Below, in pieces: positions 1-64,000 of a DNA stretch of 64,000 bases. Numbering within the stretch: position 1 is the first letter of the stretch; every line of letters begins with the position of its first letter. The position numbers and the translations under genes were made by a program. Below the pieces are notes generated by a model. That model made no database searches and had not been told where the DNA came from. It saw nothing but the letters and a program-made list of their open reading frames with translations. Source of the stretch: Cohnella thermotolerans DSM 17683 (GTDB lineage Bacteria > Bacillota > Bacilli > Paenibacillales > Paenibacillaceae); contig NZ_AUCP01000006.1 in the NCBI RefSeq assembly GCF_000429825.1, positions 62,001 through 126,000 of the forward strand, given 5' to 3'.

Positions 1-651
1 CATCCGACGGGCGATATAGACGGGATGGAAATTCAGCTCCGAAGCCAAATCCCGCGAGGATATCTGCTCCTTGTAATGCAGCCTCAGGAAAGAAGCCGCC
101 CGGTCGGCGATGTCCTCTCCCGGACGGGGCCGTTCCGCCTGAAGCGACTCCGCGAGCAGCATGAGCACCTCCTGAAACACCGTCTGCTGCTCCCAGCGCA
201 CCGAATCGAGATGGGATTGCCGGTCCAGATCGATCAGCCGCTGCAGCCGCTCGTACATTTTCGCCGGGTGAAGCAGCCGGGTGAATTGCGGGATGTCGAT
301 CGTAAACGCCGGCATCCGGGACCGTTCCTTCGTCCCGTCCTCCACTTCCGCTTCGTCCGCCATCCGCCAACCCCCGCCCGCCTGAAAATGCAGCCAGAAC
401 GAGCCCGTCAACGTCCGGCAGCCTTCCGTCGGATAGTGGTGCAGGTCCGGCCGCAGCACCAGCGCATGACCTTCCGACACCTCGTAGCTGCGGCCCTCTT
501 CCCCGATATAAAGGCAGCCCATCTTCACGACGAGCAGATCGAACTCCCCGATCGCCCAGCGCTCCGGATGCTTGCGGCCGGGACCGGCAAGGCTGTAGCC
601 GTTGTTAATGAAATAAGGCAGCGGCAAAGCGTCGAAACGGATGACGGACAT
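1..651 (-). CDS. AraC-family transcriptional regulator, C-terminus cut by window edge
   Basis: The minus strand encodes a protein beginning MSVIRFDALPLPYF and running off the left edge. The N-terminal ~165 residues read as an AraC-type sugar-binding cupin (for example GHALVLRPDLHHYPTEG), followed by a linker and the first helices of an AraC DNA-binding domain (ISSRDLASELNFHPVYIARR). The second helix-turn-helix lies outside the window. I chose the ATG at 651 because GGGAGAGG lies 8 nt upstream; an in-frame ATG at 669 lacks a ribosome-binding site. It is divergent from the gene at 833, with the two -10 elements almost touching, so it probably controls that gene. The ligand is unknown but a sugar is likely for the family. 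Confidence 0.9.
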   Translation of the reverse strand, partial: MSVIRFDALPLPYFINNGYSLAGPGRKHPERWAIGEFDLLVVKMGCLYIGEEGRSYEVSEGHALVLRPDLHHYPTEGCRTLTGSFWLHFQAGGGWRMADEAEVEDGTKERSRMPAFTIDIPQFTRLLHPAKMYERLQRLIDLDRQSHLDSVRWEQQTVFQEVLMLLAESLQAERPRPGEDIADRAASFLRLHYKEQISSRDLASELNFHPVYIARRM

Positions 652-718
652 GCGCGTTCCCTCTCCCATCAGGTTGCGATCGTGATAGCTTTGGTTCAAT
701 AGCTGAAACTACAGCACC

Positions 719-735
719 AGTATACCACCTATAAT
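719..735. promoter_or_regulatory. Divergent -10 elements between araC-type gene and CDS 833
   Basis: On the minus strand TATACT occupies 724-719, directed at the AraC-type gene. On the plus strand TATAAT occupies 730-735, directed at the gene at 833. Neither has a good -35, which suits activator-dependent promoters. A palindrome AAAACGTTTT lies at about 757-766 in the same gap. It resembles a cre/LacI operator core but differs from the cre consensus at three positions. Confidence 0.5.
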
Positions 736-832
736 CGGAACTGAATAACGGAAATAAAACGTTTTCTGCTCGCATGCAACCTAGGTTTCATGGACGAAAT
801 TCGACCGATATCGGAGCAAAGGAGAACCGAAC

Positions 833-2551
833 ATGTCCCATCCCTCATACGATTCCTTCAAGCTGGCCGTCTACTGTACGGCGGGCTGCCTGAACGGCGA
901 TTTCGGGCGGCTGGAACGGGAATTGGCGTTTTTCCGCAAGCATTTGAAGCTGTCCAAAGTGTACATCGAGAACCACCGGGGAGACGTCAGCCTGAGCCGC
1001 GAAAGGCTGCTTGCGCTCAAAGGCTTCTTCGAAGAGCGGGGCGTCGAGACGGCGGGAGGCATTACGCCGACGCTCGGAGACGCCTACCGGCCGGGGTACG
1101 AGCGGTTGTTCGGCGGCATCTGCTATACCGACGAAGCTTCGCGCGCAAAGTTCCGGGAAGCGGTGGAGACGGCGGCTTCGGTGTTTGACGAGGTCATCTT
1201 CGACGATTTCTTCTTCACCAATTGCGGCTGCGACGATTGCCTCGCGCGCAAGGGCGACCGAAGCTGGGAGGAGTTTCGGCTGGAGTTGATGGCGGAGGTG
1301 TCGGAAAATCTGATTTTGAAGCCGGCGAGAGCGGTCAATCCGAACGCGCGAATGGTGATCAAATACCCGAACTGGAACGAAGCGTACCAAGCCTCCGGTT
1401 ACAACACCGAGAAGCAGCCGCTGCTCTTCGACGCGGTCTATACGGGTACCGAAACCCGCGACCCGGCGATCAGCCAGCAGCACATTCCCCGTTATGCCTC
1501 CTACTCGCTGCTCCGCTGGATGGACAACCTCGCGCCGGGGCGCAACGGCGGAGCCTGGTTCGACAGTCTGGACTGCACTTATATCGATTACTATCTGGAG
1601 CAGGCGAACCTTAGCGTCTTCGGCAAAGCGAAGGAACTGACGCTGTTCTGCTATTCGTTGCTCAAGGACAGCGTGCACGTTCCCGCGCTCGGCTATCAGC
1701 TCGACAAGCTGGACGCGGTCGCGGGAGCGCTTGGCCGTCCGGTCGGAGCCCTTGTTTACGAGCCGCACCATGCCAAGGGCGAGGATCACCTGTACGATTA
1801 TCTGGGCATGCTGGGCATCTCCTTCGAGCTGACGCCGAGCTTCCCGTCCGATACGTCCGCGCCGCTGCTCATTACGCAGAACGCCGCGCGGGACGAAGCG
1901 ATCATCGGGAAAATGCAGACGTATTTGCAAGCGGGCGGCCGGATCGTCATGACGAGCGGCTTCGTGGAACGGATGACGGGCCGAGGGATCGAGGAGTTCA
2001 CGACGCTGCGCCCGACCGGCAAGAAGCTCGCCGTCCGGCAGTTCGCAATCGACACGTACAGCTGCACGTTCGACGACTTCTCCTACTCGCCCGAGGCGAT
2101 CGCGTTCCCGGTTTTCGACTACAGCACGAACGCCACCTGGCAGTCCGTCGTCGCGCTGCGCGGCCACAACAACATTCCGATTCTGATGTACGACAATTAC
2201 AGCAAAGGGAAAATCCATACGCTCGTCGTTCCCGACGATTATGCGGACCTGTGGAAGCTGCCCGGGAACGTCGTTACCCGCCTTCGGAGCGTGCTGTCGG
2301 GCGACTTGGCGCCTTGCCGGATCGAGGGTCCGGGCAACGCCGGATGGTTCCCTTACGACAACGGGGCGTTCGCGCTCGAGAATTTCGCGCCGATTCCGCA
2401 GCGCTGGAAGCTCGCCCTTCCGAAGGGCAAAGAGCTTCACGGGCTGACGCCCGACTCGCGCGCGTCCGCAGCCGGCGAAGCCGAAGACGGGTCGGCCCTC
2501 TACGAGGTGCGGCTGGCTCCCTCCCGCTTCGCGGCGTTCCAGGTCCGATAA
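833..2551 (+). CDS. Putative glycoside hydrolase-like protein, unrecognised family
   Basis: A 572-residue cytoplasmic protein without signal peptide or membrane segment. The first ~300 residues have the rhythm of a TIM barrel (VYIENHRGD, EVIFDDFFFTNCGCDDC at about 120-137, MVIKYPNWNEAYQ, YTGTETRD), with acidic residues at strand ends as in glycosidases. Residues ~330-400 (SAPLLITQNAARDEAI, YLQAGGRIVMTSGF) resemble the GATase-like trimerisation domain that follows the barrel in GH42 enzymes. I cannot assign it to a named family, and the substrate is unknown. Start ATG at 833 follows AAGGAG. It is alone in its transcript, with a terminator after it and a divergent AraC-type regulator in front, so a sugar-induced catabolic role is likely. 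The four-cysteine segment is odd for a glycosidase and could bind metal. Confidence 0.8.
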   Translation: MSHPSYDSFKLAVYCTAGCLNGDFGRLERELAFFRKHLKLSKVYIENHRGDVSLSRERLLALKGFFEERGVETAGGITPTLGDAYRPGYERLFGGICYTDEASRAKFREAVETAASVFDEVIFDDFFFTNCGCDDCLARKGDRSWEEFRLELMAEVSENLILKPARAVNPNARMVIKYPNWNEAYQASGYNTEKQPLLFDAVYTGTETRDPAISQQHIPRYASYSLLRWMDNLAPGRNGGAWFDSLDCTYIDYYLEQANLSVFGKAKELTLFCYSLLKDSVHVPALGYQLDKLDAVAGALGRPVGALVYEPHHAKGEDHLYDYLGMLGISFELTPSFPSDTSAPLLITQNAARDEAIIGKMQTYLQAGGRIVMTSGFVERMTGRGIEEFTTLRPTGKKLAVRQFAIDTYSCTFDDFSYSPEAIAFPVFDYSTNATWQSVVALRGHNNIPILMYDNYSKGKIHTLVVPDDYADLWKLPGNVVTRLRSVLSGDLAPCRIEGPGNAGWFPYDNGAFALENFAPIPQRWKLALPKGKELHGLTPDSRASAAGEAEDGSALYEVRLAPSRFAAFQVR

Positions 2552-2560
2552 CGCGCCGAA

Positions 2561-2606
2561 AAACCCCCCGAACGACGGCTTGCGGCGGCGTTCGGGGGTT
2601 TGGTTT
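2561..2606 (+). terminator. Rho-independent terminator after CDS 833
   Basis: AAACCCCCCGAACG at 2561-2574 pairs with CGTTCGGGGGTTT at 2589-2601 around a GC-rich loop. A T-rich run (GGTTTATTTT) follows. Confidence 0.8.
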
Positions 2607-2759
2607 ATTTTCGGCCGATCCGGGCCATGGCCGCCGGAATGTTCGGCACTTGCGCCGCGAACGTCATAACTGCGCCGGCTCGTAATGGCGATATTGTGCG
2701 CCGAATTCGGCTCTTCGTCGGCACTCCCGCACGGGATCGTCGATGTACCGCCGGGTCAA

Positions 2760-3968
2760 CTACCGCCGCCGGCCGACCAGCGTGAAAAACGCCGCAACCG
2801 CCAGCACGTCCGCGGCCGCGATGATGATGCCCATCGGCATGGCGGTTTGGCTGCCGCCGAGGCCGACGAGCGGCATGACGACGCCGCCGAAAATATAGGA
2901 CAAGACGCCGAGCAGCGCCGATGCGCTCCCTGCGGATTGGCCCTGGTTGCGCATGGCGAGGGGGAACGAGGCCGTGCCGACCAGACCGACGCAGGAGACG
3001 ACGACGAACAGCAGCGGGAGAATGGCCCACAAACCCGCTCCAGACGCAATCGCCGCCAGCAGCGAGATGCCCCCCGCCGCCGCGATGAATAGACCGGCGA
3101 TGAGCAGTTTGCGTTCGCCTACCCGGCCCGCCAGACGGCCGGCAAGCTGGCTCGCGACGATGATGCCGGCGCCGTTGGTCGCGAAGATCGCGCTGAACGT
3201 CTGCGCGGAGACGCCGTACAAGTCTTCCAGCACGAACGGCGAGCCCGAGATATAGGCGAACATGGCTGCGGACACCAAGCCTTGCGCCAGGGCATATCCC
3301 ATGAACTCGCGGTCGCGTGTAATCCGGGCGATCGTACGCAGCGTCTCCGGGAGCCCGCCTTTGGTCCGCTTGGCGGGGGGCAGCGTCTCCGGGAGGCCGA
3401 ACAGGACGGCGACCAGCGAGGCGGCGCCGATCAGGCTGAGCACAAGGAAGACGCCGCGCCAGTCGGTAATGTGCAGCAGTTGGCCGCCGGCTACGGGAGC
3501 CACAATCGGCGCCGCCCCGTTGACCAGCATGAGCAGGGAGAAAAATTTGGTCAGCTCGGTGCCGGAGTACATATCCCTGGCGACCGCGCGGGAGAGCACA
3601 ATCCCGGCCGAACCGGCAAGCCCCTGCACGAAACGAAGCCCGACGAACGACCAGATCGACGGACTTAAGAGACATAGCAGCGAAACGACGGTATACAGGA
3701 TGAGGCCCGCCGCGAGCGGAACGCGCCTGCCCCGGACGTCGCTGAAAGGGCCTACGAGCAGTTGGCCGAGCGCGAGGCCGACCAGGCAAGCCGTCAGGCT
3801 GAGCTGGGTGAGCGAGGCGCTGCTCTGGAGGTCGTCCGCCACCATGGGCAAAGCGGGCAGGTACATGTCGAGCGAGAAAGGCCCGAAAGCCGACAAGAGG
3901 CCGAGAATGGCCGCAGTCCCCAGTCTCCGCTTGCCTTGCAAAGCCGAAGCCGAGATCGATTGATTCAT
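2760..3968 (-). CDS. MFS multidrug exporter, Bcr/CflA family
   Basis: A 402-residue integral membrane protein with about 12 hydrophobic segments, predicted to export a drug or metabolite by proton antiport. It has the Bcr/CflA N-terminal signature (LLSAFGPFSLDMYLPALP, residues ~24-41) and the MFS loop 2-3 motif GPFSDVRGRR at 73-82. Length is normal for the family. The reading frame extends upstream to 4142, but I chose ATG 3968 because AGGAAAGG lies 9 nt upstream and the family starts just before the first helix. It is monocistronic behind a near-consensus sigma-A promoter whose spacer holds a palindrome (4029-4042), so repression by a small regulator is likely. The substrate cannot be told from the sequence. 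Confidence 0.9.
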   Translation of the reverse strand: MNQSISASALQGKRRLGTAAILGLLSAFGPFSLDMYLPALPMVADDLQSSASLTQLSLTACLVGLALGQLLVGPFSDVRGRRVPLAAGLILYTVVSLLCLLSPSIWSFVGLRFVQGLAGSAGIVLSRAVARDMYSGTELTKFFSLLMLVNGAAPIVAPVAGGQLLHITDWRGVFLVLSLIGAASLVAVLFGLPETLPPAKRTKGGLPETLRTIARITRDREFMGYALAQGLVSAAMFAYISGSPFVLEDLYGVSAQTFSAIFATNGAGIIVASQLAGRLAGRVGERKLLIAGLFIAAAGGISLLAAIASGAGLWAILPLLFVVVSCVGLVGTASFPLAMRNQGQSAGSASALLGVLSYIFGGVVMPLVGLGGSQTAMPMGIIIAAADVLAVAAFFTLVGRRR

Positions 3969-4019
3969 GAAGTCCAGCCTTTCCTGTACGATGAGGATGA
4001 AGATGCTCTTGCTGCAAGA

Positions 4020-4048
4020 ATTATAGTTACAACGGTAGGCACCGTCAA
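4020..4048 (-). promoter_or_regulatory. Sigma-A promoter of the MFS exporter with spacer palindrome
   Basis: Minus strand: -35 TTGACG (4048-4043), exactly 17 nt spacer, -10 TATAAT (4025-4020). The spacer carries the inverted repeat ACGGT-gcct-ACCGT beginning inside the -35, a natural operator position. Confidence 0.8.
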
Positions 4049-4337
4049 TGCGCAGGAAGAAACCAGAAGTTGCAGTGGAGGCCGCCGCTTCGTAACCAGA
4101 GAAGTTGCTCGACTGGCTCCGTGGGGCGCTGTAACCCGACAATAGCGGCCCGATCCGCCGATTGCGCTCCCACGGATCGTTGCACGCTTTCCACCAGCCG
4201 CAGATTGTACCCGCATCGGCCTCAGCACCCCCACGAGCGCCGGACCGCTAACGAATCAGCCTCAGCCGTCCCGCCCGAACGGCCCGCAAACCGCACCCGG
4301 CCGCGGGACGGTTCCCCCGACTCATCCATCAGCGCAA
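4049..4337. other. Intergenic region, no gene seen
   Basis: Between the MFS promoter and the 3' end of the GH4 gene I see no convincing coding frame. The stretch holds CTAACGAATCAG (about 4246-4257), a partial copy of the repeat that forms an array at 14927-15162. Confidence 0.5.
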
Positions 4338-5639
4338 TCACTTGAAAAAGGCCGGCAAATAAGGCCGATTGCGTTCCAGCATCTCCGCCAGCAGCACTTT
4401 GGCGACGCCGACGGACGGAACGAGCGGATGCGCCGCCATCGCCTGGAGCGCCAAATCACGGCTCCCTTCCACCGCCGCCGCGATCGTCAGCCGCTCGTAC
4501 GTTTTCACCGCATGAATGAGTCCCTTCGCCTGTTCCGGCACCCGCGTCACCGGCAAAGGCAGCGGCCCTTGACCGGTCACGACGCAGTTGACCTCGATGC
4601 AAGCGTCCTTCGGCAGAAAATCCAGCGTCCCCCCGTTGGCGACGTTCAGCGTCTGGATGTCCCGCCTGTCGTTGTGCAGCGATTCCATCAAATGGACGGC
4701 CGCTTCCGAATAATAAGCGCCTCCGCGCTTCTCGAGCTGCTTCGGCTTCTCCTGCAAATTCGGGTCCTTGTACAGCTCGAACAGCTCGTCTTCGACCCGC
4801 TTCACCACTTCCGCCCGGGTTCCGTTCGCCCGCAGCGATTCGAGCTGCTCCGCCAGCATGGCGTCCGTCATGTAATAGTACTTCAAATAATAAGAGGGCA
4901 ATCCGCCGAACGAGCGCAGGAAGTCCGCATCCCATTCGGTGGCCGGCACGTTCTTGCCCGAATATTCCTCGCGGCGGTTCAACAGCTCCGGCAGCTTGTC
5001 TTCGCCGTTCACTTCGATCCGCGTCACCCAGTGCAAATGATTGAGTCCGACGAATTCGGTGAAAATCCGCTCGGCCGAGACGCCGTATTTGCCGCTCAGC
5101 CACTTCTGCAGCCCGATCGGGGCGTTGCACAGGCCGATGCTGCGGACGCGGGAATGGCGATGGATCGCTTCGGTCACCATCCCGGCCGGATTGGTGAAAT
5201 TGAGCAGCCAAGCGTTGGGGCTTAGCTCCTCGATATCCCTGCAGATGTCGAGCAGCACCGGAATCGTGCGCAGCGCCTTCATCATCCCGCCGGGACCCGT
5301 CGTCTCCTGGCCGATGACGCCATGAAGATTCGGGATATGCTCATCCCATTTGCGCGCTTCGAGCAAGCCTACCCTCAACTGCGTGGAGACAAAATCGGCT
5401 CCCTCGATCGCCTTGCGGCGGTCGAGCGTCAAGTGAACCTGAATCGGCAGCCCCGAGCGAGCCACCATACGCTGCGCCAATGCGCCGACAATCTCCAGCT
5501 TATGCCGGCCTTCCTCGATGTCGACCAGCCACAGCTCCCGAACGGGCAGCGAATCGTATTTGCGAATGAATCCTTCGACGATTTCCGGCGTATAGGAAGA
5601 ACCGCCGCCGATGACGGCGATTTTGAGGCCTTCTGCCAT
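4338..5639 (-). CDS. 6-phospho-beta-glucosidase, glycoside hydrolase family 4
   Basis: GH4 enzymes split 6-phospho-beta-glucosides in the cytoplasm by an NAD- and Mn-dependent redox/elimination mechanism. Visible: dinucleotide-binding start (KIAVIGGGSSYTPE), the NFTNPAGMVTEA segment, the metal ligands in GLCNAPIG (Cys) and GLNHLHW (His), and the family-typical length of ~433 residues. I place the start at ATG 5639, with AGGA at workable distance; the ATG at 5651 directly abuts its own Shine-Dalgarno. It is the last gene of lacI - kinase - GH4 on the minus strand (gap of about 20 bp to the kinase). No PTS gene is nearby, so the phosphorylated substrate may be made by the neighbouring ATP-dependent kinase. 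The exact sugar is unknown. Confidence 0.92.
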   Translation of the reverse strand: MAEGLKIAVIGGGSSYTPEIVEGFIRKYDSLPVRELWLVDIEEGRHKLEIVGALAQRMVARSGLPIQVHLTLDRRKAIEGADFVSTQLRVGLLEARKWDEHIPNLHGVIGQETTGPGGMMKALRTIPVLLDICRDIEELSPNAWLLNFTNPAGMVTEAIHRHSRVRSIGLCNAPIGLQKWLSGKYGVSAERIFTEFVGLNHLHWVTRIEVNGEDKLPELLNRREEYSGKNVPATEWDADFLRSFGGLPSYYLKYYYMTDAMLAEQLESLRANGTRAEVVKRVEDELFELYKDPNLQEKPKQLEKRGGAYYSEAAVHLMESLHNDRRDIQTLNVANGGTLDFLPKDACIEVNCVVTGQGPLPLPVTRVPEQAKGLIHAVKTYERLTIAAAVEGSRDLALQAMAAHPLVPSVGVAKVLLAEMLERNRPYLPAFFK

Positions 5640-5660
5640 CTGGATGCACATCCTGTCCGT

Positions 5661-6635
5661 TTAAATTTGTTGAAAGTCCTTGACGACCCGCAGACGCTCG
5701 AAAAGCTCGCCCGGCAGCGCCTGCCCGGCGGCTTCGCAAGCCATCCAAACCGCACCGACGACGGGCTCCGTCTCCAGCTTGACGACCGAAGCGTCCGGCG
5801 CGGCGCCCCGCACCGCCTCCCGGATCGGCTCGACGACGTAATCGCCCTCTCCCCGCATCAGCACGCTCCCGGCGAGCACGACGTCGAACGCCTCTTCTTC
5901 CATGCCGAGCCTGCGAATGACCGCGGAAGCGGATTTGCCCAGCTCGACGCCTTGCCGCCGCAAGATGTCCGACGCGACGGCGTCGCCCCGATTCGCGGCT
6001 TCGAACAGCAGCTTCGTCAAGTCGCGGGGCGGCGTCTTCACATGGTCCAGATAGTCGTCGAACATCGCCTGCACGGAATCGTAGCCCAGGCTCCCGAGCA
6101 CCAGCTCCGTCAGCAGCGTCGGCTGCTCCCGGCCGTCCCAGGCGCGGATGACCGAGCGAAACGCCTCGACGGACAGCGAACCGCCGCCGCCGAAGTCCCC
6201 GAACAGGTACGAGAAGCCGCCGCATTGGTACGTCTCCCCCGCAGGATTGCGTCCCGCGCTGTTCGTCCCGCTGCCGCAGATGAGAACGACCCCGTACGAG
6301 CGGCTCGTTCCCGCCCGCAGCCCGATCATCGTATCGCAGACGATGTCGTGCTGCGGTATCCCCAGCTCCGCAATCATCGGGCGCAGAATGCGGAAGTCCG
6401 CCTCCCGGTCCGCTCCGGCGAGGCCGAAGCAAGCCCTGTCGATCTGCTCCGGGGAGAGTCTCGCGGACGCTAGAGCCTGACCCACCGCTTCCCCGATATG
6501 CCGCCTCGCCTGCTCGTACCCCAGCTGATGATTGCCGTTGCCGCTCGAGCCCGTGCCCACGATATTTCCTTGCCCGTCGGCGATCAGGGCGTACGTTTTG
6601 CTGCCCCCGCCGTCCACTCCCAAATAGTAGCTCAT
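5661..6635 (-). CDS. BadF/BadG/BcrA/BcrD-type sugar kinase (N-acetylglucosamine kinase-like)
   Basis: A 324-residue ASKHA-fold ATPase. YLGVDGGGSKTYALIAD at residues 4-20 is the phosphate 1 loop. Further family blocks are CFGLAGADREADF, VLICGSGTNSAGRN, GFSYLFGDFGGGGSLS and the C-terminal VVLAGSVLMRGEGDY. Members phosphorylate GlcNAc, glucosamine or related sugars with ATP. ATG 6635 follows GAGAGGTC. It lies between lacI (gap 32 bp) and the GH4 6-phospho-beta-glucosidase. I infer that it phosphorylates a beta-linked disaccharide or glycoside brought in by an ABC importer, supplying the GH4 substrate without a PTS. Plain N-acetylglucosamine kinase is the main alternative. Confidence 0.88.
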   Translation of the reverse strand: MSYYLGVDGGGSKTYALIADGQGNIVGTGSSGNGNHQLGYEQARRHIGEAVGQALASARLSPEQIDRACFGLAGADREADFRILRPMIAELGIPQHDIVCDTMIGLRAGTSRSYGVVLICGSGTNSAGRNPAGETYQCGGFSYLFGDFGGGGSLSVEAFRSVIRAWDGREQPTLLTELVLGSLGYDSVQAMFDDYLDHVKTPPRDLTKLLFEAANRGDAVASDILRRQGVELGKSASAVIRRLGMEEEAFDVVLAGSVLMRGEGDYVVEPIREAVRGAAPDASVVKLETEPVVGAVWMACEAAGQALPGELFERLRVVKDFQQI

Positions 6636-6667
6636 CGATTAGACCTCTCATTACCGCATTGCGGCGG

Positions 6668-7660
6668 TCAGGTTATTCGTGCTGTCGATTCCCTCACGAT
6701 CAGCTCCGGCTCCAGCTGTACGGTGGCGTTCCGCCGCGAAGAGCCGTCGATCCACTTCAGCAGCAGGTCGACGCCGTGCTTGCCGATCTGTTCGGCCGGC
6801 TGGCGGATCGTCGTCAGCATCGGCCGGAATTGGGACGCGATGATCTGGTCGTCGAAGCCGACGATCGACAGATCCTGCGGCACGCGGATTCCTTCGTTTT
6901 TCATCGCGTCCATGACGCCGAGCGCGATATAGTCGTCCGCGGCGAACACGGCGGTCGGAAGGCTCCCCGCCTCGATCCAGCGCCGGGCGATCGCGTAGCC
7001 GGACGAGATCTCAAACGTCCCCCGCTCGACGCCGAAGGGCTGCAAGCCCGCTTCCGTTAGCGCCGCCCGGAACCCCCTCTCGCGCTCCTTGCTGCTGAGG
7101 AACCAGTCCGGTCCGGCAATGTGCGCGATGCGCGTATGGCCGAGCTCGATCAGATGCCGCGCGGCGTCGTAGCCCCCCTTGTAGTTGTCCACGATAACGG
7201 ATGGGGCCTGGGAAGCGCGAAGCTGATTGTCCAGCAGGACGAACGGAATTTTTTTCTTCTTGAGCTCGAGCACGTATTCTTCCTCGCGGAGCGGAGACAG
7301 CAGGATGACGCCGTCCACGCGATCCTCCTGGAAGAGCGTCCGATGAAAGGAAGAATCCTCGTACCCTGCGATGGACATGGCGAGGAAATACCCCCGTTCC
7401 GCCAGCCGGTCGCCGACCTCCTTGACGACGGCGTCGAAGACGGAATCGTTCAGCGTCGTGAGCGCCAGGCCGATGACGCCGGTTCGGCCTCTGGCCAGGC
7501 TGCGCGCCGCGGCGTTCGGCTGATAATCCAGCTCTTTCATCGCCTGCAGCACTTTCTCCCGGTTTTTCTCCCGGACGGAAGAGGCGTTGTTCAGCACTCT
7601 GGATACGGTCACGACGGACAGACCCGCCTTCTTCGCCACGTCGAAAATGCTTACTTTCAT
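6668..7660 (-). CDS. LacI-family transcriptional regulator
   Basis: A 330-residue repressor. The N-terminal helix-turn-helix (DVAKKAGLSVVTVSRVLNN, residues ~6-24) is followed by the LacI hinge (QPNAAARSLARGRTGVIGLA) and a periplasmic-binding-protein-like effector domain ending in a normal family C-terminus (LSIVGFDD ... TTIRQPAEQIG). The frame stays open to 7732, but the family start is the ATG at 7660. It heads the set with the BadF kinase and GH4 enzyme and probably controls it. Two LacI-type palindromes lie 350-470 bp upstream at 8008-8031 and 8102-8126 and are its likely binding sites. The effector is probably the sugar or its 6-phosphate. Confidence 0.92.
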   Translation of the reverse strand: MKVSIFDVAKKAGLSVVTVSRVLNNASSVREKNREKVLQAMKELDYQPNAAARSLARGRTGVIGLALTTLNDSVFDAVVKEVGDRLAERGYFLAMSIAGYEDSSFHRTLFQEDRVDGVILLSPLREEEYVLELKKKKIPFVLLDNQLRASQAPSVIVDNYKGGYDAARHLIELGHTRIAHIAGPDWFLSSKERERGFRAALTEAGLQPFGVERGTFEISSGYAIARRWIEAGSLPTAVFAADDYIALGVMDAMKNEGIRVPQDLSIVGFDDQIIASQFRPMLTTIRQPAEQIGKHGVDLLLKWIDGSSRRNATVQLEPELIVRESTARIT

Positions 7661-7799
7661 ACTCCCAACAGCTCCCGGAACATCAGTGTATACCCTTACA
7701 GTACCATATGCCGCGCGGACGCACTGGAGCAACGAAGGAGGAACGAGTCCGCGATTCGGACGCGCCCCTCCCGATTCGCCATTGTTTGTTCACGTGTCC

Positions 7800-7943
7800 C
7801 GGCAGCTTCGTGAGCTTATCCTCGATAACGGGAAGAACGTCCTCGGCCTTCCGGTCGCCGTTCTCCACGCCGGTCAGCTCGTTGATAAACAGCTCGTTGA
7901 TCTGCGAATCGTTCGAGATCAAGCGGTTGTACGACTCGAAGCC
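7800..7943 (-). pseudogene. Remnant of a sugar ABC transporter solute-binding protein C-terminus
   Basis: About 48 codons on the minus strand read GFESYNRLISNDSQ, INELFINELTGVENGDR and KAEDVLPVIEDKLTKL. This closely resembles the C-terminal helices of family 1 extracellular sugar-binding proteins. It is closed upstream by TAG (7946-7944), with no start codon or ribosome-binding site. Downstream the frame runs on into unrelated sequence to 7683. I take it as the tail of a deleted transporter gene that once preceded lacI, kinase and GH4. The identification rests on resemblance by eye. Confidence 0.5.
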
Positions 7944-8007
7944 CTACGTCTTGCAACGCACGGTTCGCGAGCAAAAAACGGCTGTCATTTCTCGCCAAAC
8001 TCTCACA

Positions 8008-8031
8008 AAAAGTTAAAACGCTTTAACTTTT
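8008..8031. promoter_or_regulatory. LacI-type operator 1
   Basis: Perfect 10-bp arms AAAAGTTAAA and TTTAACTTTT around ACGC (8018-8021). The CG-centred palindrome is typical of LacI-family sites. It departs from the CcpA cre consensus (no TG/CA at the ends), so the local LacI-type protein is the likelier binder. Confidence 0.7.
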
Positions 8032-8101
8032 AAAGCCGGCGGAAACGAAAAACCACTCTTTCATGCGTCTATTTTATTCCAACTCTGCAACCGATTTCAA
8101 C

Positions 8102-8126
8102 AAAAAGTTTAAACGCTTTAATTTTT
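8102..8126. promoter_or_regulatory. LacI-type operator 2
   Basis: AAAGTTTAA-ACGC-TTTAATTTT repeats the core of operator 1 (TTwAAACGCTTTAA). The two centres are 95 bp apart, close to nine helical turns. Confidence 0.65.
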
Positions 8127-8154
8127 GTCGAATACCGACAACCATTCGCTCCAA

Positions 8155-8183
8155 TTGACAGATGAGGACCGTCGTTGTCTAAT
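8155..8183 (+). promoter_or_regulatory. Candidate sigma-A promoter of sensor kinase
   Basis: TTGACA at 8155-8160, 17 nt spacer, TCTAAT at 8178-8183. The -35 is perfect; the -10 has one mismatch. It lies just downstream of operator 2 and 35 nt before the TTG start at 8218. Confidence 0.5.
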
Positions 8184-8217
8184 GATACCACAGACATCTT
8201 AGACCGGAGGAAGTCCC

Positions 8218-10527
8218 TTGTCCATTAAAGCCAAGCTTTCGATTTTCATTTTCGCGCTGGTAGCGGCGATTCTTATCCTTAATATATCTATCTACTACGC
8301 ATCGACCAGTGCCGACCTGGAAGCCCGAACGGAGCAGCAGATGAAGGTCATCGCCAAGCAGGTCGGAGCGACGGTCGAGGCGACCCAGTTATCCAGGAGG
8401 AACATGGAGGAGACTTCCGGCGTCATGCTGCGGAACGCGGCGATCGCCGCCAAGGGGCGGCTCGATCCCGACATCGACCGCGTCAGCAACGAAGAATTGG
8501 TGCAATTGAGCCGGGAGCTGGGCGTCGATCAGATTACGCTGTGGGTCCGGAAGGAGGACGGCGATATCGTCGCGGCCAAGTCCTCCGACCCGGATGAGCT
8601 GGGCCAGAGCTCGCGAACTTGGGACTACTGGTTCACGGCGTTCAACCAGCTGTTCGACAAGCGGAATGTGACGATCCCCCAGGGCCAGAAGCTGGAGCAC
8701 TACTGGTCCGGGCCGATCAACTTCGCCACCAGCAATCCCGACCACATAAACAAATGGGGATATTACTACGACGGAACGACGAATTATATCATTAACCCCT
8801 TCATCGACGCGAAGCAGTTTCTGGACTACGAGGAGACGTCCGGCACCGAGGCGGTCATCGGCAAGATTATGCGGGACAACCCGGACGTGCTCGATATAAC
8901 GGGGTTCGACCCGCAGTTTTTCGGCAAAGAGAAGATTATTAAATATAAGAAAGGCAAACCGGTCTACAATCTCGACGTGCGCGACATTCTGTTCGGGTCA
9001 TACCGGTTCAGCGATCCGAGCGACACGGAGAACATTATGAAGGCGTCCGAGACGGGCGAGATGGTCACCGTTCAGCGGCAATTCGGCGGCGTCAAGGTGA
9101 TCAAGAGCTTCATCCCCATTTCCGGTCCCTCCCGCTACGTCATCGGCTTCAGCTTCAACGGGGATTCGATCCGCAAGCAAGTCAACCATCAGCTGACCGT
9201 CCATGTCATCATCTCCTCGGTGCTGACCGTGACGGCGCTCGTGGCCAGCTACCTGCTCGCCGGCCTGATGCTTCGCCCGGTGAACCGCATCCTGGCGACG
9301 GTCAACGAGATCGCCCAAGGCCGCTTCGGCAGCAAGCTGAAGGTCAAGACCAAAGACGAATTGGGCCTGCTCGCCGACCGGATCAACGCCATGGGAGACA
9401 GCCTCCAGCATTACATGTCGCGGCTGCAAGAATCTGCGGAAGAGCTGCGCAGCACGAAGCAGTATTTGGAATCGTTCGTCAATCATACGTCAGACGCGAT
9501 TCACGTATCCGACCTCGAAGGGCGCGTCATGCAGGTCAACCGCGCCTTCGAGACGATGTACGGCTGGAGCGAGAAGGAGATCGTCGGCAACGTCTTGCGC
9601 AACGTTCCGAAGGAGCAGGAGAAGGAATTTGCGGAAGTATGGGACACGGTGCTCAAAGGCGGCTCGGTCGCCGACCTGGAGACCGTCCGGTTCGCCAAGG
9701 ACGGCAAGCCGTTCGACGTCAGCCTGACCGTCTCCTCCATCCGGGACGAATCGGAGGCCATCGTCGCCGTGGCCACTATCTCGCGCAATATTACGGCGCG
9801 GAAGGAAACGGAGGAGCTTCTCCGCCGGTCGGAGAAATTGTCCGCCGTCGGCCAGCTTGCCGCCGGCATCGCCCACGAAATCCGCAATCCGCTGACCACG
9901 CTAAGAGGCTTCGTGCAGCTGCAGCAGAAGCAAGGCTCGCTGGCGCCTTCCTACTTGCAGATCATGCTGTCGGAGCTGGACCGGATCAATTATATCGTCA
10001 GCGAGCTGCTCGTCTTCGCGAAGCCGCAAGCCGACCGCTTCCGCTATGCGCCGATCGCGGACATCGTGCTGGATATCACCCTGCTGCTCGATTCGCAGGC
10101 GCGGATGACCAACGTCCAGATCGAAACCCGGTTCTCGGCCGACCTTCCCTCCATCTGGTGCGAGGCCAACCAATTGAAGCAGGTGTTCCTGAACCTGCTG
10201 AAGAACGGCATCGAAGCGATGCCGGATGGGGGCTTGCTGCTGGTGGAGGCTTACGCGGAACCGGAGAACGGGGAGATCGTCGTCCGGATTGCCGACGAGG
10301 GCGAAGGCATCGCGGAGGAGCATCTTCCCCGTCTCGGCGAGCCTTTCTATTCGACGAAGGAGAACGGCAACGGCCTCGGTCTGATGGTCAGCCAGCAAAT
10401 TATCTCGAACCATAAGGGGACGATGGCGTTCGACAGCAAGCCGGGGGAGGGAACCCGGGTGGAGGTCCGTCTCCCGCTCGCGAGCGAAGGGAAGCGTGCG
10501 GACTTCCCCGGCCGCGTTCTTCCTTAG
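8218..10527 (+). CDS. Orphan PAS-domain sensor histidine kinase, sporulation-kinase type
   Basis: A 769-residue membrane kinase. Helix 1 is at ~5-27; an extracellular sensor region of ~300 residues follows; helix 2 is at ~332-355; then HAMP (LRPVNRILATVNEIAQGRFG), PAS (~420-520), HisKA with AGIAHEIRNPLTTLRGF (phospho-accepting His553), and an HATPase domain with N box NLLKNGIEAM and G boxes ADEGEGI and NGLGL. It starts at TTG 8218 with GGAGG 7 nt upstream. No response regulator is adjacent. HisKA of the ...NPLTTLRGF type without a partner is typical of Bacillales kinases feeding the Spo0F/Spo0A phosphorelay (KinA/KinB/KinE group), so this is the likeliest role. The signal sensed is unknown. 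It converges with ald. Confidence 0.88.
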   Translation: MSIKAKLSIFIFALVAAILILNISIYYASTSADLEARTEQQMKVIAKQVGATVEATQLSRRNMEETSGVMLRNAAIAAKGRLDPDIDRVSNEELVQLSRELGVDQITLWVRKEDGDIVAAKSSDPDELGQSSRTWDYWFTAFNQLFDKRNVTIPQGQKLEHYWSGPINFATSNPDHINKWGYYYDGTTNYIINPFIDAKQFLDYEETSGTEAVIGKIMRDNPDVLDITGFDPQFFGKEKIIKYKKGKPVYNLDVRDILFGSYRFSDPSDTENIMKASETGEMVTVQRQFGGVKVIKSFIPISGPSRYVIGFSFNGDSIRKQVNHQLTVHVIISSVLTVTALVASYLLAGLMLRPVNRILATVNEIAQGRFGSKLKVKTKDELGLLADRINAMGDSLQHYMSRLQESAEELRSTKQYLESFVNHTSDAIHVSDLEGRVMQVNRAFETMYGWSEKEIVGNVLRNVPKEQEKEFAEVWDTVLKGGSVADLETVRFAKDGKPFDVSLTVSSIRDESEAIVAVATISRNITARKETEELLRRSEKLSAVGQLAAGIAHEIRNPLTTLRGFVQLQQKQGSLAPSYLQIMLSELDRINYIVSELLVFAKPQADRFRYAPIADIVLDITLLLDSQARMTNVQIETRFSADLPSIWCEANQLKQVFLNLLKNGIEAMPDGGLLLVEAYAEPENGEIVVRIADEGEGIAEEHLPRLGEPFYSTKENGNGLGLMVSQQIISNHKGTMAFDSKPGEGTRVEVRLPLASEGKRADFPGRVLP

Positions 10528-10556
10528 CCGGAGCGTCCCCGCTTCCCCTCGATGTG

Positions 10557-11690
10557 TCAGGCCGACACCGCCGAACTTCTGAGCACTTCGTAAATGTCGG
10601 CATGCTCGTACCCGTGCGCCTCCGCGACCGCCTTGAAGGTGATTTTCCCTTGGGCCGTATTGATGCCCTTGGCGAGCGCCGGGTTGTCCAATGCGGCTTG
10701 GCGGTAGCCCTTGCCCGCGATCAGCAAGCCGTACGGCGCGGTGACGTTCGTCAGCGCGATCGTCGACGTGCGGGCGACGGCGCCCGGCATGTTGGCGACG
10801 GCGTAGTGAACGACGCCGTGCTTGATGTAGATCGGATCGTCGTGCGTCGTGATCCGGTCGATCGTCTCGATCGACCCGCCCTGATCGATCGCCACGTCGA
10901 CGATGACCGAGCCGGGCGACATGGCGCGCACCATCTCCTCCGTGACGAGGCGGGGCGCGCGCGCGCCGGGAATGAGCACCGCGCCGACGACCAGATCCGC
11001 GGACCGGACCGCCTCGCCGATGTTGTGGTGGTTCGACATCAGCGTCTTGACGCGGCCCTGGAACAGATCGTCGAGATGGCGCAGGCGGTCGGCGTTAATA
11101 TCGAGGATGCTGACGTCCGCCCCGAGCCCCAGCGCGATGCGGGCCGCATTCGTTCCGACGATCCCGCCGCCCACGATGGCGACTTTCGCCGGGGCGACGC
11201 CCGGGACGCCGCTCATCAGCACCCCCTTGCCGCCGTGCGCCTTCTCCAGGAAATGCGCCCCGATCTGAATCGACATCCGCCCCGCCACTTCGCTCATCGG
11301 CGTCAGCAGAGGCAAGCTGCCGTCGCTCAGTTGAATCGTCTCGTACGCGATCGCCGTTACCTTGCGGTCGACCAGCGCTTTCGTCAGCTCGTATTCCGGC
11401 GCCAGGTGAAGATACGTGTACAGAATCAACCCTTCGCGGAAAAAGCCGAACTCCTCCTTCAGCGGTTCCTTCACTTTCACGACCATATCCGCGGACCAGG
11501 CCTCCGAAGCCGTCTCCACGATTCGGGCGCCGGCCTCCGCGTAATCCTTGTCCGCATAGCCTACGCCGGCCCCCGCATTCGTCTCCACGAGCACCTCGTG
11601 GCCCGCCCGGACGTACGATACGACCGTCCCGGGCGTCAGGCCGACGCGGCTCTCGTTGTTTTTGATCTCCTTCGGTACTCCGATGCGCAT
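10557..11690 (-). CDS. ald: Alanine dehydrogenase
   Basis: Reversible NAD-dependent oxidative deamination of L-alanine to pyruvate and ammonia in the cytosol. The 377-residue length matches the family. Visible: N-terminal [19 protein letters not shown], catalytic Lys74 ([10 protein letters not shown]) and His95 (YTYLHLAPE), the Rossmann loop [14 protein letters not shown], and AIDQGG with the conserved Asp. It is the last gene of the minus-strand run mmsA-like - aminotransferase - ald (17 bp after the aminotransferase). There it could return alanine made by an omega-amino acid:pyruvate transaminase to pyruvate. This link to beta-alanine catabolism is inferred from gene order. Confidence 0.95.
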
Positions 11691-11707
11691 GGCGACCCCT
11701 CCCGCTT

Positions 11708-13054
11708 TTACGATTGGCGCATGACTTCTTTGAACGTGCCGACGATAAAGGCCAGATCCTCGTCCGTCGAAGACAACGGAGGAGAGAACGTCAACACATT
11801 ATTATATCCGGCGACGGTATCCCCGTTCTTCCCAATGATCAGCCCTTTGGCCTTGCAGCCGGCGATGATCCGGGCGACGTCCGGCAGCGGAAGCGGTTCC
11901 TTCGTCGTCTTGTCGCTCACCAGCTCGATGCCCATCAGAAACCCGAATCGGCGAATGTCTCCGACGAGCGGATGATTCCGCAGCTCGCCTATCTCCTCCG
12001 CCAGCTTCTCGCCCAAATAGCGGGATCTCTCCACTAGATTTTCCCGTTCCATGATTTCTAAATTCTTCAGCGACAGCGCGCAGGCGGCCGGATTGCCCCC
12101 GAACGTGCTCACGTGGCGGAAGTGGCTGTATTCGGCCCCACCCTGAAAAGCTTCGTAAATGTCCTTGCGCACCGCCGTCGCGGACAACGGCAAGTAGGCG
12201 CTGGTCAGCCCCTTGGCCATCGTCACGATGTCCGGCTTCACGCCGAAGTTCATATGCCCGAACTTCCGTCCCGAGCGCCCGAACCCGCAAATGACTTCGT
12301 CGATAATGAGCAGCACGCCGTATTTCCGGCAAATCCGCTGCACCTCGTCCATGTAGACCTGATGCGGAACGAGAACGCCCCCGCCGGTGATCGCCGGTTC
12401 CATAATGACGGCGGCGACCGTCTCCCGGCCTTCCCAGACGATCGTGTTCTCGATCTCGCGGGCGCACTGCAAATTGAACTGCTCCTCCGTCATCCCTTCC
12501 GGCCGGCGATAGCTGTCCGGCGGGCTGACGTGCAGGAACCCCGAGGCGAGAGGCTCATAGCGGAATTTGCGCTGCGCTTGTCCGGAGGCGGCGAGCGCCC
12601 CCATCGAGTTGCCGTGGTAGGCCCGATAGCGCGAGATGAATTTGTAGCGGCTGTGCTCGCCGATCTGCTGGTAGTATTGCCTGACGATTTTGAACGCCAC
12701 CTCGTTCGCGTCCGAGCCGCTGTTGGAGAAGAAAACGACGTAGTCGTCCTCCAGCCATTCGTTCAGCTTCTCGGCCAGCCGGATGGCGGGCTTGTGGCTC
12801 TGCGTCAGGGGAAAATAGCTCAGCTTGACCATCTGGTCGTAAGCGGCCTTGGCCAGCTCCTCCCGCCCGTAGCCGACGTTGACGCACCACAGTCCGGACA
12901 TGGCGTCCAGATAGCGGTTGCCGTCCACGTCCGTAATCCAGGAGCCGCGCCCCTCCTCGGCGATCAACGGAGGAGACTTCTCATTGTAGGACGCCATCGC
13001 ATGCCAGACGTACTTCCGGTCCTTCGCGAGCAGCCCTTCGTTCTCGGTAATCAT
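11708..13054 (-). CDS. Class III aminotransferase, probable omega-amino acid:pyruvate (beta-alanine) type
   Basis: A PLP-dependent fold type I enzyme of 448 residues. Markers: [16 protein letters not shown] near the N-terminus, the phosphate-binding [32 protein letters not shown], the PLP aspartate in [13 protein letters not shown], and the Schiff-base lysine in [14 protein letters not shown]. The N-terminal block with DRKYVWHAM is shared with omega-amino acid transaminases. It sits between a CoA-acylating semialdehyde dehydrogenase (25 bp gap upstream) and ald. I infer a beta-alanine (or 3-aminoisobutyrate) to malonate semialdehyde step with pyruvate as amino acceptor. A diamine or GABA substrate is possible. 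Confidence 0.88.
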
Positions 13055-13078
13055 TCTCTCATTCCTCCTCCAGCCGGA

Positions 13079-14554
13079 TTAGTAGCGTGCCGTCAGCATT
13101 TTTTTGCGGGTGTAAAATTCGACGCCGTCCCTGCCGTTCGCATGCAGGTCGCCGTAGAACGATTTCTTGTAGCCGGAAAAAGGGAAGAACGCCATCGGCG
13201 CGGGGACGCCCAGGTTGACGCCCAGCATCCCGGCGTCGATCTCGTCGCGGAACTGCCGGACGGCCTTGGCGCTGTCGGTGTACAAGCACGCCCCGTTCGC
13301 GAATTCGGATGCGTTGGCGATCGCGATCGCCTCCGTCAAATCGCGGGCCCGGACGACGGACAGCACCGGCGCGAAAATCTCGTCCGTCCAAATTTTCATC
13401 CCCGGCCGGACCCGGTCGAAAATCGTCGGCCCGACGAAATAACCCTTACCCGATACCGCTTCGTCCAGCCTTCCGTCGCGAACGAGCTCGGCTCCTTCCG
13501 CCACGCCGCTCTCGATGTAGCGGATCGTGCGCGCCTTGTTCTCCTCGCGGATGACCGGGCCGAGGAAGACGCCCTCCTCCAGCCCGTTGCCGATCCGAAT
13601 CTCGTCCGCCGCTTTCGCCAGGCGCGAGACGAGCTCGTCGGCCACGCCGCCCACCGCGACGACGACCGACGCCGCCATGCAGCGCTCGCCCGCCGATCCG
13701 AACGCGGCGCTAATAATGTTGCTGACGGCGTTGTCCAGGTCCGCGTCGGGCATGACGATGGAGTGGTTTTTGGCGCCGGCGAGCGCTTGAACCCGCTTGC
13801 CGCCGGCCGCCGCCGTCTTGTAAATGTACTCGGCGACCGGCTGCGAGCCGACGAACGAGATCGCCTTCACCTTCTCGTTCTCCAGCAGTCCGTTCACCAC
13901 GTCGTGCGCGCCGTGAACGATATTGAGCACGCCGGCGGGCAGCCCCGCTTCCGCGAACAGCTCCGCCAGCCGACAGGCAAGCAAAGGCGTCCGTTCGGAG
14001 GGCTTCAGCACGAACGTATTGCCGCAGGCGATGGCGAGCGGGAACATCCAGCACGGCACCATCATCGGGAAGTTGAACGGCGTAATGCCGCCGACGACCC
14101 CGAGCGGGTAGCGGTACAGGCCGGATTCGATGCCCGTCGCGATGTCCGGAAGCTGGCTGCCCATCATCAGCGTCGGCGCTCCGGCGGCGAATTCGACGCA
14201 TTCGATGCCGCGCTGCACTTCTCCGTGCGCTTCCGTATAGCTCTTGCCGTTCTCCAGCGTCACCAAGCGGGCGAGCTCTTCCCAATGCTCCGTCAGCAGC
14301 TGCTGGTAGCGGAACAGAATGCGCGCCCGGCGCGGCACCGCCGTCTTGCTCCAGCCGGGGAACGCCCGATGCGCGGCTTCGACCGCCGCGTCCAGCTCCG
14401 CCCTCGCGGAGATCGGCACCTCCGCGAGCGTCTCTCCCGTCGCCGGGTTCGGCACGCTCTCGTAGCGGGAGGCGGCGGACTCCGCCCAGACTCCGCCGAT
14501 ATAATTGCGAAGCTTCGTTCCCTGCGCCTTCGGCTTCGCTGCGGTATCGTTCAT
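13079..14554 (-). CDS. mmsA: CoA-acylating (methyl)malonate-semialdehyde dehydrogenase
   Basis: A 491-residue aldehyde dehydrogenase superfamily enzyme of the MmsA/IolA group, which converts malonate or methylmalonate semialdehyde to acetyl- or propionyl-CoA with NAD and CoA. Visible: [10 protein letters not shown], the [16 protein letters not shown] block typical of Mms[13 protein letters not shown], and the catalytic cysteine in [11 protein letters not shown]. Length matches. First gene of the operon with the aminotransferase and ald. No inositol genes are near, so a role downstream of beta-alanine transamination is more likely than inositol breakdown. A candidate regulatory motif shared with the pyrimidine genes lies 82-96 nt upstream (14636-14650). 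Confidence 0.92.
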
Positions 14555-14635
14555 CCTTCATTCGCTCCTTTCGGATGCCCCGCCATCGTTCGTGTGAGGT
14601 TTCATCCCAATTATATCGCCCGAGATGGGGACCGC

Positions 14636-14650
14636 ATTAGACAATACGTT
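14636..14650 (-). promoter_or_regulatory. Candidate shared pyrimidine-catabolism operator, mmsA copy
   Basis: Minus strand AACGTATTGTCTAAT. It matches the sites before the ABC ATPase (GACGAAATGTCTAAT) and preT (AACATTTTGTCGATG), with consensus RACRWWWTGTCKA. Found by eye; the binding protein is unknown, with PucR as candidate. Confidence 0.45.
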
Positions 14651-14754
14651 AAAAAATAAAGGGGCCTAGGCGTACACGGCGGGCGGATCGAATATTGCGT
14701 TAAGTTTTATTGCATAGTTATGACGTGACAGATGCCTGTATTCGGCACCTTTCC

Positions 14755-14820
14755 CGGTTTATCCCCGGCTCATCCCCCTGCTTATCCCGGCTTATCTCCG
14801 GCTTATCCCCGCTCCTCAGA
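14755..14820. repeat. Cluster of GCTTATCCC-type short repeats
   Basis: Four to five degenerate units of the form GGCTTATCCCC follow each other every 10-15 nt, ending in GCTTATCCCCGCTCCTCAG (14801-14819). Relatives of the last unit occur at 26372-26396 (inverted), 49923-49943 and 50107-50130 (inverted). Confidence 0.6.
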
Positions 14821-14926
14821 CGCCTCATACCGGACACCCCGCGACCTTCGCAACGATCTCCCCTGCCTCGAGAGCTCCGGGAAGTTCGCACACCGCCGGC
14901 CGGCCTTCCTCCGGGAGCCGATCGAG

Positions 14927-15162
14927 CTAACGAACTCAGCAACCGCTATCCGACCCAAAATCCGCGTTCTCAACACCCTAACGAATCTGAGAACCGCTAT
15001 CGTACGGATTTTACTGGTATGAAGCCCTTCTGCAAGCAAATAAGGCATGTCCGGTTCGTTAAGCTGCTCCTACAGGCTTTGCAACGCGAAATAACGTGTC
15101 TGAAGTTCGTAAGCTTCTGCCACGCCAAGCTCCGCCAAAATAAGCTGCGGACATGTTCAGAC
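14927..15162. repeat. Array of five ~25-bp repeats with ~50-bp period, in two orientations
   Basis: Direct copies start at 14927 (CTAACGAACTCAGCAACC...) and 14978 (CTAACGAATCTGAGAACC...). Inverted copies are at 15038-15063, 15088-15113 and 15137-15162, whose reverse complements start CTTAACGAACCGGACAT, CTTACGAACTTCAGACA and GTCTGAACATGTCCGCA. All end in a GCTTATTT/GCTATC-like block. The rest of 14555-15489 holds no convincing gene; an open frame at 14710-15240 only reads through these repeats. Confidence 0.6.
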
Positions 15163-15443
15163 GAAGAAGACGCCATGTACGCGGACGTTTGGGGAGCAAC
15201 TTTGTTTGACGGTTTAGATGCCGCAGAGGGAAGCGCATAAGTATACGGGGCTATTTTTCCACAAGCAAACATGTCTTCGGCGTCTTTAGAGCTTCATGGA
15301 GCATGACCGAGCAGAAATCCGAACACTTCGCAAGGGAGGGGGAAACGCTCGAGCGAAGATCGGCTCAAGGGGTGGAGTGAAGGGGGCAAGCTGCTTTCGC
15401 GAACCGCTTCTGGCACACCGCCGTGCCGGTCCATACGCCAAGA

Positions 15444-15472
15444 AGCCGCTTCGCCATCGGCGCGAAGCGGCT
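15444..15472 (-). terminator. Hairpin after nucleoside hydrolase
   Basis: AGCCGCTTCG (15444-15453) pairs perfectly with CGAAGCGGCT (15463-15472), 18 nt past the stop codon. On the minus strand TTCTTGG follows, so the T tract is weak. Confidence 0.55.
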
Positions 15473-15489
15473 CCTCCATCTGCTCTCTC

Positions 15490-16407
15490 TTAAATAACCC
15501 GGCTCAGGAAATGCTCCAAAAACCGCTCCTCCTGAACATCCACGCATACGCTGACGTTGGGCTCGCCGCCCGGCTGCTCGGCCGTCCGCGCCAGCGTCTC
15601 GCCCTCGGTGTCGACGACGATCCGCATGCGCTCCAGCGTCACGAAGCTCGGATCGATCACGACGCCGATCGCCAGCGGGTCGTGCAGCGCGCATCCGCCG
15701 ATGCCGGGATAACCCTTTTCGTAGAAATCGATATAGAAATCCGTCATATCCGCGAAATACCGTCCCAGCTCCCCGCTCCGCTCTCTCCAAACTTGCACGC
15801 GGGAGGAAGGCAGCAGCGTTCTCATCGTCACGTCGAGCCCGACCAGCGTAATCGGCAATCCCGAACGGAACACGATATCCGCCGCTTCCGGGTCGCTGTA
15901 GATATTCGCTTCCGCATACGGGGTCACATTGCCCCGCCTCCGGACGGCGCCGCCCATGATGACGACCTGATCGACGAGGCCGGCGATGCCCGGATCCTTC
16001 TGCACGGCTAATGCCAAATTGGTAAGCGGACCTACGAAGACGAGCGTCACTTGGCCCTCGCGCGCGCGGACCTGCTCGATGATGAAGTCGACGGCGGGCG
16101 TCGGCAGCGGCTTCCGCTTCGGTTCGACCCATTCGGCCCCGCCAAGCCCGTGCTCGCCGTGGATGTGCCTCGGGTAATCCGTCTTCACGCGGCGAAGCGG
16201 CTGCTCCGCTCCCGACGCGACGGGGACGTCGCTGCCCAGCTTTTCCAACACGATGAGGGAGTTGCGGGTCGCTTCCTTCACGGTGATGTTGCCGAACGTC
16301 GTCGTGAGTCCAAGCACGTCCAGCTCGGGGGAACGGATGGCGTAAGCGATGGCCAACGCGTCGTCTACGCCGGTGTCGACATCCAGTATGATCGGTTTGG
16401 CAGTCAA
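15490..16407 (-). CDS. Inosine/uridine-preferring nucleoside hydrolase
   Basis: Hydrolyses the N-glycosidic bond of ribonucleosides to base plus ribose in the cytosol. The 305-residue length is typical. The calcium/ribose-binding signature DVDTGVDDALAIAYAI lies at residues ~8-23, with TTTFGNITV, HGEHGLGG, FVGPLTNLALA, VIMGGA and the C-terminal CALHDPLAIGVVID metal ligand. Start is TTG 16407, with AGGGAGG 8 nt upstream; the frame is open further upstream but has no better start. It stands alone between the repeat region and a convergent-free gap. Together with hydA/preA/preT elsewhere in the window it would supply uracil or thymine, although purine nucleosides are equally possible. Confidence 0.92.
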   Translation of the reverse strand: MTAKPIILDVDTGVDDALAIAYAIRSPELDVLGLTTTFGNITVKEATRNSLIVLEKLGSDVPVASGAEQPLRRVKTDYPRHIHGEHGLGGAEWVEPKRKPLPTPAVDFIIEQVRAREGQVTLVFVGPLTNLALAVQKDPGIAGLVDQVVIMGGAVRRRGNVTPYAEANIYSDPEAADIVFRSGLPITLVGLDVTMRTLLPSSRVQVWRERSGELGRYFADMTDFYIDFYEKGYPGIGGCALHDPLAIGVVIDPSFVTLERMRIVVDTEGETLARTAEQPGGEPNVSVCVDVQEERFLEHFLSRVI

Positions 16408-16574
16408 TGGATAACCTCCCTGTTCGTTAAGCAAAATCGATGCTTTACTCAACATATCATATTTTGGCCTTTTCCGCCCAACGCCGCCTAATCGTTTCAC
16501 CCGGCCGAACGCGCAATCATAGGATGTCGCAGCGATTTCTGCGCGCATCTTACAGAAGGGACGGAAAAGCCCAA

Positions 16575-17396
16575 ATGACCCCAAAAGCGATCCGAACGGC
16601 AGGTATCGGCTCAAGCAAGGCCATTGACGTCCTCATTCCCGCCATCGAGAAGGATCTCGCCACGCTCCCCCACACCATTGACAGCATCCGCAAGCACGTT
16701 GGGCACCCTATCGGCTCCATCTACATCGTCTCGCCCGAGAGCGAGCGGATCCGACGGTTGTGCCGCCGCAAAAAATGCAAATTCGTTCACGAAAGCTCCG
16801 TTTTGGACCTGAAAAAAAGCCGGATCGGATACCGCTCCAAGACGTTCGAGCGTTCCGGCTGGCTTTATCAGCAGCTATTAAAGCTGAGCGGGGACACCGT
16901 CGCCTCCCGCCCCTGCTTTCTGGTCGTCGACGCCGACACCGTGTTCATTCGGCCGCATCGGTTCCTGACCGGTTCCAAGACGATCTTCTATTGCCGCAAT
17001 TGGAGCCAGCCGGAATATTTCCGAACGTATCGCAAACTGCTTGGAGGCCGGGCTCCCGCGCGTTCTTCCTTCGTGACGCACTACATGCTGTTCGAGAAGA
17101 AGAAGCTGGCCCGGTTGAAAAAAACGATCGAGCGCAAGCACGGAACGAAGTGGTACAAGGCGATCCTGAAGAGCATCGACAAGACCAAGCCGTTCGGCTT
17201 CTCCGAATTCGAGACGTACGGCAACTTCGTCTATGCGTCCGACCCGTCCGCAGCGATGCTGAGAAAAGCCCGCAACAAGCATATCCACCGCAGCTTCGCT
17301 TCCTTGTCCTCCTCAGAGTTGAGACGGCTGGCGGGCAAATTCCGGTCGCTCTCTTTTCACCAGCGGAAAGCTTACTCGCGCAAACGGTCTAGATAG
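16575..17396 (+). CDS. DUF6492-like protein, possible glycosyltransferase-fold
   Basis: A 273-residue soluble, very basic protein. The order of elements, IDVLIPAIEKDLATLPHTID near the N-terminus, IGSIYIVSP, a Lys/Arg-rich centre, and FLVVDADTVFIRP at about 115-127, resembles GT-A glycosyltransferases, with DAD as the metal/nucleotide-sugar motif. Family DUF6492 has this layout. Start is uncertain: ATG 16575 has AAGGGA ~14 nt upstream; an in-frame ATG at 16527 is the alternative. It is divergent from the nucleoside hydrolase and convergent with the permease at 17515, with no related neighbours. A role in decorating a surface polymer is possible but not shown by context. Confidence 0.75.
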   Translation: MTPKAIRTAGIGSSKAIDVLIPAIEKDLATLPHTIDSIRKHVGHPIGSIYIVSPESERIRRLCRRKKCKFVHESSVLDLKKSRIGYRSKTFERSGWLYQQLLKLSGDTVASRPCFLVVDADTVFIRPHRFLTGSKTIFYCRNWSQPEYFRTYRKLLGGRAPARSSFVTHYMLFEKKKLARLKKTIERKHGTKWYKAILKSIDKTKPFGFSEFETYGNFVYASDPSAAMLRKARNKHIHRSFASLSSSELRRLAGKFRSLSFHQRKAYSRKRSR

Positions 17397-17514
17397 GCTC
17401 TGCCGTCCAAGCCGGACCGGGCGCGGCGAACGCCTTTTATCCCTGCACCGTGTCGCCCCGGCCGTACCACGATCATTCCCCTTTCCCGATTGGATGAATG
17501 AGATCGATGTGCCG

Positions 17515-18426
17515 CTATTCCTTCACGCTCCCCAGTTGCATTCCCGCGACGAAATACTTCTGCAGGAACGGATACACGACGAGAATCGGCACCGCCGCCA
17601 CGATCGTGATCGCGGCCCGGATCGACAGAGGCGTCACCATGCCGGTCGTCGAAGGATCGTGATTGACGCCGGCGGCAAGACCCGGATTGCCGTTCGAATT
17701 CATCGTCGAGGAGAGCAGCTTCATCAGCTCGTATTGCAACGTGCTCAAATCTTGTTTGGAGGACGCGTACAGGAAGGTGTCGAACCAGGAGTTCCACTGG
17801 CCGACCGCGATGAACAGGGCGACGGTCGCCAGCACCGGGGTGCAGAGCGGCAAAATGACGCTGAGGTAAATGCGGAAGTCCCCCGCCCCGTCGATTTTCG
17901 CCGATTCCACGAGGCTCTCCGGCAGCGTCCGGATGTACGTCCGGATGACGATCAGGTTGAAGGCGCTGATGAGCCCCGGCAAAATGTAGACCAGAAACGT
18001 GTTCAGCAGATGCAAGTCCTTGATCAGGAAGTACGTCGGAATGAGGCCCGCGCTGAAATACATCGTGAGCACGAACACGGTCGTAATGAACTTGCGGAAC
18101 ATGAATTCCGGACGGCTCAGCACGTAGGCGAGCATGGACGTCAGGAAAACGCCGAGCACGGTGCCGATAACGGTGCGGGCGACGGAGATCCAGAACGCAT
18201 GGCCGATATGCCCCGTGATGAACACCGCCTCGTAGTTTTGAAGCGTCCAGTAGCGGGGCCAGAGGTAGATGCCTCCGCGCGTCGTGTCGGTTCCTTCGTT
18301 GAAGGAGACCGCGAGCGTATTCAGGAACGGATACACCGTCACGACGACGACGAACAGCATGATCAAATAGTTGACCGTGTGGAAAATGAGCGGCTCGGCT
18401 TGCAGCTGTCTTTTGGCTGTCGGCAT
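17515..18426 (-). CDS. Sugar ABC transporter permease, LplC/YtcP-type
   Basis: A 303-residue inner membrane permease of the MalG-like class with six hydrophobic segments. The EAA loop (ESLVESAKIDGAGDFRIYLSVILPL) is at ~185-210, and the family C-terminus KYFVAGMQLGSVKE is present. It pairs with the permease at 18440 (gap 13 bp) and the binding protein at 19505, making an importer of the LplABC type. No ATPase is encoded nearby; in this group a shared MsmX-like ATPase elsewhere on the chromosome normally energises many sugar importers. The substrate is likely an oligosaccharide or glycan fragment and cannot be read from the permease. Confidence 0.92.
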   Translation of the reverse strand: MPTAKRQLQAEPLIFHTVNYLIMLFVVVVTVYPFLNTLAVSFNEGTDTTRGGIYLWPRYWTLQNYEAVFITGHIGHAFWISVARTVIGTVLGVFLTSMLAYVLSRPEFMFRKFITTVFVLTMYFSAGLIPTYFLIKDLHLLNTFLVYILPGLISAFNLIVIRTYIRTLPESLVESAKIDGAGDFRIYLSVILPLCTPVLATVALFIAVGQWNSWFDTFLYASSKQDLSTLQYELMKLLSSTMNSNGNPGLAAGVNHDPSTTGMVTPLSIRAAITIVAAVPILVVYPFLQKYFVAGMQLGSVKE

Positions 18427-18439
18427 TCGGAACTCCCCT

Positions 18440-19402
18440 TTAAATCAATCGTTCTTCGCCGAGACGCTTGGCGATGGAATTGGCCAGGAACAGCAGAACG
18501 ATGCTGACGACGGTTTTGAACATGCCGGCCGCGGTCGCGAGCGAATAATTGCCGACCTTCAGGCCGTACTTCAGCACGAAGATGTCGATCGTTTGCGACC
18601 AGTCGACCACCTGCCCGTTGCCGAGCAAATATTGCACCTCGAACCCCGCATCCAGAATGTGGCCCAGGTTCATGATGAGCAGAATAATGATGACGGGCTT
18701 GATGCCGGGCAGCGTAATGTGCAGCATTTTCCGGTACCGGTTCGCGCCGTCGATCTCCGCGGCTTCGTAGAGGGACGGATCGACCGAGGCGATCGCGGCC
18801 AAATAGATGATGGCGTTCCAGCCGACTTCCTTCCACACGTGCGAGGCGCCGACGATGCCCCAGAAATATTTGCCTTCGCCGAGCCATAAAATCGGCGAAT
18901 CGATCAGGTGCAGCTTCATGAGCACGATGTTGACGATGCCGTCCTCGGTCGAGAGCGACGTCGCGACGATGCCCGTCACGATCACCCACGAGAGGAAGTG
19001 GGGCAAGTACGAGATCGTCTGAATAAAGCGCTTCGCCAGCGACTTCCGGATTTCGTTGAGCAGAATCGCGAAGCCGATCGCCGTCACGAACCCGAGCACC
19101 ATGTTGATCAGGCTCATTGCCACGGTGTTCCGGAGCACCTGAAGGAAGCCTTCGTCCGAGAACAGGAAGTGGAACTGATCCCATCCCACCCATTGCTGGT
19201 TGAACACCGAGAAGCCCGGCCGATATTGTTGAAAAGCCATCAACCAGCCCCAAATCGGGACGTAAGCGAACAATACGATATAGATGAGCAAAGGAAACGA
19301 CATCCAAATGAGCTGCCGCTGACTCCACATCCGCTTCCGGATCGTGCCGGTCCGTCGCTCCGTCCGTCTCGGGGCATCGCTTCCCAGGACCGTATCCTGC
19401 AT
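18440..19402 (-). CDS. Sugar ABC transporter permease, LplB-type
   Basis: A 320-residue MalF-class permease. Six membrane segments start at LIWMSFPLLIYIVLFAYVPIWG, and the EAA loop (DPSLYEAAEIDGANRYRKMLHITLPG) is present. The frame extends to 19489, but ATG 19402 has a strong GAGGAGGAAG just upstream and begins the normal cytoplasmic tail (MQDTVLGSDAPRR). It lies between the binding protein (102 bp upstream) and its partner permease, on one transcript with them. Confidence 0.92.
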   Translation of the reverse strand: MQDTVLGSDAPRRTERRTGTIRKRMWSQRQLIWMSFPLLIYIVLFAYVPIWGWLMAFQQYRPGFSVFNQQWVGWDQFHFLFSDEGFLQVLRNTVAMSLINMVLGFVTAIGFAILLNEIRKSLAKRFIQTISYLPHFLSWVIVTGIVATSLSTEDGIVNIVLMKLHLIDSPILWLGEGKYFWGIVGASHVWKEVGWNAIIYLAAIASVDPSLYEAAEIDGANRYRKMLHITLPGIKPVIIILLIMNLGHILDAGFEVQYLLGNGQVVDWSQTIDIFVLKYGLKVGNYSLATAAGMFKTVVSIVLLFLANSIAKRLGEERLI

Positions 19403-19504
19403 GATTCTTCCTCCTCTTCCGCCGCCTTCGCCGCCCGCGCGGCTTCCGGCTATTGTCTGAAATGAGGAAGGCACGAAGGAACTCTTCATGCCTTCCGTCC
19501 GTGC

Positions 19505-21226
19505 TTATTTCACGCTCCAGTTGTCCATCCGGTACTTCAATTGCTCGTTGATGCGGTCCTCGTAAGCCTTGACGTCGACCTTGCCGATTTGCTTCACATA
19601 TTCGTCCCAGACGCTGTCGAACTCCTCCGGCTTGGACAGGATCGCTTTCGGCAAATATTTGACGCCAAGATCCTCCAGCTTCGTGGAAGCGATCTTCGCC
19701 GGCGAGCCGTCGATCAGGTCGATGCTCCACGCCGGGTAAGAGATCCGGTTTTCCGGCGCCGGCGAGAAGAAGTCGGAGGGCAGCTTCACGCCGTAAGCCG
19801 AGAACAGCTCCTTGTCGATGTCCTTCAACGTCGCGAAATACTCATCCGGTTGGCTTCCCGCGTCGGTAGCGTTGCCGTCGCTGTATTGGCCTTCGATTTT
19901 CGGAACATAAGTGAGGAACGACGAAGCCCGGTTCGCTTGCTTCCAGGTGACGTCCTCCTGCTGATTCCGCATCTCGGGCGTCCGGTAGAACTTGCCTTTG
20001 TCGTCCACCAGGTAGTCCTCGCCCTCGATTCCCCAATTGAGCACCTTCGACCACTTTTCGTCGAGCAGCGTATCGAGGAACTTGAGAATGCGGACCGGAT
20101 CCTTGGCGTCGACCGAGATGCCGAACCCGTTCTGCAGGTTCAAAGCCGGCCGGTCCAAGTAATAGTCTCTGATGGTGTCGTCGTAGACGAGCGGGATGCC
20201 CAGGTACGTCCGTTCGAACTTCTGCTGGGTGACGAGCGAATCTTCGCCTTGTTGGAAGTTCCAGTGCTGGTCGAACATGCCGAGCACGCGGCCGCTGGAG
20301 ATTTTGGCCAAATACTGATCGTAGTTTTGGGCGAAAGCTTCCTTGTCGATGATGCCCTTGGCGTTCTCTTCGTTCAGCTTCTTGTAGTACTTCTTGGCGA
20401 TCTCTTTGTCGGCGAAAATTTGCGCGGTATTCGTCTTGGGATCGACGACGACCCCGCCGTCGTTCGGATACCCGGCCAGATGCTCCGGCGCGTTCAGCAG
20501 CGGGAACTTCCGCCAGTCGTAGGCGAGGGTGGTGAACCCGATCGTCGGCTGTCCGTCGATCTCCGGATGTTTGGCCTTATACTGCTCGATGAGGTTGAAA
20601 TAGTCGTCCAGCGTCTTAAGCTTCGGATAGCCGAACTCCTTCAGTACCCCCTTCTGAATCCAGAAGGCCGGTCCGGAATAATAGGTGGAGACGTAATTGC
20701 CCTGATAGACCCCGTAATTCGGCAGCCAGTAGATGTGTCCGTCGGACGGGTCCTTCATCATGTTCCACACTTTCTCGTAGTGCTTCTTGATATTCGGCGC
20801 ATATTGCTCGATCAGGTCCTCCAGCGGAATGACCGCCTTGGCGGCCGTCAGCTTCGGCGACGCCGTGATGAGGTCCGGATAATCGCCGCCGGCGATCATG
20901 ACGCCGAGCTTCTGCTCCAGGTCGCCGACGAGGTATTCTTCCTTGAGCGTAACGCCGAGCTCGTCTCTGATTTTCTTGTAAATCTTGTTGTTCTCCGTCG
21001 GAATCGGACCCGAGGCGCCGTAGAACACCGAAATTGTAAACGGTTCCGTTTTTGCGTTGCCCGAAGCTCCGGCGGAAGCCGATGCGCCGGCCGATCCGCC
21101 GGTCGTTCCCGACGCCGACGGGCTCGCTTCCCCGTTTCCTTTTCCCGAACAACCCGCCAGCAGCAGGCCGAACGCAAATACCGCGCTCAAGCCTGCGAGA
21201 GCCGATCGCTTGACATGAACCCCCAT
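19505..21226 (-). CDS. Extracellular solute-binding lipoprotein, LplA-type
   Basis: A 573-residue lipoprotein. The signal peptide ends in the lipobox LLAGC (Cys ~26), followed by a Ser/Gly/Ala linker and a large family 1 binding-protein domain (EPFTISVFYGASG, YPDLITASPKLT, YWLPNYGVYQGNYVSTYY). The ~550-residue mature size and the C-terminal KQIGKVDVKAYEDRINEQLKYR are typical of LplA-like proteins that bind oligosaccharides. AAGGAGGGAA precedes the ATG at 21226. It follows the response regulator by 87 bp, and a small hairpin (21254-21271) sits in this gap. The system probably serves a plant or host glycan; the ligand is not determinable. Confidence 0.93.
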   Translation of the reverse strand: MGVHVKRSALAGLSAVFAFGLLLAGCSGKGNGEASPSASGTTGGSAGASASAGASGNAKTEPFTISVFYGASGPIPTENNKIYKKIRDELGVTLKEEYLVGDLEQKLGVMIAGGDYPDLITASPKLTAAKAVIPLEDLIEQYAPNIKKHYEKVWNMMKDPSDGHIYWLPNYGVYQGNYVSTYYSGPAFWIQKGVLKEFGYPKLKTLDDYFNLIEQYKAKHPEIDGQPTIGFTTLAYDWRKFPLLNAPEHLAGYPNDGGVVVDPKTNTAQIFADKEIAKKYYKKLNEENAKGIIDKEAFAQNYDQYLAKISSGRVLGMFDQHWNFQQGEDSLVTQQKFERTYLGIPLVYDDTIRDYYLDRPALNLQNGFGISVDAKDPVRILKFLDTLLDEKWSKVLNWGIEGEDYLVDDKGKFYRTPEMRNQQEDVTWKQANRASSFLTYVPKIEGQYSDGNATDAGSQPDEYFATLKDIDKELFSAYGVKLPSDFFSPAPENRISYPAWSIDLIDGSPAKIASTKLEDLGVKYLPKAILSKPEEFDSVWDEYVKQIGKVDVKAYEDRINEQLKYRMDNWSVK

Positions 21227-21313
21227 CCCATTCCCTCCTTAGGCAATTGCGGAACCGGGCCGACGCCCGGTATTCGATCCGCTCCTTTTTTATTATCCGG
21301 TTCCTGAATGCGG

Positions 21314-22888
21314 TTACAATGAACGGATTTCAGGTTCATCCCCCTCATTTTGCGAATCGGCCGCGAGCGAAGTCGGCTTCGCCCCGCAGCGCTTCTCGAA
21401 CTGCTTCAGGAAGTGGTTGTAATGGGCGTAGCCGACGCTTTCCGCGATGTCCGCCATTTTCCGTCCGGGGTCCTCCCGAATCAGCCGGAGCGCTTCGGCA
21501 ATCCGCAGGTCGTGCACGCGCTCGAGCACGCTCTTCCCGTAACGCGCCTGGTAAGCTTGACCCAGGTAGGCCGCGTTGAGGAAAAACGTTTCCGCAAGCC
21601 CCTTCACGCTGATCGGTTCCCGGAAATGCTCGCGAATGTACCGGTCGGCCGCTTGCAGCGGATGCGCCCCGCGAAGCGCCCTCGCTTCCGCCATCGCCTC
21701 CGCGGCGGCTTCGGCGAAGCGCTCGAGCGCCGCGAAGCTGCCGTCCAGGCTGGGGAGCGCTCCCTGGCCGGAGGTGAAGCTCTCCCATTCGCGCAGCCGC
21801 TCGGCCGGATCGATGCCCGCTTGCTGCAAGACCAGCGCGCTGCGGTAGAGGAGATGGTCGAGAAACGCGGCGACGGAGGACGGGCTCTGCCGTCCGTCGC
21901 GGAGCGTCTCTCGCAGCTGCGCGGCTTCCGCCCGAAGCCGCGCGCCGTCGCCCCATTCGAGCGCTTCGAGAAACGGGCGCCCGTCGGCAAGTCCTAAGCC
22001 TGCCGCCGCGGACGGCGCAGGCTCCTTTTCCGCGTACCGGACCGCGTCCCGTGCGCGATCGAAATAGAAGGCCTGCAGCACGGCCAGGGCGGACGCGTAC
22101 GAGTGCCGTATCGTCCGCAGATCCCGCTGCGGAAGACCGACGGCCAACCGGTAAGCGGAGTGCGCCTCCGGCCGGTCCAGGGTCTCCCGGATCGCGTTCA
22201 CGAACGCTTCCGCCCCAGCGAAGCAGGACGTCCCGCACACCGCCGCCGCCGGACCGAACCCGGCATCGGCCGGCACGTAGGCGTGGCCGTGCCGGCGCGC
22301 GGCTTCGCGAACCGCCCGTCCGGCATCGTCCGGCTGCTCGGCCTCGAGCAGCAGAACGCGCCACTCCTCGCATTGGCGGGACAACGCCTCGAGGTCGTCG
22401 TCCCAAACGGCGTCCTCCGCGTCTTCCCCATCCGCTTCGAGCAGACGGGATAGCGCCGCGGCAAGCCGCTCTCTGTCCCGAAGCGCGCGCAGCGAATCGG
22501 CCGCGCGCGCCGCATCCAGCTTGCTTCGGATGTCGGCCAACACATACGCGGCTTCTTCCGGAACGATAGGCTTCAGCAAGTAATGGGCCACTCCTTGACG
22601 AAGCGCGCTCCTCGCGTACTCGAACTCGCCGTACCCGCTCAAGACGACAAAGTGAACCCGCCGTCCGTACCGGCTTTGCGCGAGCTCGATGAGTTGAAGC
22701 CCGTCAACGGCGGGCATGCGGATGTCGGTCACGACGACATCCGGCCCGAGGCGGCCGATCGCCTCGAGCGCCTCTTCGCCGTCTTCGCAGGCGCCGCATA
22801 TCTCGAAGCCGTGCGCCTCCCAATCGACGAACAGCTTGAGCGCGTCGATCGCGAACGGCTCGTCGTCCACCAGCAACGCCTTGTACAT
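21314..22888 (-). CDS. YesN-type response regulator, AraC output (second of two)
   Basis: 524 residues: REC domain 1-120 with Asp8/Asp9 and phosphorylation site Asp55 (VVVTDIRMPAVDG) and Lys in LLKPI; a long linker domain; and an AraC-type double helix-turn-helix in the last ~100 residues (ISVKGLAETFFLNAAYLGQ ... MADIAESVGYAHYNHFLKQFEK). Its start overlaps the end region of the sensor kinase at 22890 (start one base apart from the stop). It follows that kinase and precedes the LplABC-like transporter, which is the position of the regulator that normally drives the transporter. GC content and Ala/Arg usage are higher than in its partner at 24689. Confidence 0.93.
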   Translation of the reverse strand: MYKALLVDDEPFAIDALKLFVDWEAHGFEICGACEDGEEALEAIGRLGPDVVVTDIRMPAVDGLQLIELAQSRYGRRVHFVVLSGYGEFEYARSALRQGVAHYLLKPIVPEEAAYVLADIRSKLDAARAADSLRALRDRERLAAALSRLLEADGEDAEDAVWDDDLEALSRQCEEWRVLLLEAEQPDDAGRAVREAARRHGHAYVPADAGFGPAAAVCGTSCFAGAEAFVNAIRETLDRPEAHSAYRLAVGLPQRDLRTIRHSYASALAVLQAFYFDRARDAVRYAEKEPAPSAAAGLGLADGRPFLEALEWGDGARLRAEAAQLRETLRDGRQSPSSVAAFLDHLLYRSALVLQQAGIDPAERLREWESFTSGQGALPSLDGSFAALERFAEAAAEAMAEARALRGAHPLQAADRYIREHFREPISVKGLAETFFLNAAYLGQAYQARYGKSVLERVHDLRIAEALRLIREDPGRKMADIAESVGYAHYNHFLKQFEKRCGAKPTSLAADSQNEGDEPEIRSL

Positions 22889-22889
22889 G

Positions 22890-24692
22890 TCAGACGGCTC
22901 CTTTCTCTTGCGAATCGGATTTCAACGGGATCCGGAACACCGCTTTCGTGCCGACATCCGGCAAGCTCTCGATCCGGAAGTCGACCCTGTCGTCGTAATA
23001 AAGCCGAAGACGCTGGTAGACGTTGCGCAGCCCGATGCTCGCTCCGTCCCCCCGCTTCTCCCGCATCTGCTCCGTGATCGCGTCCAACTGCTCCGGGCTC
23101 ATGCCGATACCGTTGTCCTGCACCTCGACGATCAAATACGCGGACGAGAGCCGCGCTCCGACCCGGATGCCGCGTTGCCCCTTGACCGCTTGCAAGCCGT
23201 GCTTGCACGCATTCTCGACGAGCGTCTGCACGCACATTTTCGGCACCGGCACCTGCTTCGCTTCCTCCTCGGCCTCGATCGCGTAGTCGAACCGGTCGGC
23301 GAACCGGAACTTCTCGATCTGCAAGTACATCTCCGTAAAATGCAGCTCTTCCCGCAACGGGACGAGGTCCTCCGACCAATTGATCATTCGCCTCAGCAAT
23401 AGCGACAGGTTCCGGATGATCTCCGCCACGTCCGCGTACTTGTTCTTGGCGCTTACGACAAGCAGCGCGTTCAGCGTGTTGAACAGGAAATGCGGGTTCA
23501 TCTGGCTCTGCAGCAAGTTCATTTCCGCCCGAACCCGCTCCAGCTCCAGGTCTTTCTTCTGTAACTCCAATTCGTACACGTCGTGAATGAGGGAATGGAT
23601 CTTGGCCGTCATCAGGTTAAAGTTGTGGATGAGCCCGCCGATCTCGTCCTTCCCTTCGGGGGAAGCGATCAGGTCGAACTTTCCGTTCTTCACCTTGGTC
23701 ATATGGCGCAGCAGCCGCTTGATCCGTTGGTTGTAGGAGCGGAGAATGACGACGATGAGCGCCGTCGGCACAAACGTGCTGACGATGCCGAGCTGCCAAA
23801 TGAATTTGCGCGATTTGAGCACCGCCTCGGATATTTGGCTTTTGTCTGTCGTCCCAACGAGCTTCCAGCCGGCCAAATATTCGTCTTCCCCCAGCGGTTC
23901 TTCGAGAAGGAGCATGTCTTTCTCGGCCTCCCCGCCGTCGAAGCGGACGAAGTCCGGATTTCGCGTATCTTCCTCTTGCGACGAAGAGAAGATGATTCTT
24001 CCGTCGGGATCGACCAGCTTGAGGTTCAAGTCCGGCCTGCCCTGATTCATCAGTTCGCTCAGCCTGCTCGTATTCAGATCGATTTTTAAAATCTTCAAAT
24101 ACTTGCCATAGATCGAAAAATCGTTCATCGTGCGGAGAATGCTGAAATACGTTTTTTGGCTTCTGGAGTTGAGCGGCTCCTTGTCCCGGTAAACGTACAA
24201 GGTGATTTTGCCCGGATTGGAGAGCGTGCGGAGATACCAGCCGGTCTTCTCGTCTTGCTCCTCCAGACGAAAATAGTTCCCCCCGCTCTCGATCGTATCG
24301 TTGTTCGTATAGATGCCGATCGTGTCCACGGACGTGTAAGCCGACAGGAAGGGGACCATCTTGCTTTTCAACCCGGCGTTGTAAGTCTCGTAGAAATCGA
24401 CCGAATCGGCATAGTCCTTATCCAGCGGTTCGTAGAACGTACGGTCGGACGAAATCGAATGGCTGAGCGTCACTCCGCCGATGATGATGTCGTACACCGT
24501 CTTGACGGCACGGTCCATCGACGTCTGCAAGTTTCTCTCCTCGCGGGCCTGAACGCTCTTTGACACCTGCTCGTAAAAAAGAACGTTAATCGTGATAATC
24601 GGCAGCAAAACGCACAGCAGGTAGATGAGCGTGAATTTGTAGTTGAGCGAAATATCGTTTATGATTCCGAAAAGCCGGAACGGACGTCTCAT
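22890..24692 (-). CDS. YesM-type sensor histidine kinase
   Basis: A 600-residue membrane kinase. Helix 1 is at ~15-38 (FTLIYLLCVLLPIITINVLFY), then a ~260-residue extracellular Cache-like sensor, helix 2, HAMP, a coiled coil, and the His_kinase domain with LQSQMNPHFLFNTLNALL (phospho-accepting His), plus HATPase (VQDNGIGM, GASIGLRNVYQRL). I place the start at ATG 24692, which overlaps the stop of the upstream response regulator as ATGA and has AGGGGTGG in front; upstream codons belong to a shadow frame. It probably senses the sugar or loaded binding protein and phosphorylates one or both flanking regulators. Confidence 0.93.
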   Translation of the reverse strand: MRRPFRLFGIINDISLNYKFTLIYLLCVLLPIITINVLFYEQVSKSVQAREERNLQTSMDRAVKTVYDIIIGGVTLSHSISSDRTFYEPLDKDYADSVDFYETYNAGLKSKMVPFLSAYTSVDTIGIYTNNDTIESGGNYFRLEEQDEKTGWYLRTLSNPGKITLYVYRDKEPLNSRSQKTYFSILRTMNDFSIYGKYLKILKIDLNTSRLSELMNQGRPDLNLKLVDPDGRIIFSSSQEEDTRNPDFVRFDGGEAEKDMLLLEEPLGEDEYLAGWKLVGTTDKSQISEAVLKSRKFIWQLGIVSTFVPTALIVVILRSYNQRIKRLLRHMTKVKNGKFDLIASPEGKDEIGGLIHNFNLMTAKIHSLIHDVYELELQKKDLELERVRAEMNLLQSQMNPHFLFNTLNALLVVSAKNKYADVAEIIRNLSLLLRRMINWSEDLVPLREELHFTEMYLQIEKFRFADRFDYAIEAEEEAKQVPVPKMCVQTLVENACKHGLQAVKGQRGIRVGARLSSAYLIVEVQDNGIGMSPEQLDAITEQMREKRGDGASIGLRNVYQRLRLYYDDRVDFRIESLPDVGTKAVFRIPLKSDSQEKGAV

Positions 24693-26218
24693 CGGTTTGG
24701 CCACCCCCTGCGGCCCGGCGGATTCCGGTAGGCGGAAGGCGTCATTCCGGTCCGTTCCTTGAAATGGCGGACGAAATCCTCGGCATCGCCGTATCCGACG
24801 GTTCGGGCAACTTCCGCGATTTTCATCTCGGTCCGCCGAAGCAGCGTCTTCGCCGATTCGACGCGGTACGTATGTACGAATTGATGAAACGTCTCCCCCG
24901 TCGCCTTCTTGAACAGCTGCCCCAAGTAAGCCGGCTGCGCGCCGAGCGCGGCGGCGACATCCTGAAGCTTGAGCGGCTTGCGGAATTGTTCTTGGACGAT
25001 TCGGATGGCCTCCGCGACGGCGGACCGGCGGCGATCGAACCGTTCGGCGGCCAGCCGGCCGTACCGGCATAGCCTGGCGCGCAGCTCCCGAACGCCCGCC
25101 GCTTGCGAGGAACCGACGGAACGCGGTCCCGGCAAATCTCCAGGCTGTTCGAAGGGGCCGTATCGCCGGTTCACCTCGACGGTCAGATCCGCGATGAACG
25201 CCCGGATGACGGACGGACCGGCCCCATTCGCGCGCATTCGTTCGAGCGCCTCGTCGAGCGCGGCTGCCATTCCGTCCGCATCGCCGGCTTCGATCAGCCG
25301 GAACAGCCTAGCGCCGGCTTCGGGATCGGGAATCGGAACGCGATATAGAGCCGAGGACGGGCATTGTGGCGCCATGAGGATGCCTTGGGCGATCTCGATG
25401 CCTGCGAAGGGCCGGTTGTCGCGAAGATGGGCCGCCTCTCGGTGAAGCGCTTTCAATCGCTCCGGTCCCTGACCCCAGCGGCTGACAAAAAGCCAGACGT
25501 CATCGCCTGTTTGATTCGCAAGCCGGCTGTGAAGATCGGACAGCACCGAGGCAAACCGCTCCGGCTTGCCGACGATAACCGCTCCAATGCCGCCTGAGCC
25601 GTCGTCGAAGAGCCGAACTCGGCCAGCTGCTTCCTCTTCCTCCAGGACGAAGGCGGTTCCAGCGTTTCCGTTTCCCTTCTCCGCCAAAACGACGCAGACG
25701 TCCGTGTCCTCCTCCATTCCCAGCATGGCCGAGGCACGCCGGCGCAGCTCCGGGTCGTCTTCTCCGCGGACAAGCAAGGCCAACGCCGCGGCGGCGGCTT
25801 CCTTCCGCTCCAGCGCCGCATCCTGCTCCTCCGCTCTCTCCCGTTCGAGCTCGATCCGCAGCTTCGCAAGAACGCGATCGAATTCGAAAGTGTCGATCGG
25901 CTTGAGCAAATAATCGGCCGCCTCGTGCCTCATGACGCTTTGGACGTACTCAAATTCGCCGTACCCGCTCAGCAAAATGAATTTGGCAGGGCAGTCGGCG
26001 CGCATCCGCGCCTGCCGGATCAGCTCAATCCCATCCATGACCGGCATGCGGATGTCGGTCACGACCAGATCGGGCCGGCAATCCAAGATCGCTGCGAACG
26101 CGTCCTCGCCGTCCCTCGCCTCGCCGCAAACCTCGAACCCTCGGGCCTTCCAATCGACCAGGAGTCTCAGCCCTTCAAGCACCAGCGGTTCATCGTCGAC
26201 CAGAAATACCTTGTACAA
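24689..26218 (-). CDS. YesN-type response regulator, AraC output (first of two)
   Basis: 509 residues: REC with Asp55 (LVVTDIRMPVMDG) and LLKPIDTFEF, a ~270-residue linker, and a C-terminal AraC domain (LKLQDVAAALGAQPAYLGQLFKKATGE ... KIAEVARTVGYGDAEDFVRHFKERTG). First gene of the operon behind promoter 26293-26321 and a cre site. The next gene, the YesM-type kinase, starts inside its stop codon. A second YesN-type regulator follows the kinase, so two DNA-binding outputs share one sensor. It has 509 residues against 524 for the other and clearly different sequence, so this is not a recent tandem duplicate. Confidence 0.93.
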   Translation of the reverse strand: MYKVFLVDDEPLVLEGLRLLVDWKARGFEVCGEARDGEDAFAAILDCRPDLVVTDIRMPVMDGIELIRQARMRADCPAKFILLSGYGEFEYVQSVMRHEAADYLLKPIDTFEFDRVLAKLRIELERERAEEQDAALERKEAAAAALALLVRGEDDPELRRRASAMLGMEEDTDVCVVLAEKGNGNAGTAFVLEEEEAAGRVRLFDDGSGGIGAVIVGKPERFASVLSDLHSRLANQTGDDVWLFVSRWGQGPERLKALHREAAHLRDNRPFAGIEIAQGILMAPQCPSSALYRVPIPDPEAGARLFRLIEAGDADGMAAALDEALERMRANGAGPSVIRAFIADLTVEVNRRYGPFEQPGDLPGPRSVGSSQAAGVRELRARLCRYGRLAAERFDRRRSAVAEAIRIVQEQFRKPLKLQDVAAALGAQPAYLGQLFKKATGETFHQFVHTYRVESAKTLLRRTEMKIAEVARTVGYGDAEDFVRHFKERTGMTPSAYRNPPGRRGWPNR

Positions 26219-26266
26219 GCTTCCGCCTCCTTTCCTTTTCTCCCCGACGTCCCATTCGGATATCTC

Positions 26267-26280
26267 TGATTGCGTTTACA
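26267..26280 (-). promoter_or_regulatory. CcpA-binding cre site
   Basis: Minus strand TGTAAACGCAATCA fits TGNAARCGNWWWCA at every position. It lies just downstream of the -10 at 26293-26298, near the expected transcription start, a position where CcpA blocks transcription. Confidence 0.7.
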
Positions 26281-26292
26281 TATTTGGGTTCG

Positions 26293-26321
26293 AGTATAGG
26301 CAAGGAAAACATTTTCGTCAA
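26293..26321 (-). promoter_or_regulatory. Sigma-A promoter of the RR-HK-RR-transporter operon
   Basis: Minus strand -35 TTGACG (26321-26316), 17 nt spacer, -10 TATACT (26298-26293), about 75 nt before the start at 26218. Confidence 0.8.
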
Positions 26322-26396
26322 CGAGCCGGCTCTTTAATCCGCGTTCGATGGTGACTGAGGAATGCGCAAACCTCGATTGAGCAGCGGGGATAAGCA

Positions 26397-26438
26397 ATGA
26401 AAAGAGCCTCATCCTCCACAAGGGAGCATGAGGCTCTT
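26397..26438 (-). terminator. Rho-independent terminator after alpha-galactosidase
   Basis: AAGAGCCTCAT (26402-26412) and ATGAGGCTCTT (26428-26438) form a perfect 11-bp stem. On the minus strand TTTTCATTGC follows. It lies 19 nt past the GH36 stop. Confidence 0.8.
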
Positions 26439-26456
26439 GCGCCGTCTATGCCTCCA

Positions 26457-28556
26457 TTAGCGCTTGACTTTCAATTCGATCAAGCGCGCGGTTTTCTTCC
26501 GCGGGAGCGTGACCTTCAACTGTCCGGAAGAGGCGTGCCAGACGACGCGGCTGTCGCTTTCGCTCGGGTAGGCGATGCGAACCTCCGCGTCCGCGCCGGC
26601 CAGCTGCGGGATCGGCAAGACCGCTTCCGCGGATGGTCCGCCGAGCCGCCAAACGGCGACGTAAGCGCGGTCTCCGTGGCGAAGCCCGAAGCTGATCCAG
26701 TCGTCCTGCGCCGTCGGCAGGCCGAGCGGCCAGAAGGGCAGCGACTGGGCGATGTCCCCGCGAATCGTCTTGTAGTAGTCCAGCGCCTCCTTGACCAGCG
26801 CCCGCCGCCGCGGGCTGAGCTCGGCCAGATGGCCGCTCTGGTGAATGCGAAGCAGCATGGCGTTCACCATGTTGAAGACGACTTCCTCGTCGTCGCCTTC
26901 GCGCAGCGGATACGACCAGATCGCCGATTGCTCCGGCGTCAGCGCCGACGGCGAGCTCGCGGCGATCGCCGCGTACTTGACGTAATCCTCCTGGTCGCTG
27001 GTGGACTGAATGCTGTGCCGGCTCAGCATCGCATAGTCCATCCGCATGCCGCCGCTGGAGCAGTTCTCGATGACGAGATCCGGATATTTGGCGAAAATCG
27101 AGTCGAGCCAAGCGAGATACGCGCGGTTGTGCTGCAGCAGACCGTCCCCGAAGCTGTCGGCGTTCGTCTCGGTGCCGATGCCCGCGTTGATGTTGTAGTC
27201 CATCTTGATATAGCCTACGCCGTAGTCTTCGACCAATCGGCGAATGACCTCGTTCGCGTGCGCGACGACTTCCGGGTTCCGGTAATCGAGCTGGTAGCGG
27301 CTGCGGTCTTTGACCCGCTTCCCATGGCGCATAAAGAACCAGCCGTCGTTCGTCTCGGCAAGCTTCGGGCTCCGGATGCCCATGACCTCGAGCTCCAGCC
27401 AGAGGCCGGGAATCATGCCCTTGCCGCGGATGTAGTCCAGCACATATTTAATGCCTTCCGGGAACCGTTCGGAAGAAGGCAGCCATTCGCCGACCCCGTC
27501 CCACCATTCTCCGGAGGCGTACCAGCCGGCGTCGATGCAGAAGTATTCGCAGCCGATCTCCGCCGCCGCGTCGATAAGCGGGATTAGCTTCGCGGTCGTC
27601 GGGCTGCCCCACAGGCAATTCATATAATCGTTGAAAATGACCCGAAGCAGCCGGTTGTCGTCGTTCGGGCGGCGTATGGCGCGGCGGTACGTCGTGAGCT
27701 GGGCGATCGCCTGCTCGAAGCCGCCTTTGACCGCGCCTACGGCCGCCGGAACGGTCGCAAACTCCTCGCCCGGACGAAGCTGCTTCCACCAGTGGTTGTC
27801 ATGCTCCGTCGGACCGCTGACGAGCAGCGTAAGGAAATTGAACTGATCGATGATTTCCCAATGCCAGGAGCCGTTGTGCTCGATTTGCCAGACGAGCGCC
27901 GTTCCCGCTTCCTTGTTTTCCAGCACCGCCATCGGAATATGCTCCGCGGCCGACCAGGAGCCGGTGTTGCTGCAGGAGATCCGCTTGGAGCTGCGGTCGG
28001 TCATATGCGACAAGCCCAGCTCGGGCAGCGTGTACGTCCGCCATTGCAGCTCGCTTTGCCAGCCGGAGTGCGGAATCGACACGGCGATCTTCGCGTCGCG
28101 GTCGAGCTCGCCTTCCTTGTCCAGCCCGGTCAGCGCGAAGGTGGAGACGTATTCGACGCCGACCGGCTCGCTTCCCGCGTTCTTGAGAACGGTCCAGCAG
28201 CGAACGACGGACACGCCTTCGTAGAACTGGATATGCGAAGTCGACTCCAGCTTCGTCTCCGGGTCGACGAGCGCAATCTCCAGCTTGCGGCCGATCTCGT
28301 TGCGGGAATCGTTGTGCGACTTGTATCGCATGCGCAAGCCCGGGAACGTGGCCCGGTGCGTTCGCCCGTGATACTCCGCCCGATCCTCGCCCGTTAACTG
28401 CAGCTCCAGAAGGCGGAAGCCCTCCTCCTGCTTCTCGGCCACCAGCTCGGGCCGGAACGGCTCCGGCCCGAAGTGCAGCAAGCGGACGTCTAGCGAATCG
28501 GTCACTTTCAAAACGAGATGCAGGCCGTTCTCCGTAATCTCGATCCATTTGCTCAT
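26457..28556 (-). CDS. Alpha-galactosidase, glycoside hydrolase family 36
   Basis: Releases terminal alpha-galactose from raffinose-type sugars or galactomannan fragments. The 699-residue length fits GH36. N-terminal beta-sandwich (HFGPEPFRPELV, RMRYKSHNDSRNEIGRKLEI), then a TIM barrel with FCIDAGWY, the nucleophile Asp453 in YIKMDYN and the acid/base Asp507 in CSSGGMRMDY, and a C-terminal beta domain. There is no signal peptide, so it acts on imported sugars. The frame opens earlier (28670), but ATG 28556 has GGAGGGTG in front. It follows the solute-binding protein gene by 132 bp, with a hairpin between them, so it probably belongs to that transcript at a lower level. Retaining mechanism follows from the family. 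Confidence 0.94.
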   Translation of the reverse strand: MSKWIEITENGLHLVLKVTDSLDVRLLHFGPEPFRPELVAEKQEEGFRLLELQLTGEDRAEYHGRTHRATFPGLRMRYKSHNDSRNEIGRKLEIALVDPETKLESTSHIQFYEGVSVVRCWTVLKNAGSEPVGVEYVSTFALTGLDKEGELDRDAKIAVSIPHSGWQSELQWRTYTLPELGLSHMTDRSSKRISCSNTGSWSAAEHIPMAVLENKEAGTALVWQIEHNGSWHWEIIDQFNFLTLLVSGPTEHDNHWWKQLRPGEEFATVPAAVGAVKGGFEQAIAQLTTYRRAIRRPNDDNRLLRVIFNDYMNCLWGSPTTAKLIPLIDAAAEIGCEYFCIDAGWYASGEWWDGVGEWLPSSERFPEGIKYVLDYIRGKGMIPGLWLELEVMGIRSPKLAETNDGWFFMRHGKRVKDRSRYQLDYRNPEVVAHANEVIRRLVEDYGVGYIKMDYNINAGIGTETNADSFGDGLLQHNRAYLAWLDSIFAKYPDLVIENCSSGGMRMDYAMLSRHSIQSTSDQEDYVKYAAIAASSPSALTPEQSAIWSYPLREGDDEEVVFNMVNAMLLRIHQSGHLAELSPRRRALVKEALDYYKTIRGDIAQSLPFWPLGLPTAQDDWISFGLRHGDRAYVAVWRLGGPSAEAVLPIPQLAGADAEVRIAYPSESDSRVVWHASSGQLKVTLPRKKTARLIELKVKR

Positions 28557-28636
28557 CGCAACAGCACCCTCCGTCGATCCAATTGAGCGCGACGCCGCAA
28601 TATAACCCGATCGTTGCGTTGCACGCCTAAACGCAA

Positions 28637-28662
28637 ACTCAGCGCCTTTCAAGGCGCTGAGT
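28637..28662 (-). terminator. Hairpin between solute-binding protein and alpha-galactosidase
   Basis: ACTCAGCGCC (28637-28646) pairs perfectly with GGCGCTGAGT (28653-28662). On the minus strand TTTGCGTTT follows. It is either a leaky terminator that sets the ratio of binding protein to enzyme or an mRNA-stabilising 3' hairpin. Confidence 0.7.
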
Positions 28663-28688
28663 CCAACCAAGCGTATTCCTTATTCCCT

Positions 28689-30020
28689 TTATTGGGCCGA
28701 GCCCAATTGCTGCCAGGCTTGCTCGATTTGGGAGATCGCGTCGTCCTTCTTCAGGTTGCCGCCGATGTAAGCCTGCATGATCTCGCCGAACTTCTGATGG
28801 AACGTGTCAAGCGAGTAGTTGATGGACAGATCGCCGGATTTCTCCGTCTTGAGGATCTCATTCATTTGCTTCGGCATGTCAAGGTTCGGCAGCGGAGCGT
28901 CCTTGATCGGAGGAATCACCTTCGCGATGTTGGAGAACCACTGCTTGCCGTAGTCGGACGTGTACAGCCAGTTGAAGAACGCGATCACTTCCTTGACGTT
29001 CTTCGAGTCCTTGTTGATGCGCAGCGCTTGGTCGGCGCCGGTGATGATTTGGGACTGTTCCGGCTTGTCGCTGACCGGGTAGCCCATGATGCCGATCTGA
29101 ATATCCGGGTTGATCTTCTTGATCGCTTCTTCGTCCCAAGCCCCCTTGCCGGTCATGATCGCGGCTTTGCCGGAAGCGAAGTCGCTCACTTCAGCGTTGC
29201 TGTCGCGTTCAAGCGGCTTGTCCGTGCCGTGCTTGACGGTCGTGTCGATGAAGTTGAAGAAGTTGTTGTAGAGAATCGGATGGTCTTTGAACGTCGTTTT
29301 GCCGGCGATGAAGTCGGCCACGAGCGTCTTGGCGTCGGTTCCTGCATCCGTCGCCGCCGCGTCGACGAAGTGCTGGAAGATGTGCTTCCATACCCACCAC
29401 TCTTTGTACGCGTTCGCGAACGGCGTAATGCCTTTCGCTTCGAGCTTGGCGATGGCGTCGTCCAATTGCGCCGTCGTCTTCGGCACCTCGGTGATGCCCG
29501 CTTCTTCGAACAGCTTCTTGTTGTAGATCAGGGCGAACAGGTTGCCCTTGACCGGAAGGCCGAGCACCTTGCCGTCGGAAGACGTCATGTTGGAGCGGAC
29601 GGCGTCGGTCATCGCGGCCGCCAGCGGTTCGTTCGTCAGGTCCGCGCTGTATTCGGCGAACGTGTCGATGTCGCCGCCGGCCGTCGTCTGGAACACGTCC
29701 GGTATGTTGCCCGACGCGATGCGGGATTTCAGGACCGTGTTATAGTCCGACTGCATGATCTCCAGGTTGATCGTGACGTTCGGCTTCACCTTTTTGTATT
29801 CGGCGATGTAAGCGTTGAACGCATCGGTGTATTCCGGAGAAGCGGTAAACATATTGATCGTGACCGGTTTGGAAGAATCGGCGCCGCCCGAAGCCGATGC
29901 GGATGCGGCCGGAGATTCGCCGCCTGCCGCGTTGTTGTTGTCGCTGCTGCTGCCGCAAGCCGCCAACGCGCCGGCCATCAGGACCATACTGGCCGAAAGT
30001 GCCGTAACTCTCTTTAACAT
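28689..30020 (-). CDS. Extracellular sugar-binding lipoprotein of the alpha-galactoside module
   Basis: A 443-residue family 1 solute-binding protein. The signal peptide MLKRVTALSASMVLMAG ends in the lipobox ALAAC, followed by an Asn/Ser/Ala linker and the mature domain (VTINMFTASPEYTDAF, IPDVFQTTAGGDIDTFAEY, LPVKGNLFALIYNKKLFEEAGI). It resembles MsmE/raffinose-binding proteins. I chose ATG 30020 over the earlier ATG at 30038 because it starts the signal peptide. The gene faces away from its presumed permeases at 33784 and 34671, with the YesN/YesM pair between them, but its promoter has the same operator at the same spacing as the permease promoter. Ligand: probably an alpha-galactoside, inferred from the following GH36 gene. 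Confidence 0.92.
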   Translation of the reverse strand: MLKRVTALSASMVLMAGALAACGSSSDNNNAAGGESPAASASASGGADSSKPVTINMFTASPEYTDAFNAYIAEYKKVKPNVTINLEIMQSDYNTVLKSRIASGNIPDVFQTTAGGDIDTFAEYSADLTNEPLAAAMTDAVRSNMTSSDGKVLGLPVKGNLFALIYNKKLFEEAGITEVPKTTAQLDDAIAKLEAKGITPFANAYKEWWVWKHIFQHFVDAAATDAGTDAKTLVADFIAGKTTFKDHPILYNNFFNFIDTTVKHGTDKPLERDSNAEVSDFASGKAAIMTGKGAWDEEAIKKINPDIQIGIMGYPVSDKPEQSQIITGADQALRINKDSKNVKEVIAFFNWLYTSDYGKQWFSNIAKVIPPIKDAPLPNLDMPKQMNEILKTEKSGDLSINYSLDTFHQKFGEIMQAYIGGNLKKDDAISQIEQAWQQLGSAQ

Positions 30021-30065
30021 AGATTCGCCCCCACTCACAGGTGTTGATTTTGGATTTCGTAGCCT

Positions 30066-30121
30066 ATTCTAAAGAAATCGGTTGTCGATAAAAATGTAGA
30101 TAAGTGACCACTTGAGGGTAA
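30066..30121 (-). promoter_or_regulatory. Promoter and activator site of the sugar-binding protein gene
   Basis: On the minus strand TTACCCTCAAGTG begins a 21-nt element (30121-30101), followed by CATTTTTA (weak -35 TTTTTA, 30094-30089), 17 nt, and -10 TAGAAT (30071-30066). Element, -35 and -10 have the same offsets as in the permease promoter at 33642-33697. Confidence 0.75.
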
Positions 30122-30149
30122 AAAAGTGTAGTCCTCGTCCAGTTCACTT

Positions 30150-31790
30150 TTATCCATCCGATCGCTTCATCCGGTATTCGGAGGGCGAGATCGAGAAATA
30201 ATTCCGGAACGCCTTGCTGAAGTAATTTTTGTCCTTGTAGCCGAGCATCTCGGAGATTTCCTGAATTTTGAGGTCCGATTCGCCCAGCAGCTCCTTCGCC
30301 TTTTCCATCCGGATTTTCTGCACGTATTCATGAATGCCGCAGCCGTACTGCTGCTTGAACAGCTTCATCAAATATTCCCGGCTCAGAAAATATTTCTCCG
30401 TGAACATCGAAATTTTGATGTCCTCGAAATAATGCTGGTCGATGTAATCTTTGATTTCGCTGATGTCGAACGAACGATCGGTGCTCGCGGCGCTGCGGAT
30501 CTGGTAAGCGTAATAATCGGCGATCCGGCACAGAAGCGCCTCGTACTCGTCGAACCGGACGAAGTCGGACCCGATGCCGATCGCCTTCAAGCCCTCTGCG
30601 CCGCCCGTCGCCAGTTTATGCGAAGGAACGCCGAATTCCAGCGCCATATCGCCGAGGAGAATGAGGAACTCGTGCAAGATGCGGCTGGCGTCCTTCAAGC
30701 TGAAGCTGTCCAGGCTGCGAATTTTCTTCGTAAAATCGAGCACGATGCTTCGCACCTGATTCGCGTTGCCGGCCTCGATCGCGCTGCGAATCAGAGGAAG
30801 GCGGCTGGCGATCGTCGGGCTCTCCTTCGCGCTCGAGGGATCGGGCCGCCGGTCGGACACCGCCACGTCCCGCAGCTTTAGCAGATCGATCTCGTTTGCG
30901 GCCGTCTCCGCATATTCGTAGGAAGCCGCCAGCTTCGACACGTCGGGGTCGGACGTTCCGACGCCCGCTACGGAGATAATCCCGAACAGGTCCTTCAAGG
31001 CGCCGACGACCTTCTTCACGAAATGAATCGACCTTAGCGCAATGTCTTCCGGATAGCCGCCGGAGATCGTCTGAATGACGACGACTTCCCGCTCCCGCTT
31101 GGGATGGGCAAAGCCGAAGCTCTTGAAGCCCTCCTCCGCAAATTCGTTAATGACGTTGGACACGGCAAAAAGAAGAAGGTCCGTCTCCCCGTTGAAGCGC
31201 GCTTCCGTCACCTGCTCCAGGTTGAGCATCCGCACGACTGCGGCGCCGAACCGCTTGCCCGGATCGTCCGCGCCGATGAGCCGGAGGAACGCCTCGTTAT
31301 TTTTAACCTTGAAATTGCGTTCGATCATCGAGAGATAAATATTTTCCTTGAGCTTCGGCACCGACATATTGAGCGTTATGTTGCGGTTGATGAACTCGCT
31401 CTCGCTTTCCTTCCGGGCCCGCAGCACGTCGATCGCCTTGCGGAGCGCTTGGTTCAGGTCCTGCCGGTTCACCGGCTTCAGCAAGTAATCGACGACCTTG
31501 GAGCGAATGGCCTGTCTCGTATATTCAAAATCGTTATAGCCGCTGATGACGATCGTAAACAGATTCGGATAATCTCTCTCCACATGCTGAAGAAACGCCA
31601 TCCCGTCCATCTCGGGCATCTTCATGTCCACGAGCACGAGATCGGGTTTGCGCTCTTGCAGCAGCGCCAGGCCGGTTCTCCCGTCCCCGGCTTCCATCAC
31701 TTCTTCCACACCGAGACCTTCCCAGTCTCCCAATATGCGAATCGCCTCGCGCGACGGTTCTTCGTCGTCGATAATCAGAACTTTATACAT
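30150..31790 (-). CDS. YesN-type response regulator of the alpha-galactoside module
   Basis: 546 residues: REC domain with Asp8/Asp9 and phospho-acceptor Asp55 (LVLVDMKMPEMDG), LLKPVNRQDLN, a long middle region, and an AraC-type DNA-binding domain at the C-terminus (ISMFTEKYFLSREYLMKLFKQQYG ... IQEISEMLGYKDKNYFSKAFRNYF). Its start overlaps the end of the kinase gene by 8 bp. It lies between the kinase and the sugar-binding protein gene. The direct-repeat elements before both transporter transcripts (30101-30134 and 33629-33662) are its probable binding sites, as an activator just upstream of poor -35 boxes. Confidence 0.94.
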   Translation of the reverse strand: MYKVLIIDDEEPSREAIRILGDWEGLGVEEVMEAGDGRTGLALLQERKPDLVLVDMKMPEMDGMAFLQHVERDYPNLFTIVISGYNDFEYTRQAIRSKVVDYLLKPVNRQDLNQALRKAIDVLRARKESESEFINRNITLNMSVPKLKENIYLSMIERNFKVKNNEAFLRLIGADDPGKRFGAAVVRMLNLEQVTEARFNGETDLLLFAVSNVINEFAEEGFKSFGFAHPKREREVVVIQTISGGYPEDIALRSIHFVKKVVGALKDLFGIISVAGVGTSDPDVSKLAASYEYAETAANEIDLLKLRDVAVSDRRPDPSSAKESPTIASRLPLIRSAIEAGNANQVRSIVLDFTKKIRSLDSFSLKDASRILHEFLILLGDMALEFGVPSHKLATGGAEGLKAIGIGSDFVRFDEYEALLCRIADYYAYQIRSAASTDRSFDISEIKDYIDQHYFEDIKISMFTEKYFLSREYLMKLFKQQYGCGIHEYVQKIRMEKAKELLGESDLKIQEISEMLGYKDKNYFSKAFRNYFSISPSEYRMKRSDG

Positions 31791-33600
31791 GGCTGCCTCC
31801 CCGCGGAATCATCATGCGCATCTCCGTTCCGGTCTCGTCCGTCGATATCGCAAGCCCCGCCTCTTCTCCGAAAATGAGTTGGAGTCTCGCGTTCAAGTTT
31901 TTGAGACCGATATTGTCCCCCTCGCGATCCTCCCATTCCGTCCGGAACGATTGCAGAATCTCCTTCAGCTTCTCCGGAGGAATGCCCGGCCCGTCGTCCT
32001 TCACGGAGATGACCGCGTGCGCCGGTTCGAGGTGGATGCCGATGACGATCGTGATCGTGCTGGAGACTTTCTCCAGCGCATGCTTGATGGAGTTCTCCAC
32101 CAGCGACTGGATGGACAACTTGGGGATGGCGAGGTCCATCAGCGATTCGTCGAAATCGTAGACGACCTGCAGCCGGTTCCCGAATCGGGCTTTTTGCAGC
32201 GCCAAATATCGTTCGATATGTTTTATTTCTTCTTTAGCATGCACGATGTCTTTGCCGCTTATGCAATATCTTAGCGTCAGTGCCAGCGCGTCCACCATGT
32301 CGGCAATATCGTCCATTCCGTTCTTGAGCGCCTTCGTCGAAATGGCCTGAAGCGCGTTGTAGAGGAAGTGGGGATTGATCTCCGCCTCCAGCGCCTTCAG
32401 AATGGCGCTTTTCTCGACCAGCTTCATTTTGTAGCGCTCGTTGATCAGCTCGTTCGTCCGCTTGACCATCAAGTTGAAATGCTTGGACAAATACGCGATC
32501 TCGTCCCTCCCCTTCACCTCGGTCTCCGCGTCGAACATCCCCTTGCTGAAGCGGCTCATCTGGAGCGACAGCCGCTTGAGCGGCCGCGTGATGGCGTTCG
32601 AGGTCAACGTCACGAGCACAACGGACAGCGCCAGAAAGCCCAACCCGATGAGGATGCTGATCCGGCGGGCCGTCTGGGCCGTGCGGTTGATCTCGCTGTA
32701 CGGAATCGGTTTGACGAGCTTCCAGCCGTCTCCTTCGCTTACGTTGTACACAACCAAATACCGCTTATCCCCTTCCGTCCAAGAGAAACGGTCGCGTCCC
32801 CCGCCCTGATCGAGCCGGTCGAAAAAGCCGGAAGAACGGACGTTCCGGTAAAAATTCACATCGTCCAAATGGAAAGGCACATTGTTCGAATCGAGGAAGA
32901 GCAGATGCTCCCCCTTGTTGAACGGGATGTCCCGGATGATGTCGTTTTTGCCGCTGTCGTTAAAATAAAAGCTCAGCACCGCCCTCGGCCTGCGGTCGGC
33001 GAGGGAGCGCAGCACCCGGTGATACGCCATGAAGCTGTCGCCCGTCCCGGTCGGATACCCCGTCTCCGTCGGAAAAACGAGCGACTGGATCGAGCGGTTC
33101 TTGTCGCTCTCCATCGCCTGCTTGTACCACGACTGCTGCGGAATGGTCGCGTCGGTTCCCGCCCGCACCGTCGCGTTATAGCGCTCGCGCGCGATGTAGA
33201 TGTATTTGTGCTCGTCGACCAGATACAAGTAAATTTGCTCCAAATCGTGGCGCGAGTAGTACAAACTTCTCAGATAGTCTTCCAAATACAAGCGCGAAGC
33301 GTAATCGGTCTCGACGTGGTTGATGGCGTTGATGATGTCGTCGTATTTGATTTGCGGCAGCGACAGCTGCTCGATCTCCGCGAAGTAGTTCTCGAAGTTC
33401 TTGTTGACAAGCATCAGGTTGTTCGAGTTGCTGGCGATGCTATGATCGACCGATTCCTTCTCGATGATCATGTAGGAAATGACCGTGAGCGACGCCACCA
33501 CCAGAATGATAATGGACGTGAAGAGTAAAATAAGTTTGTTTACCAGCCTGCGGGTCGCGAAGTTCCCCAGCTTCCGCACCGTTTTCCGGAACCAGTCCAT
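31783..33600 (-). CDS. YesM-type sensor histidine kinase of the alpha-galactoside module
   Basis: 605 residues: membrane helix ~17-40 (KLILLFTSIIILVVASLTVISYMII), extracellular Cache-like sensor region to ~290, second helix (ISILIGLGFLALSVVLVTL), HAMP (RPLKRLSLQMSRFSKGMFD), and kinase core with LEAEINPHFLYNALQAIS (phospho-accepting His) and HATPase motifs VKDDGPGI and GDNIGLKNLNARL. ATG 33600 is the natural start (MDWFRKTVRKLG). It is cotranscribed with the response regulator (8-bp overlap) and divergent from the permease genes. It probably reads extracellular alpha-galactoside, directly or through the binding protein. Confidence 0.94.
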   Translation of the reverse strand: MDWFRKTVRKLGNFATRRLVNKLILLFTSIIILVVASLTVISYMIIEKESVDHSIASNSNNLMLVNKNFENYFAEIEQLSLPQIKYDDIINAINHVETDYASRLYLEDYLRSLYYSRHDLEQIYLYLVDEHKYIYIARERYNATVRAGTDATIPQQSWYKQAMESDKNRSIQSLVFPTETGYPTGTGDSFMAYHRVLRSLADRRPRAVLSFYFNDSGKNDIIRDIPFNKGEHLLFLDSNNVPFHLDDVNFYRNVRSSGFFDRLDQGGGRDRFSWTEGDKRYLVVYNVSEGDGWKLVKPIPYSEINRTAQTARRISILIGLGFLALSVVLVTLTSNAITRPLKRLSLQMSRFSKGMFDAETEVKGRDEIAYLSKHFNLMVKRTNELINERYKMKLVEKSAILKALEAEINPHFLYNALQAISTKALKNGMDDIADMVDALALTLRYCISGKDIVHAKEEIKHIERYLALQKARFGNRLQVVYDFDESLMDLAIPKLSIQSLVENSIKHALEKVSSTITIVIGIHLEPAHAVISVKDDGPGIPPEKLKEILQSFRTEWEDREGDNIGLKNLNARLQLIFGEEAGLAISTDETGTEMRMMIPRGGSHV

Positions 33601-33628
33601 CCGTTCTCTCTTGCCCCCTTGCGCGGGT

Positions 33629-33697
33629 ACAGTTCACCTTATTACCCTTAACTGTTTACTTAAATCCATTTTTTCGGCCGAAATCGGTGTTTATAAT
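33629..33697 (+). promoter_or_regulatory. Promoter and activator sites of the permease operon
   Basis: Direct repeats ACAGTTCACCTTA (33629-33641) and ACTGTTTACTTA (33651-33662) are two helical turns apart. CATTTTTT (weak -35 TTTTTT, 33669-33674), 17 nt and -10 TATAAT (33692-33697) follow. The palindrome TTTCGGCCGAAA (33672-33683) overlaps the spacer. The layout is that of an activator-dependent promoter and matches the one before the binding-protein gene. Confidence 0.78.
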
Positions 33698-33783
33698 GCA
33701 ATATAGCCTAAACGCCTTGGGGATGTACAGCCGCCCCAAAGCGGCTTGCGAAAGTGAAGCGACATAAAAAAGAGGTGTGGGGT

Positions 33784-34671
33784 ATGAACAATTTGCGCAG
33801 AAGGCTGGGCGCCAGGGTGGAATTCGGGCTGTTCACGTTGCCGGTCCTCATTTGCGTCCTGGTGGCTTTCTATATTCCGTTCGTCCTGACCGTCCGGTAT
33901 TCCCTGACGAAGTGGAACGGGATCTCCAAGCATCCCAAATTTATCGGATTGGACAACTTCAAGCAAATTTTCATGGGCGACGCCAACTTCAGCCATGCGG
34001 CGTGGTTCACGGTCAAATACGCCGTGCTGTATATCGTCCTGATCAACGTGCTGGCCATCGTGCTCGCCGTTATTCTGGACATGAAGCTCAAGTCGAAAAC
34101 GTTCCTGCGGGCCGCGTTCTTCATTCCGTACATTTTGAGCCTGGTCATCGTAGGGTTCATCTGGAAGTTCATCTTCATGCAAGGCTTCGAGTCGCTCGGC
34201 AACAGCACGGGCTGGAGCTTCTTCGGCTGGAGCTGGCTAGGGAAGCCGGGTCTGGCGTTCATCTCGGTGCTCTTCGTCTCGATCTGGCAGTCCATCGGCT
34301 TCTATCTCGTCATCTATATCGCCGGCCTGCAATCGGTGCCGGACGATCTGAAGGAAGCGGCCGTCATGGACGGAGCCGGACCGTTCCGGCGATTCTTCAG
34401 CGTGACGCTCCCGCTGCTCGCGCCTTCTGTCACGATCGCCGTCTTCATGGCGCTGACGAACTCGATCAAAGTGTTCGACGTCATTCTGTCGCTGACCGGC
34501 GGCGGACCCGGCGGCACGACTTTCAGCGTCGCCTACGACGTTTACCGCGATACGTTCCAGAACAACCTGTACGGTTACGGGACGGCCAAGGCGCTCATTC
34601 TGTTCGTCGCCGTCCTGATTATCACCATTCTTCAATTGACTATCTTCAAACGCAGGGAGGTTGAGGGCTAA
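33784..34671 (+). CDS. Sugar ABC transporter permease (MalF class)
   Basis: A 295-residue permease with six membrane segments and the EAA loop DDLKEAAVMDGAGPFRRFFSVTLPLL. It has the compact MalF form of oligosaccharide importers (MsmF-like). ATG 33784 follows AGGTG; the frame opens earlier at 33754 without a site. Its stop and the next start overlap as TAATG. It is divergent from the kinase gene. I assign it to the sugar-binding protein at 28689 because no other binding protein lies in this block and the promoters match. Confidence 0.93.
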   Translation: MNNLRRRLGARVEFGLFTLPVLICVLVAFYIPFVLTVRYSLTKWNGISKHPKFIGLDNFKQIFMGDANFSHAAWFTVKYAVLYIVLINVLAIVLAVILDMKLKSKTFLRAAFFIPYILSLVIVGFIWKFIFMQGFESLGNSTGWSFFGWSWLGKPGLAFISVLFVSIWQSIGFYLVIYIAGLQSVPDDLKEAAVMDGAGPFRRFFSVTLPLLAPSVTIAVFMALTNSIKVFDVILSLTGGGPGGTTFSVAYDVYRDTFQNNLYGYGTAKALILFVAVLIITILQLTIFKRREVEG

Positions 34672-35501
34672 TGCGCGCCAACAAAGCCGGGATGGTCGTT
34701 CTGGAGATCGTGTTGATCCTGCTCGCCCTCCTGTTCCTGTATCCGTTGTTCCTGGCCATTTTCAACTCCTTCAAGAGCTTCCAGGAGGTCATGACCGACG
34801 TCATCGCCTTGCCGAAGCACTGGACGTTCGACAATTACTCGTACGTTTGGAAGTACATCAACTATCCGCGGCTGTTCCTGAACAACACGGTCATTACCGT
34901 TCTCGGTCTCGCGGGCATCATCCTCGTGTCCTCGATTGCGGCTTACAAGCTGTCGAGAACGAAGTCCCGCGCCAGCGCGATCGTTTACTTTATCTGCATC
35001 ATGCCGATGCTCATTCCGTTCCAGTCCATCATGCTGACCGTGCTCAAGACGGCGCGCTTCCTGCACCTGTCCGACAGCACCTGGGGACTCGGCCTGCTGT
35101 ACTGGGGCTTCGGCGCCCCGCTCGCCGTGTTCATCTATCACGGCTTCGTCAAGGGCATTCCGAAGGAGATCGACGAGAGCGCGATGATCGACGGCGCTTC
35201 CGGCTTCCGGCTGTTCTTCACCGTCATCTTCCCGCTGCTGAAGTCGGTTACGACGACGATCGTCATCATCGACGTCATGTGGATCTGGAACGACTTCCTG
35301 CTCCCGCTGCTCATGGTCAACGGCTCGCCGACGACCAAGACGCTGACGCTCGCGGCTTACACCTTCGTCGGCCAGTACACGTCCGACTGGCAATACGCGA
35401 TGACCGCCATGGTCATGGCCGTGCTGCCTTCGATCATCGTGTTCATCTTCCTGCAGAAGTACATCGTCAAAGGCGTCGTCGCCGGGGCCGTCAAAGGCTG
35501 A
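34671..35501 (+). CDS. Sugar ABC transporter permease (MalG class)
   Basis: A 276-residue permease, MsmG-like: six membrane segments, EAA loop PKEIDESAMIDGASGFRLFFTVIFPLL, and the family-typical C-terminus QKYIVKGVVAGAVKG. Start ATG 34671 overlaps the stop of the preceding permease, which implies translational coupling and equal stoichiometry. A strong terminator follows at 35519. No ATPase gene is present, so a shared MsmX-type ATPase is expected elsewhere. Confidence 0.93.
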   Translation: MRANKAGMVVLEIVLILLALLFLYPLFLAIFNSFKSFQEVMTDVIALPKHWTFDNYSYVWKYINYPRLFLNNTVITVLGLAGIILVSSIAAYKLSRTKSRASAIVYFICIMPMLIPFQSIMLTVLKTARFLHLSDSTWGLGLLYWGFGAPLAVFIYHGFVKGIPKEIDESAMIDGASGFRLFFTVIFPLLKSVTTTIVIIDVMWIWNDFLLPLLMVNGSPTTKTLTLAAYTFVGQYTSDWQYAMTAMVMAVLPSIIVFIFLQKYIVKGVVAGAVKG

Positions 35502-35518
35502 GCGCGATTGCAGAGCCA

Positions 35519-35560
35519 GAAGCTTCCGTTCCCGCTGCGGGTTCGGAAGCTTGTTTTTTG
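35519..35560 (+). terminator. Rho-independent terminator after permease operon
   Basis: AAGCTTCCG (35520-35528) and CGGAAGCTT (35544-35552) form the stem; GTTTTTTGTTT follows. Confidence 0.85.
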
Positions 35561-35885
35561 TTTAGCCGCGCCGCGGTGCGCCGCTTGGGTCGCTGTAAGC
35601 CTGGGAGAAGAGCCCCGCGCATATAGAGGGCCACCGCCAAAGCCGGAAAAACGGAAAGCCGGAATATATCCTTAGCGGATTATAGTGTTGAGCGTCTCTC
35701 TTCTCCAAAGGCGGCTATCATCCGGCGGCCGCTCGCTATCATGAAGGGGATCATACGGTTCCTCCGCCCTTCCGCTCCTTGATTCGATGCAAATCTTTTC
35801 CTCATTCTCGCTCCAAAAACGTTAACCTGTATGATATAATTCAGTTAACATATATTGTTTGCTTCAGGAAAGGAACGAGACGGCG
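35561..35885. other. Intergenic region before DUF1284 gene
   Basis: No coding frame is supported. Near the end, TATAAT (about 35836-35841) sits between two GTTAAC palindromes, a plausible promoter with operator for the gene at 35886, but no good -35 is visible. Confidence 0.4.
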
Positions 35886-36326
35886 ATGAACATCCGGCTT
35901 CGCGGGCACCATCTTCTCTGTCTTCTCGGCTACAGAGGCAAAGGCTATTCCGACGGCTTCTGCGCCAACATGACCGACGTCTACGAGACGTTAAGGAAGC
36001 GTCCGGACACAACGATCGACATCGTCGAAGGGCCGGACGACATCTGCCGGGCCTTCCCCGCCGATCAACCGTCGCATTGCGAAAATACGAGCGTCTACCG
36101 CAAAGACCAAGCGATCCTCGAACGATTGGGGCTGCGTACGGGCCGATCGCTCCGTTGGAAGACGATCTGCGAGAAAGTCTCCGCCTCCGTCGCCCCCGGC
36201 GATATCGCGCATTTGTGCGCCGATTGCCGCTGGCAGCCGCTCGGCCTGTGCAGCGAAGGCGTCGGCCATATGCGCCAAGACCCCGCCCGCAGGCTTCGGG
36301 AGCTGCCGGGGAACGTCCGCCCCTAA
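35886..36326 (+). CDS. DUF1284 domain-containing protein
   Basis: A 146-residue cytoplasmic protein of the DUF1284 family, recognised from the start MNIRLRGHHLLCLLGYRGKGYS and the conserved cysteines (Cys at LLCLLG, DDICRAF, SHCENT, KTICEKV, HLCADCRW, GLCSEG). The number and spacing of cysteines suggest an iron-sulfur cluster or zinc. No function is established for the family that I know. ATG 35886 starts the conserved region; AGGAAAGGAACGAG is upstream. Single gene, no informative neighbours. Confidence 0.85.
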   Translation: MNIRLRGHHLLCLLGYRGKGYSDGFCANMTDVYETLRKRPDTTIDIVEGPDDICRAFPADQPSHCENTSVYRKDQAILERLGLRTGRSLRWKTICEKVSASVAPGDIAHLCADCRWQPLGLCSEGVGHMRQDPARRLRELPGNVRP

Positions 36327-36606
36327 GCGATTGAACGCTCATTCGTCTTGCTCGTCGGCTGGAGAGCCACCGAGTTCTTACGCCCACGTGAGTCTCACGC
36401 AGAAAGCTAGATTGTAGAAGGCCGCGTTCGCGCCGGGGATGGACTCCTTCCCCGGCCGCCCCCCTTGCATCCAACCCCGAACCAACGCCGCATGATTCCT
36501 GTCTTGACACTTGTGCAACAAGGGGCCTCCCCGCCTATGAATCTATTATTCCGCACAATCGTCATTTTGGACTAATACCTGGTCCTTATCCTCCCGGCGC
36601 GGCTCT

Positions 36607-36634
36607 TTGTCCCCCGCGTTATTTGCGGTATGAT
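36607..36634 (+). promoter_or_regulatory. Candidate sigma-A promoter of lipL-pepT
   Basis: TTGTCC (36607-36612), 16 nt spacer, TATGAT (36629-36634), 26 nt before the lipL start. The gap 36327-36606 shows no gene. Confidence 0.55.
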
Positions 36635-36659
36635 AAGCGTATGGAAGGAGCCAGCCATC

Positions 36660-37511
36660 ATGGGGGAACATGCGTCGTCCGATTTGAACGATCTGTTGAT
36701 TCTGGACCGGACTAGGGACTGGACGGAAACCGACGCGCTCTATCCGTTCGCGCTGGACGAGCTGCTCTGCCGGCGAACGGGCGAAGGAGGACCCGCCGTC
36801 TGCCACCTGTGGCGGCATCCGCGAGCCTTCGTCATGGGATCGCGGGACAGCCGCCTGCCCGGTGCGGCCGCGGCCAAGCGGTGGCTGGAATCGGCGGGCT
36901 ACGACGTCGTCGTCCGCAATTCCGGCGGCGCGGCCGTTCCGCTGGACCTGGGCGTCGTCAATTTGTCGCTCGTGCTGCCGCAGGACAAAGTAGGCGATTT
37001 CGGCTTCCGCCGGGATTTCGAGCGAATGTACGAGCTCATTCGCGAAGCGCTCGCCGGAACGGGCCGGTCTATCGAGAAAGGCGAAGTGCAGGGCGCGTAC
37101 TGCCCGGGCGACTTCGATCTGAGCGTCGGCGGGCTGAAGTTCTGCGGCATCGCCCAGCGGCGGCAGACGAAGGCCTGCATCGTCCAGGCGTTCGTCGTCG
37201 CCGAAGGGTCCGGACGCAGCCGCGCCCGTCTCGTCCGCGAGTTCTACGAACGGGCTGCGGGCGAAGAGACGGACGCTTCGAAGTACCCGCAGGTGACGGA
37301 AGACAGCATGGCGAGCCTCGCCGAATGCGTCGGAATCGGGCTCGGGGCGGCGGAGATTTTCGCCGAAGAGGTTAAGCGGGTCGTACGCGCCCGCCAGACC
37401 GAGGAAGGATTGGCCGCTGCCGCAGCGAAGCTCCGGCTGCCGCAGCCGGAAGAAGTGCGGGAGTTGGCTCGGAAGATGAGAGCCCATTATTTCAACGAAC
37501 TGGAGGTCTGA
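36660..37511 (+). CDS. lipL: Octanoyl-[GcvH]:protein N-octanoyltransferase
   Basis: Transfers octanoyl or lipoyl groups from GcvH to E2 subunits in the Bacillus-type lipoate relay. 283 residues, close to LipL. Visible: [36 protein letters not shown] (biotin/lipoate ligase fold) and [20 protein letters not shown], with Cys148 at the place of the LipL catalytic cysteine; GIAQRRQ follows. ATG 36660 has AAGGAG 9 nt upstream, better than the earlier ATG at 36630. pepT follows at once, with its ribosome-binding site inside the end of lipL. LipM (octanoyl-ACP transferase) is the main alternative, but its cysteine context differs. Confidence 0.88.
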
Positions 37512-37513
37512 CC

Positions 37514-38746
37514 GTGAGAGACGAGCTTCTGAGAAGGTTTACGACCTATGTGAAGGTCGATACGCAATCCGACGAGAACAGCGAGACGTGTCCGTCCACG
37601 CCCGGACAACTGACGCTCGGCCGGATGCTGACGGAAGAACTGAAGAGCATCGGCATGCAGGAGGTGACGATGGACGACAACGGCTACGTCATGGCCACGC
37701 TGCCGGCCAATACGGACAAGGAGGTGCCGACCATCGGCTTCCTCGCCCATATGGATACGGCGACCGATTTTACCGGGGCGGGCGTCAACCCTCAAGTGGT
37801 GGAGAATTACGACGGACAGGACATCGTCTTGAACGAGGAGCAACGCATCGTCCTGTCTCCGCGGGATTTCCCCGAGCTGGCCAAATACAAAGGCCATACG
37901 CTCGTGACGACGGACGGCACGACGCTGCTCGGCGCCGACAACAAAGCGGGCGTGGCCGAGATCATGACGGCGATGGCCCATCTGATCCGGCACCCGGAGA
38001 TCGAACATGGCAAAATCCGAGTCGCCTTCACGCCGGACGAGGAGATCGGCCGCGGGCCGCACCGGTTCGACGTGGCCGCCTTCGGAGCCAAGTTCGCCTA
38101 TACGGTGGACGGAGGGCCGCTCGGCGAGCTGGAATACGAGAGCTTCAACGCTGCGGTCGCGCGAATCAAGGTCCTGGGCAAGAACGTCCATCCCGGCACC
38201 GCCAAGGGCAAGATGGTCAACTCCGCCAAGATCGCCATGGAATTGCATTCGAAGCTGCCCGCGCAGGAGGCGCCCGAGTTCACCGAGGGCTACGAGGGCT
38301 TCTATCACTTGCAATGGATTCGGGGCGACGTCGAAGAGACGAGCCTGAGCTATCTCATTCGCGACTTCGACAAGAACCGGTTCCAAGCGCGCAAGGACGA
38401 GCTGGTCCGCATTGCGGAGGAACTGAAGGCGAAGTACGGGGAAGAGAGAATCGTCCTGGAGATCCGGGATCAATACTTCAATATGCGGGAGAAAATCGAG
38501 GAAGTCCCCGAAGTCGTGGAGCTCGCGCGGACAGCGATGCGGAACCTCGGGATCGAGCCGGTCGTTCGCCCGATCCGGGGCGGAACCGACGGTTCTCAGC
38601 TGAGCTACATGGGGCTGCCGACGCCGAATCTGTTCACCGGCGGGGAGAATTATCACGGCCGTTACGAATACGCGTCGCTGGACGTCATGGAGCTGGCGAC
38701 GAAAGTCATCGTCGAGATCGCCAAGTTGGCCGTCCGGCAGGCCTAA
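37514..38746 (+). CDS. pepT: Peptidase T (aminotripeptidase)
   Basis: A zinc M20 aminopeptidase that removes the N-terminal residue of tripeptides in the cytosol. 410 residues, as usual. Metal and catalytic motifs: [14 protein letters not shown] (His/Asp), [18 protein letters not shown] (bridging Asp), [15 protein letters not shown] (Glu-Glu), [13 protein letters not shown], and the C-terminal [17 protein letters not shown] (His). Starts at GTG 37514, with GGAGG overlapping the 3' end of lipL; the two are probably translated from one mRNA. Confidence 0.97.
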
Positions 38747-38770
38747 GGACCGTCGCATGGCCAGAATCCG

Positions 38771-38820
38771 AACCTCCGGCTGTTCGTTCGCACTCGCGAA
38801 TGGGCGTCCGGGGGTTTTTT
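38771..38820 (+). terminator. Rho-independent terminator after pepT
   Basis: AACCTCCGG (38771-38779) pairs with CCGGGGGTT (38808-38816), inner stem TTCG/CGAA, then six T. Confidence 0.75.
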
Positions 38821-38906
38821 GATTTTTCAGAATCCGCAAGTTCTGAATGATCTCCGCAGAGCTCCTTCGTTGTCGGAAGACGCCGAAGGCGTTTTTGCTC
38901 GCACGG

Positions 38907-39230
38907 TCAGACGCCGGTTTCCGACTCGGGCCAATACCGGTAGCGCTCCAGATCGAGCCGGCCTTGTCCGTCCGTCTCGACGCCCTCCTGCCGCAAATAA
39001 TGCTCCTGCATATAGCGGGACTCCCCGTCCGTCAGGGCGATCTCTCCCTTGGCGTTCACCACGCGATGCCACGGCAAACGGTGCTTCCCGCTGAGCGAAT
39101 GCAAGATCCGCACCACCTGCCGCGCCCCTCTCGGACTTCCCGCGCAAGCCGCGATTTGCCCGTAGGTCATGACCCGTCCTTCGGGAATGCTTTTCACAAT
39201 ATCGACGACTTTCGAAGTAAATGGTTGCAT
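38907..39230 (-). CDS. Alkyltransferase-like protein (ATL), MGMT family without the active cysteine
   Basis: 107 residues matching only the DNA-binding domain of O6-alkylguanine-DNA methyltransferase: VVDIVKSIPEGRVMTYGQIA, GSPRGARQVVRIL and LPWHRVVNAKGEIAL. The acceptor motif PCHRV reads PWHRV (Trp54), as in ATL1-type proteins, so it cannot accept alkyl groups. ATLs bind alkylated guanine and hand it to nucleotide excision repair. AAGGAGC lies 6 nt before ATG 39230. Its 5' end overlaps the tail of a broken Uma2-type gene. Confidence 0.93.
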   Translation of the reverse strand: MQPFTSKVVDIVKSIPEGRVMTYGQIAACAGSPRGARQVVRILHSLSGKHRLPWHRVVNAKGEIALTDGESRYMQEHYLRQEGVETDGQGRLDLERYRYWPESETGV

Positions 39231-39592
39231 AGGAAGCTCCTTCTTACATCAAACCTCGTAGCTTCATTGTTGCACCGGCTCGCTTCAACAACGCGAATGG
39301 CGGATAGAAGAGCTGTTGCGCCCAAACGAAGTCTGTCGCTGCTGTAACCCGAAAAAAGCTCCGCTGAGTCCAGCGGCGCGAACAGCGTCTTGCCTTCTTG
39401 CGCGCAAGCGCTGTGGAAAGCCAAGTGGAATCGGGCCAACAGCTCTTGATGCGTCACCTTCGGCGAAGACAGGAAGTCGTACCGCACGCCATCGATAATT
39501 TCGTACCGCTCGTCGATCAGGTATCTTGCCGATTGCTCTTTGATTTTCTCGCCGGATCTCGGTGTCTTGGTCTTGGACTTCGTCTCGTTCAT
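39194..39592 (-). pseudogene. Truncated Uma2-family (DUF820) endonuclease-like gene
   Basis: From ATG 39592 (GAGGTG 6-7 nt upstream) the frame encodes a charged leader and then RYEIIDGVRYDFLSSP, KVTHQELLARFHLAF and GKTLFAPLD, the N-terminal half of the Uma2 fold. After FAPLD the expected acidic catalytic strands (usually VVQPDL/F) are missing in all frames. The sequence continues as unrelated residues to a stop at 39194, inside the ATL gene. I read this as a gene cut by a deletion that joined it to the ATL gene. The N-terminal part may still be made. Confidence 0.7.
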
Positions 39593-39713
39593 GGTCCGCA
39601 CACCTCTTCTCGGACAATCGCAGGCAGACTGCGGGGTTTGTCTCCATGATACCACAACAACGCAAAAACGGCGCCTGCATGCGCGCATGCAGAACGCCGG
39701 TTCGACTTCGCGG

Positions 39714-39941
39714 CTATTGCGCCTTCGCTTCCGACTGCTGAACCAGAACTAGGTAAGAGACATACTTCCTCGCCTCCGCAGTCAGCAGCAGCACCTTCCT
39801 CCGGGCTTCCGGCTCGCTCTTCCGGACGAAGAGAACGTCCGCTCCGTCCAGCCGCTCGTACACCCCCGCGATCGAGAACCCTTGGCCGATCAGCTCGTCG
39901 ATCGTCCGCTTCTCCTCGGCGTACTCGTCAAAGGCGGACAT
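39714..39941 (-). CDS. Small protein translationally coupled to hydA
   Basis: A 75-residue acidic protein I do not recognise: MSAFDEYAEEKRTIDELIGQ, GFSIAGVYERLDGADVLFV, RKSEPEARRKVLLLTAEARK, then YVSYLVLVQQSEAKAQ. The start ATG overlaps the stop of hydA as ATGA, which points to coupled translation. The composition suggests a small alpha/beta fold with a helix first and a beta strand in DGADVLFVRK. There is no signal peptide or membrane segment. The coupling suggests a function with dihydropyrimidinase, for example as a partner or stabilising subunit. Longer open frames here are shadows of hydA. Confidence 0.75.
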   Translation of the reverse strand: MSAFDEYAEEKRTIDELIGQGFSIAGVYERLDGADVLFVRKSEPEARRKVLLLTAEARKYVSYLVLVQQSEAKAQ

Positions 39942-41368
39942 CAGCGCGCACCTCCGATCGGCAGCTTCTTGACCGCAGCCTGCTCCGCCTGCCCGAACCG
40001 CTTGCGGTGCAAATAGCGGCCGCCGCCGGCCCGGCCGACGAACGCCTTGTCGCGGATGACGAATTCGCCCCGCACGAGCACCGACACCGGCTCCCCGACA
40101 ACCTCCATTCCCTCGAACGCATTGTAGTCGACATTCATATGATGCGTCTCGGCCGAGATCGTCCGCTTGACCTTCGGGTCGAAAATGACGATGTCCGCGT
40201 CGCTGCCGATGGCGATCGTGCCCTTCTGCGGGAACAAGCCGAACAACTTCGCGCTGGACGTCGAGACGATGTCGACGAACTTGTTGATGGAGATGCGGCC
40301 CTTCTCGACGCCCTCGGAATACAGCAAGGTGAAGCGATCCTCGATCGTCGGCCCGCCGTTCGGAATTTTCGAGAAGTCGCCGAGTCCGAGCTCCTTCTGC
40401 CCCTTGAAGTTGAAGGAACATTGATCGGAGCCGATCGTCTGAAGCTGGCCGTTCCACAACGCGTCCCACAGCGCTTGCTGATGGGATTTCTCGCGCAGCG
40501 GCGGGGACCAGACGTATTTGGCGCCTTCGAAATCGGGCTTCTCCAGATAGGAGACGTCCAGCGTCAAATATTGCGGGCACGTCTCGCCGTACACCTTCAG
40601 CCCTCTCCGGCGGGCTTCGGCGATTTTGTTCACGGCCTCGGCGCACGTCACATGCACGACGTACAGCTGGGAGTCCGCCATGCCGGTGAGCTCCGCCGCC
40701 CGTCCGGTCGCCTCGCCTTCCAGCTCGGGAGGCCGCGTAAGCGCGTGGTGGATCGGATCGGTGTTGCCTTCCTCCAGCGCCTTGGCGACCAGATAGTCGA
40801 TGACGTCGCCGTTCTCGGCGTGCACCATGACCAGCGCGCCGTGCTCTTTGGCGAGCAGCAGCGTCCGGTACAGCGTGCCGTCGTCCGCCTGGAACACGTT
40901 CTTGTACGCCATGAACACTTTAAGCGACGTAATGCCTTCCTTCTCGATCATGAGCGGCAGCTCGCGCAGGACGTCGTCGTTCACTTCCGAGACCATCAAG
41001 TGGAACCCGTAGTCGACGACGGCTTTGTCCTTCGCCTTCGCATGCCAGTGCGCGACCGCGTCCGCCAGCGGCTTGCCCTTGTTCGTCAGGCAGAAGTCGA
41101 TGACCGTCGTCGTGCCGCCGTATGCGGCCGCAATCGTGCCGGTCTCGAAATCGTCGGCCGTTACGGTGCCGCCGAACGGCATGTCGAGGTGCGTGTGGGG
41201 ATCGATGCCCCCGGGAAACACATAGCAGCCCGAAGCGTCGACGATCTCCGCGCCTTCCGATTCGAGGTCGACGCCGATCATGACGACGATGCCGTCGTCG
41301 ATGAGCACGTCTCCGAAGAAAGTGTCCGCCGCCGTGACGATCGTACCGTTCTTGATGATCTTTTTCAT
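39941..41368 (-). CDS. hydA: Dihydropyrimidinase
   Basis: Opens the ring of 5,6-dihydrouracil or dihydrothymine, giving N-carbamoyl-beta-amino acids. 475 residues, amidohydrolase fold with a binuclear zinc site: His58/His60 (DPHTHLDMPFGG), carboxylated Lys150 (SLKVFMAYKN), His183 (VHAENGD), His239 (YVVHVTCAEA), Asp315 (GSDQCSF). Start ATG 41368 (MKKIIKNGTIVTAAD). It follows preA by 3 bp and is coupled to the 75-residue protein after it. A hydantoinase activity is possible, but the preT-preA-hydA order fixes the pathway. Confidence 0.96.
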   Translation of the reverse strand: MKKIIKNGTIVTAADTFFGDVLIDDGIVVMIGVDLESEGAEIVDASGCYVFPGGIDPHTHLDMPFGGTVTADDFETGTIAAAYGGTTTVIDFCLTNKGKPLADAVAHWHAKAKDKAVVDYGFHLMVSEVNDDVLRELPLMIEKEGITSLKVFMAYKNVFQADDGTLYRTLLLAKEHGALVMVHAENGDVIDYLVAKALEEGNTDPIHHALTRPPELEGEATGRAAELTGMADSQLYVVHVTCAEAVNKIAEARRRGLKVYGETCPQYLTLDVSYLEKPDFEGAKYVWSPPLREKSHQQALWDALWNGQLQTIGSDQCSFNFKGQKELGLGDFSKIPNGGPTIEDRFTLLYSEGVEKGRISINKFVDIVSTSSAKLFGLFPQKGTIAIGSDADIVIFDPKVKRTISAETHHMNVDYNAFEGMEVVGEPVSVLVRGEFVIRDKAFVGRAGGGRYLHRKRFGQAEQAAVKKLPIGGAR

Positions 41369-41371
41369 GTC

Positions 41372-42655
41372 CTACACAACCCCCATTTCCGCTTCGTTTA
41401 AGGCCGCCAGCGCCTTCTGGCGCTGGTTCCAGCTCATCGGGGCGAGCCCCTCGTCGATCTCGACCATGTCGATCGCGCCGTCCACCGGGCAGACGATCGA
41501 GCACAGGTTGCAGCCGACGCAGTCTTCCTCGCGGACGACGAGAATTTCCTTGCCTTCGGCGTTCGTCTTCCGCTCGATGCACTGATGCGACGTGTCCTCG
41601 CAGGCGATGTGGCATTTGTTGCAGTTGATGCAAGTCTCGGTGTTGATCCGGGCGACGACCTTGTAATTCAGATCGAGATCGCCCCAGGTCGAATACTTCT
41701 CGACCGACCGGCCGACCAGCTCCGCGACCGACGCGAGCCCCATCTCGTCCAGGTAGTTGTTCAGCCCGTCGATCATCTCTTCGACGATGCGAAAGCCGTG
41801 ATGCATGGCGGCGGTGCAGATCTGCACGCCCGTCGCGCCCATCAGCATGAATTCGACCGCGTCCTGCCAGCTGGAGATGCCGCCGATGCCCGAGACCGGC
41901 ACGCCGACCTCCGGATGTCTCGCGCACTCGGCCACCATGTTCAACGCGATCGGCTTGACGGCCGGCCCGCAGTAGCCGCCGTGCGCGCCCTTGCCGGCGA
42001 CGTGGGGGATCGTGTTCCACGAATAGATGTCGACGCCCGCGAGCGAATTGATCGTGTTGATCAGGCTGATCGCGTCCGCCCCGCCTTTGACCGCGTGCCG
42101 GGCGACGACCGTAATGTCCGTAATGTTCGGGGTCAGCTTCACGATGACGGGCGTTGTCGCCGCTTCCTTGACCCAATACGTCTGCATCTCGACGAGATCG
42201 GGCTGCTGCCCGGAAGCCGCGCCCATGCCGCGCTCCGCCATCCCGTGCGGGCACCCGAAGTTCAGCTCCAGCCCGTCGACGCCGATCGCCTCCACCCGCT
42301 TGACGATCTCGTGCCACTTCTCCCGCTTCGGCTCCACCATGAGCGACGCGACGACGGCATGGTTCGGGAACCGCTTCTTCGTCTCGTAAATTTCCTTCAG
42401 GTTCACTTCGAGCGGCCGGTCGGTGATCAGCTCGATATTGTTGAAGCCGGCGACCCGCCGGCCGCCGAAGTGGACGGCCGCGAAGCGCGAAGACGTATTG
42501 ATGATCGGATCGCCGAGCGTCTTCCACACCGCTCCGCCCCATCCGGCTTCGAACGCTCGCTGAACCTGATAGCCCGTGTTCGTCGGCGGCGCGGACGCCA
42601 GCCAGAACGGATTCGGCGACCGGATGCCCGCCAGATTGATGCCGAGGTCTGCCAT
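41372..42655 (-). CDS. preA: NAD-dependent dihydropyrimidine dehydrogenase, catalytic subunit PreA
   Basis: Reduces uracil or thymine to the 5,6-dihydro form using FMN and two [4Fe-4S] clusters. 427 residues: FMN-binding barrel like dihydroorotate dehydrogenase (NPFWLASAPPTNTGYQV, GLELNFGCPHGM, VIVKLTPNITDI, VSGIGGISSW), then a ferredoxin tail with CINCNKCHIAC and CVGCNLCSIVCP. Start at ATG 42655 with AGAGGA 8 nt upstream; ATG 42664 abuts that site. It follows preT by about 20 bp and precedes hydA. Confidence 0.96.
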   Translation of the reverse strand: MADLGINLAGIRSPNPFWLASAPPTNTGYQVQRAFEAGWGGAVWKTLGDPIINTSSRFAAVHFGGRRVAGFNNIELITDRPLEVNLKEIYETKKRFPNHAVVASLMVEPKREKWHEIVKRVEAIGVDGLELNFGCPHGMAERGMGAASGQQPDLVEMQTYWVKEAATTPVIVKLTPNITDITVVARHAVKGGADAISLINTINSLAGVDIYSWNTIPHVAGKGAHGGYCGPAVKPIALNMVAECARHPEVGVPVSGIGGISSWQDAVEFMLMGATGVQICTAAMHHGFRIVEEMIDGLNNYLDEMGLASVAELVGRSVEKYSTWGDLDLNYKVVARINTETCINCNKCHIACEDTSHQCIERKTNAEGKEILVVREEDCVGCNLCSIVCPVDGAIDMVEIDEGLAPMSWNQRQKALAALNEAEMGVV

Positions 42656-42675
42656 CGTAACCATCCTCTCTTTCT

Positions 42676-44058
42676 TCAAATGGCGATCGTCTGCTGCGTT
42701 ACGGAGAAATGCCGGCTGATCGCATGGGCGGCTTCCTTGCCTTGCTGGGCGGCGGAGACGACCATCGCCTCGCCCTGCCCGCCGCCGAAGACGATGTCTC
42801 CGGCCGCGTACACCTTCGGATGGGACGTGCGGCGGGTGGCCGGATCGATCTTGACGACGCCCCGTTCGTGCTCGAGCCCGAACGCCTCGATCAGCCCCGT
42901 ATGCCGCGTCTGGCCGATCGCGACGATGACGGCGTCGACCGGCAGAAGAAACTCGGAGTCTTCGATCGGAACCGGCAGCCTGCGGCCGTCCCGTCCGGCT
43001 TCCGGCGACAAAGCCATCTTCACGCACTCCAGATGGGTCACCTTGCCGGATTTGTCCCCGATAATCCGGACCGGAGCCGTCAGCCAGCTGAATTCGACGC
43101 CCTCCTGCTTGGCGAACTCGTACTCGAATTCGTAAGCCGTCATCTCCTCGCGGGTGCGGCGGTAGACCATCTTCACATTCCCGGCGCCAAGCCGCACCGA
43201 GCACGTTGCGGCGTCGATCGCCGTATTCCCGGCGCCGATCACGGCGACGCGGGCCCCTTCCAGCTTCACGTCCGGCGCCGCCGTCTTCGTCGCCTCGACG
43301 AACCGGATGGCGTCGTACACGCCTTCGAGGTCCTCGCCTTCGATGCCGAGCTTCGGCACGTAGCCCATGCCCGCCGCCAGCACGACGGCGTCGTACTGCT
43401 CGAGCAGCTCCGACGGCGGCACGTCCGCTCCGACCTTGACGCCGGTCTTGATCGTCACGCCCAGCTTCTCGACCTGCTCGACTTCCCAGAGCGAGATCGG
43501 CTGCGGCAGGCGGAACGATACGATGCCGTACGTGTCGAGTCCTCCGGCCAGCTCCCTCGCTTCGTAGACGACGACCTCGAACCCGTCGCGGGCCAACTCG
43601 CGGGCTGCGGACAACCCGGCGGGCCCCCCGCCGACGACCGCGACCTTCTTCCCGTTGGGCGTCCCGGCCTGGAACAACGGCTTGCCGCTCTTGATCGCCC
43701 AGTCCGTCGCATAGCGCTGCAGCAGGCCGATTCGAATGGGCTCGGAGGCGTCGTTCAGCACGCAGGCGCCTTCGCACAGCTCCTCCGTCGGGCAAACGCG
43801 GGCGCAGCTGGCGCCGACGGGATTCGAATCCATGATCGTCGTCGCCGAGCCCTTCAGGTTGCCCGTCGCGATCCGTTTGATGAACGAAGGAATATTGATG
43901 CCGGTCGGACAAGCCTTGATGCAAGGGGCGTCATAGCAATACAAGCAGCGGTTGGCTTCTTCCACCGCGGACTTGACCGTCAATCCCGGCTCGGCCTCCG
44001 CGAAGTTCGCGGCGAACCGTTCCGCGGATAACGTCGTTAACGAAGCTGCTTTTCCCAT
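42676..44058 (-). CDS. preT: NAD-dependent dihydropyrimidine dehydrogenase, flavin subunit PreT
   Basis: Passes electrons from NADH through FAD and Fe-S clusters to PreA. 460 residues in the glutamate-synthase-small-subunit family. The N-terminal Fe-S domain has CLYCYDAPCIKACPTG and CARVCPTEELCEGAC; the FAD loop is VAVVGGGPAGLSAA; the NAD loop is VAVIGAGNTAIDAA; the C-terminal VYAAGDIVFGGG binds FAD. First gene of preT-preA-hydA-small ORF, divergent from the pucR gene at 44193. A candidate operator sits about 20 nt before its start. Confidence 0.95.
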   Translation of the reverse strand: MGKAASLTTLSAERFAANFAEAEPGLTVKSAVEEANRCLYCYDAPCIKACPTGINIPSFIKRIATGNLKGSATTIMDSNPVGASCARVCPTEELCEGACVLNDASEPIRIGLLQRYATDWAIKSGKPLFQAGTPNGKKVAVVGGGPAGLSAARELARDGFEVVVYEARELAGGLDTYGIVSFRLPQPISLWEVEQVEKLGVTIKTGVKVGADVPPSELLEQYDAVVLAAGMGYVPKLGIEGEDLEGVYDAIRFVEATKTAAPDVKLEGARVAVIGAGNTAIDAATCSVRLGAGNVKMVYRRTREEMTAYEFEYEFAKQEGVEFSWLTAPVRIIGDKSGKVTHLECVKMALSPEAGRDGRRLPVPIEDSEFLLPVDAVIVAIGQTRHTGLIEAFGLEHERGVVKIDPATRRTSHPKVYAAGDIVFGGGQGEAMVVSAAQQGKEAAHAISRHFSVTQQTIAI

Positions 44059-44075
44059 CGGTTATCCCTCCATGT

Positions 44076-44090
44076 CATCGACAAAATGTT
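44076..44090 (-). promoter_or_regulatory. Candidate shared pyrimidine-catabolism operator, preT/pucR copy
   Basis: Minus strand AACATTTTGTCGATG, the weakest match to RACRWWWTGTCKA, lies between the divergent preT and pucR starts. Overlap with the preT leader suits a repressor. Confidence 0.35.
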
Positions 44091-44192
44091 CTGAAAATAC
44101 AATCTCTTTTATGGTAAGATGATGAACATCGGGCGGCATTCGACGCTATGGACCGCCGCACAACGATTGTTTGCGAAAGCGGGGATACACGC

Positions 44193-45872
44193 ATGGATTC
44201 GGAAGAACGCTTTCTGACGGTTCGCGAAGCGCTGCAGCGCCCCTCGTTCCGCAACGCCCAGACGGTCGCGGGCGAGGACGGCCTGAGCCGCCGCGTCAGA
44301 TGGGTCCACATTCTCGAGACGTTCAGCTTCGAGGCGCTCATTCACGGGGATGAGATGATCCTGACCACCGGAATGGCCTTCAAGCTGGAGACCCGCTCCT
44401 CCGTCGCCTTCATGGAAAAACTGATCAAACAAAACGCCGCCTGCCTGTGCATCGAGCTCGGCCAATATTTCGATTCCGTGCCCGACGAGCTCAAGGAGCT
44501 GGCCGAACGCCACCGGTTCCCGCTCATCGTCTTCCCGAGCACGGTCCGGTTCGTCGATATTACGCAAGATTTGCATTCCCTGATCATTAACCGGCATCAT
44601 CGGATGCTGCAGGAGCTGGAGAGCATCTCACGCGAATTCTCCCGGCTGGCGCTGACCTCGCAAGCGACCGCGAACGTCCTCAAGCTGCTGCACCGGAGCG
44701 CGCAAGCCCAGGTCATCTATCGCCCGCTCGAAGGCAAGCCGGTCTTCATGCCGAACCCTTCCCCGGGCGAGCAGAACGCGATGCTGGAGCAGCTCGGCAG
44801 CTTCTGGGAAGAGACGGACGAGCTCAAAGTGAGCGGCGCCCCCTATTTGCGCGAGATCGAAGGAGCCACGTGGATCGTGAAGCCGGTCGGAGCGCTGGAG
44901 CAAATCTGGGCTTATCTGATTCTCGTCTGCCGCCATCAGCCCCGAGAGTTCGACTTCCTGCTTCTCGATTCCGCCTCGCTGTCGATCGCCCAGGAGCTGC
45001 TTCGCACCCGCTACATGGAAGAGCGCAAGCAGTTCGCGGAGAATATCTGGGTGGACGAGCTGCTGAGCGGCCGGGCCGACGACGACCAGCAGCTCAAGGC
45101 GCTCATCGGTCCCGACTTCAAAGGCTTGAACGAGCTCCACTTCCGGGTGTGCCTGTTCGAGATCGAAAACTTGTACGAGCTGAACCTCGATCCTTCGGAG
45201 AACGAGCTGGAGACGATCCGCTTCCACCTGTCCCTGCTGATCCGGTCGGCCTTCGAGAAGTTCTCCTTCCGGCCGCTCATCACGGTCAAGAACAACCGCC
45301 TGGCCGTCATTGCGCTCGACCGGAAGGCCAAAAGCCCGAACAGAGGCCGGCTCCAGCAGGCGCTGGAATCGGTTCTGTCGTTCCAGGCCGACGACAAGCT
45401 GAAGGAGCTGAAGCTGCTGGTCGGCGCGGGCAAGTCGCATCTGCATCTACGAAATGCATATTCCGGCTATCAGGAAGCCATTCAAGCTTTGTCGCTGTAC
45501 GCCTGTTACAAGAAACCGATACTGTTCTACGAAGAACTCGGCGTCTTCCAACTGCTGCTCAACCTCAACGACGGGAAAACGCTGCAAGCCTTCATCCGCA
45601 ATTATCTCGGCCCGATTATCGATTACGACGAAGCCCGCGGCAGCGAGCTGCTCACCACCCTGAAGGTATACCTCGACCACGACGGCTCCAAGCAAATCGC
45701 CGCCCAGAAGCTGTTCATCGTCCGGCAATCCCTGTATTACCGCCTGGAAAAGATCGCCGAGCTGCTGGGCGAAGACTTCATGTCGCCCGAGAACCGCATC
45801 TCCATTCAAGTGGCGCTGCGCGCCTACCAGCTGCTTCATCCCGACAAATTCGAGGAGAAGGCGGAGGGCTAA
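44193..45872 (+). CDS. PucR-family transcriptional regulator
   Basis: About 559 residues: N-terminal PucR sensory domain (FLTVREALQRPSFRNAQTVAG ... ILTTGMAF ... CLCIELGQYFDSVPDELKELAERHRFPLIVFP), a central CdaR GGDEF-like domain, and a C-terminal PucR helix-turn-helix (TLKVYLDHDGSKQIAAQKLF, RQSLYYRLEKIAELLG). Family members sense purine or pyrimidine breakdown products. I prefer ATG 44193, where the sensory domain begins, over the in-frame ATG 44148; neither has a strong ribosome-binding site. Divergence from preT makes it the likely regulator of the pyrimidine genes. Confidence 0.9.
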   Translation: MDSEERFLTVREALQRPSFRNAQTVAGEDGLSRRVRWVHILETFSFEALIHGDEMILTTGMAFKLETRSSVAFMEKLIKQNAACLCIELGQYFDSVPDELKELAERHRFPLIVFPSTVRFVDITQDLHSLIINRHHRMLQELESISREFSRLALTSQATANVLKLLHRSAQAQVIYRPLEGKPVFMPNPSPGEQNAMLEQLGSFWEETDELKVSGAPYLREIEGATWIVKPVGALEQIWAYLILVCRHQPREFDFLLLDSASLSIAQELLRTRYMEERKQFAENIWVDELLSGRADDDQQLKALIGPDFKGLNELHFRVCLFEIENLYELNLDPSENELETIRFHLSLLIRSAFEKFSFRPLITVKNNRLAVIALDRKAKSPNRGRLQQALESVLSFQADDKLKELKLLVGAGKSHLHLRNAYSGYQEAIQALSLYACYKKPILFYEELGVFQLLLNLNDGKTLQAFIRNYLGPIIDYDEARGSELLTTLKVYLDHDGSKQIAAQKLFIVRQSLYYRLEKIAELLGEDFMSPENRISIQVALRAYQLLHPDKFEEKAEG

Positions 45873-45893
45873 GCCCGAATCCCGCGAGTCCGC

Positions 45894-45921
45894 CTTCGGA
45901 GCGGACGGCTTCGCTCCGAAG
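45894..45921. terminator. Hairpin between convergent pucR and ABC operon
   Basis: CTTCGGAGC (45894-45902) pairs with GCTCCGAAG (45913-45921). There is no clear T tract; it probably ends both convergent transcripts or protects their 3' ends. Confidence 0.5.
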
Positions 45922-45950
45922 CCATCCGCCATCCGCGGCCATTCGGGCGT

Positions 45951-47069
45951 CTATTTCATCGCCATCTCCACAATTTCGTTCGTGTAGGCTTTCGTCGGAT
46001 CGGCCGCCGTCTTGATGACGCCGAATTGAAGGGCGATGTCGGCCGTCTGCTTGAAGGCCGCTTCGTCGATATAGCCGATCTTCGACTTGTCGAAGCCTTC
46101 CGGGGCGACCAGCTTGGCGACTTCCTGCATCATCGTCAGCTGATGCTCCTTCGTCGTGCTTCCGTCTTCGACGCTCTTCATGACGATATCCGTCGCGGCG
46201 GCCGGATCGGCGATCGCGTCTTGCCAGCCTTTGAGGGACGCCCTCACGAACTTGACAGCCGTCTCTTTGTTTTTATCCAGCCAACCCTTGTTCGCGAACA
46301 GGTTGTCTTCCAGCATGGCGACGCCTTCGGCGTTCATGTCGATGACGTTCATATCCTCCGCCTTCACGCCGGATTCCAGCGCGACGTGATATTCGTTGTA
46401 CGTCATCGCGGAAGCCGCGTCCAGCTCGCCGGAGAGGAATTGGTCCATCGTGAAGCCTTGCTTCGTGAACTTGAGGTCTTTGTTCGGGTCGAGCTTATAC
46501 TTGTCGAACAGCGCCAGCAGCTCGTACTCGTTGCCGCCCATCCAGTTGCCGACCTTCTTGCCCTTCAGATCGGCCGGGCCGTTAATGCCTGCGGACTTCT
46601 TGGAGACGAGCACCAGGCCGCTCTTCTGATAAATTTGCGAGATTTCGACCAGCGGCAGGCCCTGCTCCTGATGCGCCAAAAGGCTCGCGACCCAGTCGAC
46701 GCCGATGTCGGCCGCGCCGTTCGCCACCTGCTGCTCCGGTACGATATCGGGTCCTCCCGGGACGATCTCGACGTCCAGCCCCTCGTCCTTGTAATAGCCT
46801 TTGTCCAGCGCGACGAAGTACCCCGCGAACTGGGCTTGCGGCACCCACTTGAGCTGCAGCTTCACCTTGACCGGCTCGGCGGACGGCGTCTCGCTCGCGG
46901 CTTCCGTGGAAGCCGGGGCGGCCGAGGACTCGGAAGCCGATCCGGACGGGCTCGGACTCGCCGCCGGCTCGTTGTTGCCTCCGCCTCCGCAAGCCGTCGC
47001 CGCCGCGACGAACACCAGCATCAGAGCCAATAGCCATACGCTTCTGTAATGCCCTTTTCTCCCGTTCAT
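45951..47069 (-). CDS. NMT1/THI5-like ABC transporter substrate-binding lipoprotein
   Basis: 372 residues: signal peptide with lipobox ATAC (Cys 27), Ser/Ala/Pro-rich linker (~28-66), and an NMT1 domain beginning KLQLKWVPQAQFAGYFVALDKG, then DVEIVPGGPDIVPEQQVANGAADIGV. Family members bind pyrimidines, riboflavin or thiamine precursors and similar small rings. The CCCFC motif of thiamine-precursor proteins is absent. It is the last gene of an operon ATPase - permease - permease - binding protein on the minus strand next to pucR and preTA/hydA. I infer uptake of uracil, thymine or a related base; nucleosides remain possible. Confidence 0.9.
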   Translation of the reverse strand: MNGRKGHYRSVWLLALMLVFVAAATACGGGGNNEPAASPSPSGSASESSAAPASTEAASETPSAEPVKVKLQLKWVPQAQFAGYFVALDKGYYKDEGLDVEIVPGGPDIVPEQQVANGAADIGVDWVASLLAHQEQGLPLVEISQIYQKSGLVLVSKKSAGINGPADLKGKKVGNWMGGNEYELLALFDKYKLDPNKDLKFTKQGFTMDQFLSGELDAASAMTYNEYHVALESGVKAEDMNVIDMNAEGVAMLEDNLFANKGWLDKNKETAVKFVRASLKGWQDAIADPAAATDIVMKSVEDGSTTKEHQLTMMQEVAKLVAPEGFDKSKIGYIDEAAFKQTADIALQFGVIKTAADPTKAYTNEIVEMAMK

Positions 47070-47193
47070 TCGGTTCTCTCCCTTATTTGGATGATGAACA
47101 CAGCAGGATTTTGTGGAGTAAAGATTTTATGCGATCGGCAAAGCGGAGGCCGAACGGCCCGCCGTCCTGCCGGCTGTGCTGCCATGGTGCGGC

Positions 47194-48042
47194 TTACGTT
47201 CGTTGCGATGGATGCCAGCGGATGAACGCCTTCTCCAGGCGCTCCACGATCAGATAGAAGAGGACGCCCGCGACCGCCGCCACGACGATGCAGGACCAGC
47301 CGAGCGGCATCTGGGCCACCTTGATCGAATTGGAGAGCAGATAGCCGAGCCCGCGCGACGAGAAGAAAAACTCGCCGACGATCGCCCCGATCATACTGGC
47401 CGTCGCGTTGATCTTGAGCGCGGTGAACACGTAAGGAAGGCTGTTCGCGATGCGCAAATACGTGAACGTCTCGCGCTTCTTCGCCGCGTAGGAAACCATC
47501 AGGTCGAGCGCCAGCGGATCGACGCTGTTCAGCCCCTTGTACGCGTTCATCGCCATCGCGGCCATCGTCGTCGCCGTCACGATGGCAACGCGGGAGCCGA
47601 TGCCGTCGCCGAACCACAGGTTCATGATCGGAGCGAGCGCGACGATCGGAACCGCGTTCAGCGCGGCGGCGAGCGGAATGCCGCCGAAGCCCCAGCGGGG
47701 CCACAGCGTGGCGACCAGCGCCGCCAGGAAGCCCAGCGCGGAGCCGGCGAGCATGCCGAGCACCGCTTCGCTCATCGTATAGCGCGTATAGGACAGAAGC
47801 AGATCGATGTTGCCGGTCACCGCCTTCCCAATGGCGGAGGGGAGCGGCAGCTGGTAAACCTTAAGCTGAAATAGCGAGTGAAAAACCTTGAACTGCCAGA
47901 GCGCCAGAAACAGAATACCCGCAGCCATCGGAAGCGCGATCCGGACGGCGGCTGCGCCCGTCCCCCGGCTTCTTCTCGCCGGAGCGCCCGCAGAGCTTGC
48001 GACGGCGGGTGCCGTGAGGCCCGTCAGGGATTCCCCTTCCAT
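47194..48042 (-). CDS. ABC transporter permease, SsuC/TauC-like (pyrimidine-type importer)
   Basis: A 282-residue permease with about six membrane segments and an EAA-type loop (DPLALDLMVSYAAKKRETFTYLRI). The start ATG overlaps the stop of the other permease as ATGA, with AAAGGAGG 9 nt upstream; the longer frame is a shadow of that gene. The ~45-residue Ala/Arg-rich N-terminal tail is long for the family. It forms the channel with the permease at 48042-48854, served by the ATPase at 48858. Confidence 0.92.
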   Translation of the reverse strand: MEGESLTGLTAPAVASSAGAPARRSRGTGAAAVRIALPMAAGILFLALWQFKVFHSLFQLKVYQLPLPSAIGKAVTGNIDLLLSYTRYTMSEAVLGMLAGSALGFLAALVATLWPRWGFGGIPLAAALNAVPIVALAPIMNLWFGDGIGSRVAIVTATTMAAMAMNAYKGLNSVDPLALDLMVSYAAKKRETFTYLRIANSLPYVFTALKINATASMIGAIVGEFFFSSRGLGYLLSNSIKVAQMPLGWSCIVVAAVAGVLFYLIVERLEKAFIRWHPSQRT

Positions 48043-48854
48043 CAGCGAGCGCCTCCTTTCGCCCGGAAGTCGGGCTGCCAGGGCGAGACGGCACGTTCGA
48101 GCAGGCTGATGATCCAGTAGCTGAGCACGCCGAGCAGCGCGCCGACGATAACCGTCGCCCAGAACATATAAGCGTGGGAAGATCCGTAATAGAGGTTGCG
48201 AAGCATGATGACGCCGATGCCGTGCTGGGCACCCATCAGCTCGACCAGAATCGCTCCGGTCACCGACAGCGGGGCGGCGATCTTCAAGCCGCCGAACAAT
48301 CCGGGCAGCGAGGCGGGAAAGCGCAGCTTCCAATAGACGCTCCACGGCTTGGCCGCGTAGGAATGCATAAGCTCCAGCGCCGAAGGCTGCACGCTGCGGA
48401 GCCCCCGAAGCATGTTGAGGGCGACCGGGAAGAAGGTGATGTAGCCGGAGATGAGAATGCGCGACAGCTTCTCGTCGCGGACGATTCCGTAGATGATCGG
48501 CGCCAGCCCCAGAATCGGAATCATCTGCGAGGCGATCGCATACGGGAACGCCAACTGCTCGATCCGCTTCGACGCGCTCATCAGCACGGCCAGCGCCGCT
48601 CCGGCAGCCGCCCCGAGAAGGAAGCCCAGCGCGGCGTTGCCGAAGGTGACTCTGCCTTCCTTCAGCAGGGTCGGGGCGTAGTCGCCCATCGTCCGAACGA
48701 TCTCGTGCACGTAAGGAAGCTTGGATTGCGCGAGCGGCACGTGCCTCGCTTCAAGCAAATACCAGGAGACGAGCTCCCACAAAGCGAGCAAGGAGACGGC
48801 CCACACGAGGACCGGCAGCGCGCGGCCGCGCGACAGGAAGGTACGCCCTCTCAC
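48042..48854 (-). CDS. ABC transporter permease, SsuC/TauC-like (pyrimidine-type importer)
   Basis: A 270-residue permease: membrane segments from LPVLVWAVSLLALWELVSWYL, EAA-type loop (QPSALELMHSYAAKPWSVYWKLRFPASLPG). It lies 3 bp after the ATPase and overlaps the next permease by 1 nt, so all four transporter genes are one transcript. Two different permeases suggest a heterodimeric channel, as in NMT1-type importers from pyrimidine-degradation clusters. Confidence 0.92.
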   Translation of the reverse strand: MRGRTFLSRGRALPVLVWAVSLLALWELVSWYLLEARHVPLAQSKLPYVHEIVRTMGDYAPTLLKEGRVTFGNAALGFLLGAAAGAALAVLMSASKRIEQLAFPYAIASQMIPILGLAPIIYGIVRDEKLSRILISGYITFFPVALNMLRGLRSVQPSALELMHSYAAKPWSVYWKLRFPASLPGLFGGLKIAAPLSVTGAILVELMGAQHGIGVIMLRNLYYGSSHAYMFWATVIVGALLGVLSYWIISLLERAVSPWQPDFRAKGGAR

Positions 48855-48857
48855 CCG

Positions 48858-49640
<783 letters not shown>

Positions 49641-49698
49641 CTTCGTTCCCCCTCCCAACCCGTTGCGCGCGAGAATCCGGTTTACGAACATAAGTTGT

Positions 49699-49724
49699 GT
49701 AATGTTTATGTTATTTTACATTAC
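49699..49724. promoter_or_regulatory. Inverted repeat in the leader of the ABC operon
   Basis: GTAATGT (49699-49705) and ACATTAC (49718-49724) are perfect arms, 12 nt apart, in AT-rich DNA about 60-85 nt before the ATPase start. TGTGTAATATAATATAAC at about 49844 repeats part of it and could be the promoter. Confidence 0.45.
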
Positions 49725-49769
49725 TCTAATTGATTAATACCCATCTTACACGCAGGAATATCGTTATTC

Positions 49770-49820
49770 ATTAGACATTTCGTCAAATCGGCACCGTCCG
49801 TTTCAGTCAAAACGTCTATT
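49770..49820. promoter_or_regulatory. Candidate shared pyrimidine-catabolism operators, ABC copies
   Basis: Minus strand GACGAAATGTCTAAT (49784-49770) and plus strand GTCAAAACGTCTATT (49806-49820), facing each other with centres 36 bp apart. The first matches the mmsA site at 9 of 15 positions, including the whole TGTCTAAT half. Confidence 0.45.
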
Positions 49821-49869
49821 TTCGAGCCTCTTGCGTCTTTTTTGTGTAATATAATATAACATTAACCCT

Positions 49870-50181
49870 TCGACTTCGCCTCCGGTCCCGCGACTGCGCA
49901 TCGGTGTTCGAGCTCTATTGCAGGCTTATCCCCGTACCTCAGATGTTCACCCGCTCGGCCCCCCGTTCGCGCGGGCTCCCTTCGCACGCTTCCGCCGATC
50001 GCGGCTCCCCTTTCGCGGGAATCGCTCTTCCAGTTGCGGCTATCGGGCAGCTTATCCTCATCCCTAATCGCGGAGGATCGTGTCCGTCGCTTTCGCTTAG
50101 GACGATCGGCTGAGCGGAGGGGATAAGCCTACAAATGTCGGGGAAAGCGGAGAGAGGGCCGATCACGTGCATCGGACAAAT
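49870..50181. repeat. Intergenic region bounded by inverted GGCTTATCCCC repeats
   Basis: AGGCTTATCCCC (49922-49933) and GGGGATAAGCCT (50119-50130) are inverted copies ~185 bp apart, and GCAGCTTATCCTC lies at about 50049. No gene is visible between them. They belong to the same repeat family as 14801-14819 and 26372-26396. Confidence 0.5.
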
Positions 50182-50208
50182 AAAAAAAGAACGCCCGAAG
50201 GCGTTCTT
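50182..50208 (-). terminator. Rho-independent terminator after NDH-2 gene
   Basis: AAGAACGCC and GGCGTTCTT close a tetraloop; on the minus strand a run of seven T follows. Confidence 0.85.
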
Positions 50209-50249
50209 CCGCAGCCGCAGCCGTCCGGCGAAGCCGGAGGCGGCAGGGT

Positions 50250-51431
50250 TTAATAAGCGTATGCGAACAAGCCGTTGATGTGCGACAGGTAGCGGATGTT
50301 GCTCGCTTCCTTCATGAGCGTCGCCGGCGTGCCTTTGAGTCGGATGTTGTTGCCGCCGATCATGGCGACGCCGTCTTTGCGGCCCAGGCTTCCGAGCGTG
50401 CCGGAGAAGACCGGGTTGAAGGCTTCCATCTTGCCGCCTTTGATCAGGGCAGCCAGGTTGCGGCCGACCGTCTCGCCCATCTGCCAGGCAAGCTGAGCCG
50501 TCGGCGGATAAGGACGGGCGCCTTCGCTCGGAATGACGACGGCGCAGTCTCCGGCCAGGAACACGTCCGGGTGCGAGGTGGATTGCAGCGTCTCGGTAAC
50601 GGAAGCGCGGCCGCGGTTCACTTCGATGCCGCAGTTGGCGACGATCGGATGGCCTTGGACGCCGCCCGTCCAGATGATCGTGTTCGCTTCCAGCACGCGG
50701 CCATCCTTCAGCGATACCGAGTTCTTGGTCGCTTCCGTAATCGCTACGCCCGTGATGATTTCGACGCCGCGCTTCTCGAGGCTCGTGACCGCGCGCTCGA
50801 TGAGCTCAGGCGGCAGAACCGGCAGAATGGCCGGGCCGGCTTCGACGACGTACAGCTTGATGTCGGCGAAGTCGATGCCTTTGGAGCGGCAAACTTCCGG
50901 CAGACGGTCGGCGAATTCGCCAACCAGCTCGATGCCGGTCAAGCCGCCGCCGCCCACGACGATCGTGGCGTCGGCTTTGTTGCCGGATTGCTTGTACGCA
51001 TCCAGGCGGTCGTAGACGTGAGCGCGAATGCGGTTCGCGTCGTCGACGGATTTCAGCGTGAAGCTGTTTTCCTGCAGGCCCGGAATGCCGAAGAACGCCG
51101 TCTCGCTGCCGAGGGCGACGACGAGCGCGTCATAAGTGACGGTAGCGCCGCTGGCGAGCAATACTTTCTTGTCGTTCGGCTTGATCTCGGAGACCGTATC
51201 GATGAGAAGATTGACGTCTTTGCCCTTGAGCAGCTTCTCAAGCGGCAGCGCGACGGCTTTCTCCTTGATGGTGTCGCCGGCGAGGCGGTGAAGCTCGGTG
51301 ATGATCTGGTGCGTCGGGTAACGGTTCACAAGCGTAATCCGGGCTTCGGCCGGGCTCAGGTCTTTGCGCGCCGTGAGAGCCGCCAACAAGCCGCCGTAAC
51401 CGCCGCCCAGAATCAGAATATGTTTAGACAT
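50250..51431 (-). CDS. Type II NADH dehydrogenase (NDH-2-like FAD oxidoreductase)
   Basis: 393 residues. FAD loop HILILGGGYGGLLAAL at the N-terminus, NAD loop TIVVGGGGLTGIELVGEFAD at ~155-175, and FLAGDCAVV near 300 for FAD. It transfers electrons from NADH to menaquinone without pumping protons, at the inner face of the membrane. In-frame ATGs at 51437 and 51431 are both possible; 51431 has GGAGG at correct distance. It follows the DUF1641 gene by 35 bp. YumB/YutJ-type proteins of Bacillales are the nearest group I recognise. Confidence 0.9.
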   Translation of the reverse strand: MSKHILILGGGYGGLLAALTARKDLSPAEARITLVNRYPTHQIITELHRLAGDTIKEKAVALPLEKLLKGKDVNLLIDTVSEIKPNDKKVLLASGATVTYDALVVALGSETAFFGIPGLQENSFTLKSVDDANRIRAHVYDRLDAYKQSGNKADATIVVGGGGLTGIELVGEFADRLPEVCRSKGIDFADIKLYVVEAGPAILPVLPPELIERAVTSLEKRGVEIITGVAITEATKNSVSLKDGRVLEANTIIWTGGVQGHPIVANCGIEVNRGRASVTETLQSTSHPDVFLAGDCAVVIPSEGARPYPPTAQLAWQMGETVGRNLAALIKGGKMEAFNPVFSGTLGSLGRKDGVAMIGGNNIRLKGTPATLMKEASNIRYLSHINGLFAYAY

Positions 51432-51466
51432 GTCCATCCTCCGTTCTTATCCGTTGTGAGGTTTGA

Positions 51467-51901
51467 TCAGCGTTGTTGTTTGTTTTCCGCCAAAACGCTC
51501 AAGAAAGCTTGCGCGAAGCGCAGCGTCTTCTGCACTTGCGGATCCTTCAGCATCCGCAGAATGCCGAACAGCCCGATCGTGGTCGTGTCGGCTTGCGCGC
51601 GGTCGTTCGCTTCGATGGCCGCCGCGGCGATTCCTTTCGCCTTCTCGGCGACCGGCTTGACGAATTCGCCGATGCCGTGCGCAAAGTCGTTGATCAGCAC
51701 CTTGTCGGTGGCGACGGTCTGCGCGAAATCGTACGCCTTGGTCAGGAAAGTGACCATTTCGGCCAGCTTGGGCAGGTTATCCACCAACACGGTAAGGGAT
51801 TCCTGGACTTCCGGCTTCAACAATTGATCAAGCACATCTTGCGAATTGCGTTCTACTGGGGCTTCTTGCGTTTCGAGCGCTTCTTGCGAAATTTGCGACA
51901 T
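51467..51901 (-). CDS. DUF1641 domain-containing protein
   Basis: 144 residues, recognised by DVLDQLLKPEVQESLTVLVDNLPKL and the C-terminal LFGILRMLKDPQVQKTLRFAQAFL. These short helical proteins (YrhD-like) accompany NDH-2 or formate dehydrogenase genes in Firmicutes and may be membrane-associated partners. First gene of a two-gene operon with the NDH-2 gene. AGGAGG lies just upstream of ATG 51901. No proven function is known to me. Confidence 0.88.
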   Translation of the reverse strand: MSQISQEALETQEAPVERNSQDVLDQLLKPEVQESLTVLVDNLPKLAEMVTFLTKAYDFAQTVATDKVLINDFAHGIGEFVKPVAEKAKGIAAAAIEANDRAQADTTTIGLFGILRMLKDPQVQKTLRFAQAFLSVLAENKQQR

Positions 51902-52336
51902 GCGTGACGTCCTCCTTTGCAGTCATTTCCTAATCGGTTGCGGTCTCCGTTCCTGACGTGCACGTATCGATCCGGTCCCAGCCTGCGCGAACTTTGTACC
52001 ATTTTTCACATAAAAGGCCGTCCCATGACGGCGGTATCCATGCAAAATCGCGTCGAAACAATTCTCAGCTGCTTCCGTCTTCGCTCACCGTGAACAGGCA
52101 GGTCGAATCTGAACCTTTCTTGTCTATTCTACACCGGATGAAGGCAAACTTAAAATAAAAATCTTTGCTTTTTCGATCGCTAAGTTCTGTAAATTGTGAT
52201 TTATGGCACAAAATCCGACGGAATCGGCTTCATACGGCTATTATGGCGCTTCTGTTGCGCCTCTTATTCCCTCCGGCGGCGGCCGGCGCCGATTTTGCTG
52301 CGGACGCGCCAAGCCGCCGCCGGGGCCGGTCCGCCG
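51902..52336. other. Intergenic region, no gene seen
   Basis: This 435-bp gap holds a weak minus-strand promoter candidate for the DUF1641 operon (TTTAAG, 17 nt, TAGAAT near 52128-52156). The rest has no supported coding frame, repeat or terminator that I can identify. Confidence 0.4.
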
Positions 52337-53512
52337 TCAGGAACGGCGAGCGGCTTTGCCTTCGTTGTAAGCGCGCAGCAGCGTATGCCGGTTCAGGCGG
52401 ACGCGATGCGCTTCCGCGAGGCTCCGTTCCAGCAGTTCGGGTTCGACGCCCAGCTCTTCGATCGTCGCCGGTCCCCCGACCTTCCGGAGCAGGCCGCGAA
52501 TGGCGTCCGCCGAAGGGACGCGTTCCAGCGCCAGCCGAAGCTTCTCCGCGGCTTCCGCGCTTCCGGCGGCTTCCTCGAACGCGAGCGAATGATACAGGCC
52601 GCTGATCTCGGCGCAGGCGACGCCCACCTTGGCGCCGTGCAGCAACGCGCGCCGGCCCGTCCGCATGAATTCCATCTCCCAATAATGGGACAGGTGGTGT
52701 TCGGCGCCCGACGCGGGATGGGATTGGCCGAAAATGAGCATCGCCAGCCCGGATTCGATCAAAGCCCGGATGAGCAGGCGAATTCCCTCTTCCGTCCGGC
52801 TTCCGATCGCTTCCGCGTTCTCCGCGCAATCGGCCAGCGCCCGCTCCGTAATTGCCGCCACCAATTCGGAGTAGGGCTCGCCGGCCGTCAGTCGGCCGAA
52901 CGTCCAGTCGAACAGCGACGTATACTTGCCGAGCATGTCCCCGAACCCGGCGGCCACCATCCGGGGAGGCGCCTGCCGGAGCACGTCGAGGTCGGCGAAA
53001 ATCGCCAGCGGCCCGATGGCCTGGACCGTTATTTTCTCCCCTCGAATGACGATGGGCGCGCCTTTGGAATTGAAGCCGTCGACCGACGGGGCGGTCGGCA
53101 CCGAGACGAACGGAATGCCCGCCGTATACGCGGCGTATCGCGAAATATCGTGCAGCGTGCCCGATCCGGCGGCTACGATCACGTCCGCCTTAACCCGCTG
53201 AACGTCCAGCAGCACCTGGACGATCGACGCTTCGTCCGCGATGACGTCGCCCAGTTTGTCCGGCTTCACCAGCGTCAGCTCCGGCTCCAGTCCAAGAGCC
53301 GCCAGATCCTGGAGCAGCCGGTCGCCGGCCACCTTCACAGTGTTCGTGTCCGCGACGATCAGAGGCTTGCGGAAGCCTTTCTCTTTTATATAAGGCGCCG
53401 CCAAGGACAAAGCGCCCGCCTCGGCCACGATCGGCTCCGGAAACGCCGTCTCGATCCGGACCCCGCGCGCCTCGGCCGCTTCGCGTATTCTTGCCGTCAA
53501 ATCTGCCGTCAT
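52337..53512 (-). CDS. sn-Glycerol-1-phosphate dehydrogenase (AraM/EgsA)
   Basis: Makes glycerol-1-phosphate from dihydroxyacetone phosphate with NAD(P)H. 391 residues in the iron/nickel-dependent alcohol dehydrogenase-like fold: KPLIVADTNTVKVAG, the nucleotide loop VIVAAGSGTLHDISRYAAY, FVSVPTAPSVDGFNSKGAP, and metal ligands in AAGFGDMLGKYTSLFDW, EHHLSHYWEM and LLHGAKVGV. In Bacillus the product feeds heptaprenylglyceryl phosphate. Single gene, divergent from the sugar-binding protein at 53768. In other Bacillales the gene can be linked to arabinose genes; here no such neighbour exists. Confidence 0.93.
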   Translation of the reverse strand: MTADLTARIREAAEARGVRIETAFPEPIVAEAGALSLAAPYIKEKGFRKPLIVADTNTVKVAGDRLLQDLAALGLEPELTLVKPDKLGDVIADEASIVQVLLDVQRVKADVIVAAGSGTLHDISRYAAYTAGIPFVSVPTAPSVDGFNSKGAPIVIRGEKITVQAIGPLAIFADLDVLRQAPPRMVAAGFGDMLGKYTSLFDWTFGRLTAGEPYSELVAAITERALADCAENAEAIGSRTEEGIRLLIRALIESGLAMLIFGQSHPASGAEHHLSHYWEMEFMRTGRRALLHGAKVGVACAEISGLYHSLAFEEAAGSAEAAEKLRLALERVPSADAIRGLLRKVGGPATIEELGVEPELLERSLAEAHRVRLNRHTLLRAYNEGKAARRS

Positions 53513-53706
53513 GCTCGGTTCAGCTCCCTCTCCCGTTTTTCGAATCCGCCAACTTCCTTATCATACCGCAAACCTCCCGCCGGACGGAATCCTTCGCGAT
53601 TCCGCGCACGATTGCCTGCAGCCTCCGCCCGCCGCCTCCTTTAATCGAAAGTCCCGGTTTCTACTAAGATCTTGAAAAAGCAAACCTGAAATATTAAGTT
53701 CCCGCA

Positions 53707-53735
53707 TTGTTGCCGAGAGACTGGCGATCGATAAT
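53707..53735 (+). promoter_or_regulatory. Candidate promoter of the third sugar ABC operon
   Basis: TTGTTG (53707-53712), 17 nt, GATAAT (53730-53735), 33 nt before the TTG start at 53768. Confidence 0.55.
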
Positions 53736-53767
53736 GAGGATACATCCGTTAAGAGGGGGATACGAAC

Positions 53768-55141
53768 TTGGATACCAAGTCGAAGAAAGCACTTACAATC
53801 GCCGTGGCCGGAGCTCTGACTTTGAGCCTGGCAGCTTGCGGCAGCAACAACTCCAACAATAGCGGCGACGCGTCGGCAAGCCCGTCGGCTTCCGCCGGCG
53901 GCTCGCAACCTGCAAGCAGCACTCCCAGCGCGGATTCGGGCAAGAAGGTCAAGCTGACCTTCCAGAACATCTATGTGGACCCGAACACGCCGACTTACAA
54001 GACGGCGCATCAAATCGTCGAGCAATATCAGAAAGAACACCCGAACATCACGATCGAGTTCGACTCGCTGAACACCGACCAGCAAAAGCAAAAACTGAAG
54101 ACGCAAGCGGCTTCCAAGGAAATTCCGGACATCACGATGGTGAACCCGGCCGCTCAAATGAAGCCCTTCGTCGACGCCAATCTGTTCGTTCCGCTGAACG
54201 ACGTGCTCGACAAGAACGGCCTTCGGGACACGTACCAATCCGGACTTCTCGATTACTACAGCTTCAACGGCAACACTTACGCCCTCCCCGACGGCAACAA
54301 CATCGAAGTCGTGTACTACAACAAGGATCTGTTCCAGCAAGCCGGCATCTCCGCACCGCCGGCGACGTTCGACGAACTGCTCGCCGACGTGAAAGCGCTC
54401 AAAGCCAAAGGCATCACGCCGATGGCGGTCGGGGAGAAGGATACGTGGACGGGCTCCTTCATCTTCATGAACATCCTGCTCCGCACGAACGGCGGGCCCG
54501 GCTTCCTGAAAGACGTCGTCGACGGCAAGAAAACGTTCGAGGATCCGGCGTTCATCGAAGCCGTGGAACGCTTCCAGGATCTCATCCAGGCCGGCGCGTT
54601 CGAAGAAGGCGCCACCGCGGTCGACGCCGACTCGGGCCGCAACCTGTTCACGACGGGCAAAGCCGCCATGTATATGCTGGGCACTTGGGAGACCGGTTCG
54701 ATCGACGCCTCTCCGATCGGCGGCAAAGTCGCGGCGTTCCAGTTCCCGACCGTCGACGGCAAGGGCGACATCAACCAGTTCATGCTCGCTCCGGGCACGG
54801 GCTACGCGATCGCGGCCAACAGCGAACATATTCAAGAAGCGAAGGACTTCCTGAACTACTACTGCCTGAACTTCCCGAAAGTGCAATTCGAGCAGAAGAA
54901 CGCGGTCGGCCTGCCGCAGAAAGTCGACGGCGACCTGAAGGCGGCCGGCTACTCCGACCTCGCCATTAGCGTCATGGATCTGTTCGGGAAAGTAAGCGGC
55001 GGCGACATCTCCTTCGACAATACGATGAATCCGGCGGTGTCCCAGGCCCACTTGACCAGCTTGCAAAACCTGTTCGTGCAGAAAGTGGATGCGGCTCAAG
55101 TCGCCAAAGAACATCAAACCGCTTTTGAAGCCAACAAGTAA
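53768..55141 (+). CDS. Extracellular sugar-binding lipoprotein (third ABC system)
   Basis: 457 residues, family 1 binding protein: lipobox SLAAC (Cys ~24), Ser/Ala-rich linker, then VKLTFQNIYVDPNTP, IPDITMVNPAAQMKPFV, YALPDGNNIEVVYYNKDLFQQAGI and LAPGTGYAIAANSEH. Starts at TTG 53768, with GAGGGGG about 8 nt upstream. First gene of an operon with two permeases and a YesM/YesN pair. The lineup resembles systems for xylo- or arabino-oligosaccharides or lactose, but no hydrolase in the window gives the ligand. Confidence 0.92.
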   Translation: MDTKSKKALTIAVAGALTLSLAACGSNNSNNSGDASASPSASAGGSQPASSTPSADSGKKVKLTFQNIYVDPNTPTYKTAHQIVEQYQKEHPNITIEFDSLNTDQQKQKLKTQAASKEIPDITMVNPAAQMKPFVDANLFVPLNDVLDKNGLRDTYQSGLLDYYSFNGNTYALPDGNNIEVVYYNKDLFQQAGISAPPATFDELLADVKALKAKGITPMAVGEKDTWTGSFIFMNILLRTNGGPGFLKDVVDGKKTFEDPAFIEAVERFQDLIQAGAFEEGATAVDADSGRNLFTTGKAAMYMLGTWETGSIDASPIGGKVAAFQFPTVDGKGDINQFMLAPGTGYAIAANSEHIQEAKDFLNYYCLNFPKVQFEQKNAVGLPQKVDGDLKAAGYSDLAISVMDLFGKVSGGDISFDNTMNPAVSQAHLTSLQNLFVQKVDAAQVAKEHQTAFEANK

Positions 55142-55225
55142 AATCCTGCATGATCGGAAGCCGAGGCGCGAAGGAGCGAGACTCATCTTCGCCTCTCGGC
55201 TTCCGAAGCAACGGAGGCGACGACC

Positions 55226-56116
55226 TTGAACGTCCTGAAAGTTCCCAAGCTCGCGATCGGCGTGTTCATCCTGCCGGCTCTCATCTTGTATATCTGCATT
55301 GTGTTTATTCCGATTCTCGTCTCGTTCTACACGGGCATGCTCGATTGGAACGGCATCGGCGAGACCAAGTTCGTCGGATTCGAGAACTTCCGCAACCTGT
55401 TGTTCCACGATCCGGTCTTCTGGCCGGCCGTGCGCCGAACGCTGCTGTACGCCGTCGCTTCGATGGTCGAGATTCCGTTCTGCCTGATAATGGCCGTCCT
55501 GCTCAACCGCTACGTGCGCAAAGCCAATACGCTTGTCTCGATCTACTTCACTCCGGTCATTCTGTCCGTCGTCATCGTCGGACAGCTGTGGAAGACGATC
55601 TACAACCCCACGTCCATGGGCGGCATGCTGAACGAGGTGCTGACCTCGGTCGGCCTGCAAAGCTGGACGCACACCTGGCTCTCGGAGCCGAAAATCGCGA
55701 TTTACTGCATCTATTTCGTCTCGTTGTGGCAATATTTCGGCTATCATCTGCTCATTCAGTTCACCGGCGTCCAAAACATTCCCAACGAAATTTACGAGGC
55801 GGCGAAGATCGACGGAGCGGACGGCTTCCAGGCGGACCGCTACATTACGTTCCCGATGATCGTGCCGATCTTTAAAATATCGATCGTGCTCGCGTTTATC
55901 GGATCGCTGCAGTCGTTCGACCTGATTATGGTCATGACCGCCGGCGGACCGGCCCACGCGACGGACGTCATCTCCACGCACATGTACAACAGCTCGTTCC
56001 TGTCCATGAAGTACGGCTACGGAAGCGCCATTGCGACCTTCCTCGTGGCGCTCTGTCTCGTCTTCACGATCTTCATCAATGCGGTCATGAACAAAGTCGA
56101 GAAAAGGTTCGGCTAG
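55226..56116 (+). CDS. Sugar ABC transporter permease (MalF class, third system)
   Basis: 296 residues, six membrane segments from LAIGVFILPALILYICIVFI, EAA loop (PNEIYEAAKIDGADGFQADRYITFPMI). Starts at TTG 55226, with GGAGG 8 nt upstream, 84 bp after the binding-protein gene and 13 bp before its partner permease. The ATPase must be supplied from elsewhere. Confidence 0.93.
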   Translation: MNVLKVPKLAIGVFILPALILYICIVFIPILVSFYTGMLDWNGIGETKFVGFENFRNLLFHDPVFWPAVRRTLLYAVASMVEIPFCLIMAVLLNRYVRKANTLVSIYFTPVILSVVIVGQLWKTIYNPTSMGGMLNEVLTSVGLQSWTHTWLSEPKIAIYCIYFVSLWQYFGYHLLIQFTGVQNIPNEIYEAAKIDGADGFQADRYITFPMIVPIFKISIVLAFIGSLQSFDLIMVMTAGGPAHATDVISTHMYNSSFLSMKYGYGSAIATFLVALCLVFTIFINAVMNKVEKRFG

Positions 56117-56129
56117 GGGGAGGCGCACC

Positions 56130-56957
56130 ATGAAGTTTAATCTCGTCAAAGGACTTGTCTTCCTGCTGATCGCCGTCCTGGTCGTCACCCAGCTGTATCC
56201 GCTCTTCTGGCTGCTGGCCTATTCGCTGAAGACGAACGAGGAAATCCTCGGGGGGCAATTCTTCGCTCTACCGGCGCACTGGAGATGGGAAAACTACCAG
56301 GAAGCCTACCATAACGGGCATTATCTGAAGTATCTGGGCAACAGCGTCTTCGTCACGGCGGTTACGATGATCTGCGTCATTCTGCTGAGCTCGATGGTCG
56401 CCTATGCGATCTCCCGCTTCAAGATCCGCTTCGGACCAGCCGTTATGCTCGTCTTCCTCGTCGGCATGATGATTCCGATGCAGGCGACGTTGCTGCCGCT
56501 CATGAAAATTTTCAAATTCATCGACATTCTGAATACGCACGGGGCGCTCATCCTGCCTTACATCGCGTTCCAGATGCCGATTGCGGTCTTCATCCTGAGC
56601 GGATTCATAAAGTCCATTCCGACCGAGATGGAAGAGTCGGCGTTTATCGACGGAGCGAGCGTGTACCGGATCTTCCGTTCGATTATTCTCCCGATCTCCA
56701 TCCCGCCGGTCATGACCGTATGCATTCTGACGTTCATTACGATCTGGAACGAGTACATTATGGCCGCGACGTTCATCTCCTCGGAGAGCTTGAAGACGCT
56801 GCCGTTCGGGGTCTACTCGTTCGTCAGCCAGTACAGCGTCAACTACGGCGACATCGGGGCCTTCATGGTTATGGGCGCGGCCCCGGTCATTCTGATATAC
56901 TTCATTCTATCCGATAAAATCACCAAAGGGATGGTTGCCGGAGCCGTCAAAGGGTAA
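56130..56957 (+). CDS. Sugar ABC transporter permease (MalG class, third system)
   Basis: 275 residues with six membrane segments, EAA loop (PTEMEESAFIDGASVYRIFRSIILPI) and the C-terminus DKITKGMVAGAVKG. GGGGGAGG lies just before ATG 56130. The sensor kinase follows after 78 bp. Confidence 0.93.
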   Translation: MKFNLVKGLVFLLIAVLVVTQLYPLFWLLAYSLKTNEEILGGQFFALPAHWRWENYQEAYHNGHYLKYLGNSVFVTAVTMICVILLSSMVAYAISRFKIRFGPAVMLVFLVGMMIPMQATLLPLMKIFKFIDILNTHGALILPYIAFQMPIAVFILSGFIKSIPTEMEESAFIDGASVYRIFRSIILPISIPPVMTVCILTFITIWNEYIMAATFISSESLKTLPFGVYSFVSQYSVNYGDIGAFMVMGAAPVILIYFILSDKITKGMVAGAVKG

Positions 56958-57035
56958 TTCGGCGACGCCGTCGGAACCGAACAGGCGCCGGTCCGCGAGG
57001 GCCGGGAAGGTCTGCCGCAGAAGGAGAAGGACACC

Positions 57036-58814
57036 GTGGCACGGGGCGAGCATTCCATCAACTCGAGATTGTTCCTGCTGTTCGTATTTTGCATGACCGG
57101 CATTCTGCTGCTGATCAGCTTCCTCTTCTACAATCGGACCATCGTCCAGTATCACCACAAGCTGGCGGACATTACCCAGAAGAACGTCTCGCAGTCCGGC
57201 GCCTTGTTCGATCTCCTCCTGCGCGGCTACGACAGCTTGTCCAAATCCATCAGCACGAACATGGACATGATCCGGCTTCTCCAGGAGAAGCCGGAAAACC
57301 CGGCTATCGACTTCATCAACGAGCGCTCGATCACCAATATGATCGGCGCTATTTACTATTCCAGGGAAGATATCATTGCTATCCACGTCATCAGCGCCGG
57401 GGGGAAGGTGTTCAACTACGGCAACGTCATGAACGTCATCGATCCGGATTACGCGAAATCCGCCTGGTTCGCCAAAATCAAAGAAGCGGCCGGCAAGATG
57501 GCGTGGATCGGGGTGTCGGAACGTTCCATTATCGACAAGGCCGAGACGCAACCGGTATTCGCCTTCGGACGGCTCATTTACGATCTGAACGAACATACGC
57601 CCATCGGGATCGTGCTGATTGAGGTGGAGCCCCAGCCCATCCTGGATGCGATGGACAATTTGAAGCTGGGGAAGAACAGCGAGATTTACCTCCAATCCGA
57701 TCAAGGCAATATCCTGGCCTCCTCCGTGAAAGGCGCCAAGGAGATTCCGGAGCCGATGCGCAGCCTGCCCGCCCCCCGAAGCGAGCAGGATATCGTCACC
57801 CGGGATTTGAATCGCCAGCTCATGATCGTCTCCAAGCTTCCCTTCGGCGGGTGGACGATCTGGAGCCGGACGCCGGACACCGATCTTGACGTCGAGCTGG
57901 ATCAAACCAAGCGCTTCCTGTTCTTCGCGGTGGCGGCGCTCATCGTCGTCTCCGCGCTGATCGCGTCCCTCGTCTCGCGAACGATCTCCTCGCCGCTCAA
58001 ACGAATGATTCGCGAGATGAAGAAAGTGGAAAGCGGCAATTTCGCCGGGCAGCTCAACGTCTCGTCCTACAGGGAGATCAACCAGCTCGCCGCCTCGTTC
58101 AACCGGATGGTCCAGCGCATCTCGGAGCTGATCGAACGGGTGAAAATATCGTCGGTCAGCGAGAAGAACGCGGAGCTTCACGCCTTGCAAAGCCAAGTCA
58201 ATCCGCATTTTCTGTACAATACGCTGGACATGATCTACTGGATGCTGGACGAGAAGGGCGAGGATCGGCTCGGCGAAGTCGTGCTGTCCCTGTCCCGCAT
58301 GTTCCGCTACAGCAGCCATTGGGAAGCCGGAATGGAAGTAACGCTCCGGGAAGAGCTGGAGCAAATCGGCTATTACCTGACCATTATCTTGAACCGGCTG
58401 GACGGCCGCCTGACGGTCGACATCGATATCGACGAGCGGTGGATGGCGTTCCGCCTTCCGAAGATGACGCTTCAGCCGATTATTGAAAACGCCGTCAAAC
58501 ACGGCCTGGAGCCGCTGGATCGGCCGGGAACGCTGAACGTATTCGCGGAAGCCCGCGAGCGGTACTGGACGCTGACCATTCAAGACAACGGGATGGGAAT
58601 GTCGGCGGCCGAACGGAACGACCTCATAGAATCGATGCAGGGCCGGCGGCCCGGCGGCAAAACCCGCGGCGGCATCGGCATGCAGAACCTGCAGAGCCGG
58701 CTGCAGTACATGTACGGAGAAGCCTACGGCCTCCGGGTGGAGAGCGAGCCCGGCCGCGGAACGACGGTCGTCCTGACGTTCCCGCTCCCCAAGGAAGGAG
58801 ATGCCCCCGAATGA
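57036..58814 (+). CDS. YesM-type sensor histidine kinase (third sugar system)
   Basis: 592 residues: helix ~11-32 (LFLLFVFCMTGILLLISFLFY), extracellular sensor to ~285, second helix (FLFFAVAALIVVSALIASLV), HAMP (SPLKRMIREMKKVESGNFA), LQSQVNPHFLYNTLDMIYW with the phospho-accepting His, and HATPase motifs IQDNGMGM and RGGIGMQNLQSRL. Starts at GTG 57036 after AGAAGGAG. Its stop overlaps the response regulator start as ATGA. Here the two-component genes are downstream of the transporter, the reverse of the other two modules. Confidence 0.93.
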   Translation: MARGEHSINSRLFLLFVFCMTGILLLISFLFYNRTIVQYHHKLADITQKNVSQSGALFDLLLRGYDSLSKSISTNMDMIRLLQEKPENPAIDFINERSITNMIGAIYYSREDIIAIHVISAGGKVFNYGNVMNVIDPDYAKSAWFAKIKEAAGKMAWIGVSERSIIDKAETQPVFAFGRLIYDLNEHTPIGIVLIEVEPQPILDAMDNLKLGKNSEIYLQSDQGNILASSVKGAKEIPEPMRSLPAPRSEQDIVTRDLNRQLMIVSKLPFGGWTIWSRTPDTDLDVELDQTKRFLFFAVAALIVVSALIASLVSRTISSPLKRMIREMKKVESGNFAGQLNVSSYREINQLAASFNRMVQRISELIERVKISSVSEKNAELHALQSQVNPHFLYNTLDMIYWMLDEKGEDRLGEVVLSLSRMFRYSSHWEAGMEVTLREELEQIGYYLTIILNRLDGRLTVDIDIDERWMAFRLPKMTLQPIIENAVKHGLEPLDRPGTLNVFAEARERYWTLTIQDNGMGMSAAERNDLIESMQGRRPGGKTRGGIGMQNLQSRLQYMYGEAYGLRVESEPGRGTTVVLTFPLPKEGDAPE

Positions 58815-59977
58815 ACATTCTGATCGTGGACGACGAAAGCGTAATTCGCGAAGGCGTGAAAAGAACGATCGAGCGCAGCGGTTCCGGCCACAAGGTGTTC
58901 GTGGCTTCGTCGGCGGACGAAGCCGCCGAGGCCTTGGATCGCCATTCGGTCGACATCGTGCTGACGGACATTCTCATGCCGGGGATGGACGGCCTCGAAT
59001 TCATGAAAGTATCCCGCGGCAAATACCCGAACGTCCGCTGGGTGGTCATCTCCGCTCACTCCGAATTCGCTTACGCCCAGAAGGCGGTTCAGCTCGGCGC
59101 ACGAGACTACATCCTGAAGCCGATCGGCAAAAAGAACCTGATGGAGCTCATCGCCGCGTTGTCCGGGGAGATCGAGAAGGAACGGCTGCACTCCAGGGAG
59201 GAAGAGTTCATCCGAACGAGCCTCAAATATTTGCGCGAAGCCGTGTTCCAGCGGCTTGCGGCGGGGCTCGACATCGGCAAGCTGGATTTGAGCCCGTTCA
59301 TGGAAGCGCACCCCCGGTTCCGGCTCCTTATGGTGACGATGGACGCCGGCAGCAAGAACGTCCATCTGGAGCATTTCATTATCGACAACGTGCTGACCGA
59401 ACTGATCGGCCTTCACGGGTCGGGCTTAGCCGTCAGCCTCGACCGCCTGAGCCTGCTCGGTCTCGTGACGTTGCGCGAAGGCGTTGCGATGGAGACGCTG
59501 CTCGGCGAAGTCAAACGCCACTTGAAGCATTATTTGAAAATTCCTTTCCAGGTTCATCATTCCGAAGAGCTGACCGACTTCAAAAAGGTGCCAAGGATCG
59601 TCGCCCAGTTCCGCCAGGCTCCGGCTTCCGGCACGTACGTCTCGTTCGACGGCGGCAGCGACCGGGCGATCGAGGTGGCGCTCCATTTCATCGACAGCCA
59701 CTACAACGAGGATTTGTCCCTGGAGAAGGTCGCCTCCATCGTCTTCCTGAACCCGATCTACTTCAGCCAGCTGTTCAAGCAGAAGACCGGGCAGGGCTAT
59801 AAGGAATACGTCATTTCCTTGCGCATGGAGCATGCCAAACGGCTGCTCGCCAATCCCGACCTGAAGCTGGCGGACGTCGCCGAGCGGATCGGCTATCAGG
59901 ACGTTCGCCACTTTACCCAGGTATTCCGCAAGAAATTCGAGATGACCCCGACCGAATACCGTTCGCGGCCGCTTTGA
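58811..59977 (+). CDS. YesN-type response regulator (third sugar system)
   Basis: 388 residues, shorter than the other three in the window: REC with Asp7/Asp8, phospho-acceptor Asp53 (IVLTDILMPGMDG) and LKPIGKKNLM; a reduced linker of ~150 residues; and an AraC domain (LSLEKVASIVFLNPIYFSQLFKQKTGQ ... LADVAERIGYQDVRHFTQVFRKKF). Overlaps the kinase stop by 4 nt. It probably controls the operon that it ends. Confidence 0.93.
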   Translation: MNILIVDDESVIREGVKRTIERSGSGHKVFVASSADEAAEALDRHSVDIVLTDILMPGMDGLEFMKVSRGKYPNVRWVVISAHSEFAYAQKAVQLGARDYILKPIGKKNLMELIAALSGEIEKERLHSREEEFIRTSLKYLREAVFQRLAAGLDIGKLDLSPFMEAHPRFRLLMVTMDAGSKNVHLEHFIIDNVLTELIGLHGSGLAVSLDRLSLLGLVTLREGVAMETLLGEVKRHLKHYLKIPFQVHHSEELTDFKKVPRIVAQFRQAPASGTYVSFDGGSDRAIEVALHFIDSHYNEDLSLEKVASIVFLNPIYFSQLFKQKTGQGYKEYVISLRMEHAKRLLANPDLKLADVAERIGYQDVRHFTQVFRKKFEMTPTEYRSRPL

Positions 59978-60002
59978 ACCGGTACGGTCCGGAAATCGCC
60001 GA

Positions 60003-60014
60003 ACGTGATATAAT
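60003..60014 (+). promoter_or_regulatory. Extended -10 promoter of msrA
   Basis: TGATATAAT has the TGN extension and a perfect TATAAT (60009-60014). No -35 at normal distance is visible, which the extension can compensate. Confidence 0.55.
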
Positions 60015-60071
60015 GGGGAGGCAGTGCAATTACGGACAAGCGCTGTCCGAGCAGGAAAAGAGGCGTGAACG

Positions 60072-60590
60072 ATGGAACTCGCGACATTTGCGGGCGGCTG
60101 CTTCTGGTGCATGGTGACGCCTTTCGAGAAGCTGCCGGGCATTCACGGCATCGTCTCCGGTTATATGGGCGGAACGATCGCCAATCCGACATACGAGCAA
60201 GTGAAGAAAGGGGACACGGGACATCTGGAAGTCGTCCAGATCGCCTTCGATCCCAGCCTTTTCCCCTACGAGCGATTGCTCGAGCTGTATTGGGTCCAGA
60301 TCGATCCGACCGACGACGGCGGGCAATTCCACGACCGGGGCTCCCAGTACCGGACCGCGATTTTCTACCACAACGAGCGCCAGCGCGAGCTGGCTGAGGC
60401 TTCCCGGGACGCGCTGGCCGCGAGCGGGCGCTTCGGCAAGCCGATCGTAACCGCCATCCGGCCAGCCGGGACGTTCTACCCGGCGGAAGACTACCATCAG
60501 GACTACCATAAGAAAAACCCGAAGCACTACAAGGAAGACCGGGAGAAATCCGGGCGGGACGCCTTCATCGCGCGGCATTGGCGGAACTGA
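60072..60590 (+). CDS. msrA: Peptide-methionine (S)-S-oxide reductase
   Basis: Repairs oxidised methionine (S form) in proteins and free Met. 172 residues, standard for MsrA. The catalytic motif GCFWC at 9-13 (Cys10) is intact; PTYEQVKKGDTGHLEVVQIAFDP, YWVQIDPTDDGGQFHDRGSQYRTAIFY and AEDYHQDYHKKNP follow. AAGAGG precedes ATG 60072. Monocistronic behind an extended -10 promoter. There is no MsrB fusion; resolving cysteines beyond Cys13 are not evident. Confidence 0.97.
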   Translation: MELATFAGGCFWCMVTPFEKLPGIHGIVSGYMGGTIANPTYEQVKKGDTGHLEVVQIAFDPSLFPYERLLELYWVQIDPTDDGGQFHDRGSQYRTAIFYHNERQRELAEASRDALAASGRFGKPIVTAIRPAGTFYPAEDYHQDYHKKNPKHYKEDREKSGRDAFIARHWRN

Positions 60591-60671
60591 AATCTGTTAT
60601 TTCGAGAGATTATGACCTACATTTGGAAGAATTAAGATCGACTCAGTTTCATAGTTTCATAGGCAGCGTTG

Positions 60672-60680
60672 TGCTATACT
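60672..60680 (+). promoter_or_regulatory. Extended -10 promoter of NlpC/P60 gene
   Basis: TGCTATACT (60672-60680) 36 nt before ATG 60717. TTTCAT upstream is a poor -35. Confidence 0.5.
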
Positions 60681-60716
60681 GCCCTCAGTTACCGCATTAA
60701 ACAACAGGAGGACCGT

Positions 60717-61247
60717 ATGAGCACAACGCAAATTTGGAAGAAAACGATCATCGCACTCTCTTGCCTCACCGTCTTCGCCGGAGCCGATCTTGCTTTCTTG
60801 CCGGGCGCCGGACAAGCCTCGGCGGCGACGGTGCAAGCCGAATCGACGGCGAGCCAGAAAGCGGACAAAATTATCGCGTTTGCCCAATCCTTGAAAGGAA
60901 AGGTCACCTATAAATTCGGCGTCAACAATCCGAGCAAGCTCATCTTCGATTGCTCTTCGTTCACGAAGTACGTGTTCGGCAAGTACGGCGTCAGCCTGAA
61001 ATGGGGCACCAAGTATCAGAGCCAGGCGGGCACTTACGTCGCGAAGAAGAACCTGAAGAAGGGCGACCTGATCTTCTTCAGCTCCCCGAGCGGAACGTCC
61101 AAGAAAATTACGCACGTGGGCATCTATATGGGCAACGGCAAGTTCATTCACAATACGATCGGCAAGTCGTTCAACGGCATCGCCATCGGCGATTTGAACG
61201 CCAGCAACTATCAGAAGCGGTACGTGACGGCGCGCCGGGTGCTGTAG
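60717..61247 (+). CDS. Secreted NlpC/P60 peptidoglycan endopeptidase
   Basis: 176 residues: Sec signal peptide to about Ala36 (GQASAA), then an NlpC/P60 cysteine peptidase domain with catalytic Cys79 (LIFDCSSFTKYVF), His133 (ITHVGIYMGNG) and His145 (KFIHNT). Such enzymes cut gamma-D-Glu-diamino acid bonds in peptidoglycan stems. There are no LysM or SH3 cell-wall-binding repeats, so this is a stand-alone catalytic domain, possibly a small autolysin. AGGAGG lies 5 nt before the ATG; upstream in-frame codons precede the promoter. Confidence 0.93.
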   Translation: MSTTQIWKKTIIALSCLTVFAGADLAFLPGAGQASAATVQAESTASQKADKIIAFAQSLKGKVTYKFGVNNPSKLIFDCSSFTKYVFGKYGVSLKWGTKYQSQAGTYVAKKNLKKGDLIFFSSPSGTSKKITHVGIYMGNGKFIHNTIGKSFNGIAIGDLNASNYQKRYVTARRVL

Positions 61248-61323
61248 AAACGGCCTGGGAAGCGCTTCCGCATTCGTGAGGCTTCACGCCCGGACAAGCC
61301 TCCGTACGAACGTCGGCGGCAAA

Positions 61324-61362
61324 CGGCGCCCGCCTATCCTTGCGGTAGGCGGGCGCCGATTA
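61324..61362. terminator. Terminator between NlpC/P60 gene and ThrE genes
   Basis: CGGCGCCCGCCTA (61324-61336) and TAGGCGGGCGCCG (61346-61358) make a perfect 13-bp stem. ATTATTATTG follows on the plus strand and TTTGCC on the minus; it can serve both convergent transcripts. Confidence 0.75.
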
Positions 61363-61386
61363 TTATTGCGGCATGGGGTGCGCCGG

Positions 61387-61812
61387 CTACAGCCTCGTCC
61401 GCCGGATCGCCTGGTTGATGACCTCCGAGAAGACGAGCCCGAAGGCGATGGCGCCCGATAGCGTGAACGCTTCGAACGCCCGCTGCACCGCCATGTCGTA
61501 ATGATTTTCCACCACGTTGCGCATCGCTTCGAACGCGATTCCTCCGGGGACGAGCGGCACGATGCCCGAAACGCTGAACACAATGATCGGCGTCTTGCAC
61601 ACCTTGGCCAGCAATTGGCTGATGACCGTAACCGCGAAAGCGGCGGTCAGCGTTGCCAGAATCGGATCGGCCGGAAGCTGCAGGAGCGAAGAATAAATCA
61701 TCCAGCCGAGCATGCCGACTAGACCGCAATAGCCAAGATGCCGGCCGGGGACGTTGAAGAGCAAGGCGAAGCCGGCGGAAGCGACGAAGCTTGTGGCGAT
61801 CTGCTCGATCAT
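61387..61812 (-). CDS. Threonine/serine exporter, small C-terminal subunit (ThrE_2/YjjB-type)
   Basis: 141 residues with four hydrophobic segments (SFVASAGFALLFNVPG, LGWMIYSSLLQL, ATLTAAFAVTVISQLLA, VFSVSGIVPLVPGGIAFEA). It corresponds to the C-terminal domain of ThrE exporters, encoded here as a separate gene. Its ATG overlaps the stop of the partner as ATGA. The two products together make the complete transporter. Confidence 0.9.
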   Translation of the reverse strand: MIEQIATSFVASAGFALLFNVPGRHLGYCGLVGMLGWMIYSSLLQLPADPILATLTAAFAVTVISQLLAKVCKTPIIVFSVSGIVPLVPGGIAFEAMRNVVENHYDMAVQRAFEAFTLSGAIAFGLVFSEVINQAIRRTRL

Positions 61813-62588
61813 CCTCCGATCGCCTCCCCGCCGAGGAACGACAGCACGAACGCGATTCCGGCCCCGATCGCGAAGGCTGTAAGGAACGCCTCGGCTCCCT
61901 TCGACAGCCCGGATACGAAATGGCCGGCCATCAGGTCCCGCACGGCGTTCGTGATGAGCACCCCCGGCACAAGCGGCATGATCGAGCCGATCACGATCTT
62001 GTCCAGACTTTGCCCGAGCCCGGTTCGAACCAGGAAGCTGGCCAGCAAACCGACCGTCATCGCCGCCGTAAATTCGGAGAACAGCTTGATGGAGACGTAG
62101 CGCGGAACGTACAGCATCGCCAAATAACCTGCGCCTCCGCAGATCATGCCCGGCACGAAGTCCGCCCAGCCGCCGTCGAACATGATGAGGAAGCACCCGC
62201 TCGCCAAAGCCGCTACAAGCAGCCGTACCCAGGTTGGGTAGCCTTCCGTGGACACGTCGACCTTATACAGCCGCTCGTAAGCCTCCTCGACCGTCAGCTC
62301 CCCCCGGCCGATTCGCCGCGAGATGTCGTTGGCCATGACGACTTTGCGCAGATCGGTGGAACGATCGGAGATCCGCATCAGGCTCGTCGAGGCATCCATT
62401 CCTCCCAGCGAGAAAATAATCCCCGTCGGAGTAACAAAGCTATGCGCGTTCGGCACCCCGTACGCGGCCGCGATCCGGTTCATCGTATCTTCCACCCGGT
62501 ACGTCTCGGCTCCGTTCTCCAGCATGATTTTCCCGGCCAGCATGCAGACCTTGGCGATCTGTCCGGCGTTTGGCGCAGACTGCTGCAC
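61809..62588 (-). CDS. Threonine/serine exporter, N-terminal subunit (ThrE_1/YjjP-type)
   Basis: 259 residues. Cytoplasmic part with CMLAGKIMLENGAETYRVEDTM and the conserved SFVTPTGIIFSLGG, then five hydrophobic segments (LLVALASGCFLIMF, FVPGMICGGAGYLAML, AMTVGLLASFLV, IVIGSIMPLVPG, FLTAFAIGAGIAFVLSFLG). Starts at GTG 62588 with AAGGAG upstream. Coupled to the YjjB-type subunit. Export of serine or threonine is the family role; small acids are also possible. Confidence 0.9.
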   Translation of the reverse strand: MQQSAPNAGQIAKVCMLAGKIMLENGAETYRVEDTMNRIAAAYGVPNAHSFVTPTGIIFSLGGMDASTSLMRISDRSTDLRKVVMANDISRRIGRGELTVEEAYERLYKVDVSTEGYPTWVRLLVAALASGCFLIMFDGGWADFVPGMICGGAGYLAMLYVPRYVSIKLFSEFTAAMTVGLLASFLVRTGLGQSLDKIVIGSIMPLVPGVLITNAVRDLMAGHFVSGLSKGAEAFLTAFAIGAGIAFVLSFLGGEAIGG

Positions 62589-62626
62589 GATCCAGTCTCC
62601 TTCGATGTCGAATGTCTCTTTCGTTC

Positions 62627-62656
62627 ATTCTAACAAAAACCGCATCCGTTCCTCAA
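62627..62656 (-). promoter_or_regulatory. Candidate promoter of the ThrE operon
   Basis: Minus strand TTGAGG (62656-62651), 18 nt, TAGAAT (62632-62627), about 40 nt before GTG 62588. Confidence 0.55.
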
Positions 62657-62683
62657 AGCATTAGTCTTCCAGCTATAAACGCC

Positions 62684-62725
62684 AAATGGCGGCGCAAGGG
62701 GAGCCCCCCTTTGCACCGCCATTTT
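62684..62725. terminator. Terminator after arsR-type gene
   Basis: AAATGGCGG at 62684 pairs with CCGCCATTT near 62717-62723, with an extended imperfect stem (GCAAGGGG/CCCCTTTGC). TTTTT follows on the plus side. Confidence 0.6.
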
Positions 62726-62736
62726 TCCAATTCCCC

Positions 62737-63117
62737 CTATTCCGTCCGGCTCTCGCGTTGCTCGGCGATGGCCGACAAGCCCGGCTCGCCGCCTTCTTCG
62801 TCCGATTCCACGTACCGCTTGAGCGCGGCCAGCTTGTTCTCCCAGAAGCGCTCGTAATAGGCCAGCCACCGCTTCAACTCCTGCAGCGGCTCCGCCTCCA
62901 TCCGGTAGCGCGTCTCCCGGCCGACCTTCCTCTCCTTGACGAGCCCCGCGTCCGCCAATATGCGCAGATGCTTGGACACCGCCGTCCGCGTCATCGGATA
63001 ATGCCTGCTGATCGCAGTGACCGGCATTTCCCCCTCGCTAAGCAGCCTGAGCAGGCTGCGACGCGTCGGATCGGCGATCGCCTGGAAGACGTCGTGCTTC
63101 GCAGGTTCGGCAGCCAT
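62737..63117 (-). CDS. ArsR-family transcriptional regulator
   Basis: 126 residues, winged helix: DVFQAIADPTRRSLLRLLSEG, MPVTAISRHYPMTRTAVSKHLRIL (recognition helix), DAGLVKERKVGRETRYRM (wing). There are no metal-binding cysteines, so it belongs to the ArsR group paired with AHSA1 (SRPBCC) proteins. Starts 3 bp after the AHSA1-like gene stop. A palindrome in the spacer of the shared promoter (63682-63701) is its likely autoregulatory operator. Confidence 0.93.
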   Translation of the reverse strand: MAAEPAKHDVFQAIADPTRRSLLRLLSEGEMPVTAISRHYPMTRTAVSKHLRILADAGLVKERKVGRETRYRMEAEPLQELKRWLAYYERFWENKLAALKRYVESDEEGGEPGLSAIAEQRESRTE

Positions 63118-63120
63118 CGC

Positions 63121-63540
63121 TCAAGACTCGATATACTTGGCCAGCTTCTGCCCGATGCCGGTCCAGCCCTGGGCCATATTCTCGCGCACCGCCGGATGGG
63201 GCTGGCCGAATTCGGTCAATTTCTCCGGGTCCCATCCGTCGTGAATCAGCGTAAACTCCGTCTTGCCGTCCAGCTCCCTCAGCTCGAACGTCAGCGTCCA
63301 ATCCTTGCCCCAGCGGAAGGAGACGCGATGCGGAGAGTCGATCTCGGTCACTTTGCAGGGAGAATGGCCGAACGGTCCGGCGTCCAGGTGGAACTCGTGG
63401 CCGACGACCGGTTTAAAATCGTTGGGCATAAACCAGGCGGCGATCCCTTCCGCCGTGGAGACGGCCTTCCACACTTTGTCGATCGGCGCGTTCAGCACCT
63501 GCGTCTGCCGGATGGCAGGCAGTACGTTCGGATTGCTCAT
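63121..63540 (-). CDS. SRPBCC/AHSA1-family protein
   Basis: 139 residues: LPAIRQTQVLNAPIDKVWKAV, TAEGIAAWFMPNDFKPVVGHEF, RVSFRWGKDWTLTFELREL and a C-terminal helix (NMAQGWTGIGQKLAKYIES) outline the START-like fold with a hydrophobic pocket. The ligand is unknown. ATG 63540 has AGGAGG 9 nt upstream; the longer frame to 63657 overlaps the promoter region and is unlikely. First gene of the two-gene operon with arsR. Confidence 0.92.
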   Translation of the reverse strand: MSNPNVLPAIRQTQVLNAPIDKVWKAVSTAEGIAAWFMPNDFKPVVGHEFHLDAGPFGHSPCKVTEIDSPHRVSFRWGKDWTLTFELRELDGKTEFTLIHDGWDPEKLTEFGQPHPAVRENMAQGWTGIGQKLAKYIES

Positions 63541-63676
63541 CAATAAAAAGCCTCCTCTTCTGTTGCAGCGAAGGGAAAGGAGTTTAGCCTCCAGCCGATC
63601 GGGCTCGAAGGTCCGATCCCGGACACGGAATTTCTTCCGCCGCCGCATTTTACGCAACCATTCGGTTTCGCTTATG

Positions 63677-63706
63677 ATTATACGAAACCAAATGGTTTCG
63701 TGTCAA
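63677..63706 (-). promoter_or_regulatory. Promoter with ArsR-type operator of the AHSA1-arsR operon
   Basis: Minus strand -35 TTGACA (63706-63701), 18 nt, -10 TATAAT (63682-63677). The palindrome ACGAAACC-AAAT-GGTTTCGT (63682-63701) fills the whole spacer. A related half (AACCATTCGGTTTCG, 63656-63670) lies downstream. Confidence 0.82.
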
Positions 63707-63725
63707 AGGCATTTTTCCGGGAGTT

Positions 63726-64000
63726 TCAGGAATTCCGAAGCCGCATCGTTTTGGAAGCGGCCCATTTCTTGAACGGGTTGCCCAACGTTCCCCGCATGAA
63801 CATCCAGCTGAACAACGGAGCGCTGCCGGTGACGAGCATCAGCACGTTCAGAACGAGCGGCGCGCGGCTGAAATGAACCGTCGCGATGAACGCAGCCATG
63901 CCGGCGATTCGGCCCGCGTTGAGCGCGAGCTCGCGGACGACGACGTATTCGACCCGTTGCCTAGCGCTGCTCTCATTTTTGCCGATCAAATCGAACACCG
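63726..64000 (-). CDS. MFS transporter, C-terminal part (cut by window edge)
   Basis: The last ~90 residues of a membrane transporter, continuing beyond the right edge: FDLIGKNESSARQRVEYVVV, RELALNAGRIAGMAAFIATV, then two hydrophobic segments (LVLNVLMLVTGSAPLFSWMFM) and a basic tail. The pattern matches the end of YqgE-like MFS proteins in Bacillales. The methionine at 63998 is probably internal. The stop lies about 20 nt from the AHSA1 promoter. Substrate unknown. Confidence 0.7.
   Translation of the reverse strand, partial: VFDLIGKNESSARQRVEYVVVRELALNAGRIAGMAAFIATVHFSRAPLVLNVLMLVTGSAPLFSWMFMRGTLGNPFKKWAASKTMRLRNS

What the first reader, a model, noticed from the sequence alone, without database searches (positions are those of the whole stretch)
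30066..33697. Two distant transporter promoters share one activator site at identical spacing
Seen: a 21-nt element starting TTACCCTYAASTG lies at 30121-30101 (minus, before the sugar-binding protein) and 33642-33662 (plus, before the permeases). In both, CATTTTT begins 5 nt later and a -10 (TAGAAT/TATAAT) begins exactly 30 nt after the element, with a poor -35 (TTTTTA/TTTTTT) and a 17-nt spacer. The upstream half of the plus copy is a second direct repeat two helical turns away. Inference: this is the binding site of the YesN-type regulator at 30150, which holds the split alpha-galactoside importer together as one regulon.
Basis: partly seen in the sequence, partly recalled or inferred. Interest (0 to 1): 0.7.

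Follow-up and report, generated by a model that had tools for sequence, protein, structure and literature searches.

The report
Paired YesN operators of split sugar importer
Two promoters 3.5 kb apart, one for the sugar-catching protein and one for the membrane channel of the same importer, carry the same regulator-binding site, and relatives of this bacterium keep the pair with great precision; it is a well-supported example of an ordinary kind of bacterial gene switch.

Summary
The 21-mer is the core of a 44-bp tandem direct repeat (22-bp register) whose downstream half lies on the -35 position; the -10 starts 50 bp after the first T of TTACCC. Own genome (5.05 Mb, pattern search): the two sites plus one 3-mismatch hit inside fliD. 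Of 394 family genomes, 157 hold the extended motif, 142 of them exactly one copy per strand; the reversed-pattern control hit once. A YesN match (E<=1e-100) occurs in 162; 153 hold both. Of the four with motif only, two have a YesN with an insert and two have lost yesN. Where genes are rearranged or inserted, one site stays with the permease and the other with the binding protein. YesN is the only DNA-binding protein of this cassette, so a class II YesN operator is the best reading; binding is unproven. Additions: a conserved yesM promoter faces the permease promoter, and a strong hairpin separates the binding-protein gene from GH36. 'Alpha-galactoside' is not established. New member of a known kind.

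The parts
33631..33674 (+). Permease-side operator (P): tandem half-sites at about 33632-33649 and 33654-33671, 22-bp register
33669..33674 (+). Poor -35 (TTTTTT) at the end of the downstream half-site
33692..33697 (+). -10 TATAAT of the permease promoter; TATAAT at +50 in 21 and at +51 in 9 of 31 P rows
30089..30132 (-). Binding-protein-side operator (S): tandem half-sites at about 30131-30114 and 30109-30092, 22-bp register; -35 position TTTTTA at 30094-30089
30066..30071 (-). -10 TAGAAT of the binding-protein promoter; at +50 in 30 of 31 S rows (TAGAAT 25, TACAAT 4, TAAAAT 1)
30142..30151 (-). Inverted partial half-site AAAAGTGAAC, overlapping the yesN stop codon; AAAAGYGAA present in 24 of 31 S rows and 0 of 31 P rows
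   Evidence: as RNA it folds no better than shuffles
33700..33729 (-). Predicted yesM promoter TGTACA-18-TATATT, face to face with the permease promoter; its transcript would run through the P operator
30150..31790 (-). YesN-type response regulator (Response_reg + HTH_18), proposed binder
31783..33600 (-). YesM-type sensor kinase (HAMP, His_kinase, HATPase_c)
28689..30020 (-). Extracellular sugar-binding protein (SBP_bac_1), target of S
33784..34671 (+). ABC permease A (BPD_transp_1), target of P
34671..35501 (+). ABC permease B (BPD_transp_1), directly after permease A
26457..28556 (-). GH36 glycosidase gene downstream of the binding-protein gene
28637..28662 (-). Strong hairpin between the binding-protein stop and GH36 (possible partial terminator)

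Best explanation
Each element is an operator for the YesN response regulator encoded between the two promoters. Phosphorylated YesN is proposed to bind as a dimer to two direct-repeat half-sites in 22-bp register; the downstream half takes the place of the poor -35, so that RNA polymerase is recruited to a normal -10 (class II activation, as AraC-family activators do). Because the binding-protein operon and the permease operon each carry one such operator, the split importer is switched on as one unit. Shown here: the sites, their architecture, fixed spacing, conservation, number per genome, and co-inheritance with yesN. Inferred: binding, dependence on phosphorylation, activation.
For: Exact match and spacing of the two sites. 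Conserved block -10..+30 and -10 hexamer with a poorly conserved stretch between them in 31 P and 31 S rows; TTACCC in register in 60 of 62 rows. 22-bp register best of the offsets 17-35 in 38 non-redundant rows (8.71 of 17 identities; 27 of 2000 column shuffles reach it). 142 of 157 motif-bearing genomes hold exactly one copy per strand; reversed control 1 hit in 394 genomes. For the 72 complete pairs in the truncated listing: all 72 diverge, the YesN match starts between them in 71 of 71 with a listed YesN, median distance 3557 bp. YesN/motif table: both 153, motif only 4, YesN only 9, neither 228. Of the 4, G379 and G389 have a YesN with an insert, G385 and G084 have lost yesN. In a Clostridiaceae MAG (L026) with the permeases on the same strand as yesM, both sites are present (27.7 and 28.1 bits) with GATAAT and TAGAAT at +50. 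In G379 and G389, 5-6 kb of other genes separate yesN from the binding-protein gene and the S site stays beside the latter. HTH2 letters KDKN read SDNN, SNNH, SNSH in L026, L095, L096, and 5 of their 6 sites depart from TTACCC.
Against: No binding or expression data. Kinase, permeases and binding protein are inherited with yesN, so co-occurrence fits any factor tied to the cassette; the 394 genomes are related and overlap the loci from which the pattern was made, so the counts are not independent events. G385 keeps both sites and G084 one without yesN. Nine genomes have a YesN match without a motif match: the Thermobacillus one has sites beyond the mismatch limit (46.8 and 21.9 bits in L027); in three of the other eight that I scanned (L111, L112, L114) the two candidate places score only 13.1/11.1, 13.1/2.3 and 7.1/-6.0 bits. 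The 22-bp repeat is imperfect: 27 of 2000 shuffles match it, and a cruder log-odds test ranked other offsets above it.
Confidence: 0.85

Rival explanations
1. The element is the operator of another regulator (an AraC-family protein or a global carbon regulator encoded elsewhere), and yesN lies between the sites for other reasons.
For: Two genomes keep site(s) without yesN. Genomes hold many loosely related proteins (70 to 515 first-look YesN candidates per listed genome).
Against: A global regulator would leave more than two sites per genome. The site is found almost only where the YesN cassette is (153 of 157 directly, 155 counting the insert-bearing YesN). HTH2 letters and site letters change together in three divergent members.
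Confidence: 0.07
2. YesN binds the sites but acts mainly as a repressor: occupancy of the P site blocks the facing yesM promoter, and activation of the importer is secondary or absent.
For: A yesM promoter facing the permease promoter is conserved (8-10 of 12 hexamer matches in 29 of 31 rows, best fit over spacers).
Against: Both sites keep the same fixed distance to a -10 and lie on a poor -35, which fits activation; the S site lies before a gene on the same strand as yesN, without a divergent gene.
Confidence: 0.05
3. The sequences are conserved for another reason: an RNA element or promoter-only constraint.
For: The S copy contains a T6 run, and an upstream inverted repeat in 24 of 31 rows.
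Against: No Rfam match at E<=0.1 in 28400-34000; the S inverted repeat folds no better than shuffles in the window (z +0.88); conservation lies upstream of the -10, outside the expected transcript of the gene it precedes.
Confidence: 0.03

Closest known systems
Local two-component regulators of C. bescii sugar loci (PMC8579813, passages read)
   Same: Local TCS (AviRS, MosSQ) are predicted to activate their neighbouring CUT1 sugar transporters; for three of five TCS with AraC-type DNA-binding domains the sites are described as tandem repeats with large spacers upstream of the promoter, hence activators.
   Different: Different organism and regulators; the passages do not say which named TCS are of AraC type, and I did not see motif letters, so no sequence comparison was made.
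CuaDSR of Ruminiclostridium cellulolyticum (PMC5663094, passages read)
   Same: AraC/XylS-type response regulator switches on the ABC importer next to it; shown with a reporter in E. coli.
   Different: One regulated unit (cuaABC-cbpA) and a second binding protein for signalling; no operator sequence in the passages seen.
XydS/XydR of Clostridium cellulolyticum (PMC3572039, passages read)
   Same: AraC-type response regulator whose DNA-binding domain binds upstream of two loci; direct and inverted repeats and similarities on the predicted -35 boxes noted.
   Different: Regulates hemicellulase-type genes; no defined operator in the passages seen.
Pneumococcal RR07 / YesN (PMC11034029, passages read)
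   Same: YesN-type regulators with computed candidate motifs.
   Different: Motifs differ (CTWWWWWWAG for RR07; no clear repeat for YesN).
E. coli AraC at araI1-I2, RhaS (recalled, no call)
   Same: Two direct-repeat half-sites about two helical turns apart, the downstream one overlapping -35.
   Different: Sugar-binding regulators, not phosphorylated response regulators.

Membership tests
YesN-type (AraC-family) response regulator | N-terminal receiver domain | tested here: met
   PF00072 E 2.5e-24
YesN-type (AraC-family) response regulator | C-terminal helix-turn-helix region of AraC type | tested here: met
   PF12833 E 2.3e-21, PF00165 two stretches; 38 rows aligned
YesN-type (AraC-family) response regulator | Partner kinase of YesM type (HAMP, His_kinase, HATPase_c) | tested here: met
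   PF00672, PF06580, PF02518
Class II AraC-type operator | Two direct-repeat half-sites about two helical turns apart | tested here: met
   22-bp offset best by per-row identity; 27 of 2000 column shuffles reach it; a log-odds test did not rank it first
Class II AraC-type operator | Downstream half-site on a poor -35, fixed distance to -10 | tested here: met
   -10 at +50 in 30/31 S rows, +50 or +51 in 30/31 P rows
Class II AraC-type operator | Bound by the regulator and activates transcription | not testable with these tools
   needs footprint and reporter
Local two-promoter regulon | No further copies in the genome | tested here: met
   patterns only, no whole-genome matrix scan: 2 sites and one hit inside fliD; half-site scans add 2 hits (reversed control 9) and 3 hits (control 2) with 2 mismatches
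Alpha-galactoside importer | Substrate is an alpha-galactoside | tested here: inconclusive
   GH36 beside it in 24 of 32 loci; best NCBIfam model is beta-L-arabinopyranosidase, 529.6 bits against cut-off 1100, nearest solved relatives are alpha-galactosidases; GH76 instead in L026 and L095; nearest solved binding protein is named maltose-binding

The most novel reading that the evidence does not exclude
The P region is a self-limiting switch: the yesM-yesN promoter and the permease promoter face each other with -10 hexamers 2 bp apart in the window, and the yesM leader runs through the P operator. Phospho-YesN would fire the importer and shut off its own genes at the same stroke, while the S promoter, lacking the facing promoter but having a third, inverted half-site, gives a different dose of binding protein.
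Probability: 0.35. Interest if true: 0.5.

Novelty: new member of a known kind. Interest (0 to 1): 0.4.

Why it matters
Genomes of this family carry many YesN-like proteins (70 to 515 loose first-look candidates per listed genome), and the passages I read give few defined operators for such regulators. Here one operator is defined almost to the base, with one copy per strand in 142 of 157 bearers, natural losses and rearrangements as controls, and a hint of which HTH2 letters read it. That gives a test case for how many parallel YesN systems avoid cross-talk.

Tried and rejected
Rejected: the 3-mismatch genome hit at C39:19355 as a third target (inside a fliD gene). Rejected: the S inverted repeat as an RNA terminator in this genome. 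Rejected: an Rfam element. Not found: the same motif at the other YesN clusters of the window; none of the other top-six matrix places lies in 19505-26218, and no clear 20-23-bp repeat stands upstream of the gene at 19505-21226 or the YesN at 24689-26218. My first direct-repeat test (log-odds) did not place 22 bp first: offsets 39 and 38 (P) and 30 and 32 (S) scored higher; I rely on the per-row identity count. In one search I translated GH36 in the wrong frame; only, in the right frame, is used. Literature: paper searches (regulators; the enzyme) gave precedents but no paper on this operator that I noticed; that holds for those searches of the open library only, and most listed papers were seen as listings. 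Not done: a matrix scan of the whole genome; G177 and G209 were not looked up; L113, L115, L116 were not scanned.

The odds of the best reading went from 0.88 to 0.85 and of the second rival from 0.1 to 0.05 only so that the four readings sum to 1.
Full report
What is there. The window lies at G000:C4:62001-126000. The gene order is permease A and B on the plus strand, and on the minus strand yesM, yesN, binding protein and a GH36 gene.

The element. I aligned the window with 30 orthologous loci on each side (31 P rows, 31 S rows), taken from the 32 YesN orthologues L001-L032. Left out on the P side: L024 (its contig is short and no permease was found on it) and L026; on the S side: L026 and L027, because the first scan gave no hit there; the matrix scan later found sites in L026 (27.7 and 28.1 bits) and an S site in L027 (21.9 bits). 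The rows show a conserved block from about -10 to +30 (five-column means 0.6-2.0 bits), a poorly conserved stretch at +35 to +44 (0.2-0.5) and a conserved -10. TTACCC is in register in 60 of 62 rows; L027 P reads TTCCCC and in L022 S the word sits one base to the left. At +50 the S rows read TAGAAT (25), TACAAT (4), TAAAAT (1) and TAATAT (1); the P rows read TATAAT at +50 (21) or +51 (9), and L028 has neither. The half-site consensus lines (P left cAGTTCACcTTtTTACCCTTAAC, P right CTGtTt.CTTAAATCCATTTtg, S left gA.t.CACTTTTTTACCCTtAA, S right .tc.tCACtTATcTaCATTTtt) line up with a 22-bp register; 22 is the best of the offsets 17-35 over 38 non-redundant rows, and 27 of 2000 column shuffles do as well. 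A cruder log-odds test did not rank 22 first, so the repeat is degenerate.

How many and where. In the own genome the 21-mer with up to 3 mismatches occurs three times, the third inside a fliD gene; half-site patterns with up to 2 mismatches add two hits for the left half (reversed control nine) and three for the right half (control two). In 394 genomes of the family the extended pattern with up to 2 mismatches hits 157 genomes, 142 of them with exactly one copy on each strand and 15 with another count (fourteen with a single copy, G374 with two on one strand); the control pattern hits once. For the 72 complete pairs in the truncated listing all diverge, the distance is 3532-7521 bp (67 of 72 within 3500-3700), and the YesN match starts between them in 71 of 71 with a listed YesN. 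The pattern was made from loci that overlap these genomes, so this is a census, not an independent test; the reversed pattern is its control.

Link with YesN. A YesN match at E<=1e-100 is in 162 of the same genomes. Cross-table: both 153, motif only 4, YesN only 9, neither 228. Motif only: G379 and G389 carry YesN with an insert, so the match fell short of the cut-off; G385 has a yesM that matches only over residues 5-263 and no yesN at the locus or elsewhere at E<=1e-60, yet keeps both sites; in G084 a deletion joins yesM (residues 16-206) to the binding-protein gene (from residue 90), so yesN, the S site and the start of the binding protein are gone while P remains. YesN only: G392, the Thermobacillus locus (L027/L110), whose sites lie beyond the mismatch limit (46.8 and 21.9 bits), and eight genomes of one genus; six of these eight were looked up and match at 37-40% identity, and the three scanned show only weak site-like stretches (L111, L112, L114). 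Rearrangements separate the sites from yesN but not from their genes: in L026 the permeases lie on the same strand as yesM and still have a P-type site with GATAAT at +50, and in G379 and G389 about 5-6 kb of other genes lie between yesN and the S site, which stays beside the binding-protein gene. These results tie the sites to the importer genes of a cassette in which YesN is the only DNA-binding protein. In L026, L095 and L096 the HTH2 letters KDKN read SDNN, SNNH and SNSH, and 5 of their 6 sites no longer read TTACCC, while the equally distant L027 (KDKN) keeps TTACCC at S though not at P; L021 (RDKN) and L023 (KDNN) keep TTACCC. This is suggestive, from three loci only.

(a) A yesM promoter, TGTACA-18-TATATT at 33729-33700 minus, appears in the consensus scan (that scan as a whole found no more sites than shuffles, 4 against 3.3) and is supported by conservation: a facing -10 at +57..+60 in 27 of 31 P rows and 8-10 of 12 hexamer matches in 29 of 31 (best fit over several spacers, no shuffle control). 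It faces the permease promoter, and its leader would cross the P operator. (b) AAAAGYGAA, an inverted partial half-site, precedes S in 24 of 31 rows and P in none. (c) A strong hairpin separates the binding-protein gene from GH36 in the window (z -4.31), and a perfect stem of 8 or more pairs is there in 16 of 24 orthologues with a GH36 neighbour (no shuffle control), so GH36 may be only partly co-expressed.

Substrate. GH36 stands next to the binding protein in 24 of 32 loci (two of the eight others, L003 and L024, are short contigs); L026 and L095 have a GH76 gene instead. The name alpha-galactoside importer is possible but not shown.

Compared with what is known. Local two-component regulators that switch on neighbouring importers, some with AraC-type domains and tandem-repeat sites upstream of the promoter, are described in C. 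bescii (PMC8579813) and R. cellulolyticum (PMC5663094, PMC3572039); I read passages only. This is a new, very well conserved member of that kind.

Noticed in passing
28637-28662 (-): Strong hairpin between the binding-protein gene and GH36; 16 of 24 orthologues have a perfect stem of 8 or more pairs there, often with the core ACTCAGCRCC and a T-rich stretch after it.
   Followed up: partly
33700-33729 (-): Conserved yesM promoter facing the permease promoter, -10 hexamers 2 bp apart in the window.
   Followed up: partly
30142-30151 (-): Inverted partial half-site upstream of S in 24 of 31 rows; a possible third binding position.
   Followed up: partly
L128 (G385) and L099 (G084): Natural losses of yesN that leave permease genes and operator(s); in G084 the start of the binding protein is lost too.
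   Followed up: partly
L129, L130 (G379, G389), L098 (G023), L029: YesN orthologues with inserts that interrupt the alignment to the window's YesN.
   Followed up: no
L026:11293-15696 and L095:3-4433: GH76 domain protein gene beside the divergent binding protein (Pfam), hinting at alpha-mannan substrates there.
   Followed up: partly
19505-26218 (-): Two further YesN-type regulators, a YesM-type kinase and a 573-aa protein without a Pfam match; no shared operator found.
   Followed up: partly
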